Positions 1 through 64,000 of a DNA stretch of 64,000 nt are shown one piece after another. A program made the position numbers and the translations under genes. Positions within the stretch are counted from its first letter, which is position 1. Each line of letters opens with the position of its first letter. The notes beneath the pieces were generated by a model, which saw only the letters and a program-made list of their open reading frames with translations, was not told where the DNA came from and searched no databases. This stretch comes from Oscillospiraceae bacterium (GTDB lineage: Bacteria; Bacillota; Clostridia; Oscillospirales; Acutalibacteraceae). The stretch is from contig CADBBT010000003.1 in assembly GCA_902792985.1 (NCBI GenBank), positions 62,001 to 126,000 of the forward strand, written 5' to 3'.

Positions 1-1018
1 CGCCGAAGGTGACAGACGCGGTATAAACGGTCTCGCCGTTCGCGTTCTTCTCTTCGGTGATGGTGCCGGCGTCCTTGGATGCGGTCAGGTTGGTCGTGTC
101 CTTGCCGTCGGCGGAAACAAAGGTCGCCGTGGCAAGTGTTTCATCGGTCCAGTTCCAGGTCGGGACGATCTCAACAGGTTCCGCCGGTGTGGTCGGTTCG
201 GTGGCAGGATCAGTCACAGGCTCCGCAGGCTTGTCCGGTGTTGTCTGTCCGACGTCATAGTGGATGGCTGCGGTTTTCAGTGCTTCGTTTTCCGCGCCGA
301 TCGTGATGGCAGCCCAGTCCGCTTCACTGCCGGCATAATTCACATCCTTCAAAGAAGTGCAGTTCTGGAACGCCTTGTCGTTGATCGCAACAACATTCTT
401 TCCGAGCGTAACGCTTTTCAGCGCTGTGCAGCCAGAGAACGTGCCGTCAAAAATTGTCTTTATACCGGTTCCGATCGCTGCAGTCTCCAATGCCGTGCAG
501 CCGGCGAACACCCCGGATGCAAGATCCGTGACGCTGTCCGGAATGACAACGCTTTTCAGCGAAGTACAGTTCTGAAACGCCCCGGCTAAAATGGCTTTCA
601 CATTCTGCGGAATCGTGATGCTTTTCAGCGCCGAGCAGCCGCTGAACGTATAAATACTGATCATCTGCAAACTTGTCGGGAAAGAAACGCTTTCCAGCGT
701 GTCGCAGGCATTTAAAAACCCGCCGGGGATGTTTGTAATCCCTTCCCCGATGACTGCTTTTTTAATGGAAGGCATCAGTTTTTCCCACGCGGCAGCAGCT
801 TCGGCGTGCAGTTCGCCCTGTCCGGTGATCGTCAGCGTGCCGTCGTCGCTCAGCGACCACTCGATCGCTTCTTTTTCTTCCGTGCCGTCCGCGAGAACGC
901 GGCTGACTTTTCCGCTGGTGGGGATCGTCGGCTCTGCTGCGGCAGCAAACACCGACAGCGCAGACAGCGCCATCAGCACAGCCAGCAGTACAGATAAAAT
1001 TCGCTTACTCTGTTTCAT
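1..1018 (-). CDS. Secreted BspA-type leucine-rich repeat protein (partial, C-terminus outside window)
   Basis: The reading frame is open from an ATG at 1018 to the window edge, so the C-terminus is missing. Residues 1 to about 27 form a Sec signal peptide (basic MKQSKR start, Leu/Val-rich core, Ala-rich end). Residues about 60-235 hold BspA/LRR_5-type repeats with the recurring pattern 'F.(N/G)C.(S/T/A)L.S(V/I).(I/L)P..V' (for example FQNCTSLKSVVIPDSV). A Pro/Thr/Glu-rich linker (TTPDKPAEPVTDPATEPTTP) follows, then a beta-rich module with TWNWTDETLATATF. Such proteins are exported and usually bind surfaces or host and plant polymers; the ligand here is unknown. A promoter lies just upstream (1067-1095). 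Exported LRR protein is well supported; function is not. Confidence 0.85.
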   Translation of the reverse strand, partial: MKQSKRILSVLLAVLMALSALSVFAAAAEPTIPTSGKVSRVLADGTEEKEAIEWSLSDDGTLTITGQGELHAEAAAAWEKLMPSIKKAVIGEGITNIPGGFLNACDTLESVSFPTSLQMISIYTFSGCSALKSITIPQNVKAILAGAFQNCTSLKSVVIPDSVTDLASGVFAGCTALETAAIGTGIKTIFDGTFSGCTALKSVTLGKNVVAINDKAFQNCTSLKDVNYAGSEADWAAITIGAENEALKTAAIHYDVGQTTPDKPAEPVTDPATEPTTPAEPVEIVPTWNWTDETLATATFVSADGKDTTNLTASKDAGTITEEKNANGETVYTASVTFG

Positions 1019-1360
1019 TTTCAAACGCCCTTTCGATTTTTTTGTAACGTATTGGATAGCTATACAATTATAACAAAGAACCTTTGTCCTGTCCAGTAGG
1101 TCAGGCAAAAGATTTTGTAAAAACCGCATTAAGTTTCCATTAAACCGGTCAAAAACAGGATAACTTGAATAAAAAATGAACACAGAAAGCGAAAAAAAAC
1201 AAAAAAACTACAAATTTTCATGGTTTTTTAAAAAAGGGGGTTTTCTTTTTCTGCCGGGAGTGCTATAATAATCGAGTATCAAAAGGTCATGTTGTTTCCT
1301 TTTTTATAGATTTTGCGTCTTTTGGACGCCCACAAGAAAAGAAGAAAGAGGAGATTTTTC
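1019..1360. other. Divergent intergenic region between the LRR gene and murA
   Basis: This 342-bp stretch separates divergent genes. It holds the minus-strand promoter at 1067-1095 and, on the plus strand, an extended -10 box (TGCTATAAT, 1261-1269) that probably serves murA; the matching -35 is poor. The middle (about 1120-1240) is A/T-rich with A and T runs. No small ORF with a credible ribosome binding site was seen. Confidence 0.5.
1067..1095 (-). promoter_or_regulatory. Sigma-A-type promoter for the LRR gene
   Basis: Reading the minus strand there is TGGACA (plus-strand TGTCCA, 1090-1095), a 17-bp spacer and a perfect TATAAT (plus-strand ATTATA, 1067-1072), about 50 bp upstream of the ATG at 1018. 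Confidence 0.6.
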
Positions 1361-2647
1361 TTGGAAAAACTTGTGATTCACGGCGGCAACCGTCTGACCG
1401 GGGAAGTGGAGATCAGCGGCGCCAAAAATGCCGCTGTTGCCATCATTCCGGCAACACTGCTCGCGCAGGACGTCTGCCGCATTGAAAATATTCCGAATAT
1501 CAGCGACGTGGTAACGATGATGCACATTCTCAGCAGTATGGGCGCCGTCGTTCATTATATCAACAAGCACACCATCGAAGTCGACACAAAACCTGTCAAC
1601 TCCTACATCGTTCCCCACGAAATGACCAAAAAGCTGCGCGCGTCCTATTATCTGATCGGTGCGCTGCTCGGCCGTTTCAACCGCGCCAAGGTGTCGCTGC
1701 CCGGCGGCTGCTACTTCGGCGTACGCCCGATCGACCTGCACATCAAAGGCTTCGAACTGCTTGGCGCCACAGCCAACGTGGAAAACGCGATGATCGTCGC
1801 ATCTGCCGACCATCTGACCGGCTCCTCCGTCTATATGGACAAGGTTTCCGTCGGCGCAACAATCAACGTCATGCTTGCCGCTGTGAAAGCCCGCGGGCTT
1901 ACGATCATTGAAAACGCTGCCAAGGAGCCGCACATCGTCGATCTTGCCAACTTTTTGAACGCCATGGGCGCAGATGTGCGCGGCGCAGGCACGGATGTGA
2001 TCAAAATTCGCGGCGTGACACATCTGCACGGCTGCACCTATTCCATCATTCCGGATCAGATCGAAGCCGGCACCTACATGGTTGCCGCCGCAGCCACGAA
2101 AGGCGATGTCCTGGTCAAAAACGTCATCCCGAAGCATCTGGAATCCATTTCCGCAAAGCTGGTCGAATGCGGCGCGGAAGTAATCGAATATGACGACGCG
2201 GTGCGTGTACGCTGCGCCGGACCGCTCAAGCGCTGCAACCTCAAAACGATGCCCCATCCCGGCTTCCCGACGGATATGCAGCCGCAGATGAGCGTCATCC
2301 TCTCCATCGCCAACGGCACCTCGCTGGTCTCCGAGGGCGTTTGGGACAACCGTTTCCGCTATGTCGATCAGCTCATCCGCATGGGTGCGAACGTCCAGGT
2401 GGACGGCACGATCGCCGTCTTCCAGGGTGTTGAAGAGCTGACAGGCGCTCCCGTGCGCGCAGACGATCTGCGTGCCGGCGCGGCAATGATCATTGCCGGC
2501 CTTGTGGCGCGCGGCACCACGGAGATCGAAGACATCATCTATATCGACCGCGGCTACGAAGACTATGTGGAAAAGCTGCGTGATCTCGGCGCGGACATCT
2601 ACCGCAAGGACTTCCGCGACGACACGGCGCAACCTGCCGCAGGCTGA
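1361..2647 (+). CDS. murA: UDP-N-acetylglucosamine 1-carboxyvinyltransferase
   Basis: Transfers enolpyruvate from PEP to UDP-GlcNAc, the first committed step of peptidoglycan synthesis, in the cytoplasm. I chose the TTG at 1361: it gives EKLVIHGGNRLTGEVEISGAK, the canonical MurA N-terminus, follows GAAAGAGGAG at 1344-1353 and yields 428 residues, the usual length. An upstream in-frame TTG at 1313 would add a basic, unconserved leader. Key residues are K22-N23 (GAKN) and the PEP-binding Cys117 in LPGGCYFGVRPIDLH, the site attacked by fosfomycin. It is first in a row with walJ and rlmH, though a heptamer-repeat spacer separates it from walJ. Whether it is MurA1 or MurA2 cannot be decided here. 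Confidence 0.96.
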   Translation: MEKLVIHGGNRLTGEVEISGAKNAAVAIIPATLLAQDVCRIENIPNISDVVTMMHILSSMGAVVHYINKHTIEVDTKPVNSYIVPHEMTKKLRASYYLIGALLGRFNRAKVSLPGGCYFGVRPIDLHIKGFELLGATANVENAMIVASADHLTGSSVYMDKVSVGATINVMLAAVKARGLTIIENAAKEPHIVDLANFLNAMGADVRGAGTDVIKIRGVTHLHGCTYSIIPDQIEAGTYMVAAAATKGDVLVKNVIPKHLESISAKLVECGAEVIEYDDAVRVRCAGPLKRCNLKTMPHPGFPTDMQPQMSVILSIANGTSLVSEGVWDNRFRYVDQLIRMGANVQVDGTIAVFQGVEELTGAPVRADDLRAGAAMIIAGLVARGTTEIEDIIYIDRGYEDYVEKLRDLGADIYRKDFRDDTAQPAAG

Positions 2648-2652
2648 CAAAA

Positions 2653-2731
2653 ATGTGAAATGTGGAGTGTGGAATGTGGAATGAGACCGGCGGCTGATCG
2701 CGCCGTTCTGCATTCCATACTCCGCATTCGT
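2653..2731. repeat. Paired heptamer repeats after the murA stop
   Basis: Four to five 7-bp units of type ATGTGGA/GTGTGGA run in register at 2653-2687, starting 5 nt after the murA stop. Complementary units (CATTCCA, TACTCCG, CATTCGT) lie at 2711-2731, so the spacer can fold back on itself. Same 7-bp periodicity as the other arrays in this window. Confidence 0.7.
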
Positions 2732-2753
2732 TTTTTATTGCAAGGAGAGATCT

Positions 2754-3548
2754 ATGGCTCGTTTTTGTTCTCTGTTTTCCTCTTCGTCGGGCAACGCGAC
2801 CTTTGTCGGCACAGCGACCGACGGGATCCTCATCGACGCCGGCGTGAGCGCAAAACGGCTGAAAACCGCGCTGCTGCAGCGGGATATCGACCCGGCAAAG
2901 ATCCGCGCCGTCTTTGTGACGCACGAGCACAGCGACCATATCAAGGGGCTGCGTGTGTTCGCTTCTTCACACCACATCCCGGTCTACGCCACCCGCGGCA
3001 CCATCGTCGGGATGGAGGAAGCCGGCATACTGAGCGAAAAATTTCCCGTATATGAGCTGCCCGCCGGCAACGACATCGACATCGGCGGCATGCGCATCCA
3101 TTCGTTTTCCACGCCGCACGACAGTTTGGAAAGCTGCGGCTTTACGGTGACAATGGAGGATGATCGCAAGCTGGCCGTCTGCACCGACATCGGCCACATG
3201 ACGAACGAGATCATGAACAACCTGATCGGCTGCGACCTTGTGATGCTGGAATCCAACCATGACATCGGTATGCTTGAAAACGGACCCTATCCCTACTTTT
3301 TGAAGCGGCGCATCCTTTCCGACACGGGCCATCTGTCCAACGCTGCGTGCGCAGACGTTGTTTCACAGCTTGTGGAGCGCGGCACAACGCGGCTGTTTCT
3401 CGGCCATTTGAGCGCGGAAAACAATTTGCCGGAGCTGGCGTTCCAAACAAGCTACTGCGCGCTGACGGAATGCGGCGCCGTTGCCGACCGTGACTACATT
3501 CTGAAAGTCAACCCGAAGGAAAACGGCGACGACGTTGTGAGGTTTTGA
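2754..3548 (+). CDS. walJ: WalJ/YycJ-type metallo-beta-lactamase-fold hydrolase
   Basis: A 264-residue cytoplasmic MBL-fold protein with the metal-binding motif H57-E-H59-S-D61-H62 and later histidines (STPHD, GHLS) expected for a two-zinc site. The N-terminus ARFCSLFSSSSGNATFVG is typical of the YycJ/WalJ family, which in Bacilli sits in the walRKHIJ region and behaves as a nuclease linked to DNA processing and cell division. The start follows a clear AAGGAGAG box (about 2741). The next gene, rlmH, begins one base after its stop, so the two are almost certainly co-translated; WalJ-RlmH adjacency is a known Firmicute arrangement, here without the usual HtrA gene between them. Confidence 0.9.
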   Translation: MARFCSLFSSSSGNATFVGTATDGILIDAGVSAKRLKTALLQRDIDPAKIRAVFVTHEHSDHIKGLRVFASSHHIPVYATRGTIVGMEEAGILSEKFPVYELPAGNDIDIGGMRIHSFSTPHDSLESCGFTVTMEDDRKLAVCTDIGHMTNEIMNNLIGCDLVMLESNHDIGMLENGPYPYFLKRRILSDTGHLSNAACADVVSQLVERGTTRLFLGHLSAENNLPELAFQTSYCALTECGAVADRDYILKVNPKENGDDVVRF

Positions 3549-3549
3549 G

Positions 3550-4032
3550 ATGCTGAATATCACTGTGATCTGCGTCGGAAAGCTCAAAGAGCCGTATCTG
3601 CAGGCGGCCTGCGACGAGTATCGCAAGCGGCTGCAGGGCCTTTGCAAGTGCACGGTGCTCGAACTGTTGCCGGAACGTCTGCCGGATTCGCCCTCCACTG
3701 CGCAGATTGCCGCCGCACTGGAAAAGGAGGGACAGCGCATTTTGGAAAAGATCCCGTCCGGTGCGGCGGTGATCGCCATGTGCATTGAGGGAAAACAGCT
3801 TTCCTCCGAAGCGCTGGCCAAAAAGATCGCCGAATTTGCCGTTTCCGGCACCGGGTCGCTCGTTTTTATCATCGGCGGCTCGTTTGGACTTTCTCCGGCC
3901 GTCAAGCAAAAAAGCACGCTGCGTCTTTCCGTGAGCGAAATGACGTTTCCGCATCAGCTTTTTCGTGTCATGCTGCTTGAACAGATCTATCGCGCGCTGC
4001 AGATCAACGCAGGGGCAAAATATCATAAATGA
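3550..4032 (+). CDS. rlmH: 23S rRNA (pseudouridine1915-N3)-methyltransferase
   Basis: A 160-residue SPOUT methyltransferase that methylates pseudouridine 1915 in helix 69 of 23S rRNA using S-adenosylmethionine. The whole family length is present. The N-terminus (MLNITVICVGKLKEPYL) and the C-terminal knot motif GGSFGLSPAV followed by LRLSVSEMTFPHQL.R are diagnostic. It starts one base after the walJ stop, and an intrinsic hairpin follows 15 nt after its own stop, marking the end of the transcription unit. Confidence 0.96.
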   Translation: MLNITVICVGKLKEPYLQAACDEYRKRLQGLCKCTVLELLPERLPDSPSTAQIAAALEKEGQRILEKIPSGAAVIAMCIEGKQLSSEALAKKIAEFAVSGTGSLVFIIGGSFGLSPAVKQKSTLRLSVSEMTFPHQLFRVMLLEQIYRALQINAGAKYHK

Positions 4033-4046
4033 TTCCGCAAATAAGA

Positions 4047-4080
4047 AAAACCGCTTCGACCCATCGGTCAAAGCGGTTTT
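4047..4080. terminator. Bidirectional intrinsic terminator
   Basis: Arms 4047-4061 and 4066-4080 pair over 15 bp with one mismatch around a CATC loop, with A-tract and T-tract flanks. It lies between convergent rlmH (+) and the 53-aa gene (-), so it can serve both. Confidence 0.85.
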
Positions 4081-4093
4081 CATTTGCGTTCAC

Positions 4094-4255
4094 TTATTCA
4101 GCTTCAGTAGCATCATCCGGCTTGTTCATCTCGTCAAAGAACTTTTCGATATCGAAATCTTCGCCGAGCACGCCAATGTTCTTGAACAGCGCAAACAGAA
4201 CGTTCAGGCCCTTCAGGATCATCTGATACAGGCTATCCATGATGTTTTTAGACAT
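4094..4255 (-). CDS. 53-residue protein with an amphipathic helix and acidic tail
   Basis: A short frame starting at ATG 4255 behind a very strong AAAGGAGGCAATACAA ribosome binding site and ending with TAA at 4094-4096. It encodes MSKNIMDSLYQMILKGLN, then a Leu/Phe-rich stretch VLFALFKNIGVLG, then an acidic end (DFDIEKFFDEMNKPDDATEAE). There is no signal peptide or obvious transmembrane helix; residues about 5-30 would form an amphipathic helix. It lies 57 nt downstream of the CotH-like gene on the same strand, so both are probably on one transcript that ends at the 4047-4080 hairpin. I do not recognise the family. The strong Shine-Dalgarno and terminator placement make it a real gene; function is unknown. 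Confidence 0.75.
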   Translation of the reverse strand: MSKNIMDSLYQMILKGLNVLFALFKNIGVLGEDFDIEKFFDEMNKPDDATEAE

Positions 4256-4312
4256 TTGTATTGCCTCCTTTCCCTGAGAAATTCATCTATTGGAAATTTG
4301 CTTTGCGCAAAA

Positions 4313-6649
4313 TCAATAGTGTGCTTCGCCGCATTCGCAGTACTGATGAATGTGGAACAAACGATAGAAGAACCGCACGATCGGCCAGATGAGCTTGAGG
4401 ATCGGGTTGCTCGTATTGTGGCACATATGGGTGCACGGCTCAATCTTGATGCTGTAGCCGCAGTCGTCGCAGACTTTGTATTCATGCTTGGTATAGACCG
4501 CATTGTCCGTGAGCATCTGCTTTGTGAAGTGATGATCCGCCATCGTGTACTGGCCGCAGGCGCAGTAAACGCGGTGCTGCTTGTCGTTGCCGTTGACCAA
4601 TGTGCAGCGCAGTGTAAAATCATGCGCGTGCGTCGTGTCTTTGGCAATGCGGACGGTCAGATCGCTCTTGATCTTCGTAATGCGGAACGCACCCGCCAGA
4701 CCGGTATCTTCAAAGCCTTTGATATTTTTGTAGCTGCCTTCGGTCACCGTAACGCTGAACACATCGGCGGGGTTGTCCGACACGACCCTGAAATTGACCT
4801 GGCCGCCGTCCTTGGTGGGCAGCCCTGTATCCGCATCGACGGAAACCGTGGACATCGTCTCTGTCGGCGTCACATAAAGATCCTGTCCCGGGTAAACCAG
4901 CACACGCAGTCCGCTGTCGCAGTTGAAGTTGACCCGGTAGCCCTCCTGGGTTTCCGTGATCTTGTCCAAACGCACCGTCACGTCAAGGTCGGCACTGACG
5001 CCGGTCAGCCGGTAGTCGCCGTTGCCGAGCTCTTCCAGCGCGGTATAGCCGTTTGCCGGAGAGACCGTCACCTCAACCGTGGTCTTTTTCTTCGCGTCCA
5101 CATGGAAGGTCACACTGCCGCCGTTCTTCGTCAGCGCGCCGGCTTCATTGACACTGTAGGCCGCTTCGGCAGCGGCAGCATTGCCGGAAACGTCCGGTGT
5201 CGGATAAGCGGACACTTTTGCGCCGTCGCGGCACAGGAAGGCCACACGGTAGGCGTCGGCGCCTTTTTCATGAATATTCACGCCGAAATACGCGTCAAGA
5301 TCGGCCACATGTGCTCTGGCAAAATCCATGATGCGCGCATAGGTGTTGACGTCGCGGCTCGGAGCGTCCGGCCAGCGGTTCGCTTCCGCCTGATAGATGA
5401 GATCGGGGATCGTCGCTTTGAACGCATTGAACTGACGCTCGATGTTGGAAAGCGAAAGCACATCCTGCCGCAGCTCGACATAGCGGGCCTTGATCTCAGC
5501 GGAATAATTGTCCAGCAGCTTTTTATAAAGGTTGTTGCGCGGTTCGGGGCGATAGACCTTCGTGACGGAGATATCCTCAAATTCGCCGTTCCATTTCATG
5601 CCCCAGGTGCCGTCCATATCATAGGCGGAGGGGATGAACTTCGTGCCGTCATAAGACAGCCAGAGGATGTTCTTGGCATGGTTGTCATCCGCGCGAATGA
5701 AAAACATATACAGCATGTAGTCGATGCAACGGTCCACATCGGTGTACTGCCCGATCGTATCGCGCAGTTCCTGTCCGTCGTGCGAGAGCAGATAGATGAT
5801 GAAGTTGTTGAACGCTTCGCCGAGCCAGGCGGTGCCCTCTTCGGTATCTTCCGTGGAACAGTATTCCAGATCGAAGCCGTTCTCCTCAGATTCCAGGTCG
5901 GTCGTGTCCTGCATCGGCTCCCAGAGGGAGGTCGGGTTGGTGTACCAATCGGCGCCGAGCACAGCCTGATGGATCGTCTCGTCATCCATATCGAAGATCC
6001 AGTGATCCTTCGGCATATTGAACGTGTACAGACCGAGGAAATCACCGTTATGATACAGCAGGATCGGGAAGCCGTCGATCGCGCCGCCGTTAAGCAGCGG
6101 GTCCACTTCGTCGTTGATGCCGCGGGAGTGGACGATCTCACCGAACAGACGCGAGGAAACGATGTTGCGCGCCTGCGTGGTATCGACCCAGTTGGCTTTC
6201 AGGCAATATTTGCTCTGGCGGCCCCAGTCCCGGTTGATGAGGACCTTGTTCTTGGAGCCGCTCTCCTGCACAAACTGCAGGGAGTAGTTTTTCTTGGCAT
6301 AGCGAATGGAGGTGAAGCCCTGGATCTTCAGCGTGGCAAAGCTGTCAAACGAAAGATCCGCGGAGCTGTAGCTCGTTTTGACCAGCACCTTCGTATCCTT
6401 GGAGATGCCGTCAAGCGAGCCTTCGATGTTCATGATGGGCATACCGACGTCCTTGTAGGTAACGGGCGCCTGATAGGTTTGGCCGCAAGTGGTGCAGCGG
6501 AACACGCCGCAGAATTTTGTGGAGAGACCGGACTCCGTGCGCAAAGACTGCAGCACGCCCTCGTGTTCATGCGCGCCAAAGGCGCCGGTAAGCGGGCAGA
6601 CGGAAAGCAGCATCAGGAGTGCAAGAAACAGGCTGAGTGTCTTTTTCAT
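4313..6649 (-). CDS. Secreted CotH-kinase-fold protein with Cys/His C-terminal tail
   Basis: 778 residues from ATG 6649, which follows AAAGGAGATTT; upstream in-frame codons lack a signal-peptide context. A Sec signal peptide (KKTLSLFLALLMLLSVCPL) is followed by a CotH kinase domain (about residues 60-440) with hallmarks such as LKIQGFTSIRYAKKNYSLQF, RADDNHAKNILW and YDMDGTWG. CotH proteins are atypical protein kinases of spore coats; secreted CotH relatives also occur in cellulosome-type bacteria. Two beta-rich repeats follow (YRVAFLCRDGAKV and YRVNFNCDSGLRV), then a Cys-rich segment and a terminal tail with C-x3-C-H, a Trp/Phe-rich helix and a final CECGEAHY. Secretion and fold are well supported; substrate unknown. 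Confidence 0.88.
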   Translation of the reverse strand: MKKTLSLFLALLMLLSVCPLTGAFGAHEHEGVLQSLRTESGLSTKFCGVFRCTTCGQTYQAPVTYKDVGMPIMNIEGSLDGISKDTKVLVKTSYSSADLSFDSFATLKIQGFTSIRYAKKNYSLQFVQESGSKNKVLINRDWGRQSKYCLKANWVDTTQARNIVSSRLFGEIVHSRGINDEVDPLLNGGAIDGFPILLYHNGDFLGLYTFNMPKDHWIFDMDDETIHQAVLGADWYTNPTSLWEPMQDTTDLESEENGFDLEYCSTEDTEEGTAWLGEAFNNFIIYLLSHDGQELRDTIGQYTDVDRCIDYMLYMFFIRADDNHAKNILWLSYDGTKFIPSAYDMDGTWGMKWNGEFEDISVTKVYRPEPRNNLYKKLLDNYSAEIKARYVELRQDVLSLSNIERQFNAFKATIPDLIYQAEANRWPDAPSRDVNTYARIMDFARAHVADLDAYFGVNIHEKGADAYRVAFLCRDGAKVSAYPTPDVSGNAAAAEAAYSVNEAGALTKNGGSVTFHVDAKKKTTVEVTVSPANGYTALEELGNGDYRLTGVSADLDVTVRLDKITETQEGYRVNFNCDSGLRVLVYPGQDLYVTPTETMSTVSVDADTGLPTKDGGQVNFRVVSDNPADVFSVTVTEGSYKNIKGFEDTGLAGAFRITKIKSDLTVRIAKDTTHAHDFTLRCTLVNGNDKQHRVYCACGQYTMADHHFTKQMLTDNAVYTKHEYKVCDDCGYSIKIEPCTHMCHNTSNPILKLIWPIVRFFYRLFHIHQYCECGEAHY

Positions 6650-6690
6650 GGGGAAATCTCCTTTCTTTTGTGGCATATTTACTCTTTTAA

Positions 6691-6719
6691 AGTATAACAC
6701 ACCTTTTCCGCGCTTTCAA
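6691..6719 (-). promoter_or_regulatory. Promoter for the CotH-like gene
   Basis: On the minus strand TTGAAA (plus 6714-6719), a 17-bp spacer and TATACT (plus AGTATA, 6691-6696), about 42 bp upstream of the ATG at 6649. Confidence 0.7.
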
Positions 6720-6782
6720 TGAACGTATCTACCAAAAAATCCTTGAAAAATTATGGAAGTTGATGGATATGCGCCTTGCTGC

Positions 6783-6811
6783 TTGCATCCCGGCGCAGAA
6801 TTTGCTATAAT
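6783..6811 (+). promoter_or_regulatory. Promoter for the GH25 gene
   Basis: TTGCAT at 6783-6788, 17-bp spacer, perfect TATAAT at 6806-6811 with an extended TGC. It is divergent from the CotH promoter. Confidence 0.7.
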
Positions 6812-6859
6812 GCAGTCGTTATCATTCCGGTTTTCCGATCAAAGCGAGGAGGTTTTCAT

Positions 6860-7894
6860 ATGAAAAAAGCAACGCGCGTCCTGTCCCTTCTGTTGAGTAT
6901 GCTGGTGCTGCTTTCCACCGTGCCGGTCTTTGCGGCAACCGCGCCGCCGTACTGCGGCGTTGACATTTCCCGCTGGCAGGGAACCGTGGATTGGAAAAAG
7001 GTAAAGGACAACGGCGTGGATTTCGCGATCCTGCGCTGCTTTGCTAAAAGCAAAGACACGACCTTTGACACAAACTATGCCGGTGCCGCCGCACAGGGCA
7101 TCCCCGTGGGCGCGTATGTGTATATGTATGCAACAAGTGCGGAAGCTGCCGCCGCGGAGGCACAGAACGCCGTTGCGGCGCTCGACGGACGCGCGCTGAC
7201 ACTGCCGCTGTTTCTCGATGTTGAAGACAGCAAGGTGCTTGCGCTCAGCAAAACAACGCTGCTGTCGCTGGTGCTCTCGGAGCTGCAGATCTTTGAAAAC
7301 GCGGGATACAAAGCCGGAATTTATACCTCGCAAAGTCAGGCAAAGAACTATAACACCCCGGCGCTGTCCGGCTATGCGCGATGGATTGCAAAATGGTCGT
7401 GCTACACGACGGACGCAAACCCGAAAAAATACACCTTTGCCGATCAGGACCCGAACAAAAATGCCCCTGCGTGCGACCTCTGGCAGTTTTCCAACGGCGG
7501 CAACGGCAGCATATACGGATGTGCCTCCACCTATGTCGATCTCAACTACTGCTACACCGATTACCTGAAAGCGGCGCAGTCTGAAGAACCGCCGGTGCAC
7601 GAACACACCTTTGCCGAAACGCAGGTGATCGCGCCGACCTGCACCGAAAACGGGCTGCTCGTGCAAACCTGCGCGACCTGCGGCGAAACGGTCACAACGC
7701 CCGACGCGCCTGCGCTCGGCCACACCGCACCGGATGAAAACGGCTGCTGCACAAGGTGCGGCGCCATGGTGGAAAGTGTGGATCTTCCGCAGTCCCCCGC
7801 TGTCGGCATCTGTCCGCTGTGCGGCGAACGTCACACCGGCCTTTTTGGTATTTTTCTGCTGATTTTGCACACGATTCTCGCTTTGTTCCGCTGA
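6860..7894 (+). CDS. Secreted GH25 muramidase with zinc-ribbon-like C-terminal tail
   Basis: 344 residues from ATG 6860, placed by AGGAGG at about 6848-6853. A signal peptide (about residues 1-25) precedes a glycoside hydrolase family 25 domain (about 30-240). D35 in GVDISRWQG and the D120-V-E122 pair in LFLDVED are the catalytic positions of this lysozyme family, which cuts MurNAc-GlcNAc bonds of peptidoglycan. Then come Cys-pair motifs (CTENG.LVQTCATCG, GCCTRCG) and a terminal tail CPLCGERHTG-LFG followed by a hydrophobic helix ending LHTILALFR. The same kind of tail ends the repeat protein near 20 kb and the pectate-lyase-like protein near 44 kb. Probably wall remodelling or attack on other cells. 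Confidence 0.93.
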   Translation: MKKATRVLSLLLSMLVLLSTVPVFAATAPPYCGVDISRWQGTVDWKKVKDNGVDFAILRCFAKSKDTTFDTNYAGAAAQGIPVGAYVYMYATSAEAAAAEAQNAVAALDGRALTLPLFLDVEDSKVLALSKTTLLSLVLSELQIFENAGYKAGIYTSQSQAKNYNTPALSGYARWIAKWSCYTTDANPKKYTFADQDPNKNAPACDLWQFSNGGNGSIYGCASTYVDLNYCYTDYLKAAQSEEPPVHEHTFAETQVIAPTCTENGLLVQTCATCGETVTTPDAPALGHTAPDENGCCTRCGAMVESVDLPQSPAVGICPLCGERHTGLFGIFLLILHTILALFR

Positions 7895-7944
7895 TTTATC
7901 AGCAGCTTACACAAAAAGAAGTCCACTTTTTCGGCAGGTTGCGC

Positions 7945-7968
7945 GCAAGCGCAGCTTGCTTTTTTTTT
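7945..7968 (+). terminator. Intrinsic terminator after the GH25 gene
   Basis: GCAAGC (7945-7950), GCA loop, GCTTGC (7954-7959) and nine T residues. Its 3' arm and T-tract also contain the -35 box of the next promoter. Confidence 0.75.
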
Positions 7969-7984
7969 GAAAACTTGTTATAAT
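7956..7984 (+). promoter_or_regulatory. Promoter embedded in the terminator, for the metallophosphoesterase
   Basis: TTGCTT at 7956-7961 lies in the terminator's 3' arm; after 17 bp comes TATAAT at 7979-7984. The gene's AAAGGAG box follows at about 8005. Confidence 0.65.
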
Positions 7985-8019
7985 GATCGTACAAATTTCT
8001 TTGTAAAGGAGTTATTCGT

Positions 8020-9249
8020 ATGAAAAAAGTATTATCCGTTCTCCTCAGCGTTCTGATGCTGTTCTCCGCTGCAACCGTTGCGTTCGCAGCCAGAGAGCTT
8101 GCGCCGATGATCAAGGTGGACGAAACGACCGGCCAGCAGACGCTGAAATTCGGCGACGACGGCAAGTTCAAGATCATGCAGATCAACGACACGCAGGACA
8201 CCGATACCATGCACAAGCGCACGGAGGAATTCATCCGCGCCGCGGTCGCCGCTGAAAAGCCCGACCTCGTTGTCATCCCCGGCGACGTCTGCAACGATAT
8301 TTTCATCGGTGCGAACACCAAGCGCGTCAAGCAGTGCCTGCGCAACCTCGGCTCCCTTCTGAGCGAGCTGAAGGTCCCGTTCGCCTACACGCCGGGCAAC
8401 CATGACCACGACAAAGACGAGATGGTCTCTCCCGCAGAACAGATGGCTGTCTTTGAAGAGTTCGCCTATAACATCCACAACATCAGCACCCCGGACGATC
8501 CGGGCTCCTATAACATCCCCATCCTGAGCAGCGACGGCAGCCGCATGGCGCTGAACGTGTACATGATCGACTCGCAGAACAAAGACGGCCTTGCCAACGG
8601 CTACACCGGCTGCAAGCCCGAAACGACTGCCTGGTATGTTGAAAAGAGCAACGAGCTCAAAGAGCTCAACGGCGGCGAAGTGGTTCCCTCTGTGGTCTAT
8701 CAGCACGTCCCCGTCAAGGAAATCTATCAGTGCCTGGAGCAGGTCGACAAAAAGGAAGCCAACAACGCCATCTGGAGTCTGAACGACTATAAGTGGTATA
8801 AGGAAGTTGAAGAAAAGATGTACGTCGATGAGACGCGCATGATCAAGCAGGACAACTACATCGGCGAAGCTCCCTGCTCTGAAGTGTTCGACACCAAATC
8901 CGGCGAATATGAAGCCTGGGTACAGCAGGGCGATGTGATGGGCGCGTTCTTTGCGCACGACCACGTCAACCACTTCATGATGCAGACCGACGACGGCATC
9001 ATCCTCGGCTACAACGGCGGCACCGGCTTTGCAGCCTACGGCCGCGGCGGCCACCGCTCCATCCGCATCTATGAGTTCGATGAAAACGATGTCCAGAACT
9101 TCACGATCGACTCCGTCTACTATGATGAGCTCACCGGTCACAACTTCAAGTTCTATCCCTCCGACATCATGTCCACCGCCATTTTCGGCGATGTGATCCG
9201 TTTCTTCCTGCGTCTGGTGTTCATCACCCCGTGGAAGGGCAGCAGATAA
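8020..9249 (+). CDS. Secreted calcineurin-like metallophosphoesterase
   Basis: 409 residues with a signal peptide (MKKVLSVLLSVLMLFSAAT) and a metallophosphoesterase domain from about residue 45. The metal-site motifs are in order: INDTQD, GDVCND, GNHDHD, a later HVPVKE, and AHDHVN. The first motif has Gln where many family members have His (D-x-H), a variant known from a secreted phosphatase subgroup. The substrate could be a phosphodiester, nucleotide or teichoic-acid type polymer; the sequence does not say. The C-terminus (about 20 residues, DVIRFFLRLVF) would form an amphipathic helix, as in several other secreted proteins here. It stands alone between two intrinsic terminators. Confidence 0.9.
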   Translation: MKKVLSVLLSVLMLFSAATVAFAARELAPMIKVDETTGQQTLKFGDDGKFKIMQINDTQDTDTMHKRTEEFIRAAVAAEKPDLVVIPGDVCNDIFIGANTKRVKQCLRNLGSLLSELKVPFAYTPGNHDHDKDEMVSPAEQMAVFEEFAYNIHNISTPDDPGSYNIPILSSDGSRMALNVYMIDSQNKDGLANGYTGCKPETTAWYVEKSNELKELNGGEVVPSVVYQHVPVKEIYQCLEQVDKKEANNAIWSLNDYKWYKEVEEKMYVDETRMIKQDNYIGEAPCSEVFDTKSGEYEAWVQQGDVMGAFFAHDHVNHFMMQTDDGIILGYNGGTGFAAYGRGGHRSIRIYEFDENDVQNFTIDSVYYDELTGHNFKFYPSDIMSTAIFGDVIRFFLRLVFITPWKGSR

Positions 9250-9285
9250 CAAGGAAGACATACGTCCAACATTTCAACACTGAAC

Positions 9286-9316
9286 AAAAAAGCAAGCCAC
9301 CCGGCTTGCTTTTTTT
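9286..9316 (+). terminator. Intrinsic terminator after the metallophosphoesterase
   Basis: AAAAAGCAAGCC, ACCC loop, GGCTTGCTTTTTT. The 3' arm carries the next gene's -35 box. Confidence 0.85.
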
Positions 9317-9334
9317 CGTGCGTTTTGTTATACT
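9306..9334 (+). promoter_or_regulatory. Promoter embedded in the terminator, for the isomerase-like gene
   Basis: TTGCTT at 9306-9311 inside the terminator, 17-bp spacer, TATACT at 9329-9334. Same design as at 7956-7984. Confidence 0.65.
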
Positions 9335-9362
9335 GGTTCCGGTAAGGAAGGGAGGCGGATAG

Positions 9363-10145
9363 ATGAAACTTGGAATCTCATCCTCCTGCTATTATCCGCT
9401 GGAGACCGAAAAATCGCTGATCCTTATCGGACAGGCCGGCGCAAAAACGGCGGAGATTTTTTTCAACGCGCCATCGGAGCTGCACGGTCCCCTGCTGCGC
9501 GAGCTTTGCAGCATCCGCGACCACTTCGGCATGGACATCGTCTCCATTCATCCGTTCATGTCGTTCGCGGAAGATTTTTACATTTTCAGCGAATATGAGC
9601 GGCGGTTTACGGACAGTCTGGACTTTTACAAATACTTCTTTTCGGCGGCGCAGGAACTCGGCGCATCGCTTTTTGTGCTGCACGGGGCGCGGCATCTGCA
9701 CATTGAAAAAGAGCTTTACGCCGCGCGGCTGTTTCAGTTGAACGAAACGGCAAAGGCCTTTGGCGTGCGGGTCGCGCACGAAAATGTGGTGCACTATGTC
9801 GGCGAATCGCCGGCCTTCATGGCGTTTTTGCAGCAGCAGCTCAAAACGGATTTTCAGATGGTGCTCGATCTCAAGCAGGCCCGCCGCGCCGGTGTGGATC
9901 CGTTTGCGTTCATCGACTGCGTCGGCGACAGCATCGTTCATCTGCACGTCAGCGACAGCGACGAAGCGCATGACTGTCTGCCGCCTGGCACGGGGACGTT
10001 CGATTTTCCCCGGCTGTTTTCAGCGCTGGAAGCGCACGGCTTCGACGGTGCGTGCCTGATCGAGCTGTATCGCCATAATTTTTCCGGCAACGAAGCGTTG
10101 ACGCAGGGACTGCGGTTTTTGGAAGCGGTCGTTGGTAGTCGTTAG
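9363..10145 (+). CDS. Sugar phosphate isomerase/epimerase-like TIM-barrel protein
   Basis: 260 residues, cytoplasmic, of the xylose-isomerase-like/AP-endonuclease-2 superfamily. It opens with the barrel strand MKLGISSSCYYP and carries expected metal-site strands: VSIHPFM, VLHGAR, VAHENV, MVLDLKQ, HLHVSDSD and CLIELYRH. Such proteins isomerise or epimerise sugars or inositol derivatives; a specific substrate cannot be assigned. The start ATG follows GGAAGGGAGGCG. The last codons (Gly-Ser-Arg-stop) are written by a heptamer repeat array that begins inside the gene, so the C-terminus may have been altered by the repeat's arrival. Confidence 0.82.
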   Translation: MKLGISSSCYYPLETEKSLILIGQAGAKTAEIFFNAPSELHGPLLRELCSIRDHFGMDIVSIHPFMSFAEDFYIFSEYERRFTDSLDFYKYFFSAAQELGASLFVLHGARHLHIEKELYAARLFQLNETAKAFGVRVAHENVVHYVGESPAFMAFLQQQLKTDFQMVLDLKQARRAGVDPFAFIDCVGDSIVHLHVSDSDEAHDCLPPGTGTFDFPRLFSALEAHGFDGACLIELYRHNFSGNEALTQGLRFLEAVVGSR

Positions 10146-10172
10146 TCGTTAGCTGTTAGCTGTTAGCTATCA
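10134..10172. repeat. GTTAGCT heptamer array overlapping a stop codon
   Basis: Five units in 7-bp register: GGTAGTC, GTTAGTC, then GTTAGCT three times (10134-10168). The array supplies the last codons and stop (TAG, 10143-10145) of the isomerase-like gene. Confidence 0.8.
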
Positions 10173-10179
10173 GAAAATG

Positions 10180-10216
10180 AAATCCCACCGTGGAATTCAA
10201 ATCCACGGTGGGGTTT
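10180..10216. terminator. Bidirectional intrinsic terminator
   Basis: CCCACCGTGGA (10184-10194) and TCCACGGTGGG (10202-10212) pair perfectly, with A-rich and T-rich flanks, between the convergent isomerase-like and lipoprotein genes. Confidence 0.85.
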
Positions 10217-10253
10217 GCTGTTAGGATAACTGTTCAAACAAAACGAGTGCAGC

Positions 10254-10736
10254 TTATTCTCCGTCGGTCGCGTTGTTGACGATGTCTGCTGCGCCGCTGA
10301 CAATGCTGTCCACCGCGCCGCCGATCGCATCGCTGATCTGGCCGCCGATTTCATTCACGGCCGCAGCCGCTTCGGTCATTTTTTCAAAATAAATCTTTGC
10401 GCCGAACATCTTCATCACAAGCGCGTCGCCTTCCGCGTTCATTTTGATCTTCATGTCGCCTTTGAATTTGATGCCCTTGCTCGTTTCGAACCAGGTGCAG
10501 TTGCTGTCCTCTTCCTTCGAAGACATCACAGCGGTTCCGTCGGGATTGAGCTTAAGCGTCATGCCGCCGTCCACAACTTCATCAACGGGAGTTTCTTCGT
10601 TGCCCAGGGTAGCTTTTGTTGCGATCCACGTGCCGAGATATTTGCTGTTGGTGAGATCCTGTTTCCCGCAGCCGGTCAAAGCCACGCAGGATGCAAGGAT
10701 GAGCAGACAGCTCAAAAGTGCGAGTGCTTTTTTCAT
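10254..10736 (-). CDS. Small lipoprotein of unknown function
   Basis: 160 residues with a lipoprotein signal peptide ending in the lipobox L-T-G-C23, so it should be diacylated and held on the outer face of the membrane. The mature part has a lipocalin-like beta pattern (YLGTWIATKATLG, MTLKLNPDGTAVMS, TWFETSKGIKF) often seen in small Firmicute lipoproteins. It ends in an Ala/Gly/Ile-rich amphipathic stretch (about 128-160). It lies 26 bp downstream of the aspartokinase gene on the same strand and before a terminator, so it may share that transcript. No specific function can be given. Confidence 0.8.
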   Translation of the reverse strand: MKKALALLSCLLILASCVALTGCGKQDLTNSKYLGTWIATKATLGNEETPVDEVVDGGMTLKLNPDGTAVMSSKEEDSNCTWFETSKGIKFKGDMKIKMNAEGDALVMKMFGAKIYFEKMTEAAAAVNEIGGQISDAIGGAVDSIVSGAADIVNNATDGE

Positions 10737-10762
10737 TTTGGGTTCCTCCTGTTTTTGATTTT

Positions 10763-11965
10763 TTATCCAAAGAACGCCTGATGGACAGCCGCAACCGCCT
10801 TATCTGCGTACTCTTTCGGAATCAATACAGAGACCGTGATCTCGCTGGTGGAGATCATGCTGATGTTGATGCCGGCCTCATACAGCGCACCGAACATCTT
10901 GGAGGCCGTTCCGGCGTGCGACTGCATGCCCGCGCCGACGATGGAGACCTTGGCGATCGAGGTGTCGCAAGCGACCGTTGCGCCCTCGTTGGAAAACAGG
11001 TTTTCCAACAGCGCGCACACCTGCTCGGCGTTGCCTTTAGCGCAGGTGAAAGAGATGTCCTTGGTACCGTCGCGGCCGACGGACTGCAGGATCACGTCGA
11101 TGTTAATGCCCTTTGCGGCAAGCGACGAGAACAGTTTGAACGCGTTGCCGGGCACGTCCTTCATTCCGACAACTGAAATTCTTGCAACGTCCGTATCCTT
11201 TGTGACGCCGCGGATCAACATTTTTTCCATTTTAGCAACCTCCCTGACAATCGTTCCGGGTTCCTTCACCATGCTGGAAAGAACCTCAACTTCCACATTG
11301 TATTTTTTTGCCATTTCCACCGACCGGTTGTTGAGCACCTGTGCGCCGAGCGTTGCAAGCTCCAGCATTTCGTCGTAGGTGATGTCGGTGAGCTTTGTCG
11401 CGTTTTTGATCTTGCGCGGATCGGCGGTATAAACGCCGGTCACGTCGGTGTAGATCTGGCAGAGATCGGCGTGCAGCGCCGCCGCAAGGGCAACTGCGCT
11501 GGTGTCGGAACCGCCGCGGCCGAGTGTTGTCATATCCTGTGCGGCGTTGAGTCCCTGGAACCCGGCGACAATGACGATCTTGCGCTTGTCAAGCTCCGCG
11601 CGCAAACGCTCCGTGCGCACCGTTTTGATGCGCGCCGCACCGTAAGCGTTGTTGGTCTCAAAGCCCGCCTGCCAGCCGAGCAGCGAAATGACGGGGCAGC
11701 CGATCTTTTCGATCGCCATGGCAAGCAGCGCGATCGAGATCTGCTCTCCGGCGGTCAGCAGCATATCCATCTCACGCTTGGACGCCTTGGGGTTGATCTC
11801 GTTTGCCTTGTCGATCAGATCGTCGGTGGTGTCGCCCTGTGCGGAAACGACCACGACCACGTCATTGCCGGCTTTATAGGTGTCGGTAATCGTTTCGGCA
11901 ACATGCATCACGCGTTCTGCGTTTGCAACCGACGAGCCGCCGAATTTTTGTACAATCAGAGCCAT
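10763..11965 (-). CDS. lysC: Aspartate kinase, monofunctional
   Basis: 400 residues; phosphorylates L-aspartate, the first step toward lysine, threonine and methionine. The catalytic domain starts with KFGGSSVANAERV and includes LGRGGSDTSAVALAA and TDVTGVYTADPR. Two ACT domains follow (about 265-330 and 340-400; VGMKDVPGNAFKLFSSL and VGAGMQSHAGTASKMF), as in allosterically controlled Bacillus LysC-type enzymes; inhibition by lysine and/or threonine is likely but not provable here. No lysine riboswitch-like leader is evident. Homoserine dehydrogenase is encoded about 250 bp upstream on the same strand, consistent with a shared pathway block. Confidence 0.96.
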   Translation of the reverse strand: MALIVQKFGGSSVANAERVMHVAETITDTYKAGNDVVVVVSAQGDTTDDLIDKANEINPKASKREMDMLLTAGEQISIALLAMAIEKIGCPVISLLGWQAGFETNNAYGAARIKTVRTERLRAELDKRKIVIVAGFQGLNAAQDMTTLGRGGSDTSAVALAAALHADLCQIYTDVTGVYTADPRKIKNATKLTDITYDEMLELATLGAQVLNNRSVEMAKKYNVEVEVLSSMVKEPGTIVREVAKMEKMLIRGVTKDTDVARISVVGMKDVPGNAFKLFSSLAAKGINIDVILQSVGRDGTKDISFTCAKGNAEQVCALLENLFSNEGATVACDTSIAKVSIVGAGMQSHAGTASKMFGALYEAGINISMISTSEITVSVLIPKEYADKAVAAVHQAFFG

Positions 11966-11987
11966 AAAAAAACCTCCCTGTAGTCTT

Positions 11988-12205
11988 CGAATTCGGAATT
12001 ATGAATTCGGAATTCGGAATTGTGGGACGCCGCGCAAAGCGCGATGCGTCAAAACAGATAGCAAGTGATCGTTGTTCGATATTATTAACATAAAATCGAC
12101 GGATCGGAAATTGAAAACAGACCCTCCTTCGCGGAAAACACAAACAAAACCGTTTCGCTTTCCCGCGACCTTCTTTTCGAATTCAAAAATCCGAATCCCG
12201 AATTT
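11988..12205. repeat. Inverted heptamer arrays between hom and lysC
   Basis: Units such as GGAATTC/TGAATTC run in 7-bp register at 11988-12022. Partly complementary units (CGAATTC, AAAAATC, CGAATCC, CGAATTT) run at 12178-12205, starting 10 nt after the hom stop in its transcription direction. The two arrays could form a long stem around the roughly 155-bp middle, in which I see no gene. Confidence 0.7.
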
Positions 12206-12215
12206 TGAGCGTTGC

Positions 12216-13421
12216 TCAATACGCTGCGACAGGCAGCACTATGACCGGATCAAACGCCGCCAGCGCCGCTTCCAGCTTTCCTGCGGGCGCCTCTTCGGTG
12301 ATGACCAGTGTTTCGCCGTTTTCGCCGTCCAAACAGCACGCGCCGGGCAGCGCAGCGGCAACAGCGGCCTTGTCTGCGTTTTTGAGCCGCGCAAACAGCA
12401 CGGTCGGCACAGCCTCGGGCGCTTCCAGTACACCGTCTTCTGCCTTGCTCCAACCGAAGCGGATGCGTGCGCTGTCATGTGCCGCACAGTCGATCACGTC
12501 GCCGACCACGGCGCTTGCCGTGGCGAGCTTGCCCGCACCCTGGCCGTAAAGCAGCACATCACCCACAGCGTCGCCGCGCACCAGACACGCGTTGAACACG
12601 CCGTTCACACCGGCGAGCATGCTTTCCTTTTTCACCAGTGTCGGCGAAACGCGCAGCGCAAGACGGCCGTTTTCAAGCTGCTTTGCGCTTGCGATGAGCT
12701 TGATCACATAACCCGCGGCCGCAGCAGCCTTGACATCGTCAAGCGTGACGTCTGTGATGCCCTTCGTCGGCACACCGTCGGGATAGATGTGTGTGCCGAA
12801 CGCCAGCGACGCAAGAATGCAGATCTTGCGGCAGGCGTCGATGCCCGCAACGTCGGCGGTGGGATCCTTTTCGGCATAGCCTTTTTTCTGCGCGAGCGCA
12901 AGCGCGTCGGCAAAGTCCATGTCCTCCATGATCATTTTAGTCAAAATGAAGTTTGTGGTTCCATTCAAAATGCCCGCGATCTCTTCCACGCGGTTGCCGG
13001 CAAGACAGCGGATCAACGGACGGATGATCGGGATGCCGCCGCCGACGGAAGCTTCAAACAAAAAGTTGACATTATGCTTTTCCGCAAGCGCAAGCAGCAC
13101 ATCGCCCTTTTTGGCGACCAGCTCCTTGTTGGATGTCACGACATGCTTGCCGCGTTCCAGACACGCAGAAACAAATGTGAACGCCGGCTCCAGTCCGCCC
13201 ATGGTCTCCACCACGATGCCGGTCTCGTCGTCCTCCAAAATGTCGGCGAACTCCTTTGTCAGGAAAGAAGCAAAGGGATCCCCCGGAAAATCGCGGATAT
13301 CCAGAATATGAGAAAGCTCCGGCAGAATGCCGGTCTTTTTCGCAATGATGTCAGCGTTCCTGCCGATCACCTCAGCCACGCCGGAGCCGACAACGCCGTA
13401 TCCCATAATTGCAACCTTCAT
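12216..13421 (-). CDS. hom: Homoserine dehydrogenase
   Basis: 401 residues; reduces aspartate semialdehyde to homoserine, the branch point to threonine and methionine. It begins with an NAD(P)-binding Rossmann motif (GYGVVGSGVAEVI), and the catalytic domain has AGILNGTTNFILTKM, the family signature, and AQKKGYAEKDPTADVAGIDA with the catalytic Lys. The last roughly 80 residues match the short ACT-like regulatory domain of long Gram-positive Hom proteins. It sits upstream of lysC on the same strand, separated by the repeat-filled spacer. Confidence 0.95.
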   Translation of the reverse strand: MKVAIMGYGVVGSGVAEVIGRNADIIAKKTGILPELSHILDIRDFPGDPFASFLTKEFADILEDDETGIVVETMGGLEPAFTFVSACLERGKHVVTSNKELVAKKGDVLLALAEKHNVNFLFEASVGGGIPIIRPLIRCLAGNRVEEIAGILNGTTNFILTKMIMEDMDFADALALAQKKGYAEKDPTADVAGIDACRKICILASLAFGTHIYPDGVPTKGITDVTLDDVKAAAAAGYVIKLIASAKQLENGRLALRVSPTLVKKESMLAGVNGVFNACLVRGDAVGDVLLYGQGAGKLATASAVVGDVIDCAAHDSARIRFGWSKAEDGVLEAPEAVPTVLFARLKNADKAAVAAALPGACCLDGENGETLVITEEAPAGKLEAALAAFDPVIVLPVAAY

Positions 13422-13523
13422 GTTGCTCTCCTCCCAATTTACAGTCTGTACCCGAATATCATATCACATTTTGTCAAATTTGCATAGCGTTTCTGACGAA
13501 TTTCTGAAAATTTGTGAAATCCA

Positions 13524-13553
13524 TTGATTTTGATCTGCCGCTTTGTGTATAAT
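13524..13553 (+). promoter_or_regulatory. Promoter for the AI-2E family permease
   Basis: TTGATT at 13524-13529, 18-bp spacer, TATAAT at 13548-13553; the gene's AAGAGGAG box follows at about 13571. Confidence 0.6.
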
Positions 13554-13585
13554 AAGTATAATATTACAATAAGAGGAGCCTCGCT

Positions 13586-14926
13586 ATGAATGATGTTGAA
13601 AAACGGCGCGGGATGATCATCAATGTGATCTACTTCGCCATGATCGTTGCCATCGCTTTTTTGCTGATCCGCTATGCACTCGGCGTCTGTTTCCCGTTTT
13701 TGTTCGCCTTTTTGCTGGCAGCGCTGGTGCAGAAGCCGAAGAACTTTCTGGTGCGTAAAACGCCGCTGAAAAACGGCGCCGCCTCCGTCATCTGCGTTTT
13801 TCTGCTGCTGATCGTTCTGGCGGCGCTCGTGTCGCTGATCGGTGTGCGGCTGTTTGCGCGCATTCAGGAATTCGTCAACTATATCTCCCTGCAGTTCCAA
13901 AACATGGAATCCGTGGTCGACAACATTCAGGCGTGGCTGCTCAGCGCGATTGCAAAGCTGCCCGAGTTTTTGCGTAAATCGCTGAACGAAAGCGCAACCG
14001 ACCTGTTTTCAAAGCTGCATGAATACCTGAACACCACGGCTGCTGCAGACTCTGCCGCGCTTGCCGCCGATGCAACCGGCGCTGCTGCCCTGGCTGCAGG
14101 CGAAGCTGCGGGCGAAGCCGCCGGCGGTTCCTCCGGCGCGCTGTCCGGTCTGCTCAGCGGCAACTTCAAGCTGAGCTGGATCACGACCCCTCTGAGCAGT
14201 CTGCTCTCCACCGCGAAGCAGATCCCGTCCGTTTTGATCGCCGTTGTGATCTCTCTTGTCGCAAGCTGCTTTATGGCGACCGATTTCGACAAGATGATGC
14301 ACTTCTTCAAAGTGCAGTTCCCCGAACGCCGCCGCAACGATGTGGAACGCGCCAAGGTGCTGCTGAAGACCTCGCTGGGCAAAATGGCGCGTGCCTACGC
14401 CCTCATTATGCTGGTCACCTTTATTGAAATGTCCGTCGGTCTGATGATCCTCAAAATGATCGGCGTCTATCATTCCAACTTCATCCTCATGGTTGCCGCC
14501 GTAACCGCCGTGATCGACATTGTGCCTGTGCTCGGCACCGGCACCGTGCTGATCCCTTGGGCGCTGTATTCGCTGATCACCGGCAATTTCGGCATGGGCA
14601 TCGGACTGCTGATCATTTATGCGGCCATCACAGTCATTCGTCAGTTCATTGAACCGAAGCTGGTTGCCGGTCAGCTCGGCCTGTCGCCGATCGTGACCAT
14701 CACAGCCCTGTACCTCGGCCTGAAGCTGTTCGGTGTGCTCGGCATGCTTGTCACGCCGGTTCTCATCATCATGTTAAAGCTCCTCAACGATGAAGGCATC
14801 ATCCATCTTTGGAAATCTCCGGCACGACTGCGTGCTGCAGAGGAAGCCGCAAAAGCAGAGCAGGCAAAAGAGGAAACGCCCGCGCAAGCACCGGAAGAAG
14901 CGCCTGCGCAAGCAGATGAAAACTGA
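13586..14926 (+). CDS. AI-2E/YtvI-family membrane permease
   Basis: 446 residues with the AI-2E transporter family layout: two helices at the N-terminus (about 12-45), one at 60-90, a long extracytoplasmic part and a C-terminal helix bundle (about 210-400) with the signature VDIVPVLGTGTVLIPW and FIEPKLVAGQLGLSPIVT. Members export small molecules or ions (AI-2, or Na+/H+ exchange in some Firmicutes). An unusual Ala/Gly-rich low-complexity insert (about residues 152-190) sits in the extracytoplasmic loop, and an Ala/Glu/Pro-rich tail ends the protein. It is a single-gene unit with its own promoter and terminator. Substrate unknown. Confidence 0.88.
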   Translation: MNDVEKRRGMIINVIYFAMIVAIAFLLIRYALGVCFPFLFAFLLAALVQKPKNFLVRKTPLKNGAASVICVFLLLIVLAALVSLIGVRLFARIQEFVNYISLQFQNMESVVDNIQAWLLSAIAKLPEFLRKSLNESATDLFSKLHEYLNTTAAADSAALAADATGAAALAAGEAAGEAAGGSSGALSGLLSGNFKLSWITTPLSSLLSTAKQIPSVLIAVVISLVASCFMATDFDKMMHFFKVQFPERRRNDVERAKVLLKTSLGKMARAYALIMLVTFIEMSVGLMILKMIGVYHSNFILMVAAVTAVIDIVPVLGTGTVLIPWALYSLITGNFGMGIGLLIIYAAITVIRQFIEPKLVAGQLGLSPIVTITALYLGLKLFGVLGMLVTPVLIIMLKLLNDEGIIHLWKSPARLRAAEEAAKAEQAKEETPAQAPEEAPAQADEN

Positions 14927-14930
14927 TATA

Positions 14931-14967
14931 AAAGGACGCCGGAAAAGCTCCGGCGTCCTTTTTTTAT
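14931..14967. terminator. Bidirectional intrinsic terminator
   Basis: AAAGGACGCCGG, AAAAGCT loop, CCGGCGTCCTTTTTTT, between the convergent permease and secreted hydrolase genes. Confidence 0.9.
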
Positions 14968-14983
14968 TCGGCTGTTCTGCTTG

Positions 14984-16594
14984 TCAGCTTTGCACTGTCG
15001 ACTCCCGATGGAGTAAATGTCTGATCCAGGCTTTCAGTGCTTCCAAAAATGTTTGAAAAGCGGTGCGCAGATCGGGATGCACATACTCCGTGTGCATATT
15101 CTCCGCCGTCATCGGAACCCAGTACTCCACATCGTTTTCCCAGAAGTGGGTCATGAACTGCGGAAATTCGGGGTCGTCGTTGACGGTGAGCTGCCGGTCG
15201 GCGCGGGTCATGCGCAAAACAAGATCATAGATGCGGCCGGGGAAATCGTTGTGGCGGATGTTCTTGACAAACCACGTCACCTCCGGGAACCACGCGGTCG
15301 ATGCGTCGATGATCTTATCCGGTGAAATGCTGCTGTCAAAGCCCGCGCGTTTGCGTGCGGCGATGTAAAGAGGGCTGAGCGTTTCGCCGTAAACGGCGCC
15401 GGTCGCGCCGAAGGACTGCGCCGTCATGGTGATCTTGTCGTCGGCCTGCGCACGCGCGGACGCGGTGAAGGGAATGATCTGAAAACCGTATTTTGCAAGG
15501 ATACACAGCTTCACGCCGTCGTTTTTCATCCGCGTCAGAATGTCTTTCATCGGCCGGCGCACACGCGCGTCATACGCGTCGATCTTTTCGATCAGTTTCG
15601 CGTATCTGGCGGCGTCGTTTTTGAACAGAAAGGCTTTTGCGTCTGCAAAGTCCTGCGGCGCAACCATGCTCCAGTAGCCGGCGGAGGTGGCAAAGCTCGC
15701 CTTCAGCACACGCGGCAATACATCATCCCACATGCGTTTCATCAGCAGATCGGAAAGTTTCGACGGGAGGCCGAGCGCACCGAGCTGCTGACCGAGTTCC
15801 AGCGCGGCAAACAGCAGCGCCTTGGTTTCCGGGTCAACCGTCCCGTCGTCTTCCGGCGGCGCATCCGGGTCGTCATAGCGGTGCTTTTCGTCTAAAAAGT
15901 TGTTGATGCTCGCAAGGTCGATTTGAACTTTTCCGGAGAACAGCTCGCTGAAAATCGTCGTGCCAAGCGCGGCGGAGCTGTAGGTGAAAAAGGTGTCGAT
16001 GTCCTGCCAGCCGTATTTTTCAAAATAGGTCAGCGCCATCTCGCTGCCCATACAGCGGCTGAGGACAGCCACCCTGCGGTGACCGGTCACGCGCCTTACA
16101 CATTCGATATATGCGTGCAGATCGTCCGCGATCTCAAACGGATCCTTGCGTGCATCGTAGATGTACACATAGGAATACACGTTGTCATATCTATGGTCGT
16201 CGCGCATCGTCTCCGGCGACCAGGTCCATTCCACGCCGGAGGCGTTGTCCGGCAGACTGCCGTCGTCCTTGCAGACAAAGTCCTTATATTTTTCTTCGAA
16301 CGCCGCGGCGATCTCGTCGCAGAATGCGTCAAAACTGCCGAGCATCAGCTTTGCGGCGTTGCGTTTGACGCTTTCGCTGATGAGTCCCTTGATCCAGTCG
16401 CTGTCATAGCCGCTGATGACCTTGCGGTTTTCTGCGCGCGGATCGTCAAAAATATCCTGCCGCCCGAAAATATAGATCAGCGGCATGTGTTCGCAATCGC
16501 AGACGTTTTCGTCCTCCTGTGCAAACACCGTCAGCGCGCCGCAGCAGGAAAGCAGCATCAGCAAGGCAAGAAAAACAGAAAGCATTCGTTTCAT
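14984..16594 (-). CDS. Secreted alpha/beta-hydrolase-like protein with Cys at the nucleophile position (paralogue 1)
   Basis: 536 residues with a signal peptide (MKRMLSVFLALLMLLSCC) behind TTAGGGGGGAA. The fold is inferred from paralogues at 26 kb and 62 kb: a repeated YIYDARKDPFEIADDLHAYIE block, then VAVLSRCMGSEMALTYF, in which C181 takes the place of Ser in the A-H-S-M-G elbow of the 62-kb paralogue. A strongly shared block near the C-terminus, SPDKIIDASTAWFPEVTWF plus KNIRHND, likely supplies the catalytic His. The C-terminal 25 residues form an amphipathic helix. The family looks LCAT/lipase-like; Cys nucleophiles occur in dienelactone hydrolases. Substrate unknown, and activity loss is possible. 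Confidence 0.78.
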   Translation of the reverse strand: MKRMLSVFLALLMLLSCCGALTVFAQEDENVCDCEHMPLIYIFGRQDIFDDPRAENRKVISGYDSDWIKGLISESVKRNAAKLMLGSFDAFCDEIAAAFEEKYKDFVCKDDGSLPDNASGVEWTWSPETMRDDHRYDNVYSYVYIYDARKDPFEIADDLHAYIECVRRVTGHRRVAVLSRCMGSEMALTYFEKYGWQDIDTFFTYSSAALGTTIFSELFSGKVQIDLASINNFLDEKHRYDDPDAPPEDDGTVDPETKALLFAALELGQQLGALGLPSKLSDLLMKRMWDDVLPRVLKASFATSAGYWSMVAPQDFADAKAFLFKNDAARYAKLIEKIDAYDARVRRPMKDILTRMKNDGVKLCILAKYGFQIIPFTASARAQADDKITMTAQSFGATGAVYGETLSPLYIAARKRAGFDSSISPDKIIDASTAWFPEVTWFVKNIRHNDFPGRIYDLVLRMTRADRQLTVNDDPEFPQFMTHFWENDVEYWVPMTAENMHTEYVHPDLRTAFQTFLEALKAWIRHLLHRESTVQS

Positions 16595-16612
16595 GCTTTG
16601 TTCCCCCCTAAG

Positions 16613-16650
16613 AAAAAATCGGATGTCTTCATTTTATCGAAGGCATCCGA
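16613..16650 (-). terminator. Intrinsic terminator after the MTA/SAH nucleosidase
   Basis: TCGGATG (16619-16625) pairs with CATCCGA (16644-16650), extended by TTC/GAA; reading minus, a run of T follows. Confidence 0.75.
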
Positions 16651-16737
16651 AAAAATCAAGAATGTTTCTGCTTTGTTACAAATCGTTTACATAATCGACA
16701 AACAAAGAACAAAGCGCAAATCGTTTTTGGCGCAGAC

Positions 16738-17430
16738 TCAAAGTTTTTGTGCAATCTCCAGCACCCGGCGCACCAGATGGTCTTCCGCGCAGTCATTCAT
16801 CTCGCGGTAGGAATCGCTCGACGCGTCGTCGGCGTCGTCGCTGATTTGCCGCAGCGACAAAAACGGAACACCGCAGCGATTACACACGCCCGCAATGGCG
16901 GCGCTCTCCATATCAAACGCGGTCAGCCCGAACGTCCGGCTGAATAGCTCCTTGCGCGCGGGATCGCTCAAAAACACGTCGCCGGTGCCAAAGCGCCCGA
17001 CCGTGACGTCATCTGCCTTTGCCAGCGCCAGCAGCTGCGGATCGGCGTCATAGATATACGGCACGCCGCCGGTCTTTTCGCCAAGAGCAAAACCGAGCGC
17101 GGTCAGATCATAATCGCACTCCACAAAGCTGCTGCCGAGCACAAGATCGCCGCGGCACACGCCGGAGATTGCGCCGGAAAGGCCGGCGTTGAAGATATAG
17201 TCCACCCGGTCGTCCGCAATCAGAAACGCCGCCGCAGACGCAGCACAGACCTTGCCGATGCCGCACTCCACACCGACGATCACCACGCTGCCCGTTTTTG
17301 TTGGCAAAGAAAAGCTGATCGAGCGGTTGCCGCGGCGCAAAAGCTGGCTGCCGCCGTGTTCCTTTGCGATGTTGAGAAACGGAAGATACTCCATACTGTC
17401 CGCAAAAAGGATGCCGATCTTCTGGATCAT
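16738..17430 (-). CDS. mtnN: 5'-methylthioadenosine/S-adenosylhomocysteine nucleosidase
   Basis: 230 residues of the nucleoside phosphorylase superfamily, MTA/SAH nucleosidase type. It should remove adenine from MTA and SAH, recycling methyl-transfer and polyamine by-products. Evidence: IGILFADSMEYLPFL at the N-terminus, VGVECGIGKVCAA, FNAGLSGAI, and FDMESAAIAGVC, where the Glu contacts the ribose; SLRQISDDAD holds the general-acid Asp. The N-terminal motif is slightly divergent from the usual 'IGIIGAMEEE', so a related purine-nucleoside function is possible. It has its own promoter (17469-17497) and terminator. Confidence 0.85.
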   Translation of the reverse strand: MIQKIGILFADSMEYLPFLNIAKEHGGSQLLRRGNRSISFSLPTKTGSVVIVGVECGIGKVCAASAAAFLIADDRVDYIFNAGLSGAISGVCRGDLVLGSSFVECDYDLTALGFALGEKTGGVPYIYDADPQLLALAKADDVTVGRFGTGDVFLSDPARKELFSRTFGLTAFDMESAAIAGVCNRCGVPFLSLRQISDDADDASSDSYREMNDCAEDHLVRRVLEIAQKL

Positions 17431-17468
17431 GAAAAACGCCTCTTTTCTATATGATCTGTTATATATTT

Positions 17469-17497
17469 ATTATACCTCACCCGTGAAAAAGAATCAA
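17469..17497 (-). promoter_or_regulatory. Promoter for mtnN
   Basis: Minus strand TTGATT (plus AATCAA, 17492-17497), 17-bp spacer, perfect TATAAT (plus ATTATA, 17469-17474). Confidence 0.75.
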
Positions 17498-17521
17498 TAG
17501 CGGAAACAAAAAGTTTTTTTG

Positions 17522-18322
17522 TTACAGCTCGATCGTCTCCAGATCATCGGGGATCCAGAGCTTTCCGCTGAAATATTGTTTTCCCTCTGCGGCATATAAT
17601 TCTTTCCTGTGAACAAGGTTGCGGTCCTCTGTGTGATAAAGCAAAAGATTTTCCACTCCGAGCCGCTGCGCCAGCTCGCAGGCGTCCTTCACCGTGGAAT
17701 GGTGCTTTTCATAGGGGTCGAAAATGTCCGCCTGCGCAAACAGGCAAAACGCTTCGTGCAGCATCCATGCGCTGTTTCGCGCAAGATGCTCGGTGTCCTT
17801 CGTCAGCGGCTCATCCCCGCAGCAGGTGAGCTTTTTTCCGTTTTCCAGCGTCATGCAGAAGCCGAACTGCTTCGCCTTTGTGGAGCGGATATCAAAAAAC
17901 GTCACGGGGCGGCCGATGATTTCGCGTGTTTCGCCGTCGGCAACTTCCACCAGATGCAGGCGCTGATCCAGAAAGGCCGTCTGCTTTTTTTGCAGCAGCT
18001 TTGCCGAAAGTTCACGGATCAGATCGAGCACCTCTTTGTGGGAATACAGATACGCGTCGCCGACGTAATCTCCGTGCGCCATAAACTGACAGATCATCCG
18101 TACCAGCCAGACGATACCCAACAGATGGTCGATGTGTTTGTGCGTCACAAAAATGTGGCGGATGTCCATCCAGTTGCAGCCCGCCTGCCGGATCTGACGC
18201 AGCACCGTGTTTCCGCCGCCGCCGTCCACCAGCAAGAGCTGTCCGTGCTCCTCCAAAAGAAAGCAGGTGTTGTAACATTCCGTCACAAGGGCATTGCCCG
18301 TGCCGAGCATGGTCAGTTTCAT
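17522..18322 (-). CDS. RNase Z-like metallo-beta-lactamase-fold hydrolase
   Basis: 266 residues from the ATG at 18322 (GAGGA box 7 nt upstream); an earlier in-frame ATG at 18340 lacks a good box. It begins MKLTMLGTGNALVTECYNTC, as in RNase Z/ElaC-type proteins, and carries the zinc motif VTHKHIDHLLG plus later His residues (CCGDEPLTKDTEH, KHHST, LYHTEDR). The second His of HxHxDH is kept, so the metal site looks intact. It lacks the long exosite arm typical of true RNase Z, so it may act on a small substrate or another phosphodiester. Convergent or divergent neighbours give no functional hint. Confidence 0.8.
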   Translation of the reverse strand: MKLTMLGTGNALVTECYNTCFLLEEHGQLLLVDGGGGNTVLRQIRQAGCNWMDIRHIFVTHKHIDHLLGIVWLVRMICQFMAHGDYVGDAYLYSHKEVLDLIRELSAKLLQKKQTAFLDQRLHLVEVADGETREIIGRPVTFFDIRSTKAKQFGFCMTLENGKKLTCCGDEPLTKDTEHLARNSAWMLHEAFCLFAQADIFDPYEKHHSTVKDACELAQRLGVENLLLYHTEDRNLVHRKELYAAEGKQYFSGKLWIPDDLETIEL

Positions 18323-18339
18323 TTTTATTCCTCTTTTCA

Positions 18340-18374
18340 AAAAACAGCCGCAGCAAAGCCCGCTGCGGCTGTTT
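18340..18374 (-). terminator. Intrinsic terminator after the aldehyde dehydrogenase
   Basis: AAACAGCCGCAGC (18342-18354) and GCTGCGGCTGTTT (18362-18374) form a 13-bp perfect stem, followed by T residues reading minus. Confidence 0.85.
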
Positions 18375-18413
18375 GAATTCCTGACAGCGAAGAGTTAGCT
18401 GCTAACAGCTCTC

Positions 18414-19937
18414 TTACACGCCGCCGCCGACGGAACCGTCCCAGGTATCCACGTCGGTCGCTTTCTTTTCTTCTTCGTCAAACCAGCGCACGGTGACCGC
18501 CTTCGTCTCGGTGAAGAAACGGAATGCATCCTTGCCCAGGCAGTGCAGATCGCCGAAGAAGGACTTCTTGTGGCCGGTAAACGGGAACACGCCCACGGGC
18601 ACAGGGATACCGACATTGACGCCGGTCATGCCGCCGTCGGTGCGCTTTGTGAATTCACGGGCATAGTAGCCGCTCTGGGTGAAGATCACGGAGCCGTTGG
18701 CGAACGGGTTGCGGTTCATCAGCGCAAGACCTTCTTCGAAATTCTTGACGCGCTTGATGCAAAGCACGGGTCCGAAGATCTCCTGTGTGCCGACCGTCAT
18801 TTCCTCGGTCACATTGTCGAGGATCGTCGGTCCGATGTAGAAGCCGTTCTCATAGCCTTCCACTTTGACGTCGCGGCCGTCAAGAACCATGGTCGCGCCC
18901 TCTTCCAGACCCTTGTTGATCCAGTTCAGGACGGATTCCTTGTGCTTCTTGGAAATGACCGGGCCGAGCTTGCTGTCGGGAAGATACGCCGGGCCGATCT
19001 TCAGTTCGCTGGCATATTGCTTGATGAGCGCAACGAGCTTGTCGGCGATGGATTCCTGCGCAACGACCACGGGCAACGCCATGCAGCGTTCACCGGCGCA
19101 GCCAAAGGAGGAGTTGATGATGCCGCGGGCGGAACGCTCGAGCGCAGCGTCCTCAAGCACGAGGGCGTGGTTCTTCGCTTCGCACAGGCACTGAACGCGC
19201 TTGCCGTTGGCGGCAGCGGTGGAATACACATGCAGGCCGACCTTTGTTGAGCCGACGAAGGTGATGCCGCGTACATCGGGGTGACGCAGGAAGATGTCCG
19301 CTTCCACACGCGAGCAGGTGACAAGGTTCACAACGCCCTTCGGCAGACCCGCTTCCACCAGCAGTTCGCAAAGACGCATTGCGGTCATCGGCGTCATCGA
19401 CGCGAGCTTGAGCACGATCGTGTTGCCGGCGGCGATGCAGCAGGGCGTCATCCAGCCCATCGGGATCATGCCGGGGAAGTTGAACGGAACGATGCCGGCG
19501 AACACGCCGACCGGTTCGTAGTAAAGGGTGGTGTCATAGCCGGAGGAAGTGTCGCGCATGGAATCGCCCATCGTCAGCGACGGTGCGGAAAGCGCAAGCT
19601 CCACAGGCTCCTTGACCTTGAGAATGTCGCCCTTGGCTTCGGCAAGCACTTTGCCGTGCTCAGTCGCGCACAAAGTTGCGAGTTCATCCATGTGCTCGAT
19701 CAGAAGCTCGCGGAATTTATAGAGCACCTGTACGCGCTTCATGACCGGGGTGTTCGACCATGCGGGGAACGCGGCCTTTGCGGCAGCGATGGCGTCCTCA
19801 ACCTCCTGCTCTGTGCAGCAGGGCGTCTGAGCGATCACTTCGCCAGTGCTGGGATTGTACACATCCATATACTTGTCCGTGGTGGATGTGCGCCATTCTC
19901 CGTCGCAAAAATATTTCAATTGTTTGATTTCTGCCAT
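18414..19937 (-). CDS. mmsA: CoA-acylating methylmalonate-semialdehyde dehydrogenase
   Basis: 507 residues of the aldehyde dehydrogenase superfamily, MmsA/IolA type, which oxidises (methyl)malonate semialdehyde to acyl-CoA in valine, beta-alanine or inositol breakdown. Diagnostic stretches: N-terminal KYFCDGEWR, VPFNFPGMIPMGWMTPCCIA, ITFVGSTKVGLHVY, and the active Cys in SFGCAGERCMALPVVVA. The C-terminus IPVPVGVFPFTGHKKSFFG also fits. It stands alone; no iol genes are nearby in the window, so the pathway it serves is uncertain. Confidence 0.9.
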   Translation of the reverse strand: MAEIKQLKYFCDGEWRTSTTDKYMDVYNPSTGEVIAQTPCCTEQEVEDAIAAAKAAFPAWSNTPVMKRVQVLYKFRELLIEHMDELATLCATEHGKVLAEAKGDILKVKEPVELALSAPSLTMGDSMRDTSSGYDTTLYYEPVGVFAGIVPFNFPGMIPMGWMTPCCIAAGNTIVLKLASMTPMTAMRLCELLVEAGLPKGVVNLVTCSRVEADIFLRHPDVRGITFVGSTKVGLHVYSTAAANGKRVQCLCEAKNHALVLEDAALERSARGIINSSFGCAGERCMALPVVVAQESIADKLVALIKQYASELKIGPAYLPDSKLGPVISKKHKESVLNWINKGLEEGATMVLDGRDVKVEGYENGFYIGPTILDNVTEEMTVGTQEIFGPVLCIKRVKNFEEGLALMNRNPFANGSVIFTQSGYYAREFTKRTDGGMTGVNVGIPVPVGVFPFTGHKKSFFGDLHCLGKDAFRFFTETKAVTVRWFDEEEKKATDVDTWDGSVGGGV

Positions 19938-20301
19938 ATCAACAGCTCCTTTTCATAAGATCCTTTTTATATTAAGCCATTTCCCTGAAAAAATCAAGTC
20001 CGTTTTTGTAAAAAAGCAATTATTTTGCGCCAAACAGCGCAAAGAGAATGCGATGGATGAACTGAACGAGCCAACCGAACGCGCCGGTGTGCGTCTGTCC
20101 GCAATAGGGACAATCCCCGCTTTGCGCCTCCCGCAGACGTTCACCGCAACGGTCGCAAACCCCGTCATCGTTGCTGTCTGTGTGCGGCGCTCTGGAAAGG
20201 ACACGTTCCTCTGCCGCACCGCAGACGCTGCACGCAACACGGGAGACGCCGTCCTCGCTGCAGGTAGCAGACTTCACGAGCATTGCCGCGCCCCAACTGT
20301 G

Positions 20302-23024
20302 GTCGGCAGTTTGCGTTTCGCTGCACCGGGTACAGGTGCGAATGTGGTTTTCCCCGTTGTTTGTCCAGTCACCAAAGCTGTGTCCGAGCGGCGCAATCTC
20401 CTTGCCTGCTTCAAGCACTGCGCCGCAGCCGTCGCAGACTTTGTCGCCAGTGTAGCCCGCCGTGGTGCATGTTTCTTCTGCTGCGTTCGCTATGTGCGTG
20501 CCGTAATCAGCGTGATTCGTCGAGTCCTTCGCGGTCGGTTCCGTTTTTGTTGCGCCGCAAACGGAACAGGTGTATTTCACGCTGCCTTCTGTCGCGCACG
20601 TTGCGGCGCTAAGCGTTTCGCCGGTGTTCCAATTGTGATCAGCGCTCTGCGTTTCGCTGCAACGGGTGCAGGTGCGAATGTGGTTTTCCCCGTTGTTTGT
20701 CCAGTCACCGAAATGTGGTTTTCCCCGTTGTTTGTCCAGTCACCGAAGCTGTGTCCAAGCGGGGCAATCTCCTTGCCTGCTTCAAGCACTGCGCCGCAGC
20801 CGTCACAGACTTTGTCGCCGGTATACCCGACCGTCAAGCAGCCGGCGTCAACTTTGTTCGCTGTGTGCGTGCCATAGTCAGCGTGATTCTTCGAGTCCTT
20901 CGCGGTCGGTTCCGTTTTTGTTGCGCTGCAAACGGAACAAGTGTGTCTCACGCTGCCTTCTGTCGCACACGTTGCGGCGCTGAGCGTTTCGCCGGTGTTC
21001 CAATTGTGGTCGGCGCTCTGCGTTTCGCTGCACCGGGTGCAGGTGCGGATATGGTTTTCCCCGTTGTTTGTCCAGTCACCGAAGCTGTGTCCAAGCGGGG
21101 CAATTTCCTTGCCTGCTTCAAGCACTGCGCCGCAGCCGTCACAGACCGTATCGCCGGTGTAACCGGCAGTCGTGCAGCCGGCGTCGACTTTGTTCGCTGT
21201 GTACGTGCCGTAGTCGGCGTGATTCGTCGGGTCCTTCGCGGTCGGTTCCGTTTTTGTTGTGCCGCAAACGGAACAAGTGTATTTCACGCTGCCTTCTGTT
21301 GTACACGTTGCGGTGCTGAGCGTTTCGCCGGTGTTCCAGTTGTGGTCAGCGGTTTGCGTTTCACTGCAACGGGTGCAGGTGCGGATATGGTTTCCCCCGT
21401 TGTTTTTCCAGTCACCGAAGCTGTGACCGAGCGGCGCGATCTCCTTGCCTGCTTCGATCACTGCGCCGCAGCCGTCACAGACCGTGTCGCCGGTGTAACC
21501 GGCAGTCGTGCAGCCGGCGTCAACTTTGTTCGCTATATGCGTGCCATAATCTGCATGATTCGTCGGGTCAAGGTCGGTGTCCACGGTTTTCGTCGCAATG
21601 CACTGTGTGCAAGCGTACTTCATCTGCCCCGCTGTAGTACAGGTTGCGGCGGTGATCAGTGTGCCCTCACCCCAAGTGTGCGCAGCGAACTCTTCTTCCC
21701 CGCAGCGCTCGCAGGTGCGGATGTGGTCGTCGCCGTTGTCCGCCCAGTCGTCGAAATTGTGTCCAAGCGGCACAATTTCTTTGCCTGCTTCAAGCACTGC
21801 GCCGCAGCCGTCGCAGACTTTGTCGCCGGTGTAACCGGCAGTCGTGCAGCCCGCGTCGACTTTGTTTGCTGTGTGCGTACCGTAGTCAGCGTGATTCATC
21901 GGGTCGACCGCAGTGTCCACTGTTTTCGTTGCGATGCATTGCGTGCAAGCGTACTTCATCTGCCCCGCTGTAGTGCAAGTCGCAGCAGTGATCGGTGTAC
22001 CGTCATCCCATGTATGCGCGGCGAACTCCTCCTCGCCGCAACGTTCACAGGTGCGGATATGGTCGTCGCCGTTGTCCGCCCATTCATCAAAATTGTGGCC
22101 GCGCGGCGCGATTTTGCTGCCCGCTTCGATCACTGCGCCGCAGCCGTCGCAGACTTTGTCGCCGGTATACCCGGCCGTCAAGCAGCCGGCGTCCGCTGCG
22201 TTCACAATGTGCGTGCCGTAGTCAGCGTGATTCGTCGGGTCGACCGCGGTGTCCACGGTTTTTGTTGCAATGCATTGCGTGCAAGCGTACTTCATCTGCC
22301 CCGCTGTAGTGCAGGTCGCCACAGTGATCGGTGTGCCCTCATTCCATGTATGCGCGGCGTATTCTTCTTCCCCGCAGCGCTCACAGGTGCGGATATGGTC
22401 GTCGCCGTTGTCCGCCCAGTCGTCAAAACTGTGTCCGAGCGGCGCAATTTCTTTGCCCGCTTCGATCACCGCGCCGCAGCCGTCACAGACTTTGTCGCCG
22501 GTGTAACCGGCAGCCGTGCAGCCCGCGTCAACTTTGTTCGCTGTGTGCGTGCCGTAATCAGCGTGATTCGTCGGGTCGATCTCGGTATTCACGGTTTTCG
22601 TTGCAATGCACTGCGTGCACTTATATTTTATCTGCCCCGGTGTGGTACAAGTTGCCACGGTGATCGGTGTACCGTCATCCCATGTGTGTGCGGCGAACTC
22701 CTCCTCGCCGCAGCGCTCACAGGTGCGGATATGGTCGTCGCCGTTGTCTGCCCACTCGTCAAAACTGTGTCCAAGCGGCGCAATTTCCCTGCCTGCTTCG
22801 ATCACTGCGCCGCAGCCGTCACAGACTTTGTCGCCGGTGTAACCGGCAGTCGTGCAACCTGCGTCGACTTTGTTCGCTGTGTGCGTGCCGTAGTCGGCGT
22901 GATTCGTCGGGTCTACTGCGGTGTCCTCTGTTTTCGTCGCGCCGCATACGGAACAGGTCACAAGCGCGCTGCCCGTTTCCGTGCAAGTCGCGCGCGTAAG
23001 ATTCTTATGCAGGTCCCAAACATG
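20302..23024 (-). repeat. Eight tandem 336-bp coding repeats
   Basis: Units start at His-(V/T/N)-W and span 112 residues each; the total length, 2723 bp, equals 8 x 336 plus the 35-bp duplication. Units 2-5 share CTTxGQxKYxCTQC, units 6-8 share NTGETLSxATC, suggesting two rounds of amplification. Confidence 0.85.
20678..20747. repeat. 35-bp perfect tandem duplication causing a frameshift
   Basis: The 35 bp at 20678-20712 are repeated exactly at 20713-20747 (start ATGTGGTTTTCCCCGTTG). 35 is not a multiple of 3, so the repeat-protein frame is broken. Neighbouring repeat units have only one copy. Confidence 0.9.
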
Positions 23025-24568
23025 CGCCTGCGTGATCCGGTGTGTCGGGTCGTTGGCACAGATGCGCGCGTGCGTGTCGGCGTCCACGTTCGTCCATGCG
23101 CCGTAAGCGTGTCCCAGCGCTGCAAGCAAATGCGTCTCGGTCAACGGACAGGTAACGCAGCGCAGTTCGGTCACACCCGTCGTTTCACAGCTTGCCGGTG
23201 TTTGCCGCACAACCACACTGATGTCATGCAGCTGCAGCGGCAGCTCATGTTCCGTGCAGTATGCCGCTTCGGCGGAACCCGCAAACGCGTGGATCGTCAC
23301 ACCATCCGGCGACGCGGACGGCTGCGTCTGGTCTTCCGCCAGGCAGTTCAGACTGTCATAATCCGTGATCTCTTCTCCGGTGATCTCGGACAGACGCGCC
23401 AGCAGCGCATCCTCTTCCAGCATCAGCGCATCACATTCCTGCCACTGCCGCAGTGCGTAAAACAGCGCTTTCAGCGTTGGTGCGTCATAGCCTTCGGCCG
23501 GTTCAAAGTGTAAAAAGCCGGAAGCTGCGCTCACCGCCGTCATGCTTGCGCTGCAGATGTCCGTGAGCGCATACAGATGTGCCAGCGCGTCGGGTGCGAT
23601 CTCCGTCAGCGACGCGGGCAGCAAAAGCTGCCGCAGACTGCCGTTGTCGGGGAAAGCGCCGGCCGCAATCGTTTCCACGCCTGCAGGCACAGCGTAAAGC
23701 GCTTCCTCCCTTGCCGGCGGATAAAAATGCAAACTCGTTTTTGCTTTGTTGAACAACACGCCGTCCAGATCGGAAAACTGCGCGTTTTCTTCGCTGACCG
23801 TAATCGTTTGCAGCGCGCCGTAACGCGGCAGCGCCGTTTCGGAAAGCGTTGTCAGCCCGCTGCCCAGTGAAAGGGTCTGCAGAGCAAAACAGGTGTCCAG
23901 CGCGTGCGGACCGATCTCTGTCACTGTGTCCGGAATGTCCAGCGCCGTGAGATGAAAACAGCCCTGCAGCGCGTTTTCACCGAGCGATTGCAGTGACGCG
24001 GACAAAGAAAGCGTTTGCAGAAAACCGGCAAGGTCAAAAGCGCGCGGCGCAACAGATGTCACCGTTGCGGGCAGCGTATAACTTGCATCTGTTCTGCCGC
24101 AGGGATACTGCAGCAGTTTTGTCTGCGCCTTGTCAAACAGCGCGCCGGCCGCATCGGCGGAAAAACAGGCGTTTTCTGACGCCACACGGATTTCAGTCAG
24201 TGCGCTGCAGCCTGTCAGCGCAAAGGCGCCGATCGCTGTCACGCTTGCGGGGATCGACAGCGTTTCCAACGCTGTGCAATACGCGAACGCATCCGTACAC
24301 AGACTCTCCACGCCGGGTTCCAGCACCACACGGTAAATCTGATCGGCATCATCCACCCAGGGATTGTCCGTCATCTCTCCGCTGCCGAACACACGCAGCG
24401 TTCCGTCCTCTGTCAGCGACCATTGCAGCGCAGGGCCGCAATCGCCGCCGTCAAGTTCCGTTTCCGTTCCAAAAACAAACGACACCGACAGAAAAACCAT
24501 CAGTGCCGAAAGCAGAACGGAAGCCAAGGGTTTGAAATGTTTCATCTTCTTCGCCTCTATTCTTATTC

Positions 24569-25291
24569 TTATGGTGTAATGACCGAAACGCTCAGCACAT
24601 CCTCGCGGCTGCTGAAGAATGTCAGGATCTCATGTGTGCTCAACTGATATGACGCGCGCAGCGAGATATCATATTTTGCCTGTCCGTCCTGGATCTTGGA
24701 CATTTTCGTGTCCACCAGATGGATGTCCCATGCTTTGAGCTGCGCGTCAAGCGTGTCTTGAAACTCTTTGCTGCTGATCACCGTAAAAGAGATTTGAAAC
24801 AGCGGCATGGATTCCGAACCGATCTTGAATTTGTGCAGCAGATACTGGAACAGGATGATCATGACGGTGGTAAACACACCCATAATATACATACCGCCGC
24901 CGACGGCAAGGCCGATACCGGCCGTCGCCCAAAGGCCCGCAGCTGTGGTCAGACCGCTGACGGAGCCGTTGTTTTTAAAGATCACGCCCGCGCCGAGAAA
25001 GCTGATGCCGCTGACGACCTGCGCCGCAATGCGCGCAGGATCAGCGTCGCGCGTCCCGCCGGAAAAACCGCCGATTGCCGTTGAAATATCGGCAAACGCA
25101 TATTTGGAAACGATCATCATCAGCGCCGCCGCACAGCAGACGATGATGTGGGTACGCAGACCCGCGCCCTTGAATCGGCGGGTGCGCTCATAACCGATCG
25201 CCGCACCGCAGCCCATCGCGAGGATGATGCGCAGCGCAAAGTCCAGAAGCTGCAGCCAAGTAAATTGTTCATGCATAAAGATGGAATACAT
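24569..25291 (-). CDS. MgtC/SapB family membrane protein
   Basis: 240 residues. The N-terminal half has the MgtC layout: four to five helices with the signature GCGAAIGYERTRRFKGAGLRTH and LGAGVIFKNNGSVSGLTTAAGLWATAGIGLAVG. The C-terminal part (about 155-240) is a cytoplasmic ACT-like domain (FQISFTVISSKEFQDTLDAQL). MgtC proteins help cells cope with low Mg2+ and may influence membrane potential or ATP synthase; they are not proven Mg2+ channels. No magnesium riboswitch is recognisable upstream. It is a single gene with a downstream neighbour on the same strand only after the LRR gene's start, so it is probably alone. Confidence 0.92.
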   Translation of the reverse strand: MYSIFMHEQFTWLQLLDFALRIILAMGCGAAIGYERTRRFKGAGLRTHIIVCCAAALMMIVSKYAFADISTAIGGFSGGTRDADPARIAAQVVSGISFLGAGVIFKNNGSVSGLTTAAGLWATAGIGLAVGGGMYIMGVFTTVMIILFQYLLHKFKIGSESMPLFQISFTVISSKEFQDTLDAQLKAWDIHLVDTKMSKIQDGQAKYDISLRASYQLSTHEILTFFSSREDVLSVSVITP

Positions 25292-25401
25292 GAGATCAGC
25301 CTCTTTTCATGAAAAAATACCGCTCACGCGGATATAAAGGTATTTTATAACAGGAGGACAAAAATTTCAAGTCCTTTTTGACTGTTTTGGCAAAAATGTA
25401 C

Positions 25402-25423
25402 AGCGGTTTTTTTCAAAACCGCT
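25402..25423 (-). terminator. Possible intrinsic terminator after the Lys-rich protein
   Basis: AGCGGTTTT (25402-25410), TTTC loop, AAAACCGCT (25415-25423). The U-tract is weak when read on the minus strand. Confidence 0.55.
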
Positions 25424-25454
25424 GCGTCCGTCTGTTTTTCGCTTGTTTTTTGGC

Positions 25455-25772
25455 TTATTTGCTCTTTTTTGTCGTGGTCGTTTCTTCGTTTTTTGCGTCT
25501 TTTTTGGTTTTGGATTCTTTGGTGTCCTTTGTGTCTTTGCTGTCCTTCTTGTCCTTTGAATCCTTTTTGCTCTTTTTCGTGGTGGTTTCGCTTTCGTCCT
25601 TGTTGTCCTTGTTTTTCATCGTGATATGCACCGGCTCCGCCGCCTCGGTCGTGGCAGTCGTTGCCTCGGTGGGGCCGATATAGATGCCGCGTTTTGCGCC
25701 CAGAGTAAAGCCGAGCACAAAAGAGAGAAGGATCACAAGCACCAGCGCCAGTGTCAAAACCGTTTTATTCAT
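25455..25772 (-). CDS. Membrane-anchored protein with Lys/Asp/Thr-rich low-complexity tail
   Basis: 105 residues from ATG 25772 behind GGGAGCGG. One transmembrane helix (about 4-27; TVLTLALVLVILLSFVLGF) is followed by a Thr/Glu linker, then a tail of KDSKDKKDSKDTKDTKESK-type repeats with Thr runs. The positive-inside rule places the tail outside or inside ambiguously; the short N-terminus with one Lys and the following GAKRG suggest it stays cytoplasmic, but I am not sure. No known family is recognised. Charged repetitive tails of this sort can bind nucleic acid, wall polymer or metal; this is speculation. Composition differs strongly from neighbouring genes. Confidence 0.7.
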   Translation of the reverse strand: MNKTVLTLALVLVILLSFVLGFTLGAKRGIYIGPTEATTATTEAAEPVHITMKNKDNKDESETTTKKSKKDSKDKKDSKDTKDTKESKTKKDAKNEETTTTKKSK

Positions 25773-25870
25773 CAAAACCGCTCCCTTCGGATGTATATAG
25801 GAATCTATCCTATAGCATACATGAAAAACGAAAAAAAGTCAAGTACCCGCTTTCTTTTTGCGCTGCGCGC

Positions 25871-25899
25871 TTGACAAACAGCGGCTTTTCCTGTAGGAT
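25871..25899 (+). promoter_or_regulatory. Promoter for the metal chaperone
   Basis: Perfect TTGACA (25871-25876), 17-bp spacer, TAGGAT (25894-25899), 31 bp before the ATG. Confidence 0.75.
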
Positions 25900-25929
25900 A
25901 AAGCGGTAATCATAAAAGGAGTGAGTGAT

Positions 25930-26160
25930 ATGAAAAAGAGCATTGAAGTGACCGGTATGCACTGCGGGCATTGCGCCGCGTCGGTCGAAGCCGCATTGAT
26001 GAACCTTGCCGGCGTGAAAAAGGCCAAAGCCAACCATGAAACCAACGAGGCTGTTGTCACCCTTTCCGGTGACGTTGCCGACGAAGCCATCCGCGCCGCT
26101 GTGGAGGGTGCAGGCTTCACCTGCGGAAAGATCGTCGAAAAAAAGGGCCTGTTCGGCTGA
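25930..26160 (+). CDS. Heavy-metal-associated (CopZ-like) metallochaperone
   Basis: 76 residues from the ATG at 25930, favoured over a GTG at 25921 because AAAGGAG ends at 25921 with the right spacing. A single HMA domain with the copper-binding M-H-C-G-H-C motif at residues 10-15, beta-alpha-beta-beta-alpha-beta pattern, and the usual VEGAGFTCGKI near the end. Such proteins carry Cu(I) or Zn(II) to a P-type ATPase or regulator. No copper ATPase or CsoR gene lies in the window, so the partner is elsewhere. A short, well-formed single-gene unit. Confidence 0.88.
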   Translation: MKKSIEVTGMHCGHCAASVEAALMNLAGVKKAKANHETNEAVVTLSGDVADEAIRAAVEGAGFTCGKIVEKKGLFG

Positions 26161-26274
26161 GATCGAGCATTTCCCTGCGTTGCGGAACACGCTTGAATGA
26201 TTAAAAACCGTCCGCAAATCTCTGCGCTCTCTGATGTATGATTTTTCAATTTACTTTACTGGAGGTTTGCTACT

Positions 26275-27924
26275 ATGAAAAAATGGATTTCTCTTTTCCT
26301 GGCTGTTCTCGTCATCTTCACGGCTTGTTTGCCCGCCTTTGCGGCAACAGACGTCGGCGGCTTTGCCTATCCGACCGTTTATATCCGCGGCCGTGTTGCG
26401 TATCTCTATAATCATGTCGGCACAGAGCAGGAAAGCGAACTTTATGACATCTATGACAATAAAGTTTTCTCCCCCGAAGTGCCAGATATCAAGGCCTATG
26501 CCATTGAACAGGCAAAGGTTCTGCTGCCGAAATTTGCAAAAGCCCTTTTGACGCAAAACTACGAACCGTGGGCAAGTGAATTCTCGTGCATTCTGGCGCC
26601 GATCTATCGTGATTTTGTGCTCGATCAAAACGGCAATCCCCGCAACGGCAGCGGTGCGAAAACGAACTGGGATGCGCTGACAGATAAAGCGGACGCCAAC
26701 GGTACCTATCCCATCCGCAACTATGACGATCTCGACGAGTTGTTTTATGACTTTTTGTGGGACTGGCGCTGCAGCCCGCTGGATGTTGCCGATTCGCTGC
26801 GTGCATTTATTGACCGTGTGCTCGCCGTTACGGGAAAGAAAAAAGTCAACCTGGTCAGCCGCTGCGAGGGAAGCTGCGTTGCCATGGCATACCTTTATAA
26901 ATACGGCAACGACAATAAAATTGCCAACAACGTGCTGCTCGGCTCCAGCGCCAACGGCGTCGGCTATGCCAGCGGCTTGTTTTCCGGAAAATTCAGGTTG
27001 GACGCCGATGCGCTCAACCGCTATATCGGCCGCAATTTTGCAACCGGCAGCGACAAGAGCTTCGGCGACGATCTCGTTGCCGACGAAGTGATCCGCACCT
27101 ATTTGCGCGAATCGCTGTGCCTGCTTGCAAAATCACACAGCATGGATCTTTTGGAAAAGCTTTTGCTGCGGCTGATCAACAAGGTCGGCCCGATGGTTTA
27201 TCCCGGCCTGCTGATGAGCTCCTACGGCACCTGCCCCGGCTATTGGGCGATGGTGCGCGACGAAGACTATGAAGATGCAAAGGCGCTTGCGGGACTGAAC
27301 GACAACCCGGAATGGGCAAATTTTGTAAAAAAAATAGACGAATATCACGGGCAGGTGCAGAAAAGAGCAGGAAAGATTTTGAAAACGCAGCAGGAAAAGG
27401 GCGTTCCGTCCGCCGTACTTGTCAAATACGGTGCAGAAACCATGCCCATTGTGACAGCCGCCAACGAGATCAGTGACGGCACAACCCTGGTCAAAGACGC
27501 CTCTTTCGGCGCGGTGACCGCAAAGATCGATCACCCGTTTGACGATGCCTATGTTGCTGCGGCAGTCAAAGCCGGCAAGGGCGATCTGATTTCGCCGGAC
27601 CGCATGATCAACGCGTCCACCTGCGCGCTGCCGCAGAGCACCTGGTTCATCAAATATCTCAGCCACGATAACTGGGGATCTGTTTTGGTGGATATTTTTG
27701 GCGAATTCATCCGCTCCGACGGCAAGCTGACAGTCGGTCAAAAGGGCTTTGAACGCTTTGAGGTTTTTCAGCCGAAAACAGGCACTGCCGTCAAAATGAC
27801 CGAGGAAAACGCAAACAGTCAGTCGGATTATTATGCGAAAGATCTTTTCGGTGCGTTCCGGCGCTGGCTTTCCGCGCTGCAGGCGCTGCTAAAATCGCTG
27901 CCGAAAATTTTGTTCAAAAGATAA
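26275..27924 (+). CDS. Secreted alpha/beta-hydrolase-like protein with Cys at the nucleophile position (paralogue 2)
   Basis: 549 residues, signal peptide at 1-22, start preceded by TGGAGGTTTGC. It shares the whole architecture of the proteins at 15 kb and 62 kb: an early YPTVYIRGRVAYLY strand, a FLWDWRCSPLDVADSLRAF block, VNLVSRCEGSCVAMAYLYKYG with C197 at the nucleophile position, GTCPGYWAMV, and the conserved SPDRMINASTCALPQSTWF with KYLSHDN. The C-terminus is a Leu/Trp-rich amphipathic helix. Probably an esterase or acyltransferase relative whose Ser is replaced by Cys, or a catalytically dead binder. Upstream of it are the chaperone gene and 114 bp without features; a hairpin follows. 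Confidence 0.78.
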   Translation: MKKWISLFLAVLVIFTACLPAFAATDVGGFAYPTVYIRGRVAYLYNHVGTEQESELYDIYDNKVFSPEVPDIKAYAIEQAKVLLPKFAKALLTQNYEPWASEFSCILAPIYRDFVLDQNGNPRNGSGAKTNWDALTDKADANGTYPIRNYDDLDELFYDFLWDWRCSPLDVADSLRAFIDRVLAVTGKKKVNLVSRCEGSCVAMAYLYKYGNDNKIANNVLLGSSANGVGYASGLFSGKFRLDADALNRYIGRNFATGSDKSFGDDLVADEVIRTYLRESLCLLAKSHSMDLLEKLLLRLINKVGPMVYPGLLMSSYGTCPGYWAMVRDEDYEDAKALAGLNDNPEWANFVKKIDEYHGQVQKRAGKILKTQQEKGVPSAVLVKYGAETMPIVTAANEISDGTTLVKDASFGAVTAKIDHPFDDAYVAAAVKAGKGDLISPDRMINASTCALPQSTWFIKYLSHDNWGSVLVDIFGEFIRSDGKLTVGQKGFERFEVFQPKTGTAVKMTEENANSQSDYYAKDLFGAFRRWLSALQALLKSLPKILFKR

Positions 27925-27964
27925 CCGTTTCCCCTTGTAATTTTTGTGTATTTATGCTATGCTT

Positions 27965-28007
27965 TCCGAGGATGGGCGTTTGACGATGCCTGTCCTCGGA
28001 TTTTTTT
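27965..28007 (+). terminator. Intrinsic terminator before the GPH symporter
   Basis: TCCGAGGA (27965-27972) and TCCTCGGA (27993-28000) with a 20-nt loop, then seven T residues. It ends the hydrolase transcript, or acts as a leader hairpin for the symporter. Confidence 0.7.
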
Positions 28008-28024
28008 GCAAAGGAGAAGACCTT

Positions 28025-29515
28025 ATGACGAAAGAAAAAAAGGAGACTGCCGCCGGGCAGCATCCGAATAAAATCGGCATCAAAGAGGGCATGGGCTACA
28101 TGCTCGGCGACGCGGGCAACCTGTTTGTGCTGACGTATGTCTCATCCTTTTTGAAGATCTTTTACACCGATGTGCTCAAGCTCGGCGAAAAGCGCGCCGC
28201 AAATTTGTTTTTGTTCACCCGCTTATGGGACGCGATCAACGACCCGCTCTGGGGCATGCTCGTTTCCAAGCGCAAGCCCAATAAGGACGGCAAGTTTCGT
28301 CCGTATCTGAAATGGGTCTCGGCCCCGCTGGGGATCTCGGCGATGCTTTGCTTTGTGGACTTTTCCAAATTCACGCAGAGTCAGGGTCTGATCCTTTTGC
28401 TCTCCTATGTGACCTACATTGCGTTCGGCATGCTTTACACCGGCATGAACATCCCCTTCGGTTCACTCGCGTCGGTCATCACCGACGACCCGGACGGCCG
28501 CACCCTGCTTTCCACGTTCCGCTCCATCGGCGGCGGGATCGGCGGCGCCGCGCCGCTGCTTGTTGCGCCCCTCATCATCTATAAAGGCACCGGCAACTTC
28601 AACGCTGCGGGCACCGAGATCAAGGTCACCGACGGCAAATCCATGTTCCTGTTCGGCGCGGTGATGGCGGTGCTTTCCATCTGCTTCTACCTCGCGTGCT
28701 ACAAGACCACCAAAGAGCGTGTGCCCTCGGAGGAGGATCCGAACGTCGATCTCAAAAAGACCTACCTCGGCCTGCTCAAGAGCCGTCCGTTCGTTTCTGT
28801 GGCGCTTGCCGGCATCCTCATCAGCGGCCAGCTCCAGTTCGCTTCACTGAACCAGTACCTTTACAAAAACTACTTTGAAAACACCTCCCTTTCCGTCATC
28901 GGCACGATTGCAAACTACTTCCCGATGGCGATCATGATCCTGCTCACGCCGAAGCTGGTCAAACGCTTCGGCAAAAAAGAGCTTGCGGGCGTCGGCTCGT
29001 TCTTTGCCGCCGTCGCAGCGGTGCTGATGTTCTTTGTCACGCCGCATCTGGACCGTCTGGGCGCAGGCCCCGTGGTCTTTATGGCGCTGCTGTTCTTCAT
29101 CGGCTTCGGCTACTCCTTTGTGTCCATCACGAACTGGGCGGTCGTCGCCGATGTGATCGACTATCAGGAATATAAGACCGGCCTGCGCAACGAAAGCGCG
29201 ATCTACGCGGTCTACACCTTCTGCCGCAAGCTCGGCCAGACCGCGGCGGACGTCGGCGGTTTATATCTGCTGCGCGCCGTGGCAGGCTATGACGGCAAGA
29301 CCATGGCCAACCTCGGCTATATCACGAGCGCGGCGGCCAGCGGCGTTGTGAACAATGTTTCCGACGGCATCCTGTTCGTCTGCACGCTGATTCCGGCAAT
29401 TGTCTACACCCTTGTATGGGTGCTCATGCAGTTCGGCTATCCGCTGACGAAGGAGCGGCTTGAACCGGTGTACGCGTTTATGCGCGAAAAGCGCGGAGAA
29501 GCGCTGGTGAGCTGA
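28025..29515 (+). CDS. GPH-family (MelB-type) sugar:cation symporter
   Basis: 496 residues from ATG 28025 behind AAAGGAGAAGACC; the longer frame upstream would run through the terminator hairpin. Twelve predicted helices. The family signature is TRLWDAINDPLWGMLVSKRK followed by GKFRPYLKW, and MNIPFGSLASVITDDPDGRTLLSTFRSIG matches GPH symporters for disaccharides, glucuronides or pentosides. Substrate cannot be read from sequence. Its stop is followed directly by a heptamer repeat array and a terminator. GalT and glycosidases elsewhere in the window suggest galactoside or arabinoside uptake, but this is inference. Confidence 0.9.
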   Translation: MTKEKKETAAGQHPNKIGIKEGMGYMLGDAGNLFVLTYVSSFLKIFYTDVLKLGEKRAANLFLFTRLWDAINDPLWGMLVSKRKPNKDGKFRPYLKWVSAPLGISAMLCFVDFSKFTQSQGLILLLSYVTYIAFGMLYTGMNIPFGSLASVITDDPDGRTLLSTFRSIGGGIGGAAPLLVAPLIIYKGTGNFNAAGTEIKVTDGKSMFLFGAVMAVLSICFYLACYKTTKERVPSEEDPNVDLKKTYLGLLKSRPFVSVALAGILISGQLQFASLNQYLYKNYFENTSLSVIGTIANYFPMAIMILLTPKLVKRFGKKELAGVGSFFAAVAAVLMFFVTPHLDRLGAGPVVFMALLFFIGFGYSFVSITNWAVVADVIDYQEYKTGLRNESAIYAVYTFCRKLGQTAADVGGLYLLRAVAGYDGKTMANLGYITSAAASGVVNNVSDGILFVCTLIPAIVYTLVWVLMQFGYPLTKERLEPVYAFMREKRGEALVS

Positions 29516-29564
29516 GCGTCGGTAGTCGATAGCTGTTAGCTGTTAGCTATTAGCTGTTAGCAAG
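29516..29564. repeat. TAGCTGT heptamer array after the symporter stop
   Basis: Seven 7-bp units in register from the base after TGA: GCGTCGG, TAGTCGA, TAGCTGT x2, TAGCTAT, TAGCTGT, TAGCAAG. Confidence 0.8.
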
Positions 29565-29567
29565 TGA

Positions 29568-29605
29568 AACCCCGTCGTGGAGTGATCCACAGCGGGGTGT
29601 TCTTT
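29568..29605 (+). terminator. Intrinsic terminator after the symporter
   Basis: ACCCCG...TGGA, GTGA loop, TCCA...CGGGGT, then a T-rich run. Confidence 0.75.
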
Positions 29606-29659
29606 TCTTTTTGGAAAGAAAAGAAGCAAAAGAAAACCATGCAAAGATATCGACCATAC

Positions 29660-29678
29660 GGGCGGCCACTGGCCGCCC
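29660..29678. repeat. Near-perfect GC palindrome
   Basis: GGGCGGCCA-C-TGGCCGCCC, flanked by TACG/CCTACGG, resembling REP-type intergenic palindromes. It is the only copy in the window. Confidence 0.6.
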
Positions 29679-29700
29679 CTACGGTTTTCTGCACTCTGCC

Positions 29701-29812
29701 CCTGTTTCCTGTCCCCATAGTCTCTCCCCTCAATCCCTCAATCCCTCAATCCCTTAGTCCCTGTCCCCTGTCTGCTAACAGCTAACAGCTAACTGCTAAC
29801 AGCTAACAGCTG
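29701..29812. repeat. Mixed CCCTCAAT and AGCTAAC short tandem repeats
   Basis: Three CCCTCAAT units (8 bp), CCCTGTC-type units, then AGCTAAC/TGCTAAC heptamers up to the ATPase stop. The AGCTAAC units are the reverse complement of the array at 29516-29564, so the roughly 300-bp spacer is flanked by inverted arrays. Confidence 0.75.
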
Positions 29813-30892
29813 TCACTCATCCAGCATTTCGCAAACCTCTTCCGCCGCCCGTCCCAGCGCGTCAAAGTCCATCGCCGGGATATACAGCGCTTCCAGCCGG
29901 TCGTGGATGTCCTTCGCCTGCCGCAGCAGCAGATGGTTCTGTTCGCACAGCGAAGAGATCATGCCCTTTTGGAAAGCAAGGAAGTTTTTATGTTCGTGCA
30001 AAAACTCCGGCGCAAAAAAGCGGCGCATGTGCACAGTGCGGTCCGGCGCGCGCTGCAGCGGTGCGGTTTCGTCCAGCGCAATCAGCGCCAGCGACGCTTC
30101 GGGGATCACAAGCGCGCAAAGCCCCGTTTTCGGTTGCAGCGGGTCCAGCCCTGCGATCACATCAAAGCCGGCGGCACGCGCACGCGTCTCGATATAGCCC
30201 AGCAGCCGGCTCCCTGTGCCGGTGCCCTCGTCGCGCAAAGCGATCAGGCGCGTTCCGAGTGTGTGCAGTGTCTGTTCAAAAAACACCTTGCCGTCGGGCG
30301 TAAAACCCGAAAAAAACCGTTTTTTGCGCGCGCCCGGTGCGGCGCCTTTCTTTTTCGGCAGCTCCCGCGCGCAAAAGCGCAGCGCATAGCCGTTGAGCTT
30401 TTCTTCCAGCACAAAGGACGCGCAAAACGCCTGCAATTCATCGGAAAGATTCCCCGCCGCGGCAAGAAAACGGGTGGCACGGCGGTGGCAAAGGCTGTTT
30501 TCCACCGTCAGGCGGCGGATCTCGTCGGCGTTTTCGCGCAGTGCCCGGGCGTTCCAGAATGCGCCGAGGTTGACGATCGTCTCGCTCGCGCCGGGAAATT
30601 TCGGCTCCACCACATGCGGCGGCGTGCCGTCACAGATCGCAAATTTTTGCGCGGGCACGAGCACCGCGTCAAGACTGTGCGGGTCGCTGCCGCAATGGGC
30701 GCATTCCACATCCAGCCCGCGTGCTTTTGCCGCTGCGGCAACGCGGCGCATGAACGTCGATTTTCCTGTGCCGGGGCCGCCTTTGAGGATCACGGTGCGG
30801 CCCGGTCCGTATGGGTCATACAATTCGTCAAACAGCGAAACAAAACCCAACGGGGTGTTTGCGCCGAGAAAGGTGTCCAGTTGTTTTGCCAT
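29813..30892 (-). CDS. P-loop ATP/nucleotide-binding protein of unknown role
   Basis: 359 residues from ATG 30892, placed by GGAGGAATGCAT; longer forms start upstream without a box. A Walker A motif (ILKGGPGTGKSTFM, about residues 38-52) is followed by DVECAHCGSDPHSLDAV and ICDGTPPHVVEPKFPG. The two-part layout with LNLGAFWN... and a late LIALDETAPLQRAPDRTVHMRRFF block matches a conserved Firmicute family of uncharacterised ATPases (PRK06851-like, from memory). These are sometimes linked to sporulation. Cytoplasmic, no transmembrane segment. Convergent with the symporter and divergent from galT. Confidence 0.75.
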   Translation of the reverse strand: MAKQLDTFLGANTPLGFVSLFDELYDPYGPGRTVILKGGPGTGKSTFMRRVAAAAKARGLDVECAHCGSDPHSLDAVLVPAQKFAICDGTPPHVVEPKFPGASETIVNLGAFWNARALRENADEIRRLTVENSLCHRRATRFLAAAGNLSDELQAFCASFVLEEKLNGYALRFCARELPKKKGAAPGARKKRFFSGFTPDGKVFFEQTLHTLGTRLIALRDEGTGTGSRLLGYIETRARAAGFDVIAGLDPLQPKTGLCALVIPEASLALIALDETAPLQRAPDRTVHMRRFFAPEFLHEHKNFLAFQKGMISSLCEQNHLLLRQAKDIHDRLEALYIPAMDFDALGRAAEEVCEMLDE

Positions 30893-30960
30893 ATGCATTC
30901 CTCCAATCTGTTTTATCCTATTCTTATACGGAAAAAATGTCACAAAATTTTAACACAATC

Positions 30961-30990
30961 TTGATTTTGTGGTAGTACATCGTGTATATT
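30961..30990 (+). promoter_or_regulatory. Likely promoter for galT
   Basis: TTGATT (30961-30966), 18-bp spacer, TATATT (30985-30990); GGGAGGA follows at 31022. Confidence 0.5.
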
Positions 30991-31035
30991 ATATGTATTG
31001 TTGGTAAGTATAACTATCTTTGGGAGGAAACATAC

Positions 31036-32523
31036 ATGACCGATAAAGCCATCAAGCAACTCGTCCGCTACGCCGCAGAACAGGGGCTGATCGATGAAGC
31101 AGACAGCATCTGGGCAATCAATCGCCTGCTGGAGGTGCTGCAGAAGGAAACCTTCGACGATCCGCAGATCGAAGAAGCGCTGCCGCCGCTGGAAAACATT
31201 CTCGCTGTGCTGCTCGACGACGCCGCCGCACGCGGTCTGATCGGCAACGACGTCACATCCCGCGATCTGTTCGACACCAAGCTGATGGGCGCGCTGACGC
31301 CGCCGCCGTCCGCCGTGACAAAGCAGTTTCACGCGCAGTATGCGATTTCGCCCGAACATGCGACCGATTTCTTTTATCGTTTCAGCCGCGCCACAGATTA
31401 TATCCGCACCTATCGCGTGGCGAAGGATCTGAAATGGCAGACCGAAACGGAATACGGATTGCTCGATGTGACGGTCAATCTCTCAAAGCCGGAAAAATCA
31501 CCCGAAGAGATCGCTGCGGCAAAAAAAGCCAAGCAGGGCGGCTACCCGAAATGTCTGCTCTGCCCGGAAAACGAGGGCTACGCCGGCCGGGTGAACCATC
31601 CCGCACGGCAGAACCACCGCATCATCCCCATCACGATCGCCGGCAGCGACTGGGGGCTGCAGTATTCCCCCTATGTGTACTATAACGAGCACTGCATCGT
31701 GTTCAACAAACAGCACATCCCGATGAAGATCGACCGCAGCGCATTTGAAAAGCTGCTGGATTTCATCGCGCTATTCCCGCATTACTTCATCGGCTCGAAC
31801 GCCGATCTGCCCATCGTCGGCGGCTCCATCCTTTCCCATGAACATTTTCAGGGCGGACGCTATGAATTTGCGATGGCAAAGGCGCCCGTTGAGCGTTCCT
31901 TCAGCGTAGAAGGGTTTGAGGACGTGACCTGCGGCGTGGTGAAATGGCCGATGTCCGTCATTCGTCTGCAAAGCGCGGACCGCGCAAAGCTGGTCGAGCT
32001 TGCCGATCATATCCTCACCGCATGGCGCGCCTATACCGACGAGGCCTGCTTTGTCTTTGCCGAAACCGACGGCGAGGCGCACAACACGATCACGCCCATC
32101 GCCCGCAAACGCGGCGATCGCTTTGAACTTGACCTTGTGCTGCGCAACAATATCACGACCGACGAGCATCCCCTCGGCGTGTTCCATCCGCACAAGGAGC
32201 TGCACAACATCAAAAAAGAAAATATCGGCCTGATCGAGGTCATGGGTCTTGCCGTGCTGCCCGCAAGACTGAAAAAGGAAATGGCGCTGCTGGAAACCGC
32301 AATTTTGAACGGCGCCGACCTTGCAAGCGACGAAACGCTGCAAAAGCATGCCGCCTGGGTCGCCTCGTTCCGTGATCAATATACCTTCACCGCCGAAAAC
32401 ACCCAGTCCATCCTGCAAAAAGAGATCGGCGCCGTGTTCGCAAAGGTGCTTGAGCACGCAGGCGTCTTCAAACGCGACGCCGCCGGACAGGCCGGTTTCG
32501 ACCGCTTTTTGCAAACTCTGTAA
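31036..32523 (+). CDS. galT: UDP-glucose-hexose-1-phosphate uridylyltransferase (class II GalT)
   Basis: 495 residues from ATG 31036 behind TTGGGAGGAAA. Converts galactose-1-phosphate and UDP-glucose to UDP-galactose and glucose-1-phosphate (Leloir pathway). The sequence matches the Firmicute class II GalT family: KCLLCPENEGYAGRVNHPARQ (20+ long family block, abbreviated KCLLCPENEGYAGRV), SDWGLQYSPYVYYNEHC, and SHEHFQGGRYEFAMAKA. No galK or galE lies adjacent, so the pathway genes are dispersed or galT serves another hexose phosphate. Monocistronic by position, with its own promoter. Confidence 0.93.
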   Translation: MTDKAIKQLVRYAAEQGLIDEADSIWAINRLLEVLQKETFDDPQIEEALPPLENILAVLLDDAAARGLIGNDVTSRDLFDTKLMGALTPPPSAVTKQFHAQYAISPEHATDFFYRFSRATDYIRTYRVAKDLKWQTETEYGLLDVTVNLSKPEKSPEEIAAAKKAKQGGYPKCLLCPENEGYAGRVNHPARQNHRIIPITIAGSDWGLQYSPYVYYNEHCIVFNKQHIPMKIDRSAFEKLLDFIALFPHYFIGSNADLPIVGGSILSHEHFQGGRYEFAMAKAPVERSFSVEGFEDVTCGVVKWPMSVIRLQSADRAKLVELADHILTAWRAYTDEACFVFAETDGEAHNTITPIARKRGDRFELDLVLRNNITTDEHPLGVFHPHKELHNIKKENIGLIEVMGLAVLPARLKKEMALLETAILNGADLASDETLQKHAAWVASFRDQYTFTAENTQSILQKEIGAVFAKVLEHAGVFKRDAAGQAGFDRFLQTL

Positions 32524-32550
32524 ATAACTTCCAGAAAAGGAGTGTTTCTA

Positions 32551-34227
32551 ATGAAAACAAAATCTCTCACCCAACGCCTGCTCGCCATGCTGATAGCTGT
32601 GATGATGGTGTTCTCCGCCGTGCCGGCTGCGCTGCTGCTTTCGGCAGACGCTGCAACGAGCACCACCTCGTCAACCAGCGCAAAAAAGCTTTCCAAAGCG
32701 AAAGTCACCGTCACGACCCCGGTGAAATATACCGGCAAGGCAAAAAAGCCGACCGTGAAAGTCACCTATGGCAAAAAGACGCTCAAGGAAGGCAAACATT
32801 ACACCGTCAAGTATTATAACAACAAAGAAGTCGGCTATGCCAAGGTGAAGGTTTCCGCAATCAAAAAGAGCGGTTACACCGGCAGCAAGACGGCGAAGTT
32901 CCGCATCCAGCCCGCAAAAGTGGGCGGTCTGAAGGTCACCAAGACCGCGCAGACATATATCAAGCTCGCGTGGAGCGCAGTCAAGGGCGCCACGGGTTAT
33001 GTGGTTTATCGCTATAACCCGTCCACCGACACCTACACGCGCCTCAAGGCGGTGAAAAAGCTTTCCGCCATTGCAACAAAGCTGACCGCCGGCACGACCT
33101 ACCGCTTTGCCGTGCGCGCCTACACCCGCGTGGATGACCGCAACTTCTTCGGCACCTACTCCAAGGTGCGCAAAGCCGCAACCGCTGCGATCCCCGTTCC
33201 GACAACGGCGCCGACGACTCAGCCCACGACAGAACCGACGACCCAGCCCACCACGGAACCTTCCACGCAGCCGTCGACCGAGCCTTCGACCCAGCCGTCC
33301 ACAGAGCCTTCCACGCAACCCTCCACGGAGCCTTCGACCCAGCTGTCGACCGAACCGTCCACCCAGCCGTCCACAGAGCCTACCACGCAGACACTCGTTC
33401 CGCTGTCTACCGGCCCTGTTACCGGTCTGAAGGCGAAAAAGAGCGCTGACAAAGTGGTGCTGACCTGGGACGCGATGGCAGGCGCCACCGGCTACGAGGT
33501 CTATTCCTACGACAGCGTCAGCGGCAAGTATAACCAGCTGCAGTCGGTCACGGCACCCACAGCCACGATCAGCGGTCTGAAAAAACAGCAGCCGACGACC
33601 TTCGCTGTGCTCGCTGTTCAGAAAACGGCCGACAAGACCACCTACAGCGCCTACAGCGACAAGGTGGATGAGACTGTTTACTTCGTTGATTATTATGCCG
33701 ATATCTTTAAAAACGGCCCCTACACCGTGGAACTGAAAATCATTACCGATGATGATCTCGGCATGGACAAGATGACGCTCGCTTCCAAAAACGGCAACAT
33801 CAATATGCAGACCACCATCAAAGACGATTCCCTCGGCAACATGGACGCGGAGATGCGCTATATCAAAGCGAAGGATAAACTCTATGTTCACGCTATGGGC
33901 ATGTGGATCGACGGCAAAGGCATCCTCGGCGACGACGATGCAGCGATGCTTGAGCAGATGAACATCTTCGGCACGCTGGAGCTCGACGATCTCGACAATG
34001 TACAGCTTTCCGCCGAGCGCATCGGTACCACAATGTATACCGTGGAGACCGTTTCCGGCAAAAACTCAACCACAAAATTCTATTACAGCGGCGACGCGCT
34101 CAAGCGGATCGTCATCACCGGCGGCGGCATTGATACCACAATGGAGATCCTGTCCTTCTCCCCGAGCGCCAAGGACAGCCTGTTCACCGAACCCGTCGGC
34201 GCGATCGACATCAGCACGCTGATGTAA
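32551..34227 (+). CDS. Secreted FN3/Ig-like protein with PT-repeat linker and shared C-terminal beta domain
   Basis: 558 residues from ATG 32551 behind AAAAGGAGTG. Order: signal peptide (1-33); an Ig-like module with KYTGKAKKPTVKVTYGKKTL and GYTGSKTAKF (about 45-125); FN3-like domain (about 128-210, ending FFGTYSKVRKA); a Thr/Pro/Glu/Gln linker of PTTEPTTQPSTEPSTQ type (about 215-285); a second FN3 (about 288-375); and a C-terminal beta-rich domain (about 380-558, KNGPYTVELKIITDDD..., MTLASKNGNINMQTT). The C-terminal domain recurs at 38.5 kb. No cell-wall sorting motif (LPxTG) is present. Function unknown; probably surface or matrix attachment. Confidence 0.82.
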   Translation: MKTKSLTQRLLAMLIAVMMVFSAVPAALLLSADAATSTTSSTSAKKLSKAKVTVTTPVKYTGKAKKPTVKVTYGKKTLKEGKHYTVKYYNNKEVGYAKVKVSAIKKSGYTGSKTAKFRIQPAKVGGLKVTKTAQTYIKLAWSAVKGATGYVVYRYNPSTDTYTRLKAVKKLSAIATKLTAGTTYRFAVRAYTRVDDRNFFGTYSKVRKAATAAIPVPTTAPTTQPTTEPTTQPTTEPSTQPSTEPSTQPSTEPSTQPSTEPSTQLSTEPSTQPSTEPTTQTLVPLSTGPVTGLKAKKSADKVVLTWDAMAGATGYEVYSYDSVSGKYNQLQSVTAPTATISGLKKQQPTTFAVLAVQKTADKTTYSAYSDKVDETVYFVDYYADIFKNGPYTVELKIITDDDLGMDKMTLASKNGNINMQTTIKDDSLGNMDAEMRYIKAKDKLYVHAMGMWIDGKGILGDDDAAMLEQMNIFGTLELDDLDNVQLSAERIGTTMYTVETVSGKNSTTKFYYSGDALKRIVITGGGIDTTMEILSFSPSAKDSLFTEPVGAIDISTLM

Positions 34228-34259
34228 GCTTTCCCGCCGTTTGAAAGGAGTTCCGCCCC

Positions 34260-35480
34260 ATGCTCAACAAAATCATCGCGTTTCTTCTTGCGCCGCTGTT
34301 CTTTTTTCAAACGCTGACCCCGGCGTTTCTCGGCGCAAAGAACGACAAATCCTTCTCCGATGCAGACTTGCAGGACCTGCGCTCCCCGGCGGACTATGTC
34401 AACTACATTCAGGAAAACGGCGCGCCAGTGTTTTCCACAGAAACCGGTCTGCGTCTGCTGCGGCCAATGACAACACTGCGCCGCATTCTGACCGGCAAGA
34501 TCTTTTCCGATGAGCGCGAGGCGTTCATGACCGTCAAGGTGGACGAAACCTTCCAGGCGATGTATGACAGCATTCTGGAACAATCCGGCTTCGACGTCTA
34601 CGCCATCCTCAACCATGTGCCGAACGTGGCCGACGGCGCAGAGCTGCTGACAAAAACGTTCCGCATCGACACAGCCGCGCTGCGCGCGTGGACGATCGAG
34701 CAGCGTGACAAGTATAATGAAAAAGGTCAGGGCGGCGTCGCGATCGCCTTCCGGATGTTCGGCGTGTTTCTGAGCGTTGTCAAGGAAGCCGAAGTCTTCG
34801 GCACCCCGACCGGCGAGCCGGATGAGATTCAGGTTTCCCTGCGTCTGACCTATAAGGACGGCACCGAGGATGTGCTGTATCCCGCAACCTATATCAACAC
34901 CGCCACCGGGAAATGCTACAGCAAGACCGGCGTCGGCATGTTCGCCACGGGCGTGGACATGGACATGAACCAGATGGTCGCTTACGGCGCGATCAACGCC
35001 TGGCAGCGCAAGTTCGGTTTTATGCTGCTGTATGATCTGATGGCGGACACCTCGCCGCTTTTCAACTTCACCACCCGCCGTCTGAAGTTCGATTACGGCA
35101 ACAAGGAGTGGATGATCCAGATCTGGAAGGGCAACTATCTGATGCTCACCAACGGCGGCGAGCTCGGCGTTTACAACCGCGAAAAATGGCGTGCCGGCAC
35201 CTATTACGACTGCGCGAAGGACGAAGAGCTGATGGACGTGACGATGCAGCTTTCCCACGGCGACGAGGTGCTGTTCTCCGTCGGTCCGGAAAAACACTGG
35301 TGGCTTACGGGCTTCAAGGTCGGCAAAACGCTGTATCTGCCCGACACGCTCACCCTGCGCTTCTCCATCGCCTTCCCGAACGCCGAAATGCGCAACGCGT
35401 TCACCAACGCGATCGACCGCCACATTTTGCATGACATCTCGTACACGGTGGACGGCAACACCGTCTGCGCCGTCTGGTAA
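34260..35480 (+). CDS. Secreted DUF4474-like protein
   Basis: 406 residues, start behind GAAAGGAGTTCC. The N-terminus (MLNKIIAFLLAPLFFFQTL) is a signal peptide. From about residue 225 the sequence RRLKFDYGNKEWMIQIWKG, NGGELGVYNREKW and DEELMDVTMQLSHGDEVLFS resembles the DUF4474 family (from memory), a secreted Firmicute domain of unknown function. The N-terminal half is not recognised. It lies 32 bp downstream of the FN3 protein on the same strand and probably shares its transcript; a promoter for the next LRR gene begins soon after its stop. Confidence 0.72.
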   Translation: MLNKIIAFLLAPLFFFQTLTPAFLGAKNDKSFSDADLQDLRSPADYVNYIQENGAPVFSTETGLRLLRPMTTLRRILTGKIFSDEREAFMTVKVDETFQAMYDSILEQSGFDVYAILNHVPNVADGAELLTKTFRIDTAALRAWTIEQRDKYNEKGQGGVAIAFRMFGVFLSVVKEAEVFGTPTGEPDEIQVSLRLTYKDGTEDVLYPATYINTATGKCYSKTGVGMFATGVDMDMNQMVAYGAINAWQRKFGFMLLYDLMADTSPLFNFTTRRLKFDYGNKEWMIQIWKGNYLMLTNGGELGVYNREKWRAGTYYDCAKDEELMDVTMQLSHGDEVLFSVGPEKHWWLTGFKVGKTLYLPDTLTLRFSIAFPNAEMRNAFTNAIDRHILHDISYTVDGNTVCAVW

Positions 35481-35503
35481 GCGGAGAAAAAACGAAAAAT
35501 CCC

Positions 35504-35531
35504 TTGATTTTTTCAAATTTTATGTTACAAT
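35504..35531 (+). promoter_or_regulatory. Promoter for the 35.6-kb LRR gene
   Basis: TTGATT (35504-35509), 16-bp spacer, TACAAT (35526-35531). Confidence 0.55.
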
Positions 35532-35588
35532 AAAAATGGTATTGAAGCCAATGAAAACAACCGATTCCCCTGAAAGGAGTTATTACTC

Positions 35589-36614
35589 ATGAAACTGACA
35601 AAAAAACTGATGGCCGTTCTGCTCGCGGCGCTGATGATCGTCACCGTGATCCCGTTTGCGTTTGCGGCCACCTTCACCGGCACACTGGAAAACGGCGTGC
35701 TCACCGTTTCCGGCTCCGGTGCCATGGGCAGCTTTTCCGAAGGCGCACCCTGGGCGGAGTTTGCCAATGACACAACCTCCATCGTGATCTCCGACGGCAT
35801 CACCTCTGTCGGCGCCTATGCGTTCAAAAACTTCAAAAAAGCAACGAGCGTCACCCTGCCCGCCAGCGTGAAAGATATTGACGCTTACGCGTTTTTGAAC
35901 TGCGCGTCCCTGCAAAGCATTGTCCTGCCCGCTGAGATGACCGCGGTCAAGACCGGCACATTCAGCGGCTGCACATCGCTCGACGGCGTTATCATTCCCG
36001 AAAACGTGGCGGAGATCCAAAGCTACGCGTTCAACCACACCGGTCTGACAGAGATCGTGCTGCCGGCGGCTGTGACAAGCGTTGCGAAATTCGCGTTCAC
36101 AAACTGCGATTCGCTCAAGAAGATCACGATCAAAAACAACAAGTGCTCCATCGTCAGCGGTGCATTCCCGCCGCCGACCCCCTCCACTTCCGGCGAAGCG
36201 CCGATTACCTTCTATGCTGCCTACAGATCCAACGGCTACAACTTTGCCGTTGCCAACCAGTATGCCTATGAAGTGATCCCCGACGAGGACAAGGTGGACT
36301 ACGGCACTCCGGATACTGTGCAGGAAGTGGTCACCGTTTCCGAACAGACCCTCAAGGAAACCAAATTCGGCGCCTTCATCCGCCGTCTGCTTGAACTGCT
36401 CGGCATCGAAAAGAAAGAGCAGGCGCCCGAAACGGAAAACGGCACCGGTAGCGGTTCCGGCTCCGGCGGCGCTGAAAGCGAAAACAACAGCACCATGACC
36501 ATCACCGGCCCCGGCGCGGAAATCGGCAAGTTCCTGATGAAAACGTCGTTCGCAGACGTCATCCTGTCGCTGCGTGAGGCGCTGCAAGGTTTGCTTCCCT
36601 CCCTCAAAATCTGA
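35589..36614 (+). CDS. Secreted BspA-type leucine-rich repeat protein
   Basis: 341 residues with a signal peptide (MKLTKKLMAVLLAALMIVT) and about six LRR_5 repeats (about residues 55-190), for example FLNCASLQSIVLPAEMTAV and FSGCTSLDGVIIPENVAEI. A C-terminal region (about 200-341) contains TFYAAYRSNGYNFAVANQYA, an FIRRLLELLG helix, a Gly/Ser/Glu linker and a final hydrophobic helix (SLREALQGLLPSL). The C-terminal helix resembles the ends of other secreted proteins here. Own promoter; a hairpin that also overlaps the next promoter follows. Probable surface-binding protein. Confidence 0.82.
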   Translation: MKLTKKLMAVLLAALMIVTVIPFAFAATFTGTLENGVLTVSGSGAMGSFSEGAPWAEFANDTTSIVISDGITSVGAYAFKNFKKATSVTLPASVKDIDAYAFLNCASLQSIVLPAEMTAVKTGTFSGCTSLDGVIIPENVAEIQSYAFNHTGLTEIVLPAAVTSVAKFAFTNCDSLKKITIKNNKCSIVSGAFPPPTPSTSGEAPITFYAAYRSNGYNFAVANQYAYEVIPDEDKVDYGTPDTVQEVVTVSEQTLKETKFGAFIRRLLELLGIEKKEQAPETENGTGSGSGSGGAESENNSTMTITGPGAEIGKFLMKTSFADVILSLREALQGLLPSLKI

Positions 36615-36650
36615 CGCAACCGGCCGTTGCGGCCGAAAAAAATGAAATTG

Positions 36651-36693
36651 CAACGCCCGCTTGCTTGCCGCAACCGGGCGTTTGTGTTAGAAT
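36651..36693 (+). promoter_or_regulatory. Overlapping hairpin and promoter for the HTH-lipase
   Basis: AACGCCCG and CGGGCGTT form a hairpin (about 36652-36684), and TTGCCG (36665-36670), 17 bp, TAGAAT (36688-36693) form a promoter whose -35 lies in the hairpin loop. The weak T-tract makes the terminator role uncertain. Confidence 0.45.
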
Positions 36694-36720
36694 GGACACA
36701 GAATGAAAGGGGGACTTTCC

Positions 36721-38370
36721 ATGAACATCGCAGAGCGCATCGCATCGCTGCGCATTGCACACGGCCTGTCACAGGAGAGCTTTGCCGAAAAGCTCGGCGT
36801 CTCACGTCAGGCGGTTTCCAAATGGGAGACCGGCGCAAGCATTCCGGAAACAGATAAGATCCTTTTGATGAGCGAGCTGTTCGGCGTTTCCACCGACGCG
36901 CTCCTCAAGGGCGACGCACCCGCCGCGGAAGAAACCGCGCCTTTGCCGCCGCAGGCGGACGCTCCGCTGTTTTCGCTTGACGACACACCGCTGGAACCGG
37001 CGCTGCCGCAGGCGGAAGATGCGGATGAACCCGCGCAGCAGCAAAAGAAGAAAAAAGGCCGCCTTGCCGCAAAGATCGTTGCCGCGGTGCTGGTGCTCGC
37101 TCTGCTGGCAAGCGCCGTGCTGCTGCCGCTGCATTACGGCGGTATCAAAGAAGCCTGGTGGGCACTGTGCGGCGGCAAAGTGCAATACCCTTATGTGCTG
37201 GTCCACGGACTCGGCGGCTGGGGCGAAGACAGCGCACTGAACGAGCGTGCGCCCTACTGGGGCGCTTCGACCGGCTCGCTCCCGGAAAAACTGCGGCAGG
37301 CCGGCTACACGGTTGTCGCTCCGTCCGTCGGACCGGTCTCCAGCGCATGGGACCGTGCGTGCGAGCTGTATGCCCAGCTGACCGGTACCACAGTGGACTA
37401 TGGACAAGCGCACGCAGAAACACACGGTCACGCGCGCTTCGGGCGAAGCTATGACACGCCGCTCGTTGAAAACTGGGGTGCCAAAATCAACGGCGGTCAG
37501 CGCATCAAAATCAACCTTGTCGGCCATTCCTTCGGCGGCGCAACCGTGCGGCTGCTGACCTGGCTGCTGGAAAACGGCAGCGTCGAAGAGCAGGCCGCCA
37601 CCGGCGACGAGACCTCGCCGCTGTTCACCGGCGGCAAGGGCAACTGGGTGAGCAGCGTGACCGCGTTGTGTGCGCCGCACAACGGTTCGTCGCTGATCAC
37701 TGCAATGGATACGCTCGGCAGCATCGTCGGCATCGGTGATTCCTCGCAGCTTCTGGCGTACCTGGTCTTTTCTGCTGCGGGGCTGGCAACGCCCGTTGCG
37801 AGCACCTATGATTTCATGCTCGACCAGTTCGGCATCTCCGCAACGCAGGGCAGCATGAAAAGTGTTCGCAATGCGATCGCTGCGCTGACAGCCAAGGGCA
37901 ACGACCACGCAGGTTACGACCTTTCCCCCGACGGCGCAAAGGCGCTCAACGAACGCATCGGCACAGTGAAGGACGTCTACTACTTCTCCTTCCCCTACTG
38001 CACCACCCATGCGGGCACGCTTTTGCCGGTGCAGGTGCCGAACAGCGGCACGCTGCCGGTGCTGATCCCGACCGCCACCGCCATGGGCATGTTCCAGGGC
38101 AAGACAAAGGGCGGGCTTGAGATCGGCACGAACTGGCAGGAAAACGACGGTTTGGTGAGCGTGGTTTCCGCGCAGTATCCGTTTACGGAGCCAAGCAGCG
38201 CTTTCCCGTCCGATCCGTCCGACGGAAAAGCCTACGCCCACGGGGTGTGGTACGTTGCCGAAACACGCGAGGGCGACCACGGCACAGTGATCGGTCTGAA
38301 CGCCGACGCAAACGCAACGCTGCAGTTCTGGACAGCTTTGCTGCAACGCATCGACGCGCTGGCACGATAA
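36721..38370 (+). CDS. Membrane-anchored XRE-HTH protein fused to a family I.5 lipase
   Basis: 549 residues from ATG 36721 behind AAAGGGGG. Residues 1-60 are an XRE/Cro-C1 helix-turn-helix (GLSQESFAEKLGVSRQAVSKWE), which should be cytoplasmic. A charged Pro/Ala linker precedes a transmembrane helix (about 116-138). The rest is an extracytoplasmic lipase closely matching the Staphylococcus/Geobacillus family I.5 (GPVSSAWDRACELYAQLTG, HAETHGHARFGRSYDTPL). The triad appears intact: S270 in GHSFG, D400 in YDLSPDGAKAL, and H520 in GDHGTVIGL. The fusion of a DNA-binding domain to an external lipase through a membrane helix is unusual; it suggests sensing lipid or polymer outside and regulating inside, or DNA-tethered regulation of its own synthesis. 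Autoregulation is inference. Confidence 0.9.
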   Translation: MNIAERIASLRIAHGLSQESFAEKLGVSRQAVSKWETGASIPETDKILLMSELFGVSTDALLKGDAPAAEETAPLPPQADAPLFSLDDTPLEPALPQAEDADEPAQQQKKKKGRLAAKIVAAVLVLALLASAVLLPLHYGGIKEAWWALCGGKVQYPYVLVHGLGGWGEDSALNERAPYWGASTGSLPEKLRQAGYTVVAPSVGPVSSAWDRACELYAQLTGTTVDYGQAHAETHGHARFGRSYDTPLVENWGAKINGGQRIKINLVGHSFGGATVRLLTWLLENGSVEEQAATGDETSPLFTGGKGNWVSSVTALCAPHNGSSLITAMDTLGSIVGIGDSSQLLAYLVFSAAGLATPVASTYDFMLDQFGISATQGSMKSVRNAIAALTAKGNDHAGYDLSPDGAKALNERIGTVKDVYYFSFPYCTTHAGTLLPVQVPNSGTLPVLIPTATAMGMFQGKTKGGLEIGTNWQENDGLVSVVSAQYPFTEPSSAFPSDPSDGKAYAHGVWYVAETREGDHGTVIGLNADANATLQFWTALLQRIDALAR

Positions 38371-38378
38371 GCTGCTTG

Positions 38379-38495
38379 TTAAGTACCCGCTGATTCACTC
38401 GGTGCGTGAAGATTGGCGAGGAAATTTTTCGTCAGATGTAACAGAAATCGCGCAGCAAACCTGACGGTTTGTAAGAGATTTCTGTGCAAAATGAC
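38379..38495. repeat. MITE-like element, right end truncated (copy 1)
   Basis: Starts TTAAGTACCCGCTGATTCAC and matches the copy at 40745-40911 nearly base for base up to GCAAAATGAC, then diverges. It sits 8 nt after the HTH-lipase stop and before the convergent gene's stop at 38507. Confidence 0.8.
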
Positions 38496-38506
38496 AGTTC
38501 TCACGA

Positions 38507-39673
38507 TCAGGACAGCGACATCAGCCAGTCCAGATTCAGATAGCCGTAGTTCTTCGGGATCGTAAACAGGCTGTCCGGCACATCGGTCGTAAACTTGGAG
38601 ATATAGACCGACTCCACGCTGCCGTCGGGGTTGATCGTGTCGATCTGCACCAGCTTGTCGCCGTCAAAGTAATAGCGCACCTGGGTGCCGTCACTGTTCA
38701 TCGTGCTCTCACAATTGTAGGTTTTGCCGTTCATTTTGACCGTGCTCTGCTTGACCGGCTGACCGAGCTCCTGCACAAAACCCTTCGTCATCTCGCTCAG
38801 ATCCAGACTTTCACCGTCGAGCATCTCCTCCGTCAGTTCCGTGTACTTTTTCAAAGAGGGAATCAGAATATAAGTTTTTCCGCTCTTTGCCTGATGGATC
38901 ATGCGCGCACGGATCGAACCGAGCGTTGTGTCGATGGAAACATTGCCGTTTTTCGCCGCCACCGTGATCGGCTTGTTGCCCAGCTCCTTGTCGTTGGTCG
39001 TGAAGGTCATCAGATAGGTGCCGTTCAAAAACGCCTTCTCATATTTATCGATGCGGTTGCCTGCTTTGCCTGCCGCAGTCTTTGCCTTGAGCAGCGCGGA
39101 ATAGGCGCCCCAGAAGTTCTTGCCGTTCACTTTTGTAAACGCGCGCACAGCGAAGAGATATGTGGTGGACGCTTTGAGATTTTTGACCGTTGCGCTCGTG
39201 CCTTTGACGACCTTGACGCGCGTGTAGGTCTTTGCGCTCTTGTTATAGGTGTAAACCGCGTAGCCGTCCGCGCCCTTCACAGCCTTCCAGGTCAGCTTGG
39301 CGGCCGTCTTGGTCAGCTTGGCGGCGGTCAGCCCCTTCACCTTGGCGGGCACGATCTTGAATTTCACAGTTTTCGCACCGGTATAGGCGCTGTTCTTTTT
39401 GGCGGTCACAGTCACGCTTGCGGTGCCGATCTTCTTGTTGTTCGCGTAGGTGAGCGTGTAATCTGTGCCCTTTTTGAGCGTGGTTTTGCCGACCTTGACG
39501 GTCACGGCAGGCTTTTGGGCTTTGCCGGTGTAGGAGACGGCGGACACGACCGCGACCGTGGCTTTGGCAAGGCTCTTTTTCCCTGCGGCAAATGCGGCAA
39601 CGCTCAGGCTGGAAAGCAGCAGCATTGCGCAAAGCAGCGCCGCGAGGGTGCGTTTTGCGGTTTGGTTTTTCAT
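38507..39673 (-). CDS. Secreted Ig-like/FN3 protein sharing the C-terminal beta domain of the 32.5-kb protein
   Basis: 388 residues, signal peptide at 1-30 (TLAALLCAMLLLSSLSVAA). An Ig-like module (VSYTGKAQKPAVTVKVGKTT and AYTGAKTVKFKIVPA, about 40-115) leads to an FN3-like domain (about 118-205, ending FWGAYSALLKAK). The C-terminal part (about 215-388; NGTYLMTFTTNDKEL, ITVAAKNGNVSIDTT, YYFDGDKLVQIDTI, PDSLFTIP) matches the end of the 32.5-kb protein, so this domain is a shared module. A LolA/LppX-like fold is a guess from the strand pattern. No wall-sorting motif. Start follows AAAAGGAGGAGTTTTC. Confidence 0.8.
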   Translation of the reverse strand: MKNQTAKRTLAALLCAMLLLSSLSVAAFAAGKKSLAKATVAVVSAVSYTGKAQKPAVTVKVGKTTLKKGTDYTLTYANNKKIGTASVTVTAKKNSAYTGAKTVKFKIVPAKVKGLTAAKLTKTAAKLTWKAVKGADGYAVYTYNKSAKTYTRVKVVKGTSATVKNLKASTTYLFAVRAFTKVNGKNFWGAYSALLKAKTAAGKAGNRIDKYEKAFLNGTYLMTFTTNDKELGNKPITVAAKNGNVSIDTTLGSIRARMIHQAKSGKTYILIPSLKKYTELTEEMLDGESLDLSEMTKGFVQELGQPVKQSTVKMNGKTYNCESTMNSDGTQVRYYFDGDKLVQIDTINPDGSVESVYISKFTTDVPDSLFTIPKNYGYLNLDWLMSLS

Positions 39674-39778
39674 GAAAACTCCTCCTTTTGATTTCGGACG
39701 GTCTTCTTGAGCCGTCCTTTGTACCCATTATAGCGAAACATCATGGCGCAGGTGTGACGCGTCTGTAAAAAGATTCTT

Positions 39779-40714
39779 TCAATTTTCTGAAGAAAACCGC
39801 CGCAGCGCTTCATATTCCGCCTGCGTGATCTCCACGGCGTGTCCGTGCTTGAACCCGTACGGAAAAGAAAACTGTGCGTCTGCGCGTTCAAACGCGGCGT
39901 TGCCGGCAGCAGGCGAAACAAAGGGCACATAACCCATTTTTTCTTTTTCACAGCCGAAAAAGTCGAGCATCAGACACCAGCGCCCGTCCGGAAGCACCAG
40001 CGTCGTCGGGGCCTCATAGGATCCGGGCTGTGCCATTGCCTGCATAATGGCGGTAAAGTCGTCGTCATCCGTATAGGGACCGTAAAGCGATTTGGATGTG
40101 GCGTGCATCACGCCGGAGGGGTGATTGCTGTTTTTATAAAACAGGTGATAGGTGTCGCCGTGCTTGACAAGGTGAGAATCGAGGATCTCCGTCGGGCGGT
40201 CAAAAAACAGCTTCGGCCGGGTGAAGGTTTTGAAGTCCTTCGTCTCGCAGGCATAGATCGACATGTGCTCAAACGCTGTTTCGCGCACCGTGGCGCTCCA
40301 GTGCAGCAGATAGGTCTGCGTGTCTTCGTCAAAGAACACCTCCGGCGCCCACAGACAGCCGAAATCGTCGCGGCCGAGGAACAGCAGTTCCTGCGGCGAA
40401 AAATGCAGCAGATCGTCGCTGCGCCAAAGGGACAGGAACTTGCTGCCCTCATGGTTGAGCTTGCGCCAGTCCACACGGTATTGGTCGTCCATATAGCGCA
40501 CGATGCACGCGTCGGTCGCAACCAGCACAAAGCCGCCCGTGTGCAGGCGCACAAGCTCGATATCACGGCAGCCGAGCTCGCCCGTTGTGCAGGTCAAAAC
40601 CGGTTTTCCGCCGTTGACGCGCTCCCAGTCGGTGCCGTTTTCGCTGATTGCAAAATGCACCTGTTCGCCGTCGATGGTCAGTTTTTCCCGAAAATGAACG
40701 AATAAATAAGGCAT
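39779..40714 (-). CDS. GH43-like glycosidase, intracellular
   Basis: 311 residues without a signal peptide. The five-bladed beta-propeller pattern of GH43/GH62-type enzymes is visible: YLFVHFREKLT, HFAISENGTDW, LWAPEVFFDEDTQTYLLHWS with the modulating Asp region, DSHLVKHGDTYHLFYKN, and GSYEAPTTLVL with the acid Glu. Members cleave arabinose- or xylose-containing polymers and oligosaccharides. It likely acts on imported oligosaccharides; the MFS transporter coupled to an LRR protein lies about 1.4 kb upstream on the same strand. Subfamily and substrate are not determinable by eye. Confidence 0.75.
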   Translation of the reverse strand: MPYLFVHFREKLTIDGEQVHFAISENGTDWERVNGGKPVLTCTTGELGCRDIELVRLHTGGFVLVATDACIVRYMDDQYRVDWRKLNHEGSKFLSLWRSDDLLHFSPQELLFLGRDDFGCLWAPEVFFDEDTQTYLLHWSATVRETAFEHMSIYACETKDFKTFTRPKLFFDRPTEILDSHLVKHGDTYHLFYKNSNHPSGVMHATSKSLYGPYTDDDDFTAIMQAMAQPGSYEAPTTLVLPDGRWCLMLDFFGCEKEKMGYVPFVSPAAGNAAFERADAQFSFPYGFKHGHAVEITQAEYEALRRFSSEN

Positions 40715-40744
40715 AAGTCTCCTCAGCTTTCCGGCTGTGTGCCA

Positions 40745-40911
40745 TTAAGTACCCGCTGATTCACTCGGTGTGTAAAGATTGGCGAGGAAATTTTTCGTCA
40801 GATGCAACAGAAATCACGCAGACAACCTTCCGGTTTTCAAGAGATTTCTGTGCAAAATGACGGATAATTTACCGTCAAGATTTGCATATCCGAGTGAATC
40901 AGTGGGTACTA
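40745..40911. repeat. MITE-like element with 20-bp terminal inverted repeats (copy 2)
   Basis: Left end GTACCCGCTGATTCACTCGG (40749-40768) and right end CCGAGTGAATCAGTGGGTAC (40890-40909) are inverted repeats with one mismatch. An inner inverted repeat pairs GTCAGATGCAACAGAAATC with GATTTCTGTGCAAAATGAC. The TAG stop of the LRR gene (40909-40911) lies at the right boundary. Confidence 0.85.
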
Positions 40912-42138
40912 AAGGATCGCGGGCGGGTTCTCGCGTTCGGCGCCGTAGCGCACGGGAACATTCTTCGGCAACAGTCCGCCGGCCATCTGCGGGCGCCACT
41001 GATCGCCGAGCGCTGTCTGCGCACGGAAGGCGTCCTCCCCCAGCGCAGTGTGGATCTCAGTAATCCCCTTCATCTCACCGTCCTGCTTGTAGCAGGTGTC
41101 CCAAAACGCGTGGTGGCCGATGAAGGTCACTGCTGCGGGAAGATACAGATAAGACAGCGCCTGATCGCCGGTAAACGCGTCGGAGCCGATGGTTTCCAGC
41201 CCTTCCGGCAGGGAGGGATAGACCCCTTGCAGCTTGTCGGGCGCGCCGGGAGCGGGTTCCCCTTCTTTGCCGGTATAGGTGCAGATGGTTTCCAGCGACG
41301 TGCACTTGAACAGCGCCATGGTCTCGATCTCACGCAGTCCCTCCGGCAGATACAGCGTCGTGATGTTCGCATAATTGAGCGCCGTCGCGCCGATGACCTT
41401 GACCGTTGCGGGCAAAACATAGGTACGCACGTCACGGTTATACTGTTCGAAAAACGCCGCGTCATAGGTCTCGGTCGGGCCCCAAAGCTCGGTCACGGGC
41501 TTGCCGCTGTCATCTTTAAGGTCTGTGTAGCCGTATTTTTCGCGCAGATACTGGTCGCGGTCGATCGGGCAGCACACCACGCGTGTGCGGTCTTTCGTAT
41601 ACAAAACGCCGTCAATGTCGCAATACGCCGGGTTTTCCGGATCGACTTTGATCGTCTGCAGCGCCCAGCAGCTATAAAACGCCGTGGGGGAAATGTCGGT
41701 CACGGTTTTGCCGACCGTCACCGCAGTGAGCTTTTCGTCGCAGTTGAATGCAAAATCGCGGATCGCCGAAACAGGTGTCTGCCCATCGTCTGCAACATCG
41801 ATCGCCAGCTCTTTCATTGAGCCGTTGTTGGAAAACTTGACAAGCGCGGCGGTGCCGTCGTCCAACGGCTCAAAAGTATACAGTTCGCTGTGAACGGCGC
41901 GCAGGCTGAAGAAGATCGCAAGTCCGATCGCTACGAGCAGCACAAGCACAACGGTGATTTTCTTGCGGCGATAGTTTTTGATGGGTTTTCCGATGCGCGG
42001 GCTTTGCAGACCGTCGATCTGATAAGTCCAGATCTCATCCTCGGGAATGTTAAGCGTATAGGGCGCCGCCTGCGCGGCCTCTTCTTTGGCCTCCTGCGCC
42101 AAAAAATCGTCCTTTTCCTTTGTCTTCTTTTCGCTCAT
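40909..42138 (-). CDS. Membrane-anchored LRR protein translationally coupled to an MFS transporter
   Basis: 409 residues. A long charged cytoplasmic N-terminus (MSEKKTKEKDDFLAQEAKEE) precedes one transmembrane helix (about 60-83, KITVVLVLLVAIGLAIFF); the rest, extracytoplasmic, contains BspA-type LRRs (AFNCDEKLTAVTVGKTVTDI, ALFKCTSLETICTYTG) with a final GITEIHTALGEDAF. Its start codon overlaps the stop of the upstream MFS gene (ATGA), so the two are co-translated and probably work together, for example as a substrate-binding or sensing partner of the transporter. Its stop lies at the edge of a MITE-like element, so its C-terminus may have been changed by the insertion. Confidence 0.82.
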   Translation of the reverse strand: MSEKKTKEKDDFLAQEAKEEAAQAAPYTLNIPEDEIWTYQIDGLQSPRIGKPIKNYRRKKITVVLVLLVAIGLAIFFSLRAVHSELYTFEPLDDGTAALVKFSNNGSMKELAIDVADDGQTPVSAIRDFAFNCDEKLTAVTVGKTVTDISPTAFYSCWALQTIKVDPENPAYCDIDGVLYTKDRTRVVCCPIDRDQYLREKYGYTDLKDDSGKPVTELWGPTETYDAAFFEQYNRDVRTYVLPATVKVIGATALNYANITTLYLPEGLREIETMALFKCTSLETICTYTGKEGEPAPGAPDKLQGVYPSLPEGLETIGSDAFTGDQALSYLYLPAAVTFIGHHAFWDTCYKQDGEMKGITEIHTALGEDAFRAQTALGDQWRPQMAGGLLPKNVPVRYGAERENPPAIL

Positions 42139-43943
42139 GCTTGCACCTCCTGGGTTTCAGCTTCTTCGCCTGCCGGCAGGGGCGCTTCCTCGTCCGTTTC
42201 CGCTTCCATCTGCCGCCGGGTGACTTCTTCACGCCGGCGCAGCACTTCCATGACCTTAAACTGCTTGTCGTCGGTGTAATCCCAAAGAAGGTACGGCAGC
42301 GTCATCAGCAGATAGCCTACAATGTCGATGAGGATGGGGATCACGATGATCTTTGCGCGCGCCGGATCATAGAACAGCACGTCCCAGTTGCTGTTGAAGC
42401 CGAAGCGCAGCAGCAGCAGCGGAATGATCAGGCCGATGAACGAGGTGATCGGGCCGGTGAACCAGCCGAACACGCCGGAAAAATTCTCCAGCCGCTCGCC
42501 GGAAAGATACATCTGATAGTCGTTGATACGCACATCCATATCGCGCTGCGCGGTGATGGGTACGGTTTTGCACATCTCCATCAGGAACAGCGTCACCACA
42601 CAGATCGCGCCGCAAAGCGTGACGTGCTCTTTGCAAAGCAGAATAGACAGCACGATGATGCTGTTGCCGAGCGCGCAGGAAAGCTGATAAAAGATCTGCA
42701 GCTGCTTATAGGAAAAACGTTTGAGGAAGTAAGGGGAAAGCAGATCGGGCGGCGTGCCGGCAAACTGCACAATCATGACGATCAGGCTGTAAAGCAGACC
42801 GCTCAGCCGGAAGGTGTAAAGATAAAGGATCGTTGTAAACGCGAGCATGCCGTTGCCCAGGGAATCGAACAGGCCGACGACTGTGTTGATCCATTTGTAT
42901 TTGTTGCTCATCACGCCGAACATGCCGTCCCAGAATTTGATTTCGACCTTCTTTTCCAGCGGCGGCTGGGGAATGCGTTCCTTGACGCGGCCGGCAAAGC
43001 GCATGGTCAGCGCAACGGCCACGGTAAAGGTGATCGGAATGATGTAGCGGAACAGGTTGATGTCTGCCCATTTATAGCGCAGCATGCCGATAAAGATCGG
43101 CAGCACCAGCGCAAGGATGGAGTTGAACAGATGGGAGATCTTGATCGGATAGGATCGAACCAGAATACGCTCGCGCACGTTCGGGCTGATGTTCATCGCC
43201 ACCGTCTCCATCTGCACGGGCACATTCGTTGCAAAGCCGAACATCCCGTAGATGGCAAACAGAAGGTTCGCCACCCAAACGCGGGTCACAACGTCGGGGA
43301 TGTTGTAAAACGGCAGCCAGCCGATCAGAAAGACCATGATGCACTTCGGCACCGCATCGCAGTACAGGCTGTATTTATAGCGGCCGAACTTCGGGATCAG
43401 CCGCTTGCGCCAAAAGATGTTGCGCAAACCGACATAGCCGTTGAAGAAGATGTGCGTGCCGAGGATCTTGAACGCCGAAGCGCAGCTCACGCCCTCCAGC
43501 CCGTTCATAAAGGTGACGAACCGCCCGCTCTGGTCAAACAGCAGCGACCAGTCGAGGATGATCATCGAAAGGCCGACGACCACCAGCAGCAGATAGATCC
43601 CGTTGAGTTTTCGCTCCGTCTTTTTCGGCAAAAAGCCAAGGTTGTCGCACACAAACCACCAGATCAGCGTCCAGATATAGCCCAGCGGCATATTGATGAT
43701 ATTGATGATCGAAAATGTGAGATACGGCAGCTTATAGTGGTACATCATCAGGTAGCACGAAGCGGCAAACGCGATGTATTCCAGCGTTTTTGTGCCCGCA
43801 TAGTTGCTGCCGACCGAAACCACAACGTCCTTATACTCTTTATAAGGCACATACTTCCCCGGCGCCGGAGTGTTCCAGTGGGTCCGGATCTCGTGCAGCA
43901 GCCCCTTGACCTTGCCGCCGAAGCCGCTTTTGTTTTCTTCCAT
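42135..43943 (-). CDS. MFS-type transporter (large)
   Basis: 602 residues from ATG 43943 behind GGAAGGAAACG. About 12-14 predicted helices with motifs such as YKEYKDVVVSVGSNYAGTKT and LFDSLGNGMLAFTTILYLY, resembling GPH/MFS_2-like sugar transporters, plus a hydrophilic C-terminal extension (RRREEVTRRQMEAETDEE) rich in Glu. Substrate unknown; neighbouring GH43 and GH30 genes make a glycan fragment plausible. It is the first gene of a two-gene unit with the LRR protein (4-bp overlap). The terminator at 44062-44089 belongs to the gene upstream of it. Confidence 0.85.
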   Translation of the reverse strand: MEENKSGFGGKVKGLLHEIRTHWNTPAPGKYVPYKEYKDVVVSVGSNYAGTKTLEYIAFAASCYLMMYHYKLPYLTFSIINIINMPLGYIWTLIWWFVCDNLGFLPKKTERKLNGIYLLLVVVGLSMIILDWSLLFDQSGRFVTFMNGLEGVSCASAFKILGTHIFFNGYVGLRNIFWRKRLIPKFGRYKYSLYCDAVPKCIMVFLIGWLPFYNIPDVVTRVWVANLLFAIYGMFGFATNVPVQMETVAMNISPNVRERILVRSYPIKISHLFNSILALVLPIFIGMLRYKWADINLFRYIIPITFTVAVALTMRFAGRVKERIPQPPLEKKVEIKFWDGMFGVMSNKYKWINTVVGLFDSLGNGMLAFTTILYLYTFRLSGLLYSLIVMIVQFAGTPPDLLSPYFLKRFSYKQLQIFYQLSCALGNSIIVLSILLCKEHVTLCGAICVVTLFLMEMCKTVPITAQRDMDVRINDYQMYLSGERLENFSGVFGWFTGPITSFIGLIIPLLLLRFGFNSNWDVLFYDPARAKIIVIPILIDIVGYLLMTLPYLLWDYTDDKQFKVMEVLRRREEVTRRQMEAETDEEAPLPAGEEAETQEVQA

Positions 43944-44061
43944 TGCAGCGTTTCCTTCCTTCGATTGTTTGTTTTCAACAGAATCAGAGAAGATTCTATG
44001 AATACTATAGAGGATATTGACCAAATTGTCAAGCGAAAGAGACGGAAAACAAAAGTCTTCT

Positions 44062-44089
44062 GAAAAAGAAAAACGACCCGGATGGATCG
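44062..44089 (-). terminator. Intrinsic terminator after the pectate-lyase-like gene
   Basis: Minus strand CGATCC-ATC-CGGGTCG stem followed by TTTTTC. The same hairpin occurs near 45.54 and 45.76 kb. Confidence 0.7.
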
Positions 44090-44115
44090 TTTTCCCTTAA
44101 AACAGTATTTCGCTG

Positions 44116-45470
44116 TTATTTGTGCAGTCCGAACAGCGCTAAAATGTCATGGAAAAGCTGAATGAAAAAGCCGAACAGTCCCGTATGGGTCCCGCCGCAA
44201 TATTTGCAGCTGCCGCGCTGCGGCTCCACTTCCTGCGGCTCAAACGTTCCTCAGGCTGCGGCAGCTTTTCCGTTGTGATGTCCGTCAGCTCTTCGGTTCC
44301 GTTTTCGTCTGCGTAATTCTTTCCGCAGGAAATGCAGTGATAATGCGCCACCATGCCCTTTGCTTCAACGGTTGCTTTTTGTTCCGGAACATAGGTCAGG
44401 CTGTGCACAATGATCCCCTCGTCCACAAACGTGCGATAGGTACGGTTTGCGTTCAGCCGCGCCTCATTGACCAGCAGCCGGATGAATGCGCCGCTTCCGG
44501 TCGTGGGGCCGTCATAGAGCGTATTGTCCGTATCATCTCTGAAGTCCATGCGCATATTCGTTACAGTGGCGTTGAAGTTGCTGTTGCCGACTTTGAAGCC
44601 GGTGCAGTTGCCGCCCTCGCCGCTCCACCAGAACGCGGTACAGTTGTCATAGATGCTGCGGCCGCTGCCGGTGATCTTGAACGCAGTCTGGAACTGATCG
44701 CTGTAACAGTGGGTGAAAAGGTTGTTGGTGCTCTCCTCAACAAAGCCGCAGGAGCCGTTGTACTGGTTCCAGGCGATGTTGAACAGCGGGTGGATATTGG
44801 TCAGGCTGTTGCCGTTGGAATGGACGATCACGCCTGTGCGCACACCGGCAATGCGGGCGTTGGTAACGGTGTTGTCATGTCCTTCGATCTTGATCCCGAC
44901 GGAGTTTGCCGTGCCGGCTCCAAAGATGTTGATGTCTCTGATATCCGCGTCGGAAGAACCGGAGTTTGCGCCGTACTTGATATGCAGACCCACAATGGTG
45001 TTTTTGATGGACGTGTTCTGCACCTTGGTTTCCCGGCCGGAATCGATGCTCACGCCGTTTGCGACCTTGTTTCCGTCAAGGACGCCGCCGGTCAGGGAGT
45101 AGTTGCTGCCCACCTTTTTTATCGTATTATAAGGATCCTTGCCGCCCAGCGCGATCAGCGCGCCGCCTGTGAATCCGCTGGTTGCGCGAATGACCGCATA
45201 GTTTGTCAACTGCAGATCAACGCTTTTGGCGGGATCGGCAGGCGTGCGCAGCGGATGGGATAAAAGGTAGACGCCGTCGGGGAAATAAATGGTGCGGTTG
45301 GGGTTGGCGTCGATGACGGCCTGCAGCGCGTCCGCAACGTCTTTGCCGGTATCTGCGGCAACATAGTCCGTGACGCAAACAGTGCCGGGCATTGCAGAAG
45401 CAAACGCGCATGTCGGCACGATCATGGTAAGGACCAGAAGCACGGAGAGGATCGTTTTCAGCTTTGACAT
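44116..45470 (-). pseudogene. Secreted pectate-lyase-superfamily (beta-helix) protein, frameshifted before its C-terminal tail
   Basis: Start ATG 45470 (SD AAGGA 8 nt before). Signal peptide, then a right-handed parallel beta-helix: ADTGKDVADALQAVIDANPN and RTIYFPDGVYLLSHPLRTP are typical of pectate lyase superfamily 3, followed by repeated N-T-S/N-x-V turns. These proteins degrade or bind polysaccharides. In the original frame the protein ends at 44139 with unrelated residues (RRKWSRSAAAANI). In the -1 frame, from about 44245-44255, a coherent end appears: a GTFEPQEVEP linker, then CKYCGGTHTG-LFG and a hydrophobic helix to a stop at 44116. So a single base was lost near CCTGAGGAACG, either truly or in assembly. 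Both possibilities must be tested. Confidence 0.82.
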
Positions 45471-45754
45471 GGAGATCATCCTTTCTTTTTTCTCAAAAAC
45501 ATTATAACACACCGGGCAAAAATGTCAACAAAAAAAAGAAAAACGACCCGACTGGATCGCTTCTCTGTGGCGCGCTGCGAGGGACGCACCCGCTGCGGCG
45601 ACGCCTTGCGTGTGCCGTCCTCGGCGGCTGATTTTGCCGCCTGCGGACTTCGACGCGGCGAATCTTCCACCGGAAGATTCGCTCTTCGCGTCTCACCCTC
45701 TCAGGGTTCGAGTCCCTCGCGTATTTACCGCAAACGCATTCCCTTTTGATAAAA

Positions 45755-45777
45755 AGAAAAACGACCCGACTGGATCG
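45755..45777 (-). terminator. Intrinsic terminator after tRNA-Arg
   Basis: Minus strand CGATCC-AGTC-GGGTCG followed by TTTTTC, just downstream of the encoded CCA end. Confidence 0.75.
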
Positions 45778-45785
45778 CTTCTCTA

Positions 45786-45862
45786 TGGCGCGCTGCGAGG
45801 GACTCGAACCCCCGACCTTTTGGTTCGTAGCCAAACACTCTATCCAGCTGAGCTAGCAGCGC
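45786..45862 (-). tRNA. tRNA-Arg (anticodon ACG), CCA encoded
   Basis: Reading minus from 45862: acceptor GCGCTGC, D-arm AGCTCAGCTGGATAGAGT, anticodon stem TTTGG/CCAAA with loop CT-ACG-AA, T-arm GGGGGTTCGAGTCCC, acceptor 3' half GCAGCGC, discriminator G and an encoded CCA. The ACG anticodon reads CGN via A34-to-inosine editing, the usual bacterial arrangement. Confidence 0.97.
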
Positions 45863-45971
45863 ATTTGTTTTTGCCAAAGTATACTACCACAAACCGAAAA
45901 GATTGTCAAGGGGTCTTTGCAAATTTTTTTATCTTTTCCGAAAAAGAAACTGCTTTGCCAAACAACTCGCA

Positions 45972-47354
45972 TCAGGCCGGCAGCAGCACAACAGTCGTTA
46001 CGCTCACCGCAGGCAGCGTCAGCTTCTGCAGCGGCGCGCCGCTGTAAGTGCGCGCAAGATGGTGTTCGGCGTCGGTCGTAAAAACTTCCATCGCCCGTCT
46101 GTTCGCCTGCAACTGCGCTTCGCACACCGCGCCGGTGTTTGAAAGCACCAGCACTGTCGCGCCGTCAGGACGCAGAAATGCACAGGGTGTAACGGCCGCA
46201 TCTTCGTTCGCTGTCATTTCGCAGCCGATGCAGGTCGATCCCGGCGGCACAAAGCGGGAAAAGTGCCCCACGGCATCAAGACGATAGGTCGCAGCATACC
46301 GGGAATAATCGTCGTTTGCGGTGAACAGACCGTCGCTGTAATCGCGCCCGTCCTCGTGCAGCCAGGTCTGGTTCACAGCGACCCACGACGTCCAGCTTTG
46401 CACCCGTGACGCCGTGAGATCTTCCGCAATGACCGCCGCCATAAGCGCGGCCGCCATCGGATCGTCCACCGGATGCTTGTTCGGCAGTTCGCACCACTCT
46501 GTCATATCCAGCGGCACAGAAGAAAACGCTTGCGCATCATACCAGTCGCCGAGCTGCGTCTTTGCCGGGATGTCGCCGTCCGCCCAATAGCTGTGATAGG
46601 CAAACGAGCCAAGGTTGCGCAAAATGACCGGATCGGCGGCAAGTGCGGTGAAGTATTCCCGCGTTTTTTCGCCGATCTCTCCGCTTTCCGGCGCGGCAAG
46701 CCGCACGGGAAGGCGCCGCTTTTCGATCTCTTCGGCAAACAGATGCAGCAGCCGTACGACCTCCTGCGTTTCATAGTGGCAGCCCTCCTGCCGCACGTCG
46801 TCGCCGCCCCATTTCCATTGCGGCTCATTGATCGGCGAAAGCAGCTTCACCGGCACGCCTTTGGACAAAAAATATTCCGTGATCGTCAAAAAGTAATCGA
46901 CGAAACGCTCATAGCTGTCTTTTCGCAAATTGCTGCAGTGCGGCGCAAGCCCGCCGCTGCTTTCGCCGGAAACGGTCATACTGTAGTGCGGGCTGTTCGC
47001 AAAGAGCACGACTGTATCCACACAGCCGTAGCTGAGCGCTTCAAACAGCGCTGCCTGCGCATTTTGATCGCGCGAAAAATCAAAGTGTCCTTCCCCGGTC
47101 GCGCTGTCGATGACAAGAAAGCTTTCCGTCAAACGCCAGGGGTTTTGCACGCGTTCGTGGTTTGGGTTGACGCCGCCGCCGATATTGTAGCGGTAAATGT
47201 TCAGCCCGAGCCCCTCTTTGCTGTAGAGCCGGCGCAAAATGTCGCGCCGGGTTTCCGTGTCGGAAAGCTGCGGGCTCCACCAGCAGGCAGAGGTGCCGAA
47301 ACCGCTGATGCGCTGGCGTTTTTCAAGCAGACGCAAGGTGATTGTTTGTTTCAT
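45972..47354 (-). CDS. GH30-family glycoside hydrolase, intracellular
   Basis: 460 residues without signal peptide. The (beta/alpha)8 plus beta-sandwich layout of family 30 is clear: RISGFGTSACWWSPQLSD, GLGLNIYRYNIGGGVNPNHE, FANSPHYSMTVSGESSGG, acid/base E177 in LLSPINEPQWKWGG and nucleophile E286 in LDMTEWCEL. The NIGGG/SPHYSMTVSG style points to the endo-beta-1,6-galactanase-like subgroup, but beta-glucosidase or xylanase activities occur in the family too. Cytoplasmic location implies action on imported oligosaccharides. Upstream AlaA-like gene runs in the same direction across a terminator. Confidence 0.87.
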   Translation of the reverse strand: MKQTITLRLLEKRQRISGFGTSACWWSPQLSDTETRRDILRRLYSKEGLGLNIYRYNIGGGVNPNHERVQNPWRLTESFLVIDSATGEGHFDFSRDQNAQAALFEALSYGCVDTVVLFANSPHYSMTVSGESSGGLAPHCSNLRKDSYERFVDYFLTITEYFLSKGVPVKLLSPINEPQWKWGGDDVRQEGCHYETQEVVRLLHLFAEEIEKRRLPVRLAAPESGEIGEKTREYFTALAADPVILRNLGSFAYHSYWADGDIPAKTQLGDWYDAQAFSSVPLDMTEWCELPNKHPVDDPMAAALMAAVIAEDLTASRVQSWTSWVAVNQTWLHEDGRDYSDGLFTANDDYSRYAATYRLDAVGHFSRFVPPGSTCIGCEMTANEDAAVTPCAFLRPDGATVLVLSNTGAVCEAQLQANRRAMEVFTTDAEHHLARTYSGAPLQKLTLPAVSVTTVVLLPA

Positions 47355-47411
47355 GGGAACCCCCTTTTGAAAAAGCGGTATCTGAGATTTCGTGCTTCAC
47401 AGTCCACATGA

Positions 47412-47445
47412 AAAAACGGTTCGGCGCTTTGCCGAACCCGTTTTT
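47412..47445 (-). terminator. Intrinsic terminator after the aminotransferase
   Basis: AAAAACGG-TTCGGC and GCCGAA-CCCGTTTTT pair with one bulge and a CTTT loop; T-tract on either strand. Confidence 0.8.
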
Positions 47446-47447
47446 AC

Positions 47448-48665
47448 TTATGCGTTTTGATGATAGTGGCTCAAAAAGTCGCCCAAGTCCTGCATCGCCT
47501 TTGCCATCTCGGTCGGTTCGGGCAGCATAACGATGCGGAAGTGGTCGTTGTTCGGCCAGTCAAAGCCGGAGCCGGGCACGATGAAGATGTGCTTTTCGTG
47601 CAGGAAATCAAAGGCGAACTGCTTGTCGCTCGTGATATTGAACTTTTTCACATCCAGCTTCGGGAAGACATAGAACGCACCGTGGTTCTTCACACAGGTC
47701 AGTCCGTCGATCTTCTCGATCTCGCGCATGGTCGCCTCGCGCTGCTCGTAAAGTCTGCCACCCGGAACCAGCATCGCCTGGGTGCTGGCGTTGTCTGCCA
47801 GCGCGGCGGGAATCACAAGCTGGGTCAGCGTGTTGGAGCAAAGGCGCATCGCCGCCATCTGGAAGATGCCCTCGATATAATCGTCCGCCTTGCCCTTGTA
47901 GCCGCTGATGCACATCCAGCCGCAGCGGAAGCCGCAGATGATGTGGGACTTGGAAAGGCCGTTCGTTGTAATGACCATCAAATCGGGTGCGAGCGCGGCG
48001 GTGGAATAATGCTCCACCCCGTCCATGACCAGACGGTCATAGATCTCATCGGAGAAAATGATGAGATCGTTTTCACGCGCCACCTGAATAATGTCCTCGA
48101 GCACCTGCTTCGGATAGACCGCGCCGGTGGGGTTGTTCGGGTTGATGATGACGATCGCGCGGGTACGGGGGCTGACTTTTTTGCGGATATCCGCAATGTC
48201 GGGGTACCAGTCGTTGCTCTCGTCGCAGGTATAAAACACGGGCGTTGCGCCGGCGATATAGGTCGAGTTCGACCAGAGCGAATAGCTCGGCGAGGGCATG
48301 AGGATCTCGTCGCCCTTGTTGCACAGCGCCAGCAGGCACATAAGCACCAGTTCGCTCACGCCGTTGCCGATGTAGATATCATCGGGGGTGATGTCCTGAA
48401 TCCCCTTGGACTTGTGATAGGCACAGATCGCCTCGCGCGCGGCGGGCATACCCTTGAGGTCGCAGTAGGCGACCGCCTTATCCACATTGGCCATCAGCGC
48501 TTCGCGCACGGAATCGGGCAGACCGAAGCCGAAGGTGGCCGGGTTGCCGGTGTTCAGACGCAGCACCTTGATGCCCTCTTTGTTCATGCGCTGGCTCTCA
48601 AGATACAGCGGGCCGCGGATGTCGGAATGGACAGGCTGCAGGTTTTCGGATCGATTGACAAACAT
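47448..48665 (-). CDS. AlaA-like PLP-dependent aminotransferase
   Basis: 405 residues, class I/II fold. Residue blocks IRGPLYLESQRMNKEGIKVL, RLNTGNPATFGFGLPD, IINPNNPTGAVYPKQVLEDI, FSDEIYDRLVMDG and TTNGLSKSHIICGFRCGWM (with the PLP Lys in LSKSH) resemble E. coli AlaA/YfbQ, the glutamate-pyruvate aminotransferase making alanine. The C-terminus GSGFDWPNNDHFRIVMLP is also AlaA-like. Substrate preference could differ. Monocistronic. Confidence 0.9.
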   Translation of the reverse strand: MFVNRSENLQPVHSDIRGPLYLESQRMNKEGIKVLRLNTGNPATFGFGLPDSVREALMANVDKAVAYCDLKGMPAAREAICAYHKSKGIQDITPDDIYIGNGVSELVLMCLLALCNKGDEILMPSPSYSLWSNSTYIAGATPVFYTCDESNDWYPDIADIRKKVSPRTRAIVIINPNNPTGAVYPKQVLEDIIQVARENDLIIFSDEIYDRLVMDGVEHYSTAALAPDLMVITTNGLSKSHIICGFRCGWMCISGYKGKADDYIEGIFQMAAMRLCSNTLTQLVIPAALADNASTQAMLVPGGRLYEQREATMREIEKIDGLTCVKNHGAFYVFPKLDVKKFNITSDKQFAFDFLHEKHIFIVPGSGFDWPNNDHFRIVMLPEPTEMAKAMQDLGDFLSHYHQNA

Positions 48666-48703
48666 ACGAACATCTTCCTTTCAAATCATCGTGCTATGAA
48701 TGT

Positions 48704-50740
48704 TTATCTTTTTGCTTTTGCGTGCTTTGTCAGCGAGTAGGCGCCGAAGATATTCGTGCCGTTCACCGTTGACACGGCGCGCACTTTGAAGTAATAGGTG
48801 CGGCCGGCGGTGTAGTTGGTCGTGATCAGCGTCGTTTTGGAAAACGTTCCGATCTTCTTGAACTCGCCGTTCTTGCTGGTGGAATAATAAACCACATATT
48901 TTTTCGCGCCGTCGGCCTTGTTCCAGCTGAGCGCAAACTTTCGTCCGGCCTGCGCCTTGGCTTTGAGATTCGTCACGCGGGCGGGAACGACCTTAAATTT
49001 CAGCGTCTTTGTGCCGGCATAGTGGCCCTTGAAGGTCACCGTCACGGTGTATATGCCGACAGCCTTGCGGCCGGATGCATATTTGATCGTATAATCCGTA
49101 TCCTTCTTAAGTTTGGCGTTGTTGGCGTCCTTCACAGTCACAGTCGGCTTTTTCGCGCTGCCGTCATAGACGAGCTCTGTATCGGAGAGCTTGACAGAAT
49201 TGATCTTTGCAACCGTTTCTGTCTTTTTGACATTGCAGTAGGTGCAGGTGGAAACGACCTTGCCGTTTTTGCCGATCTTCGCGGCGGTCACTTTTTCCTT
49301 CCAGTTGTGGCCGGTCTTCGGCAAAATGGCCTGCGCCGTAAAGACGAAGCCGCAGATCGAGCAGCTAACGCCCTCTGTCAGACCGGTCGCTTTGCAGGTG
49401 GCCGGTTTCGCGGGCACCGTGACGGGATTGTGATCGGTGAGCGGGATGATCTCTTCCTTCGTTTCGCCGCAAACGGAGCAGGTATACACACGAAGGCCGG
49501 TCGCAAGGCAGGTCGCCTCGCGTGCAACGGTCGGATTTTCCCAAACATGGTCGTGCTCCGGAATGTCGGGCATGACTTCAAACGTGCGGTCGAATTTTTT
49601 TGCAAACGCCTGCAGCGTGGAGCCCTCATAGCCGCGCAAAACGGTTTTGCGCGGGAACTCGCGGCCCTGATCTTCAACCGATTCCTTCTTGTCGTCGTCC
49701 ATCGGGATGTCGCAGTTGCCGTTGAACACGGAAACGCGCTGAAGCTGCGTGCAGCCGTAGAATGTGAACGAACCGATCCTGGTCACGCTGCGCGGAATGG
49801 AAACTTCGCGCAGCTTGACGCAGTTATGGAACGCGCCGCTGTTGATCTCGGTGACAGTATTCGGAATGGTGATCTCCGTCAGGCCGTGGCACATCTGGAA
49901 CAGGTAATATTCAATGACTTTCAGGTTGGCCGGCAGCTTGACATTGGAAAGGTGGTTGCAGCCGGAAAATGCGCTTGCGCCGATGGTCTTCACAGTATCC
50001 GGGAAGATCACCTCTTTGATCAGCTTGCAGCCGCAGAACGCATACCACGCGATCTCGGTCAGGCCTTCGGGCAGCGTCACGTCCTGCAGCGCCGTGCAGC
50101 CGTTGAACGCCCAGCCGCCGATCGTTTTCAGCGTTGTGGGCAGCGATACGGTCTGCAGATTCGTGCAGCCGTTGAACGCGCGGTCGCCGATGCTTGTTAC
50201 ACCGTTTTCGATCACAACGCGCTTGATCGCCGTTTTCTGACCCGCCCAGGGCACCGCCTGGTCAAGCTGGAAGGCGGTCATGGCGCCGGCGCCGGAAACC
50301 GTCAGCAGTCCGTCGTCCTTCAAAACCCAGCTCAGGGCATCACCGCAGGTGCCGCTTTTCGGACCGGTCACCACCGGCACCGGCGTCGCGGTTGTGGATT
50401 CCTGCGTTCCTTCGGCGCTCTTGTCCTCTTCGGTCGCCTTTGTGGCTTCCGTGGCTTTTGTCGCCTCGGTCGCAGACGTTGCTTCGGTTGCCTTTGTCAC
50501 TTCCGTGGATGATGCGGCTTCCGTCGTTGCGGTCGCTTCGGTCACGGTCGCTTCTTCGCTCGCAGTTGTTGACTCAGCGGCAAGCGTTGTCTGCGCCGCT
50601 TCCGCAGCAGTCGTGGCTTCGGCGGCCGTTGTCGCTTCGGCAGCAGGTTCTTCGGCAAATGCAAACGGCAAGCTGGTCGCAAGGATCAGAACCGTCAGCA
50701 AAAGTGCGATCCATTGTTGCGGTTTTCTCATGTGAAACAT
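48704..50740 (-). CDS. Secreted LRR/Ig-like/FN3 protein
   Basis: 678 residues. Signal peptide; a Thr/Glu/Ala/Ser-rich low-complexity region (about 30-125, repeats such as TEATKATEATKATE); eight or so BspA LRR_5 segments (about 135-330); a Cys-pair region with CSVCGETKEEI and CSICGFVFTAQ and CTYCNVKKTE (about 385-505); an Ig-like module (KINSVKLSDTELVYDGSAKK, about 510-575) and an FN3-like domain ending NGTNIFGAYSLTKHAKAKR. The module order links it to the 32.5- and 38.5-kb proteins and the repeat protein at 20-24 kb. Surface attachment or glycan binding likely. No tail of the CxxCGxxH type at the end. Confidence 0.82.
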   Translation of the reverse strand: MFHMRKPQQWIALLLTVLILATSLPFAFAEEPAAEATTAAEATTAAEAAQTTLAAESTTASEEATVTEATATTEAASSTEVTKATEATSATEATKATEATKATEEDKSAEGTQESTTATPVPVVTGPKSGTCGDALSWVLKDDGLLTVSGAGAMTAFQLDQAVPWAGQKTAIKRVVIENGVTSIGDRAFNGCTNLQTVSLPTTLKTIGGWAFNGCTALQDVTLPEGLTEIAWYAFCGCKLIKEVIFPDTVKTIGASAFSGCNHLSNVKLPANLKVIEYYLFQMCHGLTEITIPNTVTEINSGAFHNCVKLREVSIPRSVTRIGSFTFYGCTQLQRVSVFNGNCDIPMDDDKKESVEDQGREFPRKTVLRGYEGSTLQAFAKKFDRTFEVMPDIPEHDHVWENPTVAREATCLATGLRVYTCSVCGETKEEIIPLTDHNPVTVPAKPATCKATGLTEGVSCSICGFVFTAQAILPKTGHNWKEKVTAAKIGKNGKVVSTCTYCNVKKTETVAKINSVKLSDTELVYDGSAKKPTVTVKDANNAKLKKDTDYTIKYASGRKAVGIYTVTVTFKGHYAGTKTLKFKVVPARVTNLKAKAQAGRKFALSWNKADGAKKYVVYYSTSKNGEFKKIGTFSKTTLITTNYTAGRTYYFKVRAVSTVNGTNIFGAYSLTKHAKAKR

Positions 50741-50890
50741 CCTTTCCGATAGAAATTCAAGAGTATATTATCACTCTTTACTTTAGCATACTTAAAAGAA
50801 AATTGCAAGGCATTGCTTTGCATTTTCATTTTTTCCAATACTTTTGCCGGAGCGAAAGATGTTTTTCCCCTCGTTTTTCCTGTTTTTTCC

Positions 50891-50919
50891 TTGACTATTG
50901 ACCCGATTTATTATATAGT
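50891..50919 (+). promoter_or_regulatory. Promoter for glyQS
   Basis: TTGACT (50891-50896), 17-bp spacer, TATAGT (50914-50919). No T-box motifs were seen in the short leader. Confidence 0.65.
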
Positions 50920-50961
50920 ATAAAGCGTATATACCGCTATCGGAAAAACAGGAGGCTATTT

Positions 50962-52341
50962 ATGAACAACACTGAAAAAACCATGGAAAAAATCGTTGCG
51001 CTCTGCAAGGGCAGAGGCTTTGTCTATCCCGGCAGCGAGATCTACGGCGGCCTTTCCAACGCCTGGGACTACGGTCCGCTCGGCGTGGAGTTCAAAAACA
51101 ACGTCAAGCGCGCCTGGTGGAAAAAATTCGTGCAGGAAAACCCGTACAACGTCGGGCTGGATTCCGCGATTCTGATGAATCCGCAGGTCTGGGTCGCGTC
51201 GGGCCATGTCGGCGGCTTTTCCGACCCGCTGATGGACTGCAAGGACTGCAAGACCCGCCACCGCGCCGACAAGCTCATTGAGGATACCGGCGTCAACCCG
51301 GCCGGCTGGTCGTTTGAACAGATGAGCCAGTACATCAAGGACAACAACATCTGCTGCCCCGACTGCGGCAGCTGCAACTTCACCGACATCCGCAAGTTCA
51401 ACCTGATGTTCAAAACCTTCCAGGGCGTGACCGAGGACGCAAAGAGCGAACTGTATCTGCGCCCCGAAACCGCGCAGGGCATCTTCGTAAACTTCCTCAA
51501 CATCCAGCGCACGACCCGCCGCAAGGTGCCGTTCGGCGTTTGTCAGATCGGCAAATCCTTCCGCAACGAGATCACCCCGGGCAACTTCATCTTCCGCATC
51601 CGCGAATTCGAACAGATGGAGCTGGAATTCTTCTGCAAGCCCGGCACGGAGCTCGACTGGTTCGCCTACTGGAAGGATTACTGCAAGCAGTTCCTGCTGT
51701 CGCTTGGCATGAACGAGGAAAACCTCAAGCTACGCGACCATGAGCAGAAAGAGCTTTCACACTATTCCAACGCGACCACGGACTTCGAATATCGCTTCCC
51801 GTTCGGCTGGGGCGAGCTGTGGGGCGTTGCGAGCCGTACCGACTTTGACCTCACCGCGCATCAGAACACGAGCGGCAAGAGCCTCGAATACTTTGACCCC
51901 GTCACCAACGAAAAATATCTGCCCTATGTCATCGAGCCGTCGCTCGGCGCCGACCGTGTGGCCCTGGCCTTCCTTGTGGAGGCGTATGACGAAGAGGTCG
52001 TGGACGCAGAAAAGAACGACACCCGCGTGGTGCTGCATTTCCACCCCGCCCTCGCGCCGTTCAAGGCCGCTGTGCTGCCGCTTTCCAAAAAGCTGAACGA
52101 GCAGGCGACCGAAGTTTACCACGCCCTGCAGAAGAAGTTCAACGTCGATTACGACGATGCCGGCTCCATCGGCAAGCGCTACCGCCGCCAGGATGAGATC
52201 GGCACGCCGTTCTGCATCACCTATGACTTTGACTCCATTGAAGACGGCTGCGTGACCGTGCGCGACCGCGACAGCATGGAGCAGGTGCGTATGCCGATCA
52301 GCGACCTTGCCGCGTATATCGACAGTAAGCTGGAATTTTAA
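50962..52341 (+). CDS. glyQS: Glycyl-tRNA synthetase, dimeric class II type
   Basis: 459 residues, the alpha2 type of Gram-positives and eukaryotes (not the alpha2-beta2 form). Charges tRNA-Gly with glycine. Motifs: [21 protein letters not shown], the class II motif 2 in [25 protein letters not shown] (abbreviated [12 protein letters not shown]), motif 3 in [16 protein letters not shown] and the anticodon domain at the C-terminus ([17 protein letters not shown]). Zinc-like Cys pairs ([17 protein letters not shown]) are present. The downstream spacer carries tandem repeats. Confidence 0.96.
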
Positions 52342-52349
52342 GGAAACTG

Positions 52350-52600
52350 CAGGGACTGAGGGAAAAAGGGATTGAGTGGAGTGTGGAGTGTAGAAAGAAT
52401 CCATTCCGGCATCAATTATTTGATTTCCAATGATTTTTTCACTCTTTTATGTGTCCACAATTCTTGACAAGTTTCCTCTCTCCACTCTCAACTCTCCACC
52501 CTCCACCCTGTTCCCTGTCCCCTGTCCCCTGTCCCCTGTCCCCTGTTCCCTGTTCCCTGTTCCCTGTCCCCTGTTCCCTGTCCCCTGTTCACTCTCACTC
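52350..52600. repeat. Two heptamer arrays after glyQS
   Basis: From 8 nt after the stop: CAGGGAC, TGAGGGA, AAAAGGG, ATTGAGT, GGAGTGT x2 (52350-52391). Further on, CCACTCT/CCACCCT units pass into 11 consecutive GTYCCCT units at 52510-52586, all in 7-bp register, then GTTCACT and CTCACTC. Confidence 0.85.
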
Positions 52601-52621
52601 ATCTCCACGGAGGTTAAACCA

Positions 52622-52936
52622 ATGACCGACTTTTTAAAAAAATTCCCGTTTCCCCTGCTGCTGGTGGTGATCTACATCTTCATCGGCGTGCTTACCCATG
52701 TCTGGCACCCGACGTGGATGCTGTTTTTGCTCATCCCGGCCTATTACAGTTTTGTTGCCTTTCTGGATCACAAGGAGGGCGGCAGCACAAAAGCGATCCT
52801 GCGCTATTTCCCCTTCCCGTCGATCGTGATCCTTTTGTATCTCGGCATGGGCTTCTTTTTGAATCTCTGGCATCCCGGCTGGCTGATCTTTTTGCTCATC
52901 CCGCTGTATTACGCCATGCTCCCGCTGTTTAAATAA
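52622..52936 (+). CDS. Small membrane protein with internally duplicated WHPxW motif
   Basis: 104 residues from ATG 52622 behind CACGGAGGTT. The N- and C-halves are related: FPFPLLLVVIYIFIGVLTHVWHPTW..FLLIPAYY and FPFPSIVILLYLGMGFFLNLWHPGW..FLLIPLYY. Four helices are expected, the two halves facing the same way after an HKEGGSTK loop. A similar WHP-W motif is seen at the ends of some Firmicute XRE regulators, from memory. Function unknown. It lies 14 nt upstream of rarA and is flanked by inverted tandem arrays. Confidence 0.75.
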   Translation: MTDFLKKFPFPLLLVVIYIFIGVLTHVWHPTWMLFLLIPAYYSFVAFLDHKEGGSTKAILRYFPFPSIVILLYLGMGFFLNLWHPGWLIFLLIPLYYAMLPLFK

Positions 52937-52950
52937 GGAAAGGTGACTGC

Positions 52951-54216
52951 ATGAAAGCGCCGCTGGCGGAAAGGATCCGCCCGAAAACGATCGACGAAAT
53001 GGTGGGGCAGCGGCATCTGCTTGCACCCGGCATGGCACTGCGCGCCATCATCGAATCCGGCGAGCTGCCGAACCTTGTGTTCTACGGTCCCTCCGGCGTC
53101 GGCAAAACGACCCTTGCCGCCATCATTGCGGCAAAAACGAACCGGAAATTCCACAAGCTCAACGGCACCACGGCGTCCACCGCCGATATCAAGGCCATCG
53201 TCGCCGAGCTGGACACCTTTGCCGCGCCGAACGGGGTGCTGCTGTATTTGGATGAGATCCAGTACTTCAACAAAAAGCAGCAGCAAACGCTGCTGGACTT
53301 CATTGAGCGCGGCGAGATCACGCTGATCGCCTCCACAACGGAGAACCCCTATTTTTATATCCACAACGCGATCCTCAGCCGTTCCACCGTGTTTGAATTC
53401 AAAAGCATCACGGCCGAAGAGATCATTCCCGCTGTCGAGCGCGCGTTCCGCTTTTTGGAAACAGAGCGCGGCGTGACGATCCGTGCCGACGAGCTTGCTG
53501 TGCGTCACATTGCGTTTTCCTGCGGCGGCGACGTGCGCAAAGCGATGAACGCGTGCGAGCTGTGCGTGCTTTCCACCGTCGCCGAAGACGGCGTGCTGAC
53601 CGTCACGGCGGAAAAAGCGAAGGAGCTCACGCAGAAAAGCAGCATGAAATATGACAAGGACGGCGACGAGCATTACGATATCCTTTCGGCGTTCCAAAAA
53701 AGCATGCGTGGCTCCGATCCCAACGCGGCGCTGCATTATCTTGCCCGGCTGCTCGAAGCCGGCGATCTGCCCTCCGCCATGCGCCGTCTGATGGTCTGCG
53801 CGTGCGAGGATGTGGGACTTGCCTATCCGATGATCATCCCGATCGTCAAAGCGGCGTGCGACGCGGCGCTGATGGTCGGCCTGCCGGAAGCGCGCATTCC
53901 GCTGGCGGATGCGGTCGTCCTTGTTTGCAACAGCCCGAAATCCAACAGCGCCTACCTCGCCTATGACGCGGCGGCGGCCGATCTGCGCAAGGGCAAAAGC
54001 GGCCCGATCCCCCGCCAGCTTCAAAACAAGCACTACGACGGCGAGGACAATGCGCACAAGGGGCAGTTCTATCTTTATCCCCACGATTTCCCGAATCACT
54101 ACACGCCGCAGCAGTATCTGCCCGACGCGCTGAAGGACACGGTCTACTACATTCCGCAGGAAAACAAGACCGAACAGGCGGCCAAGGCGTACTGGGACGC
54201 GATCAAAGGCAGGTAG
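52951..54216 (+). CDS. rarA: Replication-associated recombination AAA+ ATPase RarA/MgsA
   Basis: 421 residues. Walker A GPSGVGKTTLAA, Walker B in VLLYLDEIQYFNKKQQQTLL, sensor region IASTTENPYFYIHNAILSRS and the C-terminal tetramerisation domain (HYTPQQYLPDALKD). RarA acts at stalled forks and remodels them with RecA and SSB. Starts 14 nt after the small membrane gene, so probably cotranscribed. Its stop TAG (54214-54216) is the first base set of a 16-unit heptamer array. Confidence 0.94.
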   Translation: MKAPLAERIRPKTIDEMVGQRHLLAPGMALRAIIESGELPNLVFYGPSGVGKTTLAAIIAAKTNRKFHKLNGTTASTADIKAIVAELDTFAAPNGVLLYLDEIQYFNKKQQQTLLDFIERGEITLIASTTENPYFYIHNAILSRSTVFEFKSITAEEIIPAVERAFRFLETERGVTIRADELAVRHIAFSCGGDVRKAMNACELCVLSTVAEDGVLTVTAEKAKELTQKSSMKYDKDGDEHYDILSAFQKSMRGSDPNAALHYLARLLEAGDLPSAMRRLMVCACEDVGLAYPMIIPIVKAACDAALMVGLPEARIPLADAVVLVCNSPKSNSAYLAYDAAAADLRKGKSGPIPRQLQNKHYDGEDNAHKGQFYLYPHDFPNHYTPQQYLPDALKDTVYYIPQENKTEQAAKAYWDAIKGR

Positions 54217-54333
54217 CAGGGAGCAGAGAACAGGGAACAGGGAACAGAGAACAGAGAACAGGGAACAGAGGTCAGGGAACAGGGAACAGAGGTCAGGGAA
54301 CAGGGAGCAGGGAACAGGGAACAGGGGTCAGAA
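54215..54333. repeat. AACAGGG heptamer array overlapping the rarA stop
   Basis: Sixteen units of (A/G)(A/G/T)CAG(A/G)G in 7-bp register at 54215-54326, then GTCAGAA. It is the reverse complement of the GTYCCCT array at 52510-52586. Confidence 0.9.
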
Positions 54334-54442
54334 TGACCCGGGCGTTTTCGGGCAACGAGAGCGATCCTTGTGTTTCCGCCTTGACAAAGCGGGAAAAAAA
54401 TGATAAAGTAAAAAGGTAAATTTCAGAAAGACAGGTGGCAAT

Positions 54443-55180
54443 ATGTCAGGACATTCCAAATGGAGTACCATCAAGCGCAAAAAGGAAAAAACCGACAACG
54501 CGCGTGCAAAGGTGTTTACAAAAATCGGCAGAGAGATCGCAGTCGCTGTGCGCGAAGGCGGACCCGACCCGGCGTCCAACTCCAAGCTCAAGGACTGCAT
54601 CGCCAAGGCAAAAGCCAACAATGTGCCGAACGACAACATTGAACGCATCATCAAAAAGGCCTCCGGCGACGGCAACAGCGCCAACTACGAAGAGATCGTC
54701 TATGAGGGCTACGGTCCCTCCGGCATCGCCGTGATCGTGGAAACGCTGACCGACAACCGCAACCGTACCGCCGGCGAAATGCGCCATTATTTTGACAAGA
54801 ACAAGGGCAACATGGGTCAAAACGGCTGCGTGTCCTTCCTGTTCAACCGTCAGGGAGAGATCGTGATCGAAGCCGAGGACATCGACGAAGAAAAGCTGAT
54901 GGAAGACGCGCTGGAAGCCGGCGCCTCCGATTTCATCACCGACGAGGACGTCTATATTGTGCGCACCGAGCCGAACGATCTCGGCGGCGTGCGTGACGAC
55001 CTTGACGCCAAGGGCTACAAGTTCGTTTCCGCCGAAGTGGAATACATTCCCACCACGACCACCCGTCTGGAAAGCGAGGACGACCTCAAAATGATGAGCC
55101 GTCTGCTGGAGATGATGGAGGACAACGACGACGTGCAGGGCGTGTGGCACAATCTGGAAAACACAGAGGATCTGCCGTAA
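54443..55180 (+). CDS. yebC: YebC/PmpR-family protein
   Basis: 245 residues, standard length. N-terminus GHSKWSTIKRKKEKTDNARAK and the blocks VPNDNIERIIKKASGDG, YEGYGPSGIAVIVETLTDNR and NGCVSFLFNRQGEIVI are diagnostic. Family members are transcriptional regulators in some bacteria, and a YebC2 branch helps ribosomes pass proline-rich stretches; which applies here is not clear. Starts behind AGACAGGTGG. A strong terminator follows. Confidence 0.94.
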   Translation: MSGHSKWSTIKRKKEKTDNARAKVFTKIGREIAVAVREGGPDPASNSKLKDCIAKAKANNVPNDNIERIIKKASGDGNSANYEEIVYEGYGPSGIAVIVETLTDNRNRTAGEMRHYFDKNKGNMGQNGCVSFLFNRQGEIVIEAEDIDEEKLMEDALEAGASDFITDEDVYIVRTEPNDLGGVRDDLDAKGYKFVSAEVEYIPTTTTRLESEDDLKMMSRLLEMMEDNDDVQGVWHNLENTEDLP

Positions 55181-55203
55181 ACCAAAAACAACAAAACGAA
55201 AGC

Positions 55204-55238
55204 CGACCCGGAGCAATGCTGTCTCCGGGTCGCTTTTT
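55204..55238 (+). terminator. Intrinsic terminator after yebC
   Basis: CGACCCGGAG, CAATGCTGT loop, CTCCGGGTCG, then C and five T residues. The T-tract is the outer edge of the foldback element that follows. Confidence 0.85.
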
Positions 55239-55369
55239 CGGCGGCGGGGGCGGGACGCCTCGTGCTGCGCACGAGGCAAAAGGGGCTTTACGGTTCCAAC
55301 TGCCGCCGAGCGAGCTCTGCCCCTTTTTGCGCGGCGAAGCCGCGCAGTCCCGCCCCCGCCGCCGAAAAA
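55234..55369. repeat. 136-bp cloverleaf-like foldback element (copy A)
   Basis: A perfect 23-bp inverted repeat (55234-55256 with 55347-55369; inner part GGCGGCGGGGGCGGGAC) encloses three smaller hairpins: GCCTCGTG/CACGAGGC (55257-55277), AAAAGGGGC/GCCCCTTTT (55278-55327) and GCGCGGC/GCCGCGC (55329-55345). No ORF. The rest of the 312-bp gap (to 55492) holds a possible TTGACA at 55435 for the next gene. Confidence 0.85.
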
Positions 55370-55492
55370 TCGACCCTGCCGAAGCAAAAAACTGAACGTT
55401 TTCTTACGATCCGCTTACAAAATGCTGAACTGTCTTGACAGTCACTGCCCCTTCTGCTACACTGAACGCAGAAATCTCACGGAGGGCTTCCC

Positions 55493-56239
55493 ATGAAAAA
55501 AATTTTGCGCGGCTTTTTCTTTGCCGCCGGCGCCGGCTTGCTGCTCAACGGCGTCCATGTCACCCTTGTTTCCAACCTCAACTTCGGCACGCTGCTCGTC
55601 TTTGCGCTCGGCGCGCTGTGTCTGTTTTTTGCCGCGTTTTACAGCCGCCTTTGGAAGTGGCTGCGCGTCGCGTTCCCCTGCGGCTGCGCGGTGCTGCTCG
55701 CGCTTTGCGCCGGTCTCTCGGTTTACGGCAGCGTGGACAACGTCTATTTCAATGAAAAAAGCGGCGTTGAGGACGCGCTGGTCGTGCTCGGCTGCGGTGT
55801 GCGCGGCGACCGGGTCTCTGTCGGGCTTGCGCGGCGGCTGGACAAGGCGCTCGATTATTATAAGGGAAATGCAAACGTCCTGATCGTCGTCTCCGGCGGG
55901 CAGGGGGCGCAGGAGACAATCACCGAAGCCGAAGCCATGCGGCGCTATCTGGTGGATTTCGGCGTGCCGGACGCGCAGATCATCAAAGAGGAAAAGGCAA
56001 CCTCGACACTGGAAAACCTGCGGTTCTCCGATGAGATTTTGCGCGAACGCTTCCCGAACGGCTACAGCGCCGCACTGGTCACAAGCAGCTTTCATGTGTT
56101 CCGTGCCGAACGCATTGCCGAAAAGCTCGGCCTGCATTACGACCACCTTGGTGCGCCGAGCAAATGGTATGCCGTGCCGATGAACAATTTGCGCGAGCTG
56201 GTGGCAATCGCGCACGAGCTGGTGCGCGGAACAATATAA
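55493..56239 (+). CDS. YdcF/SanA-like DUF218 membrane protein
   Basis: 248 residues. Two N-terminal helices (about 4-27 and 33-70) then a Rossmann-like DUF218 domain: ALVVLGCGVRGDRVSVGLARR, NVLIVVSGGQGAQETITEAEAM, EEKATSTLENLRFSDEIL and LVTSSFHVFRAERIAEKL. Proteins of this type are envelope-linked and tied to vancomycin resistance in E. coli (SanA) or wall stress; biochemical role unclear. Start behind CACGGAGGGC. Immediately after the stop comes a heptamer array. Confidence 0.87.
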   Translation: MKKILRGFFFAAGAGLLLNGVHVTLVSNLNFGTLLVFALGALCLFFAAFYSRLWKWLRVAFPCGCAVLLALCAGLSVYGSVDNVYFNEKSGVEDALVVLGCGVRGDRVSVGLARRLDKALDYYKGNANVLIVVSGGQGAQETITEAEAMRRYLVDFGVPDAQIIKEEKATSTLENLRFSDEILRERFPNGYSAALVTSSFHVFRAERIAEKLGLHYDHLGAPSKWYAVPMNNLRELVAIAHELVRGTI

Positions 56240-56240
56240 T

Positions 56241-56289
56241 CAGCTGTTAGCTGTTAGCTGTTGGCTGTTAGCTGTTGGCTGTCAGCGAG
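56241..56289. repeat. YRGCTGT heptamer array after the YdcF-like gene
   Basis: Six units (CAGCTGT, TAGCTGT x2, TGGCTGT, TAGCTGT, TGGCTGT) in register at 56241-56282, one base after TAA, then CAGCGAG. Confidence 0.85.
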
Positions 56290-56292
56290 CAG

Positions 56293-56331
56293 AAAAGCAC
56301 CCGCCGTGGATGGGGTTCCGGCGGGCGCTTT
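56293..56331. terminator. Bidirectional intrinsic terminator
   Basis: AAAGC-A-CCCGCCG and CGGCGGG-C-GCTTT pair between the convergent YdcF-like and hslO genes. Confidence 0.8.
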
Positions 56332-56335
56332 CATC

Positions 56336-57220
56336 TTATTCTTTTGTTGCCTTTGCGCACAGCTCCAAAATCTCCTGCGGGGAAAAGCGATAGACCTTAT
56401 CGCAGAACTGGCAGTGCACCTCGGTATGCGCGTCTTTCGCCATCTCCTGCAGCTCCGCCTTTCCCGTGCTGAGCAACGCGGCTTCCACACGCGCGCGGCT
56501 GCAGTTGCAGCGATAGGCCGGCTCCGCAGTGTCGAGCACATCGAGCTCAAATGCCTGCAGCACCCGGCGGCAGATGTCTTCGGGCGTCATGCCGCGCGTG
56601 AGCATCGCCGTGACGGATTCCAGCCCCTGCATGGACTGCTCCACCTTTTCAATGACGTCCTCCCCCGCAAACGGCAACAGCTGAACAAGAAAGCCGCCCG
56701 CCGCCTTGATCGAAAGATCGGATTTCATAACAAGAACGCCGAGCCCGCAAACCGTCGGGGTCTGTTCGCTCGCGGCAAAATAGGCCGTAATATCCTCGGC
56801 GATCTCGCCGGAAACGATCGGTGTGCGGCCGACATAGGGTTCCTTCAGGCCGAGGTCCTTGATCACGGTCACAAAGCCGTCCTTGCCGACTGCGCCCGCA
56901 ACGTCAAGCTTGCCCTTTGCGTTCAGCGGCAGCTCGACTACGGGCTGCTGCACATAGCCGCGGACATTGCCCAACGCGTCGGAAACGGCAAGCACCGTTC
57001 CTGCGGGCCCGCCGCCATTGATGCGCAGCGTCAACGTGTCGTCCCTGCCCTTGAGCGCACTGCCCATCAGCGATGCGGCGCAAAGCAGCCGGCCGAGCGC
57101 GGCGGAAATCACAGCGGAGGTTTGATGTATTTCGGCGGCACGGTTCACAATGTCGGTCGCGTCGATCGCGGTCACGGACACGGTGCCGTCGGTGGTGATA
57201 CAGCGAATAGAATGTGCCAT
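56336..57220 (-). CDS. hslO: Redox-regulated chaperone Hsp33
   Basis: 294 residues. N-terminal substrate-binding domain (ATDIVNRAAEIHQTSAVISAAL, GRLLCAASLMGSALKGRDDTLTL) and a C-terminal zinc switch: YRCNCSRARV with C-x-C and VHCQFCDKVYRF with C-x2-C. Under oxidation the four Cys form disulfides and release chaperone activity. The adjacent methyltransferase and yerC genes are on the same strand upstream, spaced by 21 bp and 4-bp overlap, so one operon yerC-methyltransferase-hslO is likely. Confidence 0.94.
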   Translation of the reverse strand: MAHSIRCITTDGTVSVTAIDATDIVNRAAEIHQTSAVISAALGRLLCAASLMGSALKGRDDTLTLRINGGGPAGTVLAVSDALGNVRGYVQQPVVELPLNAKGKLDVAGAVGKDGFVTVIKDLGLKEPYVGRTPIVSGEIAEDITAYFAASEQTPTVCGLGVLVMKSDLSIKAAGGFLVQLLPFAGEDVIEKVEQSMQGLESVTAMLTRGMTPEDICRRVLQAFELDVLDTAEPAYRCNCSRARVEAALLSTGKAELQEMAKDAHTEVHCQFCDKVYRFSPQEILELCAKATKE

Positions 57221-57241
57221 AGATTACTCCTAAAAAGATCG

Positions 57242-58012
57242 TTATTGAAATTGCGTGCCGTGTTTTTTGCACAGGAACAGTGCGCGTTCGCTCGTTTCCG
57301 TCAGCGTGCCGTGTGTATCGGCGTCCTGCACCGAAAGCACTTCAAAGCGCACCTTTTTCAGTGCATCCGCAATGAACTCGAGGTCATAGGCACGCTCGGA
57401 AAATTCCTCTGTTTCGCGAACATAAACGTCCGGCTCCTCCTCGTCTGCAGTGAACAGCTCCAAACAGATCTGCGTGGTCTGTGTGTCTTCGTCAAAGCTG
57501 TTCTGCCAAACGCAGTACACCTCTTCAAGGTCATAGACAAACGTGTTGTTCCCGAGCACCTCGGCGTGCTTATAGGGCGTGTTGACGTCAAAAACAAACA
57601 CGCCGCCGTCATTCATGAACAGCGCCACCCTGCGCAGCGCTTCGCAAAACGCGGCGGGATCCGTCAGGTGATTCAAAGAATCCATGGTGCAGACTGCGGC
57701 ATCGATCGTCCCGAACAGGTCCAGTTCCTCCATGTTCTGGCACAGAAACAGCGCTTCAAACCCCTCTTCGATCCGCTTTTCCTGTGCTTCGGCAAGCATC
57801 TCCTCGCTCGCGTCCACGCCGATCACGTCATACCCCTTTGCCGCAAAAAATGCACTGAGCGTGCCCGTGCCGCAGGCGAGATCAAGTAAAATCCCCTCAC
57901 CGGCGCCATGCGCGGCAAGGAGATTGCAGAGATACTCGCCCATAGCGTTGTAATCCACATTATCAGTCAGCGCATCATACAGGGCGGCAAAGCTTTCGTA
58001 GCCGGCCATCAC
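57242..58012 (-). CDS. Class I SAM-dependent methyltransferase
   Basis: 256 residues. Motif I LLDLACGTGTLSAFFAAKGYD with the Gly-rich loop, acidic GVDASEEMLAEAQEK, and post-motif DAAVCTMDSLNHLTDP are those of a class I methyltransferase of the YjjT/UbiE-like group. Target unknown (small molecule or nucleic acid). Its start codon overlaps the yerC stop by 4 bp (58009-58012), so it is translationally coupled to the TrpR-like regulator. Confidence 0.87.
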   Translation of the reverse strand: MMAGYESFAALYDALTDNVDYNAMGEYLCNLLAAHGAGEGILLDLACGTGTLSAFFAAKGYDVIGVDASEEMLAEAQEKRIEEGFEALFLCQNMEELDLFGTIDAAVCTMDSLNHLTDPAAFCEALRRVALFMNDGGVFVFDVNTPYKHAEVLGNNTFVYDLEEVYCVWQNSFDEDTQTTQICLELFTADEEEPDVYVRETEEFSERAYDLEFIADALKKVRFEVLSVQDADTHGTLTETSERALFLCKKHGTQFQ

Positions 58013-58302
58013 TGATCCTTTCCGTCCAGCCGGGCAAACAGCGTGTCATAGCCGTTTTTGCCGTAGGTCAGCGAGCGGTTGACGCGGCTGACGGTCGCCG
58101 TGCTTGCGCCGGTTTCGGCAACGATCTCACTGTAGACCCTTTTTTGTGAAAGCATCCGCGCCACAACAGCACGCTGCGCGAGCGTTGAAAGCTCGTTCGG
58201 CGTACAAAGATCGTCGAACAGTGCTGCGCACTCCTGCTCGTTTTTCAGCAGCAGGATCAGTTCGTATAAAAAATGAATGTTGTTCTCGTTGTTATTTGGC
58301 AT
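58009..58302 (-). CDS. yerC: YerC/YecD-family TrpR-related regulator
   Basis: 97 residues. Family block LYELILLLKNEQECAALFDDL, then CTPNELSTLAQRAVVARML and TGASTATVSRVNRSLTYGKNGY, the TrpR-like helix-turn-helix. Function in Bacillus is poorly understood. First in a likely yerC-methyltransferase-hslO unit. Start ATG 58302 has a weak box (AGCGCGACTTATGCC). Confidence 0.88.
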   Translation of the reverse strand: MPNNNENNIHFLYELILLLKNEQECAALFDDLCTPNELSTLAQRAVVARMLSQKRVYSEIVAETGASTATVSRVNRSLTYGKNGYDTLFARLDGKDQ

Positions 58303-58426
58303 AAGTCGCGCTCCAATCCAAAGTGAATCATGGATATTTTAACATTTTAAAGCCGAAAAGTAAACAGTCATTTTGTCAAAGGAACGTCCCATTTTTTCAG
58401 CACAATGCCAAATTTTCGCAAATAAT

Positions 58427-58455
58427 TTGCAAAGCAGGCGGGACTGTTGTATAAT
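58427..58455 (+). promoter_or_regulatory. Promoter for the membrane-anchored hydrolase
   Basis: TTGCAA (58427-58432), 17-bp spacer, TATAAT (58450-58455) with extended TGT. Confidence 0.7.
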
Positions 58456-58491
58456 AGGGCATACAAATGAACGGAAAGGACAGAACAACTC

Positions 58492-59475
58492 ATGATCTAT
58501 CTTGCACTCTCTCACGCCGGAAAGGTGACGCTCACCACGATTCTCATCGTGCTCGCAGTGCTGTTTCTGGTCTGGCTCACTGTCGGCTTTGTGTTCTTTT
58601 TCATCGGTCTGGGTTCCAAACGCCGCGAGGATGAAACCGTGCCGAACAAAGGCAGCCTGTTTGAGCGCAACAAAGACAACATCAACCTTATCAACGGCTA
58701 CAAATGGTACGACAACACCTATAAGCAAAAGGTCACCATCCCCGGCTCCCAGGGCAAGACCCTGCACGCGATGGAATTCCGTAATCCCTCCAACAGCAAC
58801 AACTGGGCGATCGTCATCCATGGCTGGACGAACTGCAAGCGCGAAATGTCGAGCTATGCCATGGAATACTACCGCCGCGGCTTCAACGTGCTCATCCCCG
58901 ATCTGCACGGACACGGCGACAGCGAAAGCAAATACGTTTCCATGGGCTGGCTGGACCGGCTGGACATCGCCGACTGGACGCGCAGCCTTGTCAAGGAAAA
59001 CCCGAAGGTGAAAATCGTGCTGCACGGCGTCTCCATGGGCGCGGCAACCACGATGATGACCACCGGCGAGGATTTGCCGAAGAATGTGATCTGCGCCATC
59101 GAGGACTGCGGCTTTACCAGCGTGTATGACATCTTCACCGACCAGTGCATCCGCACCTATCATGTGCCGCCGAAAATCATTATGCCCGCCGCGAACATCG
59201 CCAACCGCATTCTCAACGGCTTTTCCTTTAAAAAAGCCTCCGCTGTGGAACAGCTCAAAAAAAGCAAGACCCCCACGCTCTTCATGCACGGCGACAAGGA
59301 CGATTTTGTGCTGTTTGAAAACCTCGATAAGGTCTACAACGCCTGCGCGGCGCCGAAGGAAAAATATGTGGTCCACGGCGCGGAGCACGCGGTTTCCTCG
59401 CACTGGTTCCACGAGGAATACTGGCACCGTGTGGATCAGTTTTTGGCGGAATATTTTGATGAGATCAAAGCGTAA
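58492..59475 (+). CDS. Membrane-anchored alpha/beta-hydrolase
   Basis: 327 residues with one N-terminal helix (about 12-42). The hydrolase domain carries the oxyanion/fold strand WAIVIHGWTNCKREM, the strand PDLHGHGDS, the elbow GVSMGAATTM with Ser nucleophile, and a late EHAVSSHWFHEEY with His; the acid is probably in FMHGDKDDFVLFENL. This is the common YqiA/BAAT-like extracytoplasmic hydrolase layout in Firmicutes. Substrate unknown. It is not a member of the Cys-variant family described in this window. Confidence 0.87.
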   Translation: MIYLALSHAGKVTLTTILIVLAVLFLVWLTVGFVFFFIGLGSKRREDETVPNKGSLFERNKDNINLINGYKWYDNTYKQKVTIPGSQGKTLHAMEFRNPSNSNNWAIVIHGWTNCKREMSSYAMEYYRRGFNVLIPDLHGHGDSESKYVSMGWLDRLDIADWTRSLVKENPKVKIVLHGVSMGAATTMMTTGEDLPKNVICAIEDCGFTSVYDIFTDQCIRTYHVPPKIIMPAANIANRILNGFSFKKASAVEQLKKSKTPTLFMHGDKDDFVLFENLDKVYNACAAPKEKYVVHGAEHAVSSHWFHEEYWHRVDQFLAEYFDEIKA

Positions 59476-59509
59476 AACAGCCTTTGCATTGAAAAGAAAC
59501 GAACCTTTT

Positions 59510-59541
59510 GCGTTGCTGCATCTGCGGCAACGCTTTTTTTT
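59510..59541 (+). terminator. Intrinsic terminator after the hydrolase
   Basis: GCGTTGC, TGCATCTGCG loop, GCAACGC, then eight T residues; the next promoter's -35 starts 10 bp later. Confidence 0.85.
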
Positions 59542-59550
59542 CGAAATCTC

Positions 59551-59579
59551 TTGACAGTAATTCTTTATCGTGGTAAACT
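59551..59579 (+). promoter_or_regulatory. Promoter of the amino-acid ABC operon
   Basis: Perfect TTGACA (59551-59556), 17-bp spacer, TAAACT (59574-59579), then a GCGCTGGACAGCGC hairpin and AAAAGGAG before the first gene. Confidence 0.8.
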
Positions 59580-59626
59580 GTTAGCACAGTAAAGCGCTGG
59601 ACAGCGCAAGAAAAGGAGATCATTTT

Positions 59627-60472
59627 ATGAACAAAAAACTCATCGCACTTCTGCTCGCAGCCGTTATGGTCATCGCCTGCTTCGCGCTGGCTGCCTGCGG
59701 CAACAAGACCGACGACACCGCCACAACGGATGCGGCAAACACTTCCGACGCTCCGGCTGCGGAATCCGACCTCGCTTACATTCAGAGCAAGGGCAAGCTT
59801 GTCGTCGGCATCACCGACTTTGCTCCCATGGACTTCAAAGAAGAAGGCAGCGAAGAATGGGTCGGCTTTGACGCGGACCTCGCCAAAGCCTTTGCCAACT
59901 CTTTGGGCGTGGAAGTGGAATTCACCGAGATCGACTGGGACAACAAGATCCTGGAGCTTGACGGCAAATCCATCGACTGCGTCTGGAACGGCATGACCAT
60001 CACCGACGAAGTAAAATCCGCCATGAGCGTGTCCGATCCTTACTGCAAGAACGCACAGGTCATCGTGGTTCCCGCAGACAAGGCTGCTGATTATCAGACC
60101 GCCGAAGCCTGCAAGGATCTGCAGTTCGCTGTGGAAGCCGGTTCTGCCGGTCAGGATGTTGCTGAAGAAAACGGCTTCTCCGTCACGGAAGTGAAGGATC
60201 AGGCCACCGCGCTGCAGGAAGTTGCCGCCGGCACCTCCGACGCCGCGATCATTGACCTGCTGATGGCGGGCGCCATGATCGGCGAAGGCACAGGCTTCTC
60301 GAGCCTGACCTACACCGCGTCGCTCAACAGCGAAGAATACGGCGTTGGCTTCCGCAAGGGGTCCGACCTTGTGACAGCCTTCAACACGTTCTTTGATTCC
60401 GAAGTTGCCCTCGGCAGTGTGGACAAGATCGCCGAGCAGTATGGTATTTCCACCGACACCATCATCAAATAA
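59627..60472 (+). CDS. Polar amino-acid ABC transporter, lipid-anchored substrate-binding protein
   Basis: 281 residues. Signal peptide with lipobox A-A-C-G (Cys about 24), a Thr/Asp/Ala linker, then an SBP_bac_3 fold: SKGKLVVGITDFAPMDFKEEG, VGFDADLAKAFANSLGVEVEF, and IDCVWNGMTITDEVKSAMSVSDPYC. Matches the cystine/glutamine-type family. Together with the next two genes it forms a complete polar amino-acid importer. The exact ligand is not readable from sequence. Strong promoter and AAAAGGAGATCATTTT box. Confidence 0.93.
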   Translation: MNKKLIALLLAAVMVIACFALAACGNKTDDTATTDAANTSDAPAAESDLAYIQSKGKLVVGITDFAPMDFKEEGSEEWVGFDADLAKAFANSLGVEVEFTEIDWDNKILELDGKSIDCVWNGMTITDEVKSAMSVSDPYCKNAQVIVVPADKAADYQTAEACKDLQFAVEAGSAGQDVAEENGFSVTEVKDQATALQEVAAGTSDAAIIDLLMAGAMIGEGTGFSSLTYTASLNSEEYGVGFRKGSDLVTAFNTFFDSEVALGSVDKIAEQYGISTDTIIK

Positions 60473-60541
60473 ATCGGTCCATCATTTCCCTGGTTCCGAG
60501 GTCGTTCGGCTTCGGAACCTCTTATTTCAGGAGACGTTTTT

Positions 60542-61264
60542 ATGCAGGATTTTTTTCAAAATTTATCCCAGCAGTTTGAAACCTTCTTCACCCAGTTTCC
60601 GGTGGTCTTTCAATCGCTGAACGTGGGCTTTCTGCAAACGCTGAAGCTGTTCTGCACAACCTTGCTCGGCGCGCTGCCGCTGGGTCTGGTCATTTCGTTC
60701 GGCTCCATGTCGAAGATGAAGGTCGTCAACAAGATCACGCGCCTGTTCGTCTGGATTGTGCGCGGATCCCCGTTGATGCTGCAGCTTCTGATCATCTACT
60801 ACTTCCCCGGTCTTGTCTGGCACAAGCCCATCTGGGGCGGCGGCGAAGACGGACGCTTTCTTGCGGCGACCGTGTCGTTCATCATCAACTACGCCTGCTA
60901 TTTTTCCGAGATCTTCCGCGGCGGCATCCAGAGCATTCCCATCGGGCAGTATGAGGCCGGACAGGTACTCGGCTTGACCAAGACGCAGACATTTTTCCGC
61001 GTTGTGCTTTTGCAGGTCATCAAACGCATCGTGCCGCCGATGAGCAACGAGATCATCACCCTTGTCAAAGACACCTCCCTCGCGCGCATCATTGCGCTGC
61101 AGGAGATCATCTGGGCCGGGCAGGCGTTCATGAAAGGCTCCCACGGCATCTCCGGCGCCATCTGGCCGATGTTCTTCACCATGGTTTACTATCTGTTTGC
61201 CAGCGGCATCCTGACGGTTTTGCTCGGCAGACTCGAAAAGAAACTGGACTTTTTCAAAGTGTAA
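60542..61264 (+). CDS. Polar amino-acid ABC transporter permease
   Basis: 240 residues, five helices, HisMQ/GlnP type. The EAA-loop consensus appears as YEAGQVLGLTKTQTFFRVVLLQ, and FLQTLKLFCTTLLGALPLGL, RGSPLMLQLLIIYYF and NEIITLVKDTSLARI match. 69 bp after the binding protein, 12 bp before the ATPase, with a GGAGACG box. Single permease gene, so it should homodimerise. Confidence 0.93.
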   Translation: MQDFFQNLSQQFETFFTQFPVVFQSLNVGFLQTLKLFCTTLLGALPLGLVISFGSMSKMKVVNKITRLFVWIVRGSPLMLQLLIIYYFPGLVWHKPIWGGGEDGRFLAATVSFIINYACYFSEIFRGGIQSIPIGQYEAGQVLGLTKTQTFFRVVLLQVIKRIVPPMSNEIITLVKDTSLARIIALQEIIWAGQAFMKGSHGISGAIWPMFFTMVYYLFASGILTVLLGRLEKKLDFFKV

Positions 61265-61276
61265 GGAGGCGGCGAC

Positions 61277-62059
61277 ATGGCAATTTTGGAAGTGCGCAAT
61301 CTGCACAAGAGCTTCGGCAAGCATGAGGTGCTCAAAGGTATCTCCTTCTCTCTGGAAAAAGGCAACGTCCTGTCGATCATCGGTTCCTCCGGCAGTGGTA
61401 AAACCACGCTTTTGCGCTGTATCACCTTTTTGGAAACGGCGACCAGCGGCAAGATCCTTGTGGACGGCGACGCCATTTTTGACGGCGAAAGCACTGTCAA
61501 GCCGAATGCTAAAATGCGCCGCGAAAAGCAGCTCAATTTCGGCCTTGTGTTTCAGCAGTTCAATCTGTTCCCGCAATACAACGTGCTGAACAATGTGACG
61601 CTCGCGCCGCGTCTGCGCGCAAAGGAGCGCGAGGACTACAAGCAAAACAAAAAACAGATCCTCGCAGAAATCGACGCCAAAGCAAGGACTCTGCTTGAAA
61701 AAATGGGGCTTTCCGACAAGCTCGACTTTTATCCCTGCCAGCTTTCCGGCGGTCAACAGCAGCGCGTGTCCATTGCACGCGCAATGGCGCTCGAGCCGAA
61801 GATTCTCTTCTTTGACGAGCCGACCAGCGCGCTCGACCCGGAGCTGACCGGCGAGATTCTGAAAGTCATCCGCGAACTTGCGGACGAGCACATGACGATG
61901 GTGATCGTCACGCACGAGATGACCTTTGCCAAAGAGGTTTCGGATTACATCGTGTTCATGGACGGCGGTGTGATCGCCGAGGAGGGTGCGGCTAAAGAGC
62001 TGATCGAGCACCCGAAAACGGAGCGTCTGCAGGCGTTCCTCAGCAAGATCAGTGATTAA
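61277..62059 (+). CDS. Polar amino-acid ABC transporter ATP-binding protein
   Basis: 260 residues. Walker A IGSSGSGKTTLLRC, Q-loop VFQQFNLFPQYNVL, ABC signature LSGGQQQRVSIARAMAL, Walker B ILFFDEPTSALDPELTG, and H-loop VTHEMTFAKEV. Type of GlnQ/HisP. A roughly 20-residue insert in the helical domain (RLRAKEREDYKQNKKQILAE) is longer than in E. coli GlnQ. Ends the operon before a GC-rich terminator. Confidence 0.95.
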   Translation: MAILEVRNLHKSFGKHEVLKGISFSLEKGNVLSIIGSSGSGKTTLLRCITFLETATSGKILVDGDAIFDGESTVKPNAKMRREKQLNFGLVFQQFNLFPQYNVLNNVTLAPRLRAKEREDYKQNKKQILAEIDAKARTLLEKMGLSDKLDFYPCQLSGGQQQRVSIARAMALEPKILFFDEPTSALDPELTGEILKVIRELADEHMTMVIVTHEMTFAKEVSDYIVFMDGGVIAEEGAAKELIEHPKTERLQAFLSKISD

Positions 62060-62077
62060 ATTACCAATCCGTTTCGC

Positions 62078-62101
62078 GGGCCGCTTTTTGCGGCCCGTTT
62101 T
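62078..62101 (+). terminator. Intrinsic terminator of the ABC operon
   Basis: GGGCCGC, TTTTT loop, GCGGCCC, then GTTTT. It abuts the foldback element that follows. Confidence 0.75.
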
Positions 62102-62223
62102 CACGCGCGGGATCCCGCGCGTGAAAAGGCGGCGGCGGAACGCCTCGCGCAACGCGCGAGGCTGCCGGAGCGCTTCGCGCTCCGGGCCGCGCGGCATTCG
62201 CCGCGCGGTTCCGCCGCCGCCTT
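62102..62223. repeat. Cloverleaf-like foldback element (copy B) with adjoining palindrome
   Basis: A perfect 22-bp palindrome at 62102-62123 (half-site CACGCGCGGGA) precedes a 16-bp perfect inverted repeat (AAGGCGGCGGCGGAAC at 62126-62141 with 62208-62223). Inside are three hairpins: GCCTCGCGC/GCGCGAGGC (62142-62162), CCGGAGCGC/GCGCTCCGG (62165-62185), and CCGCGCGGC/GCCGCGCGG (62187-62208). Same plan as copy A at 55234-55369. Confidence 0.85.
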
Positions 62224-62262
62224 CGCCGCGCAGCAAAGCTGTGCGGCAAGCAACGTAAACCG

Positions 62263-62300
62263 AAAAACGCGCACCGTCAGCTTTTGCCGACCGTGCGCGC
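62263..62300 (-). terminator. Intrinsic terminator after the third hydrolase
   Basis: CGCGCAC..GTC and GAC..GTGCGCG pair; reading minus, TTTTT follows. Confidence 0.65.
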
Positions 62301-62321
62301 GTATTATTTGTATTGTCCTTT

Positions 62322-63911
62322 TCAGAACGGTTTCACTGCCTGAAACAGCACCGTGACCATGTGTCTGAGATCCGCAACAATCTGCTGCGCCTGCGCCGCA
62401 AAGCCCTCTTCGCGCACGCGGTTGCCTAAAATGTCGCAGTTGTTTTCCGTCGTCAGCGGCGCAAGAGAGCCGTCCGGCAGATAGACCATATACTGCGGAT
62501 AAGCAGGGTTGTCCCAAACGGTCGGCTGTCCGTCAGCGCACAGGATCCATTGCAGCATCTGCTGCTCCTGGCGCGTTTTGAGCGGCACGCTGGTAATCGT
62601 GTCTGTGTGGCTGGAATTCTTCACAAACCAGGTCTGGTCGGGAAACGCGCAAGTGGACGCGTCGATCTTGCGGTCCGGAGAGATATAGTTCTTCTCCGGG
62701 TGCAGCTGCTGCACATAGGAATCCGGCAGCGTTTCGTCATAGTTTGCGCAGGTTGCGCCGAGTGAACTGTATTTCACATCCACAACAAAGTCCGAATCGT
62801 TCTCGCGCGAGTCCACGATCGGAGCCAGCGGGTAGCCGTATTTCGTCAGCACGGAAATGCCGACACCCTGCTTCATCATTGCACGGAAGGTCTCGATCTC
62901 GTGCTCCTGCACAGTGTGGTAAAAATCGACCTTTTTATAAAAGGTATCCGTAACAACACCGGCAGCGAACTCATTGCGCACACCGTCATAGTATTCGGCC
63001 GGGATCAGCGCCCAGAAGCCCGGGATGCGGCCGAAAATGTACGGCAGCGATTCCGTGTACAGCCGGTCAAACAGCCCGATCACCATCTTATCGATCAAAT
63101 CAACGCCGGCGCCCACGATCCCCTGCTGATACAGAATGTCCAGCGCAGCGCGCAGCAGCTCGCCTTTGAGGTCGGTACCGAGCATCGCGTTCGCCGCAGC
63201 CATGATCGACGCGTTGTCCATGCTGAGGTTGTTCTCAAACGGGTCGCCGCAGGTGCTGGAGCCGTTCAGTGCGCCCATGTAAAGGATCACATCGTCGAGA
63301 TATTCCCTGCCATAGACGTACATATAGGTGGAGGTCACGCAGGTGCCCATGCTGTGCGCGATGAGCTTGACCTTTTTTGCGCCCGTGCATTCACAAACGT
63401 ATTCAATAAAATCGTGCAGCTTTTGCGCAAGCGTGCGCAGATCGAGCCGCCAGTCATAGCTGTAATAGATCGGATCCTCGGCGGTATAGCCCACGTCGTC
63501 GTGATATTTTTCACGGATCTTTTCCGGCGCCGGACGTATATATGCCGTGCCGGTGTAGCTGTTGATCGGCACGCCGTCTTCGTCGCAGCGGATGCCGTCA
63601 AACAGACGCAGCGCCGCCTGGTTGAGCGGATACTTCCAATTGAGCTCACGTTTGGTGTAAAGCCGCTTTGCCGCAGTTTCTGCAAGCGCCTGCGCCGCAG
63701 CGGTGATGACCTCTTTGCTCGGCGGAAAAAGCTGCTCACCGGTCGCCCGGTCAATGGTCTTTGTGGACATGAAGCCGGCAACGAAGATCACCGGAACTTC
63801 GTTTTTGGTTTTGGGCTTTGCCGCAGACGCGGCCACCGCAAGGCTGCTCAGCAAAAGCAGCGACAGCAGCGCGCATAACAATCGGCACAAATGTTTTTTT
63901 GTGGTGTTCAT
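62322..63911 (-). CDS. Secreted alpha/beta-hydrolase with Ser nucleophile (paralogue 3)
   Basis: 529 residues from ATG 63911 (GAGGGG box about 10 nt before); upstream codons would precede the signal peptide (RLLCALLSLLLLSSLAVAA). It belongs to the family of the 15-kb and 26-kb proteins but has the standard elbow VKLIAHSMGTCVTSTYMY with S187. Other shared blocks: YYSYDWRLDLRTLAQKLHDF (LCAT-like), IPGFWALIPAEYYD, and ISPDRKIDASTCAFPDQTW with KNSSHTD, probably carrying the catalytic His. Likely an extracellular lipase, esterase or acyltransferase; substrate unknown. Confidence 0.85.
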   Translation of the reverse strand: MNTTKKHLCRLLCALLSLLLLSSLAVAASAAKPKTKNEVPVIFVAGFMSTKTIDRATGEQLFPPSKEVITAAAQALAETAAKRLYTKRELNWKYPLNQAALRLFDGIRCDEDGVPINSYTGTAYIRPAPEKIREKYHDDVGYTAEDPIYYSYDWRLDLRTLAQKLHDFIEYVCECTGAKKVKLIAHSMGTCVTSTYMYVYGREYLDDVILYMGALNGSSTCGDPFENNLSMDNASIMAAANAMLGTDLKGELLRAALDILYQQGIVGAGVDLIDKMVIGLFDRLYTESLPYIFGRIPGFWALIPAEYYDGVRNEFAAGVVTDTFYKKVDFYHTVQEHEIETFRAMMKQGVGISVLTKYGYPLAPIVDSRENDSDFVVDVKYSSLGATCANYDETLPDSYVQQLHPEKNYISPDRKIDASTCAFPDQTWFVKNSSHTDTITSVPLKTRQEQQMLQWILCADGQPTVWDNPAYPQYMVYLPDGSLAPLTTENNCDILGNRVREEGFAAQAQQIVADLRHMVTVLFQAVKPF

Positions 63912-64000
63912 AATACCAAATCCCCTCATGGCACAGATCAGCGCCATTATTTTATTTATTAGCATTATATAAGAGAAATCTCATTTCTTCAAGCCGCAGA

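Follow-up and report, generated by a model that had tools for sequence, protein, structure and literature searches.

A short Cys/His and helix tail ends dozens of unrelated exported proteins of a gut Oscillospiraceae bacterium and points to an unrecognized means of surface retention

What could a short tail of conserved cysteines and histidines be doing at the end of a secreted muramidase? Gut and rumen Clostridia meet their surroundings through exported proteins, and those described here have no annotated anchoring route. The initial annotation of the window (the whole stretch of 64,000 nucleotides analyzed here) had proposed that a GH25 muramidase and two unrelated proteins share such an end, with a zinc-like site followed by a hydrophobic helix, and that it is a dedicated sorting, anchoring or export tail. 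One short Cys/His and helix tail, hereafter tail A, indeed ends dozens of unrelated exported proteins of this gut bacterium. The annotation had missed 30 further copies of it in the genome, as well as a second tail (tail B) on the neighboring CotH-domain protein.

The three proteins of the window are a sound starting point. The DNA form of C-x2-C-G-x2-H-x-G matched four times, against 0.04 matches expected in this pattern search. The C codons of the three sites noted before lie at 7811 (+), 20112 (-) and 44208 (-), and the fourth match, at 2494 (+), falls in a frame broken by stops. An alignment of the three ends has 15 invariant columns, and the spacing formula proposed at the outset fits all of them. 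The corresponding features are the following:

6860..7894, + strand: GH25 muramidase gene (Pfam PF01183, E 1.1e-26; ORF), ending in tail A
7811..7891, + strand: tail A of the GH25 protein, CPLCGERHTGLFGIFLLILHTILALFR-stop (motif match, alignment)
20577..24629, - strand: LRR/repeat protein, N-terminal open frame of an interrupted gene (Pfam LRR_5, E 5.9e-25)
20020..20739, - strand: second open frame of the LRR/repeat gene, with CxxC repeats and tail A (ORF reading)
20023..20112, - strand: tail A of the repeat protein, CPYCGQTHTGAFGWLVQFIHRILFALFGAK-stop (profile match, 9.8e-22)
44139..45524, - strand: N-terminal open frame, with signal peptide, of an interrupted exported protein (ORF, heuristic)
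44119..44208, - strand: tail A, CKYCGGTHTGLFGFFIQLFHDILALFGLHK-stop, inside a 44-codon open frame (motif match, profile, alignment)

The GH25 gene is read in one uninterrupted open frame (6776-7894, +) with tail A at its end, and our heuristic places a Sec-type signal peptide at the ATG at 6860 (MKKATRVLSLLLSMLVLLS...). A stricter heuristic finds a signal peptide, MKHFKPLASVLLSALMVFLSVSFVFG, on the N-terminal frame of the LRR/repeat protein. Since the tails at 20023-20112 and 44119-44208 are off-frame from the N-terminal ORFs, both genes are interrupted in the assembly; we read their pieces separately and left the sequence unmended. A relative (G110) has an intact frame of 1526 codons whose end is nearly the same as the tail at 20023-20112. 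The third tail had been placed at 44116-44208: the site stands, but 44116-44118 is the stop codon. The exported protein at 44139..45524 has no Pfam domain above the cut-off, so that "beta-helix" is the initial annotation's word alone. In both interrupted genes the frame shifts shortly before the tail (20577-20739 and 44116-44250, - strand), and further genomes of the family and genus scans likewise have short tail-bearing frames (44-115 codons). Possible causes are errors of assembly, pseudogenes, slippage within repetitive linkers or the ends of contigs.

How common is tail A? The source genome is a draft of 2.6 Mb in 90 contigs, 89% complete. A profile of the three window tails gave 30 own-genome matches at E <0.02 (those examined reached 0.018; four weaker matches had no locus), starting 26-41 residues before the stop. 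A second profile, made of those 30 tails, found 33 own-genome tails A at E up to 0.001. The three extra ones lie on contigs C36, C6 and C7; two of the four weaker matches were thereby recovered as true tails, and C9 and C41 were left out. All 33 are C-terminal. Our list of 31 own-genome tail ORFs leaves out the 44-codon frame of the window, and one of its entries, T16, was dropped as a chance pattern match. Similar ends had also been mentioned for other Oscillospirales, and tail A was found in further genomes of the genus and of the family.

The C-terminal position is a strong rule, not an absolute one. Most matches in other genomes were counted without a check of position, and where nine other genus genomes were checked, 12 of 12 tails A were C-terminal. 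Outside the genus, 22 of the 24 tails A checked (from 30 matches in five genomes) lie within 51 residues of the stop. The two others depart from this. In L105 it lies 85 residues from the stop, with about 50 more residues after it. In L110 (G087:C11:32187-52186; match 42186-42266, -) it is internal, some 320 residues before the stop, and is followed in one open frame by a phosphoesterase-like stretch; this is either a gene fusion or a use of tail A inside a protein.

The Cys/His set is the most constant part of tail A. Among the 30 profile-picked tails, C3, C6, H10 and H22 are the sole invariant columns (one row has C-x-C), and the four residues are invariant in all 26 rows of an alignment (A4) of the three window tails with 23 of the 25 loci from named relatives. 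All but two of the 33 own-genome tails have the complete set; these two (L304 and L305, on G000 contigs C6 and C7) have Asp at the second Cys position, reading C-x2-D-N-x-D-H in place of C-x2-C-G-x2-H, with the rest conserved. Four Cys/His at fixed spacing are what zinc-binding domains have, and tail A may bind a metal, most likely zinc, as the term "zinc-like site" had anticipated.

The proteins that carry tail A have little else in common. Their domains include GH25, three CHAP, Amidase_6, C39, a papain-like peptidase with a lectin-like domain, an M6 peptidase and a transglutaminase, along with LRR_5, VWA, DUF6273 and Flg_new repeats, and several have no domain at all (three later scans covered 29 proteins, two of them carrying tail B). 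Among the cargo are hydrolases of peptidoglycan, proteases and proteins of transglutaminase-like or adhesin-like type. Signal peptides were called in 55 of 62 tail-A ORFs and 38 of 38 tail-B ORFs, against 94 of 625 other ORFs, by a strict heuristic of our own rather than SignalP, with tails recognized by C-terminal patterns and a class of other ORFs that includes shadow frames and other exported proteins. Several of the seven tail-A ORFs scored without a signal peptide look interrupted or incomplete. A looser heuristic called 26 signal peptides in the list of 31 own-genome ORFs, of which that of T25 was discounted. A stretch rich in Pro, Thr and Gln precedes tail A (0.32 versus 0.15 in the body of 25 proteins), whereas tail B lacks a Pro/Thr linker (0.16 versus 0.14, 50 proteins). 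In the 80 residues before the tail, 6 of 25 proteins with tail A and 24 of 50 with tail B have a small module resembling D-x-N-x-D-G-x-C-D-x-C-G, Ca- or Zn-like in look.

The second tail is found next to the GH25 gene:

4313..6700, - strand: CotH-domain protein adjoining the GH25 gene, carrying tail B (Pfam PF08757, E 1.5e-21; ORF)
4316..4435, - strand: tail B, i.e., CTHMCH, an aromatic amphipathic helix and CECGEAHY-stop (sequence, profile)

Its general form is C-x-[C/H]-x-C-H, an amphipathic helix and C-x-C-G-x2-H-Y-stop. Two further proteins of the same genome have ends like it. Starting from a profile of all three, we arrived at 52 loci from 18 genomes (A6-profile picks from 40 regions that we chose among the matches listed), all with C-x3-C-H ... 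C-x-C-G-x2-H. The consensus is C-x-[C/H]-x-C-H-K-x-G-F...F-I-[WY]-K-I-x-R-F-F-W-K-L-F-x-I-N-x2-C-x-C-G-x2-H-Y-stop. The rows of the resulting alignment (A7) were cut out by their Cys/His pattern, and the invariance of those columns is therefore by construction. The third position was left free in the search pattern, and among 50 distinct tails it is C in 32, H in 18 and nothing else, as metal ligands might be expected to exchange. The last His is followed by Y in 46, W in 3 and F in 1; 42 of the 50 stop at this aromatic residue, with no basic cluster after the helix, and the remainder extend by 5-13 residues. The likeness between the two tails is confined to the helix (hhalign probability 50%, P 1.6e-4, 23 columns).

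The two tails alternate between genomes. Among 34 genomes of the genus, ten have 15-39 tails A and 24 have none or one, with no genome at 2-14. Tail B is present in all 34, with 1-3 copies in A-rich genomes and 1-23 in A-poor ones. The counts are inversely related (rank test p 3.8e-5, Spearman -0.73, with genomes treated as independent though they are related). In a tree of one sortase-family protein, a single gene from 33 of the 34 genomes (the A-rich G110 is absent), the nine A-rich genomes form one clade with support of 100/98. Hence, the alternation within the genus amounts to one switch. Some A-poor genomes are also poor in B, so that a genome need not rely on either tail: G112 has one of each, and G101, G123 and G111 have 3, 4 and 3 tails B, the first two of these without any A. 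A third type of tail was sought in the LRR_5 proteins of tail-poor genomes (20 regions of G101, G108, G112 and G123), and the eight ORFs that passed the filter (G101, G112, G123; L274-L289) have no Cys/His tail. Four of the eight LRR proteins end, by eye, in an Fn3-like stretch, KYYVRVRTYKTV, and the end of the window ORF 48704-50740 (-) is similar to it.

Beyond the genus the tails are sparse. Across 100 genomes of the family, nine have A or B: six have A (33, 14, 10, 4, 1 and 1 copies) and five have B (9, 5, 3, 3 and 2). The genera with 14, 10 and 4 tails A have no B, two genera with 5 and 2 tails B have no A, and G080 has one A and three B. In 291 genomes of the class we found no convincing A or B outside the family, at a lower sensitivity, since at most 25-27 candidates per genome were scored and 27 of the 33 own-genome tails A were recovered in this way. 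One weak partial match for each tail (A, E 9.6e-4; B, 8.7e-4, with internal stops) was taken as chance. A scan of named genomes with a profile of ten close tails A gave 25 loci in uncultured Ruminococcaceae, Oscillospiraceae and other Clostridia, several of them labeled rumen.

Related modules carry tail A in one species and tail B in another, judging from the sequences with tails removed. The own-genome A protein L046 and the B protein L180 of another species are 39.5% identical over 691 residues, L048 (A) and L185 (B) 38.3% over 674, and L041 (A) and L182 (B) 64% over the first 193. These matches are partly repeats and shared modules, and the identities show relatedness, not orthology.

The tails themselves are under purifying selection: pN is below pS in 83 of 89 equal-length pairs (the pairs are not independent), and in one pair of genes the tails have a pN of 0.015 and a pS of 0.478. 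We considered that the tail could be a recently copied DNA cassette and rejected this, since tails that are near-identical as protein differ at many synonymous sites; their likeness does not come from recent copying.

What could such tails be doing? We propose that tails A and B are dedicated C-terminal modules for retention in the envelope, in which a metal-clamped amphipathic helix docks and is left uncleaved. We give this reading a probability of roughly 0.4. The N-terminal signal peptide would direct the protein to Sec export, and the last 30-40 residues of the protein would then fold round a metal ion, most likely zinc. The ligands would be the C-x2-C knuckle, a loop His and a helix His in tail A, and two Cys/His half-sites flanking the helix in tail B. 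The metal would fix a short, amphipathic, aromatic-rich and basic helix, which could dock by lying flat on the outer side of the cell membrane, or else on a partner in the envelope, leaving the catalytic or adhesive module outside and the tail retained. Both tails would do the same job, with each lineage using mainly one. Metal binding, docking, its target and the lack of cleavage are all read from sequence. A folded, uncleaved docking module is favored by the amphipathic helix, by the Cys/His on both sides of the helix of tail B and by the conservation of tail B to its last residue; the tail thus probably stays on the protein.

The helix is where this proposal and its main rival diverge. The mean hydrophobic moment is 0.36 in own-genome tails A (0.18 when shuffled, n=30), 0.59 in tails B (0.25, n=49) and 0.49 in nine hand-picked tails A of other genera (0.22); the observed mean exceeded that of all 300 shuffle sets. 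Mean Kyte-Doolittle values are 1.50 in own-genome tails A, many of which end in R/K, and 0.96 in tails B. A transmembrane helix followed by a basic cluster is absent from tail B and borderline in own-genome tail A. Being fairly hydrophobic, with many R/K ends, some of the latter could span the membrane and resemble a cleavable tripartite signal. In the AF2 model of the tail of the named relative L113 (tail A, 26 sequences), the knuckle, with bridge residues 12 and 19 around it, is followed by a helix at residues 23-37 (mean pLDDT 72, pTM 0.39). The model of the window's tail B, built from one sequence, is poor (pLDDT 52); its helix spans 21-37, and residues 16 and 44 are isolated bridge residues. 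There is a hint here that, if residues 16 and 44 pair, the half-sites of tail B would be brought together. If these bind one metal, the helix cannot cross the membrane between them.

The main rival is a sorting signal that is cleaved, like PEP-CTERM, GlyGly-CTERM or MYXO-CTERM, in which a dedicated intramembrane protease or transpeptidase would read the motif, remove the helix and leave a covalent or lipid anchor. We consider it rather unlikely for the tails as a whole, and strongest for the more hydrophobic own-genome tails A. It would account for the many copies per genome, the signal peptides, the diversity of modules and the patchy distribution in the family, and many tails A have the order of motif, hydrophobic stretch and R/K. 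GlyGly-CTERM, with its rhombosortase, is likewise a short C-terminal homology domain found on diverse exported proteins, several per genome if any. MYXO-CTERM marks the C termini of 35 proteins with signal peptides in a single genome, for the most part adhesins and hydrolases. Its signature motif contains an invariant Cys; the tag also has a transmembrane helix and an Arg-rich cluster in the cytoplasm, and is cut by a protease of the CPBP family, myxosortase (PMC11980579). Tails A and B resemble it in their numbers, their diverse cargo with signal peptides and their conserved Cys, but differ in being amphipathic (with a conserved helix His in A), in having at least four conserved Cys/His and in having no candidate protease among the neighboring genes. 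PEP-CTERM, with its exosortase, is recognized by short C-terminal homology on diverse exported proteins that have an N-terminal signal peptide, with several copies in a genome if any (PMC1569441), a pattern also seen here. Like the CTERM tags, the tails are at the extreme C terminus, in many copies and on signal-peptide proteins. Unlike PEP-CTERM and GlyGly-CTERM, they have another motif, no clear transmembrane segment and two alternative forms within one clostridial family. Against cleavage we also count the invariant His within the helix of tail A, and the Cys/His that follow the helix of tail B, most often up to an H-aromatic end. The single internal copy of tail A counts equally against a cleaved signal and against a purely C-terminal module.

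The initial annotation had compared the logic of the tail to LPxTG or PEP-CTERM and had suggested a co-occurring protease or sortase-like gene. Neither idea has found support so far. Sortase (PF04203) is present in all 34 genomes of the genus, in 1-5 copies, in A-rich and A-poor ones alike, and so says nothing either way about a link to the tails. Among the neighbors of the tail loci that we examined in several genomes, no enzyme or non-tail gene of interest recurs, which also speaks against cleavage; the largest neighbor clusters, of four genomes each, are by eye a serine recombinase and a tyrosine integrase. Many tails A recall LPXTG substrates in their linker, motif, hydrophobic stretch and R/K, and these too are exported proteins of Firmicutes. 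But there is no LPXTG-like motif before the hydrophobic stretch in 30 tails A and 49 tails B, where Cys/His motifs stand instead, the sortase is present whichever tail a genome uses, and most tails B have no basic end. No CTERM model is among the NCBIfam matches of seven window proteins and of the same numbers of tails A and B.

The tails could instead bind a protein receptor or scaffold on the cell, as dockerins do, with A and B as two recognition types. We find this improbable, although tail exchange on related modules and the preference of whole lineages fit a receptor that changed specificity once. No receptor candidate emerged, and selection by a lipid surface would equally favor a conserved hydrophobic face with basic residues. 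Dockerins, and CBM37 of Ruminococcus albus, are C-terminal modules common to diverse exported enzymes, but they are larger folded domains, and Pfam finds neither at the tails. Finally, a tail for stability, metal storage or quality control, e.g., a zinc-dependent protection of the C terminus or a mark for turnover with no role in location, would suit the conservation of the Cys/His set but is very improbable, since it predicts neither the enrichment in signal peptides nor the amphipathic helix nor the lineage-wide exchange.

The retention module that we favor would be a new one. As the initial annotation had supposed, the tail has no assigned function: window proteins, tail alignments, profile searches and Foldseek gave no Pfam, NCBIfam or PDB match above the cut-off covering tail A or B, and the best Foldseek match of the tail-A model is no better than E 6.7. 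Zinc knuckle and ribbon families (DZR, the FmdE treble clef, the PaaD ribbon) have the C-x2-C-G knuckle in common with tail A. None of their Pfam matches reaches the cut-off; the ones that come with coordinates extend no further than the knuckle, and these families do not include the helix and its His. In the open full-text literature (titles and beginnings of abstracts among the matches listed, with subscription papers mostly outside) we found no paper on such a tail, and words beginning with "zinc" or "amphipathic" are absent from the accessible part of a review of Gram-positive surface display (PMC5817068).

These observations point to a mode of surface retention that has gone unrecognized. 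With 15-39 bearers in a genome, such a tail would at one stroke give much of the surface proteome an annotation. A bolder idea, tentative as it is, is that of a new bacterial surface address: two interchangeable metal-clamped amphipathic tails, A and B, would have as their reader a cognate receptor or sorting machine in the envelope, and a single change of its specificity in one clade would have re-tagged dozens of exported proteins together. The two alternative tails on related proteins provide a natural test, since the partner should differ between neighboring clades of the genus. Short metal-dependent tails would also serve as display tags.

Two observations concern the reach of such tails. 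In the searches of mobile elements, viral contigs had no relative of tail A or B, and the ten matches in plasmid records all had E of 3 or more. The sole convincing match among phage and plasmid records (E 7e-11) is a tail B on a 1235-residue signal-peptide protein (L292, PV036458.1 63160-75312; 8446-12153, +) at the end of an Oscillospirales phage record; this may be a surface protein carried by a phage, or the record may include host DNA at its edge. In the window, the proteins at 8020-9249 (+), 26275-27924 (+), 35589-36614 (+) and 14984-16594 (-) have amphipathic-looking ends without Cys/His; an example is the metallophosphoesterase adjoining the GH25 gene, with IFGDVIRFFLRLVF. These could perhaps represent a metal-free variant of the tail.
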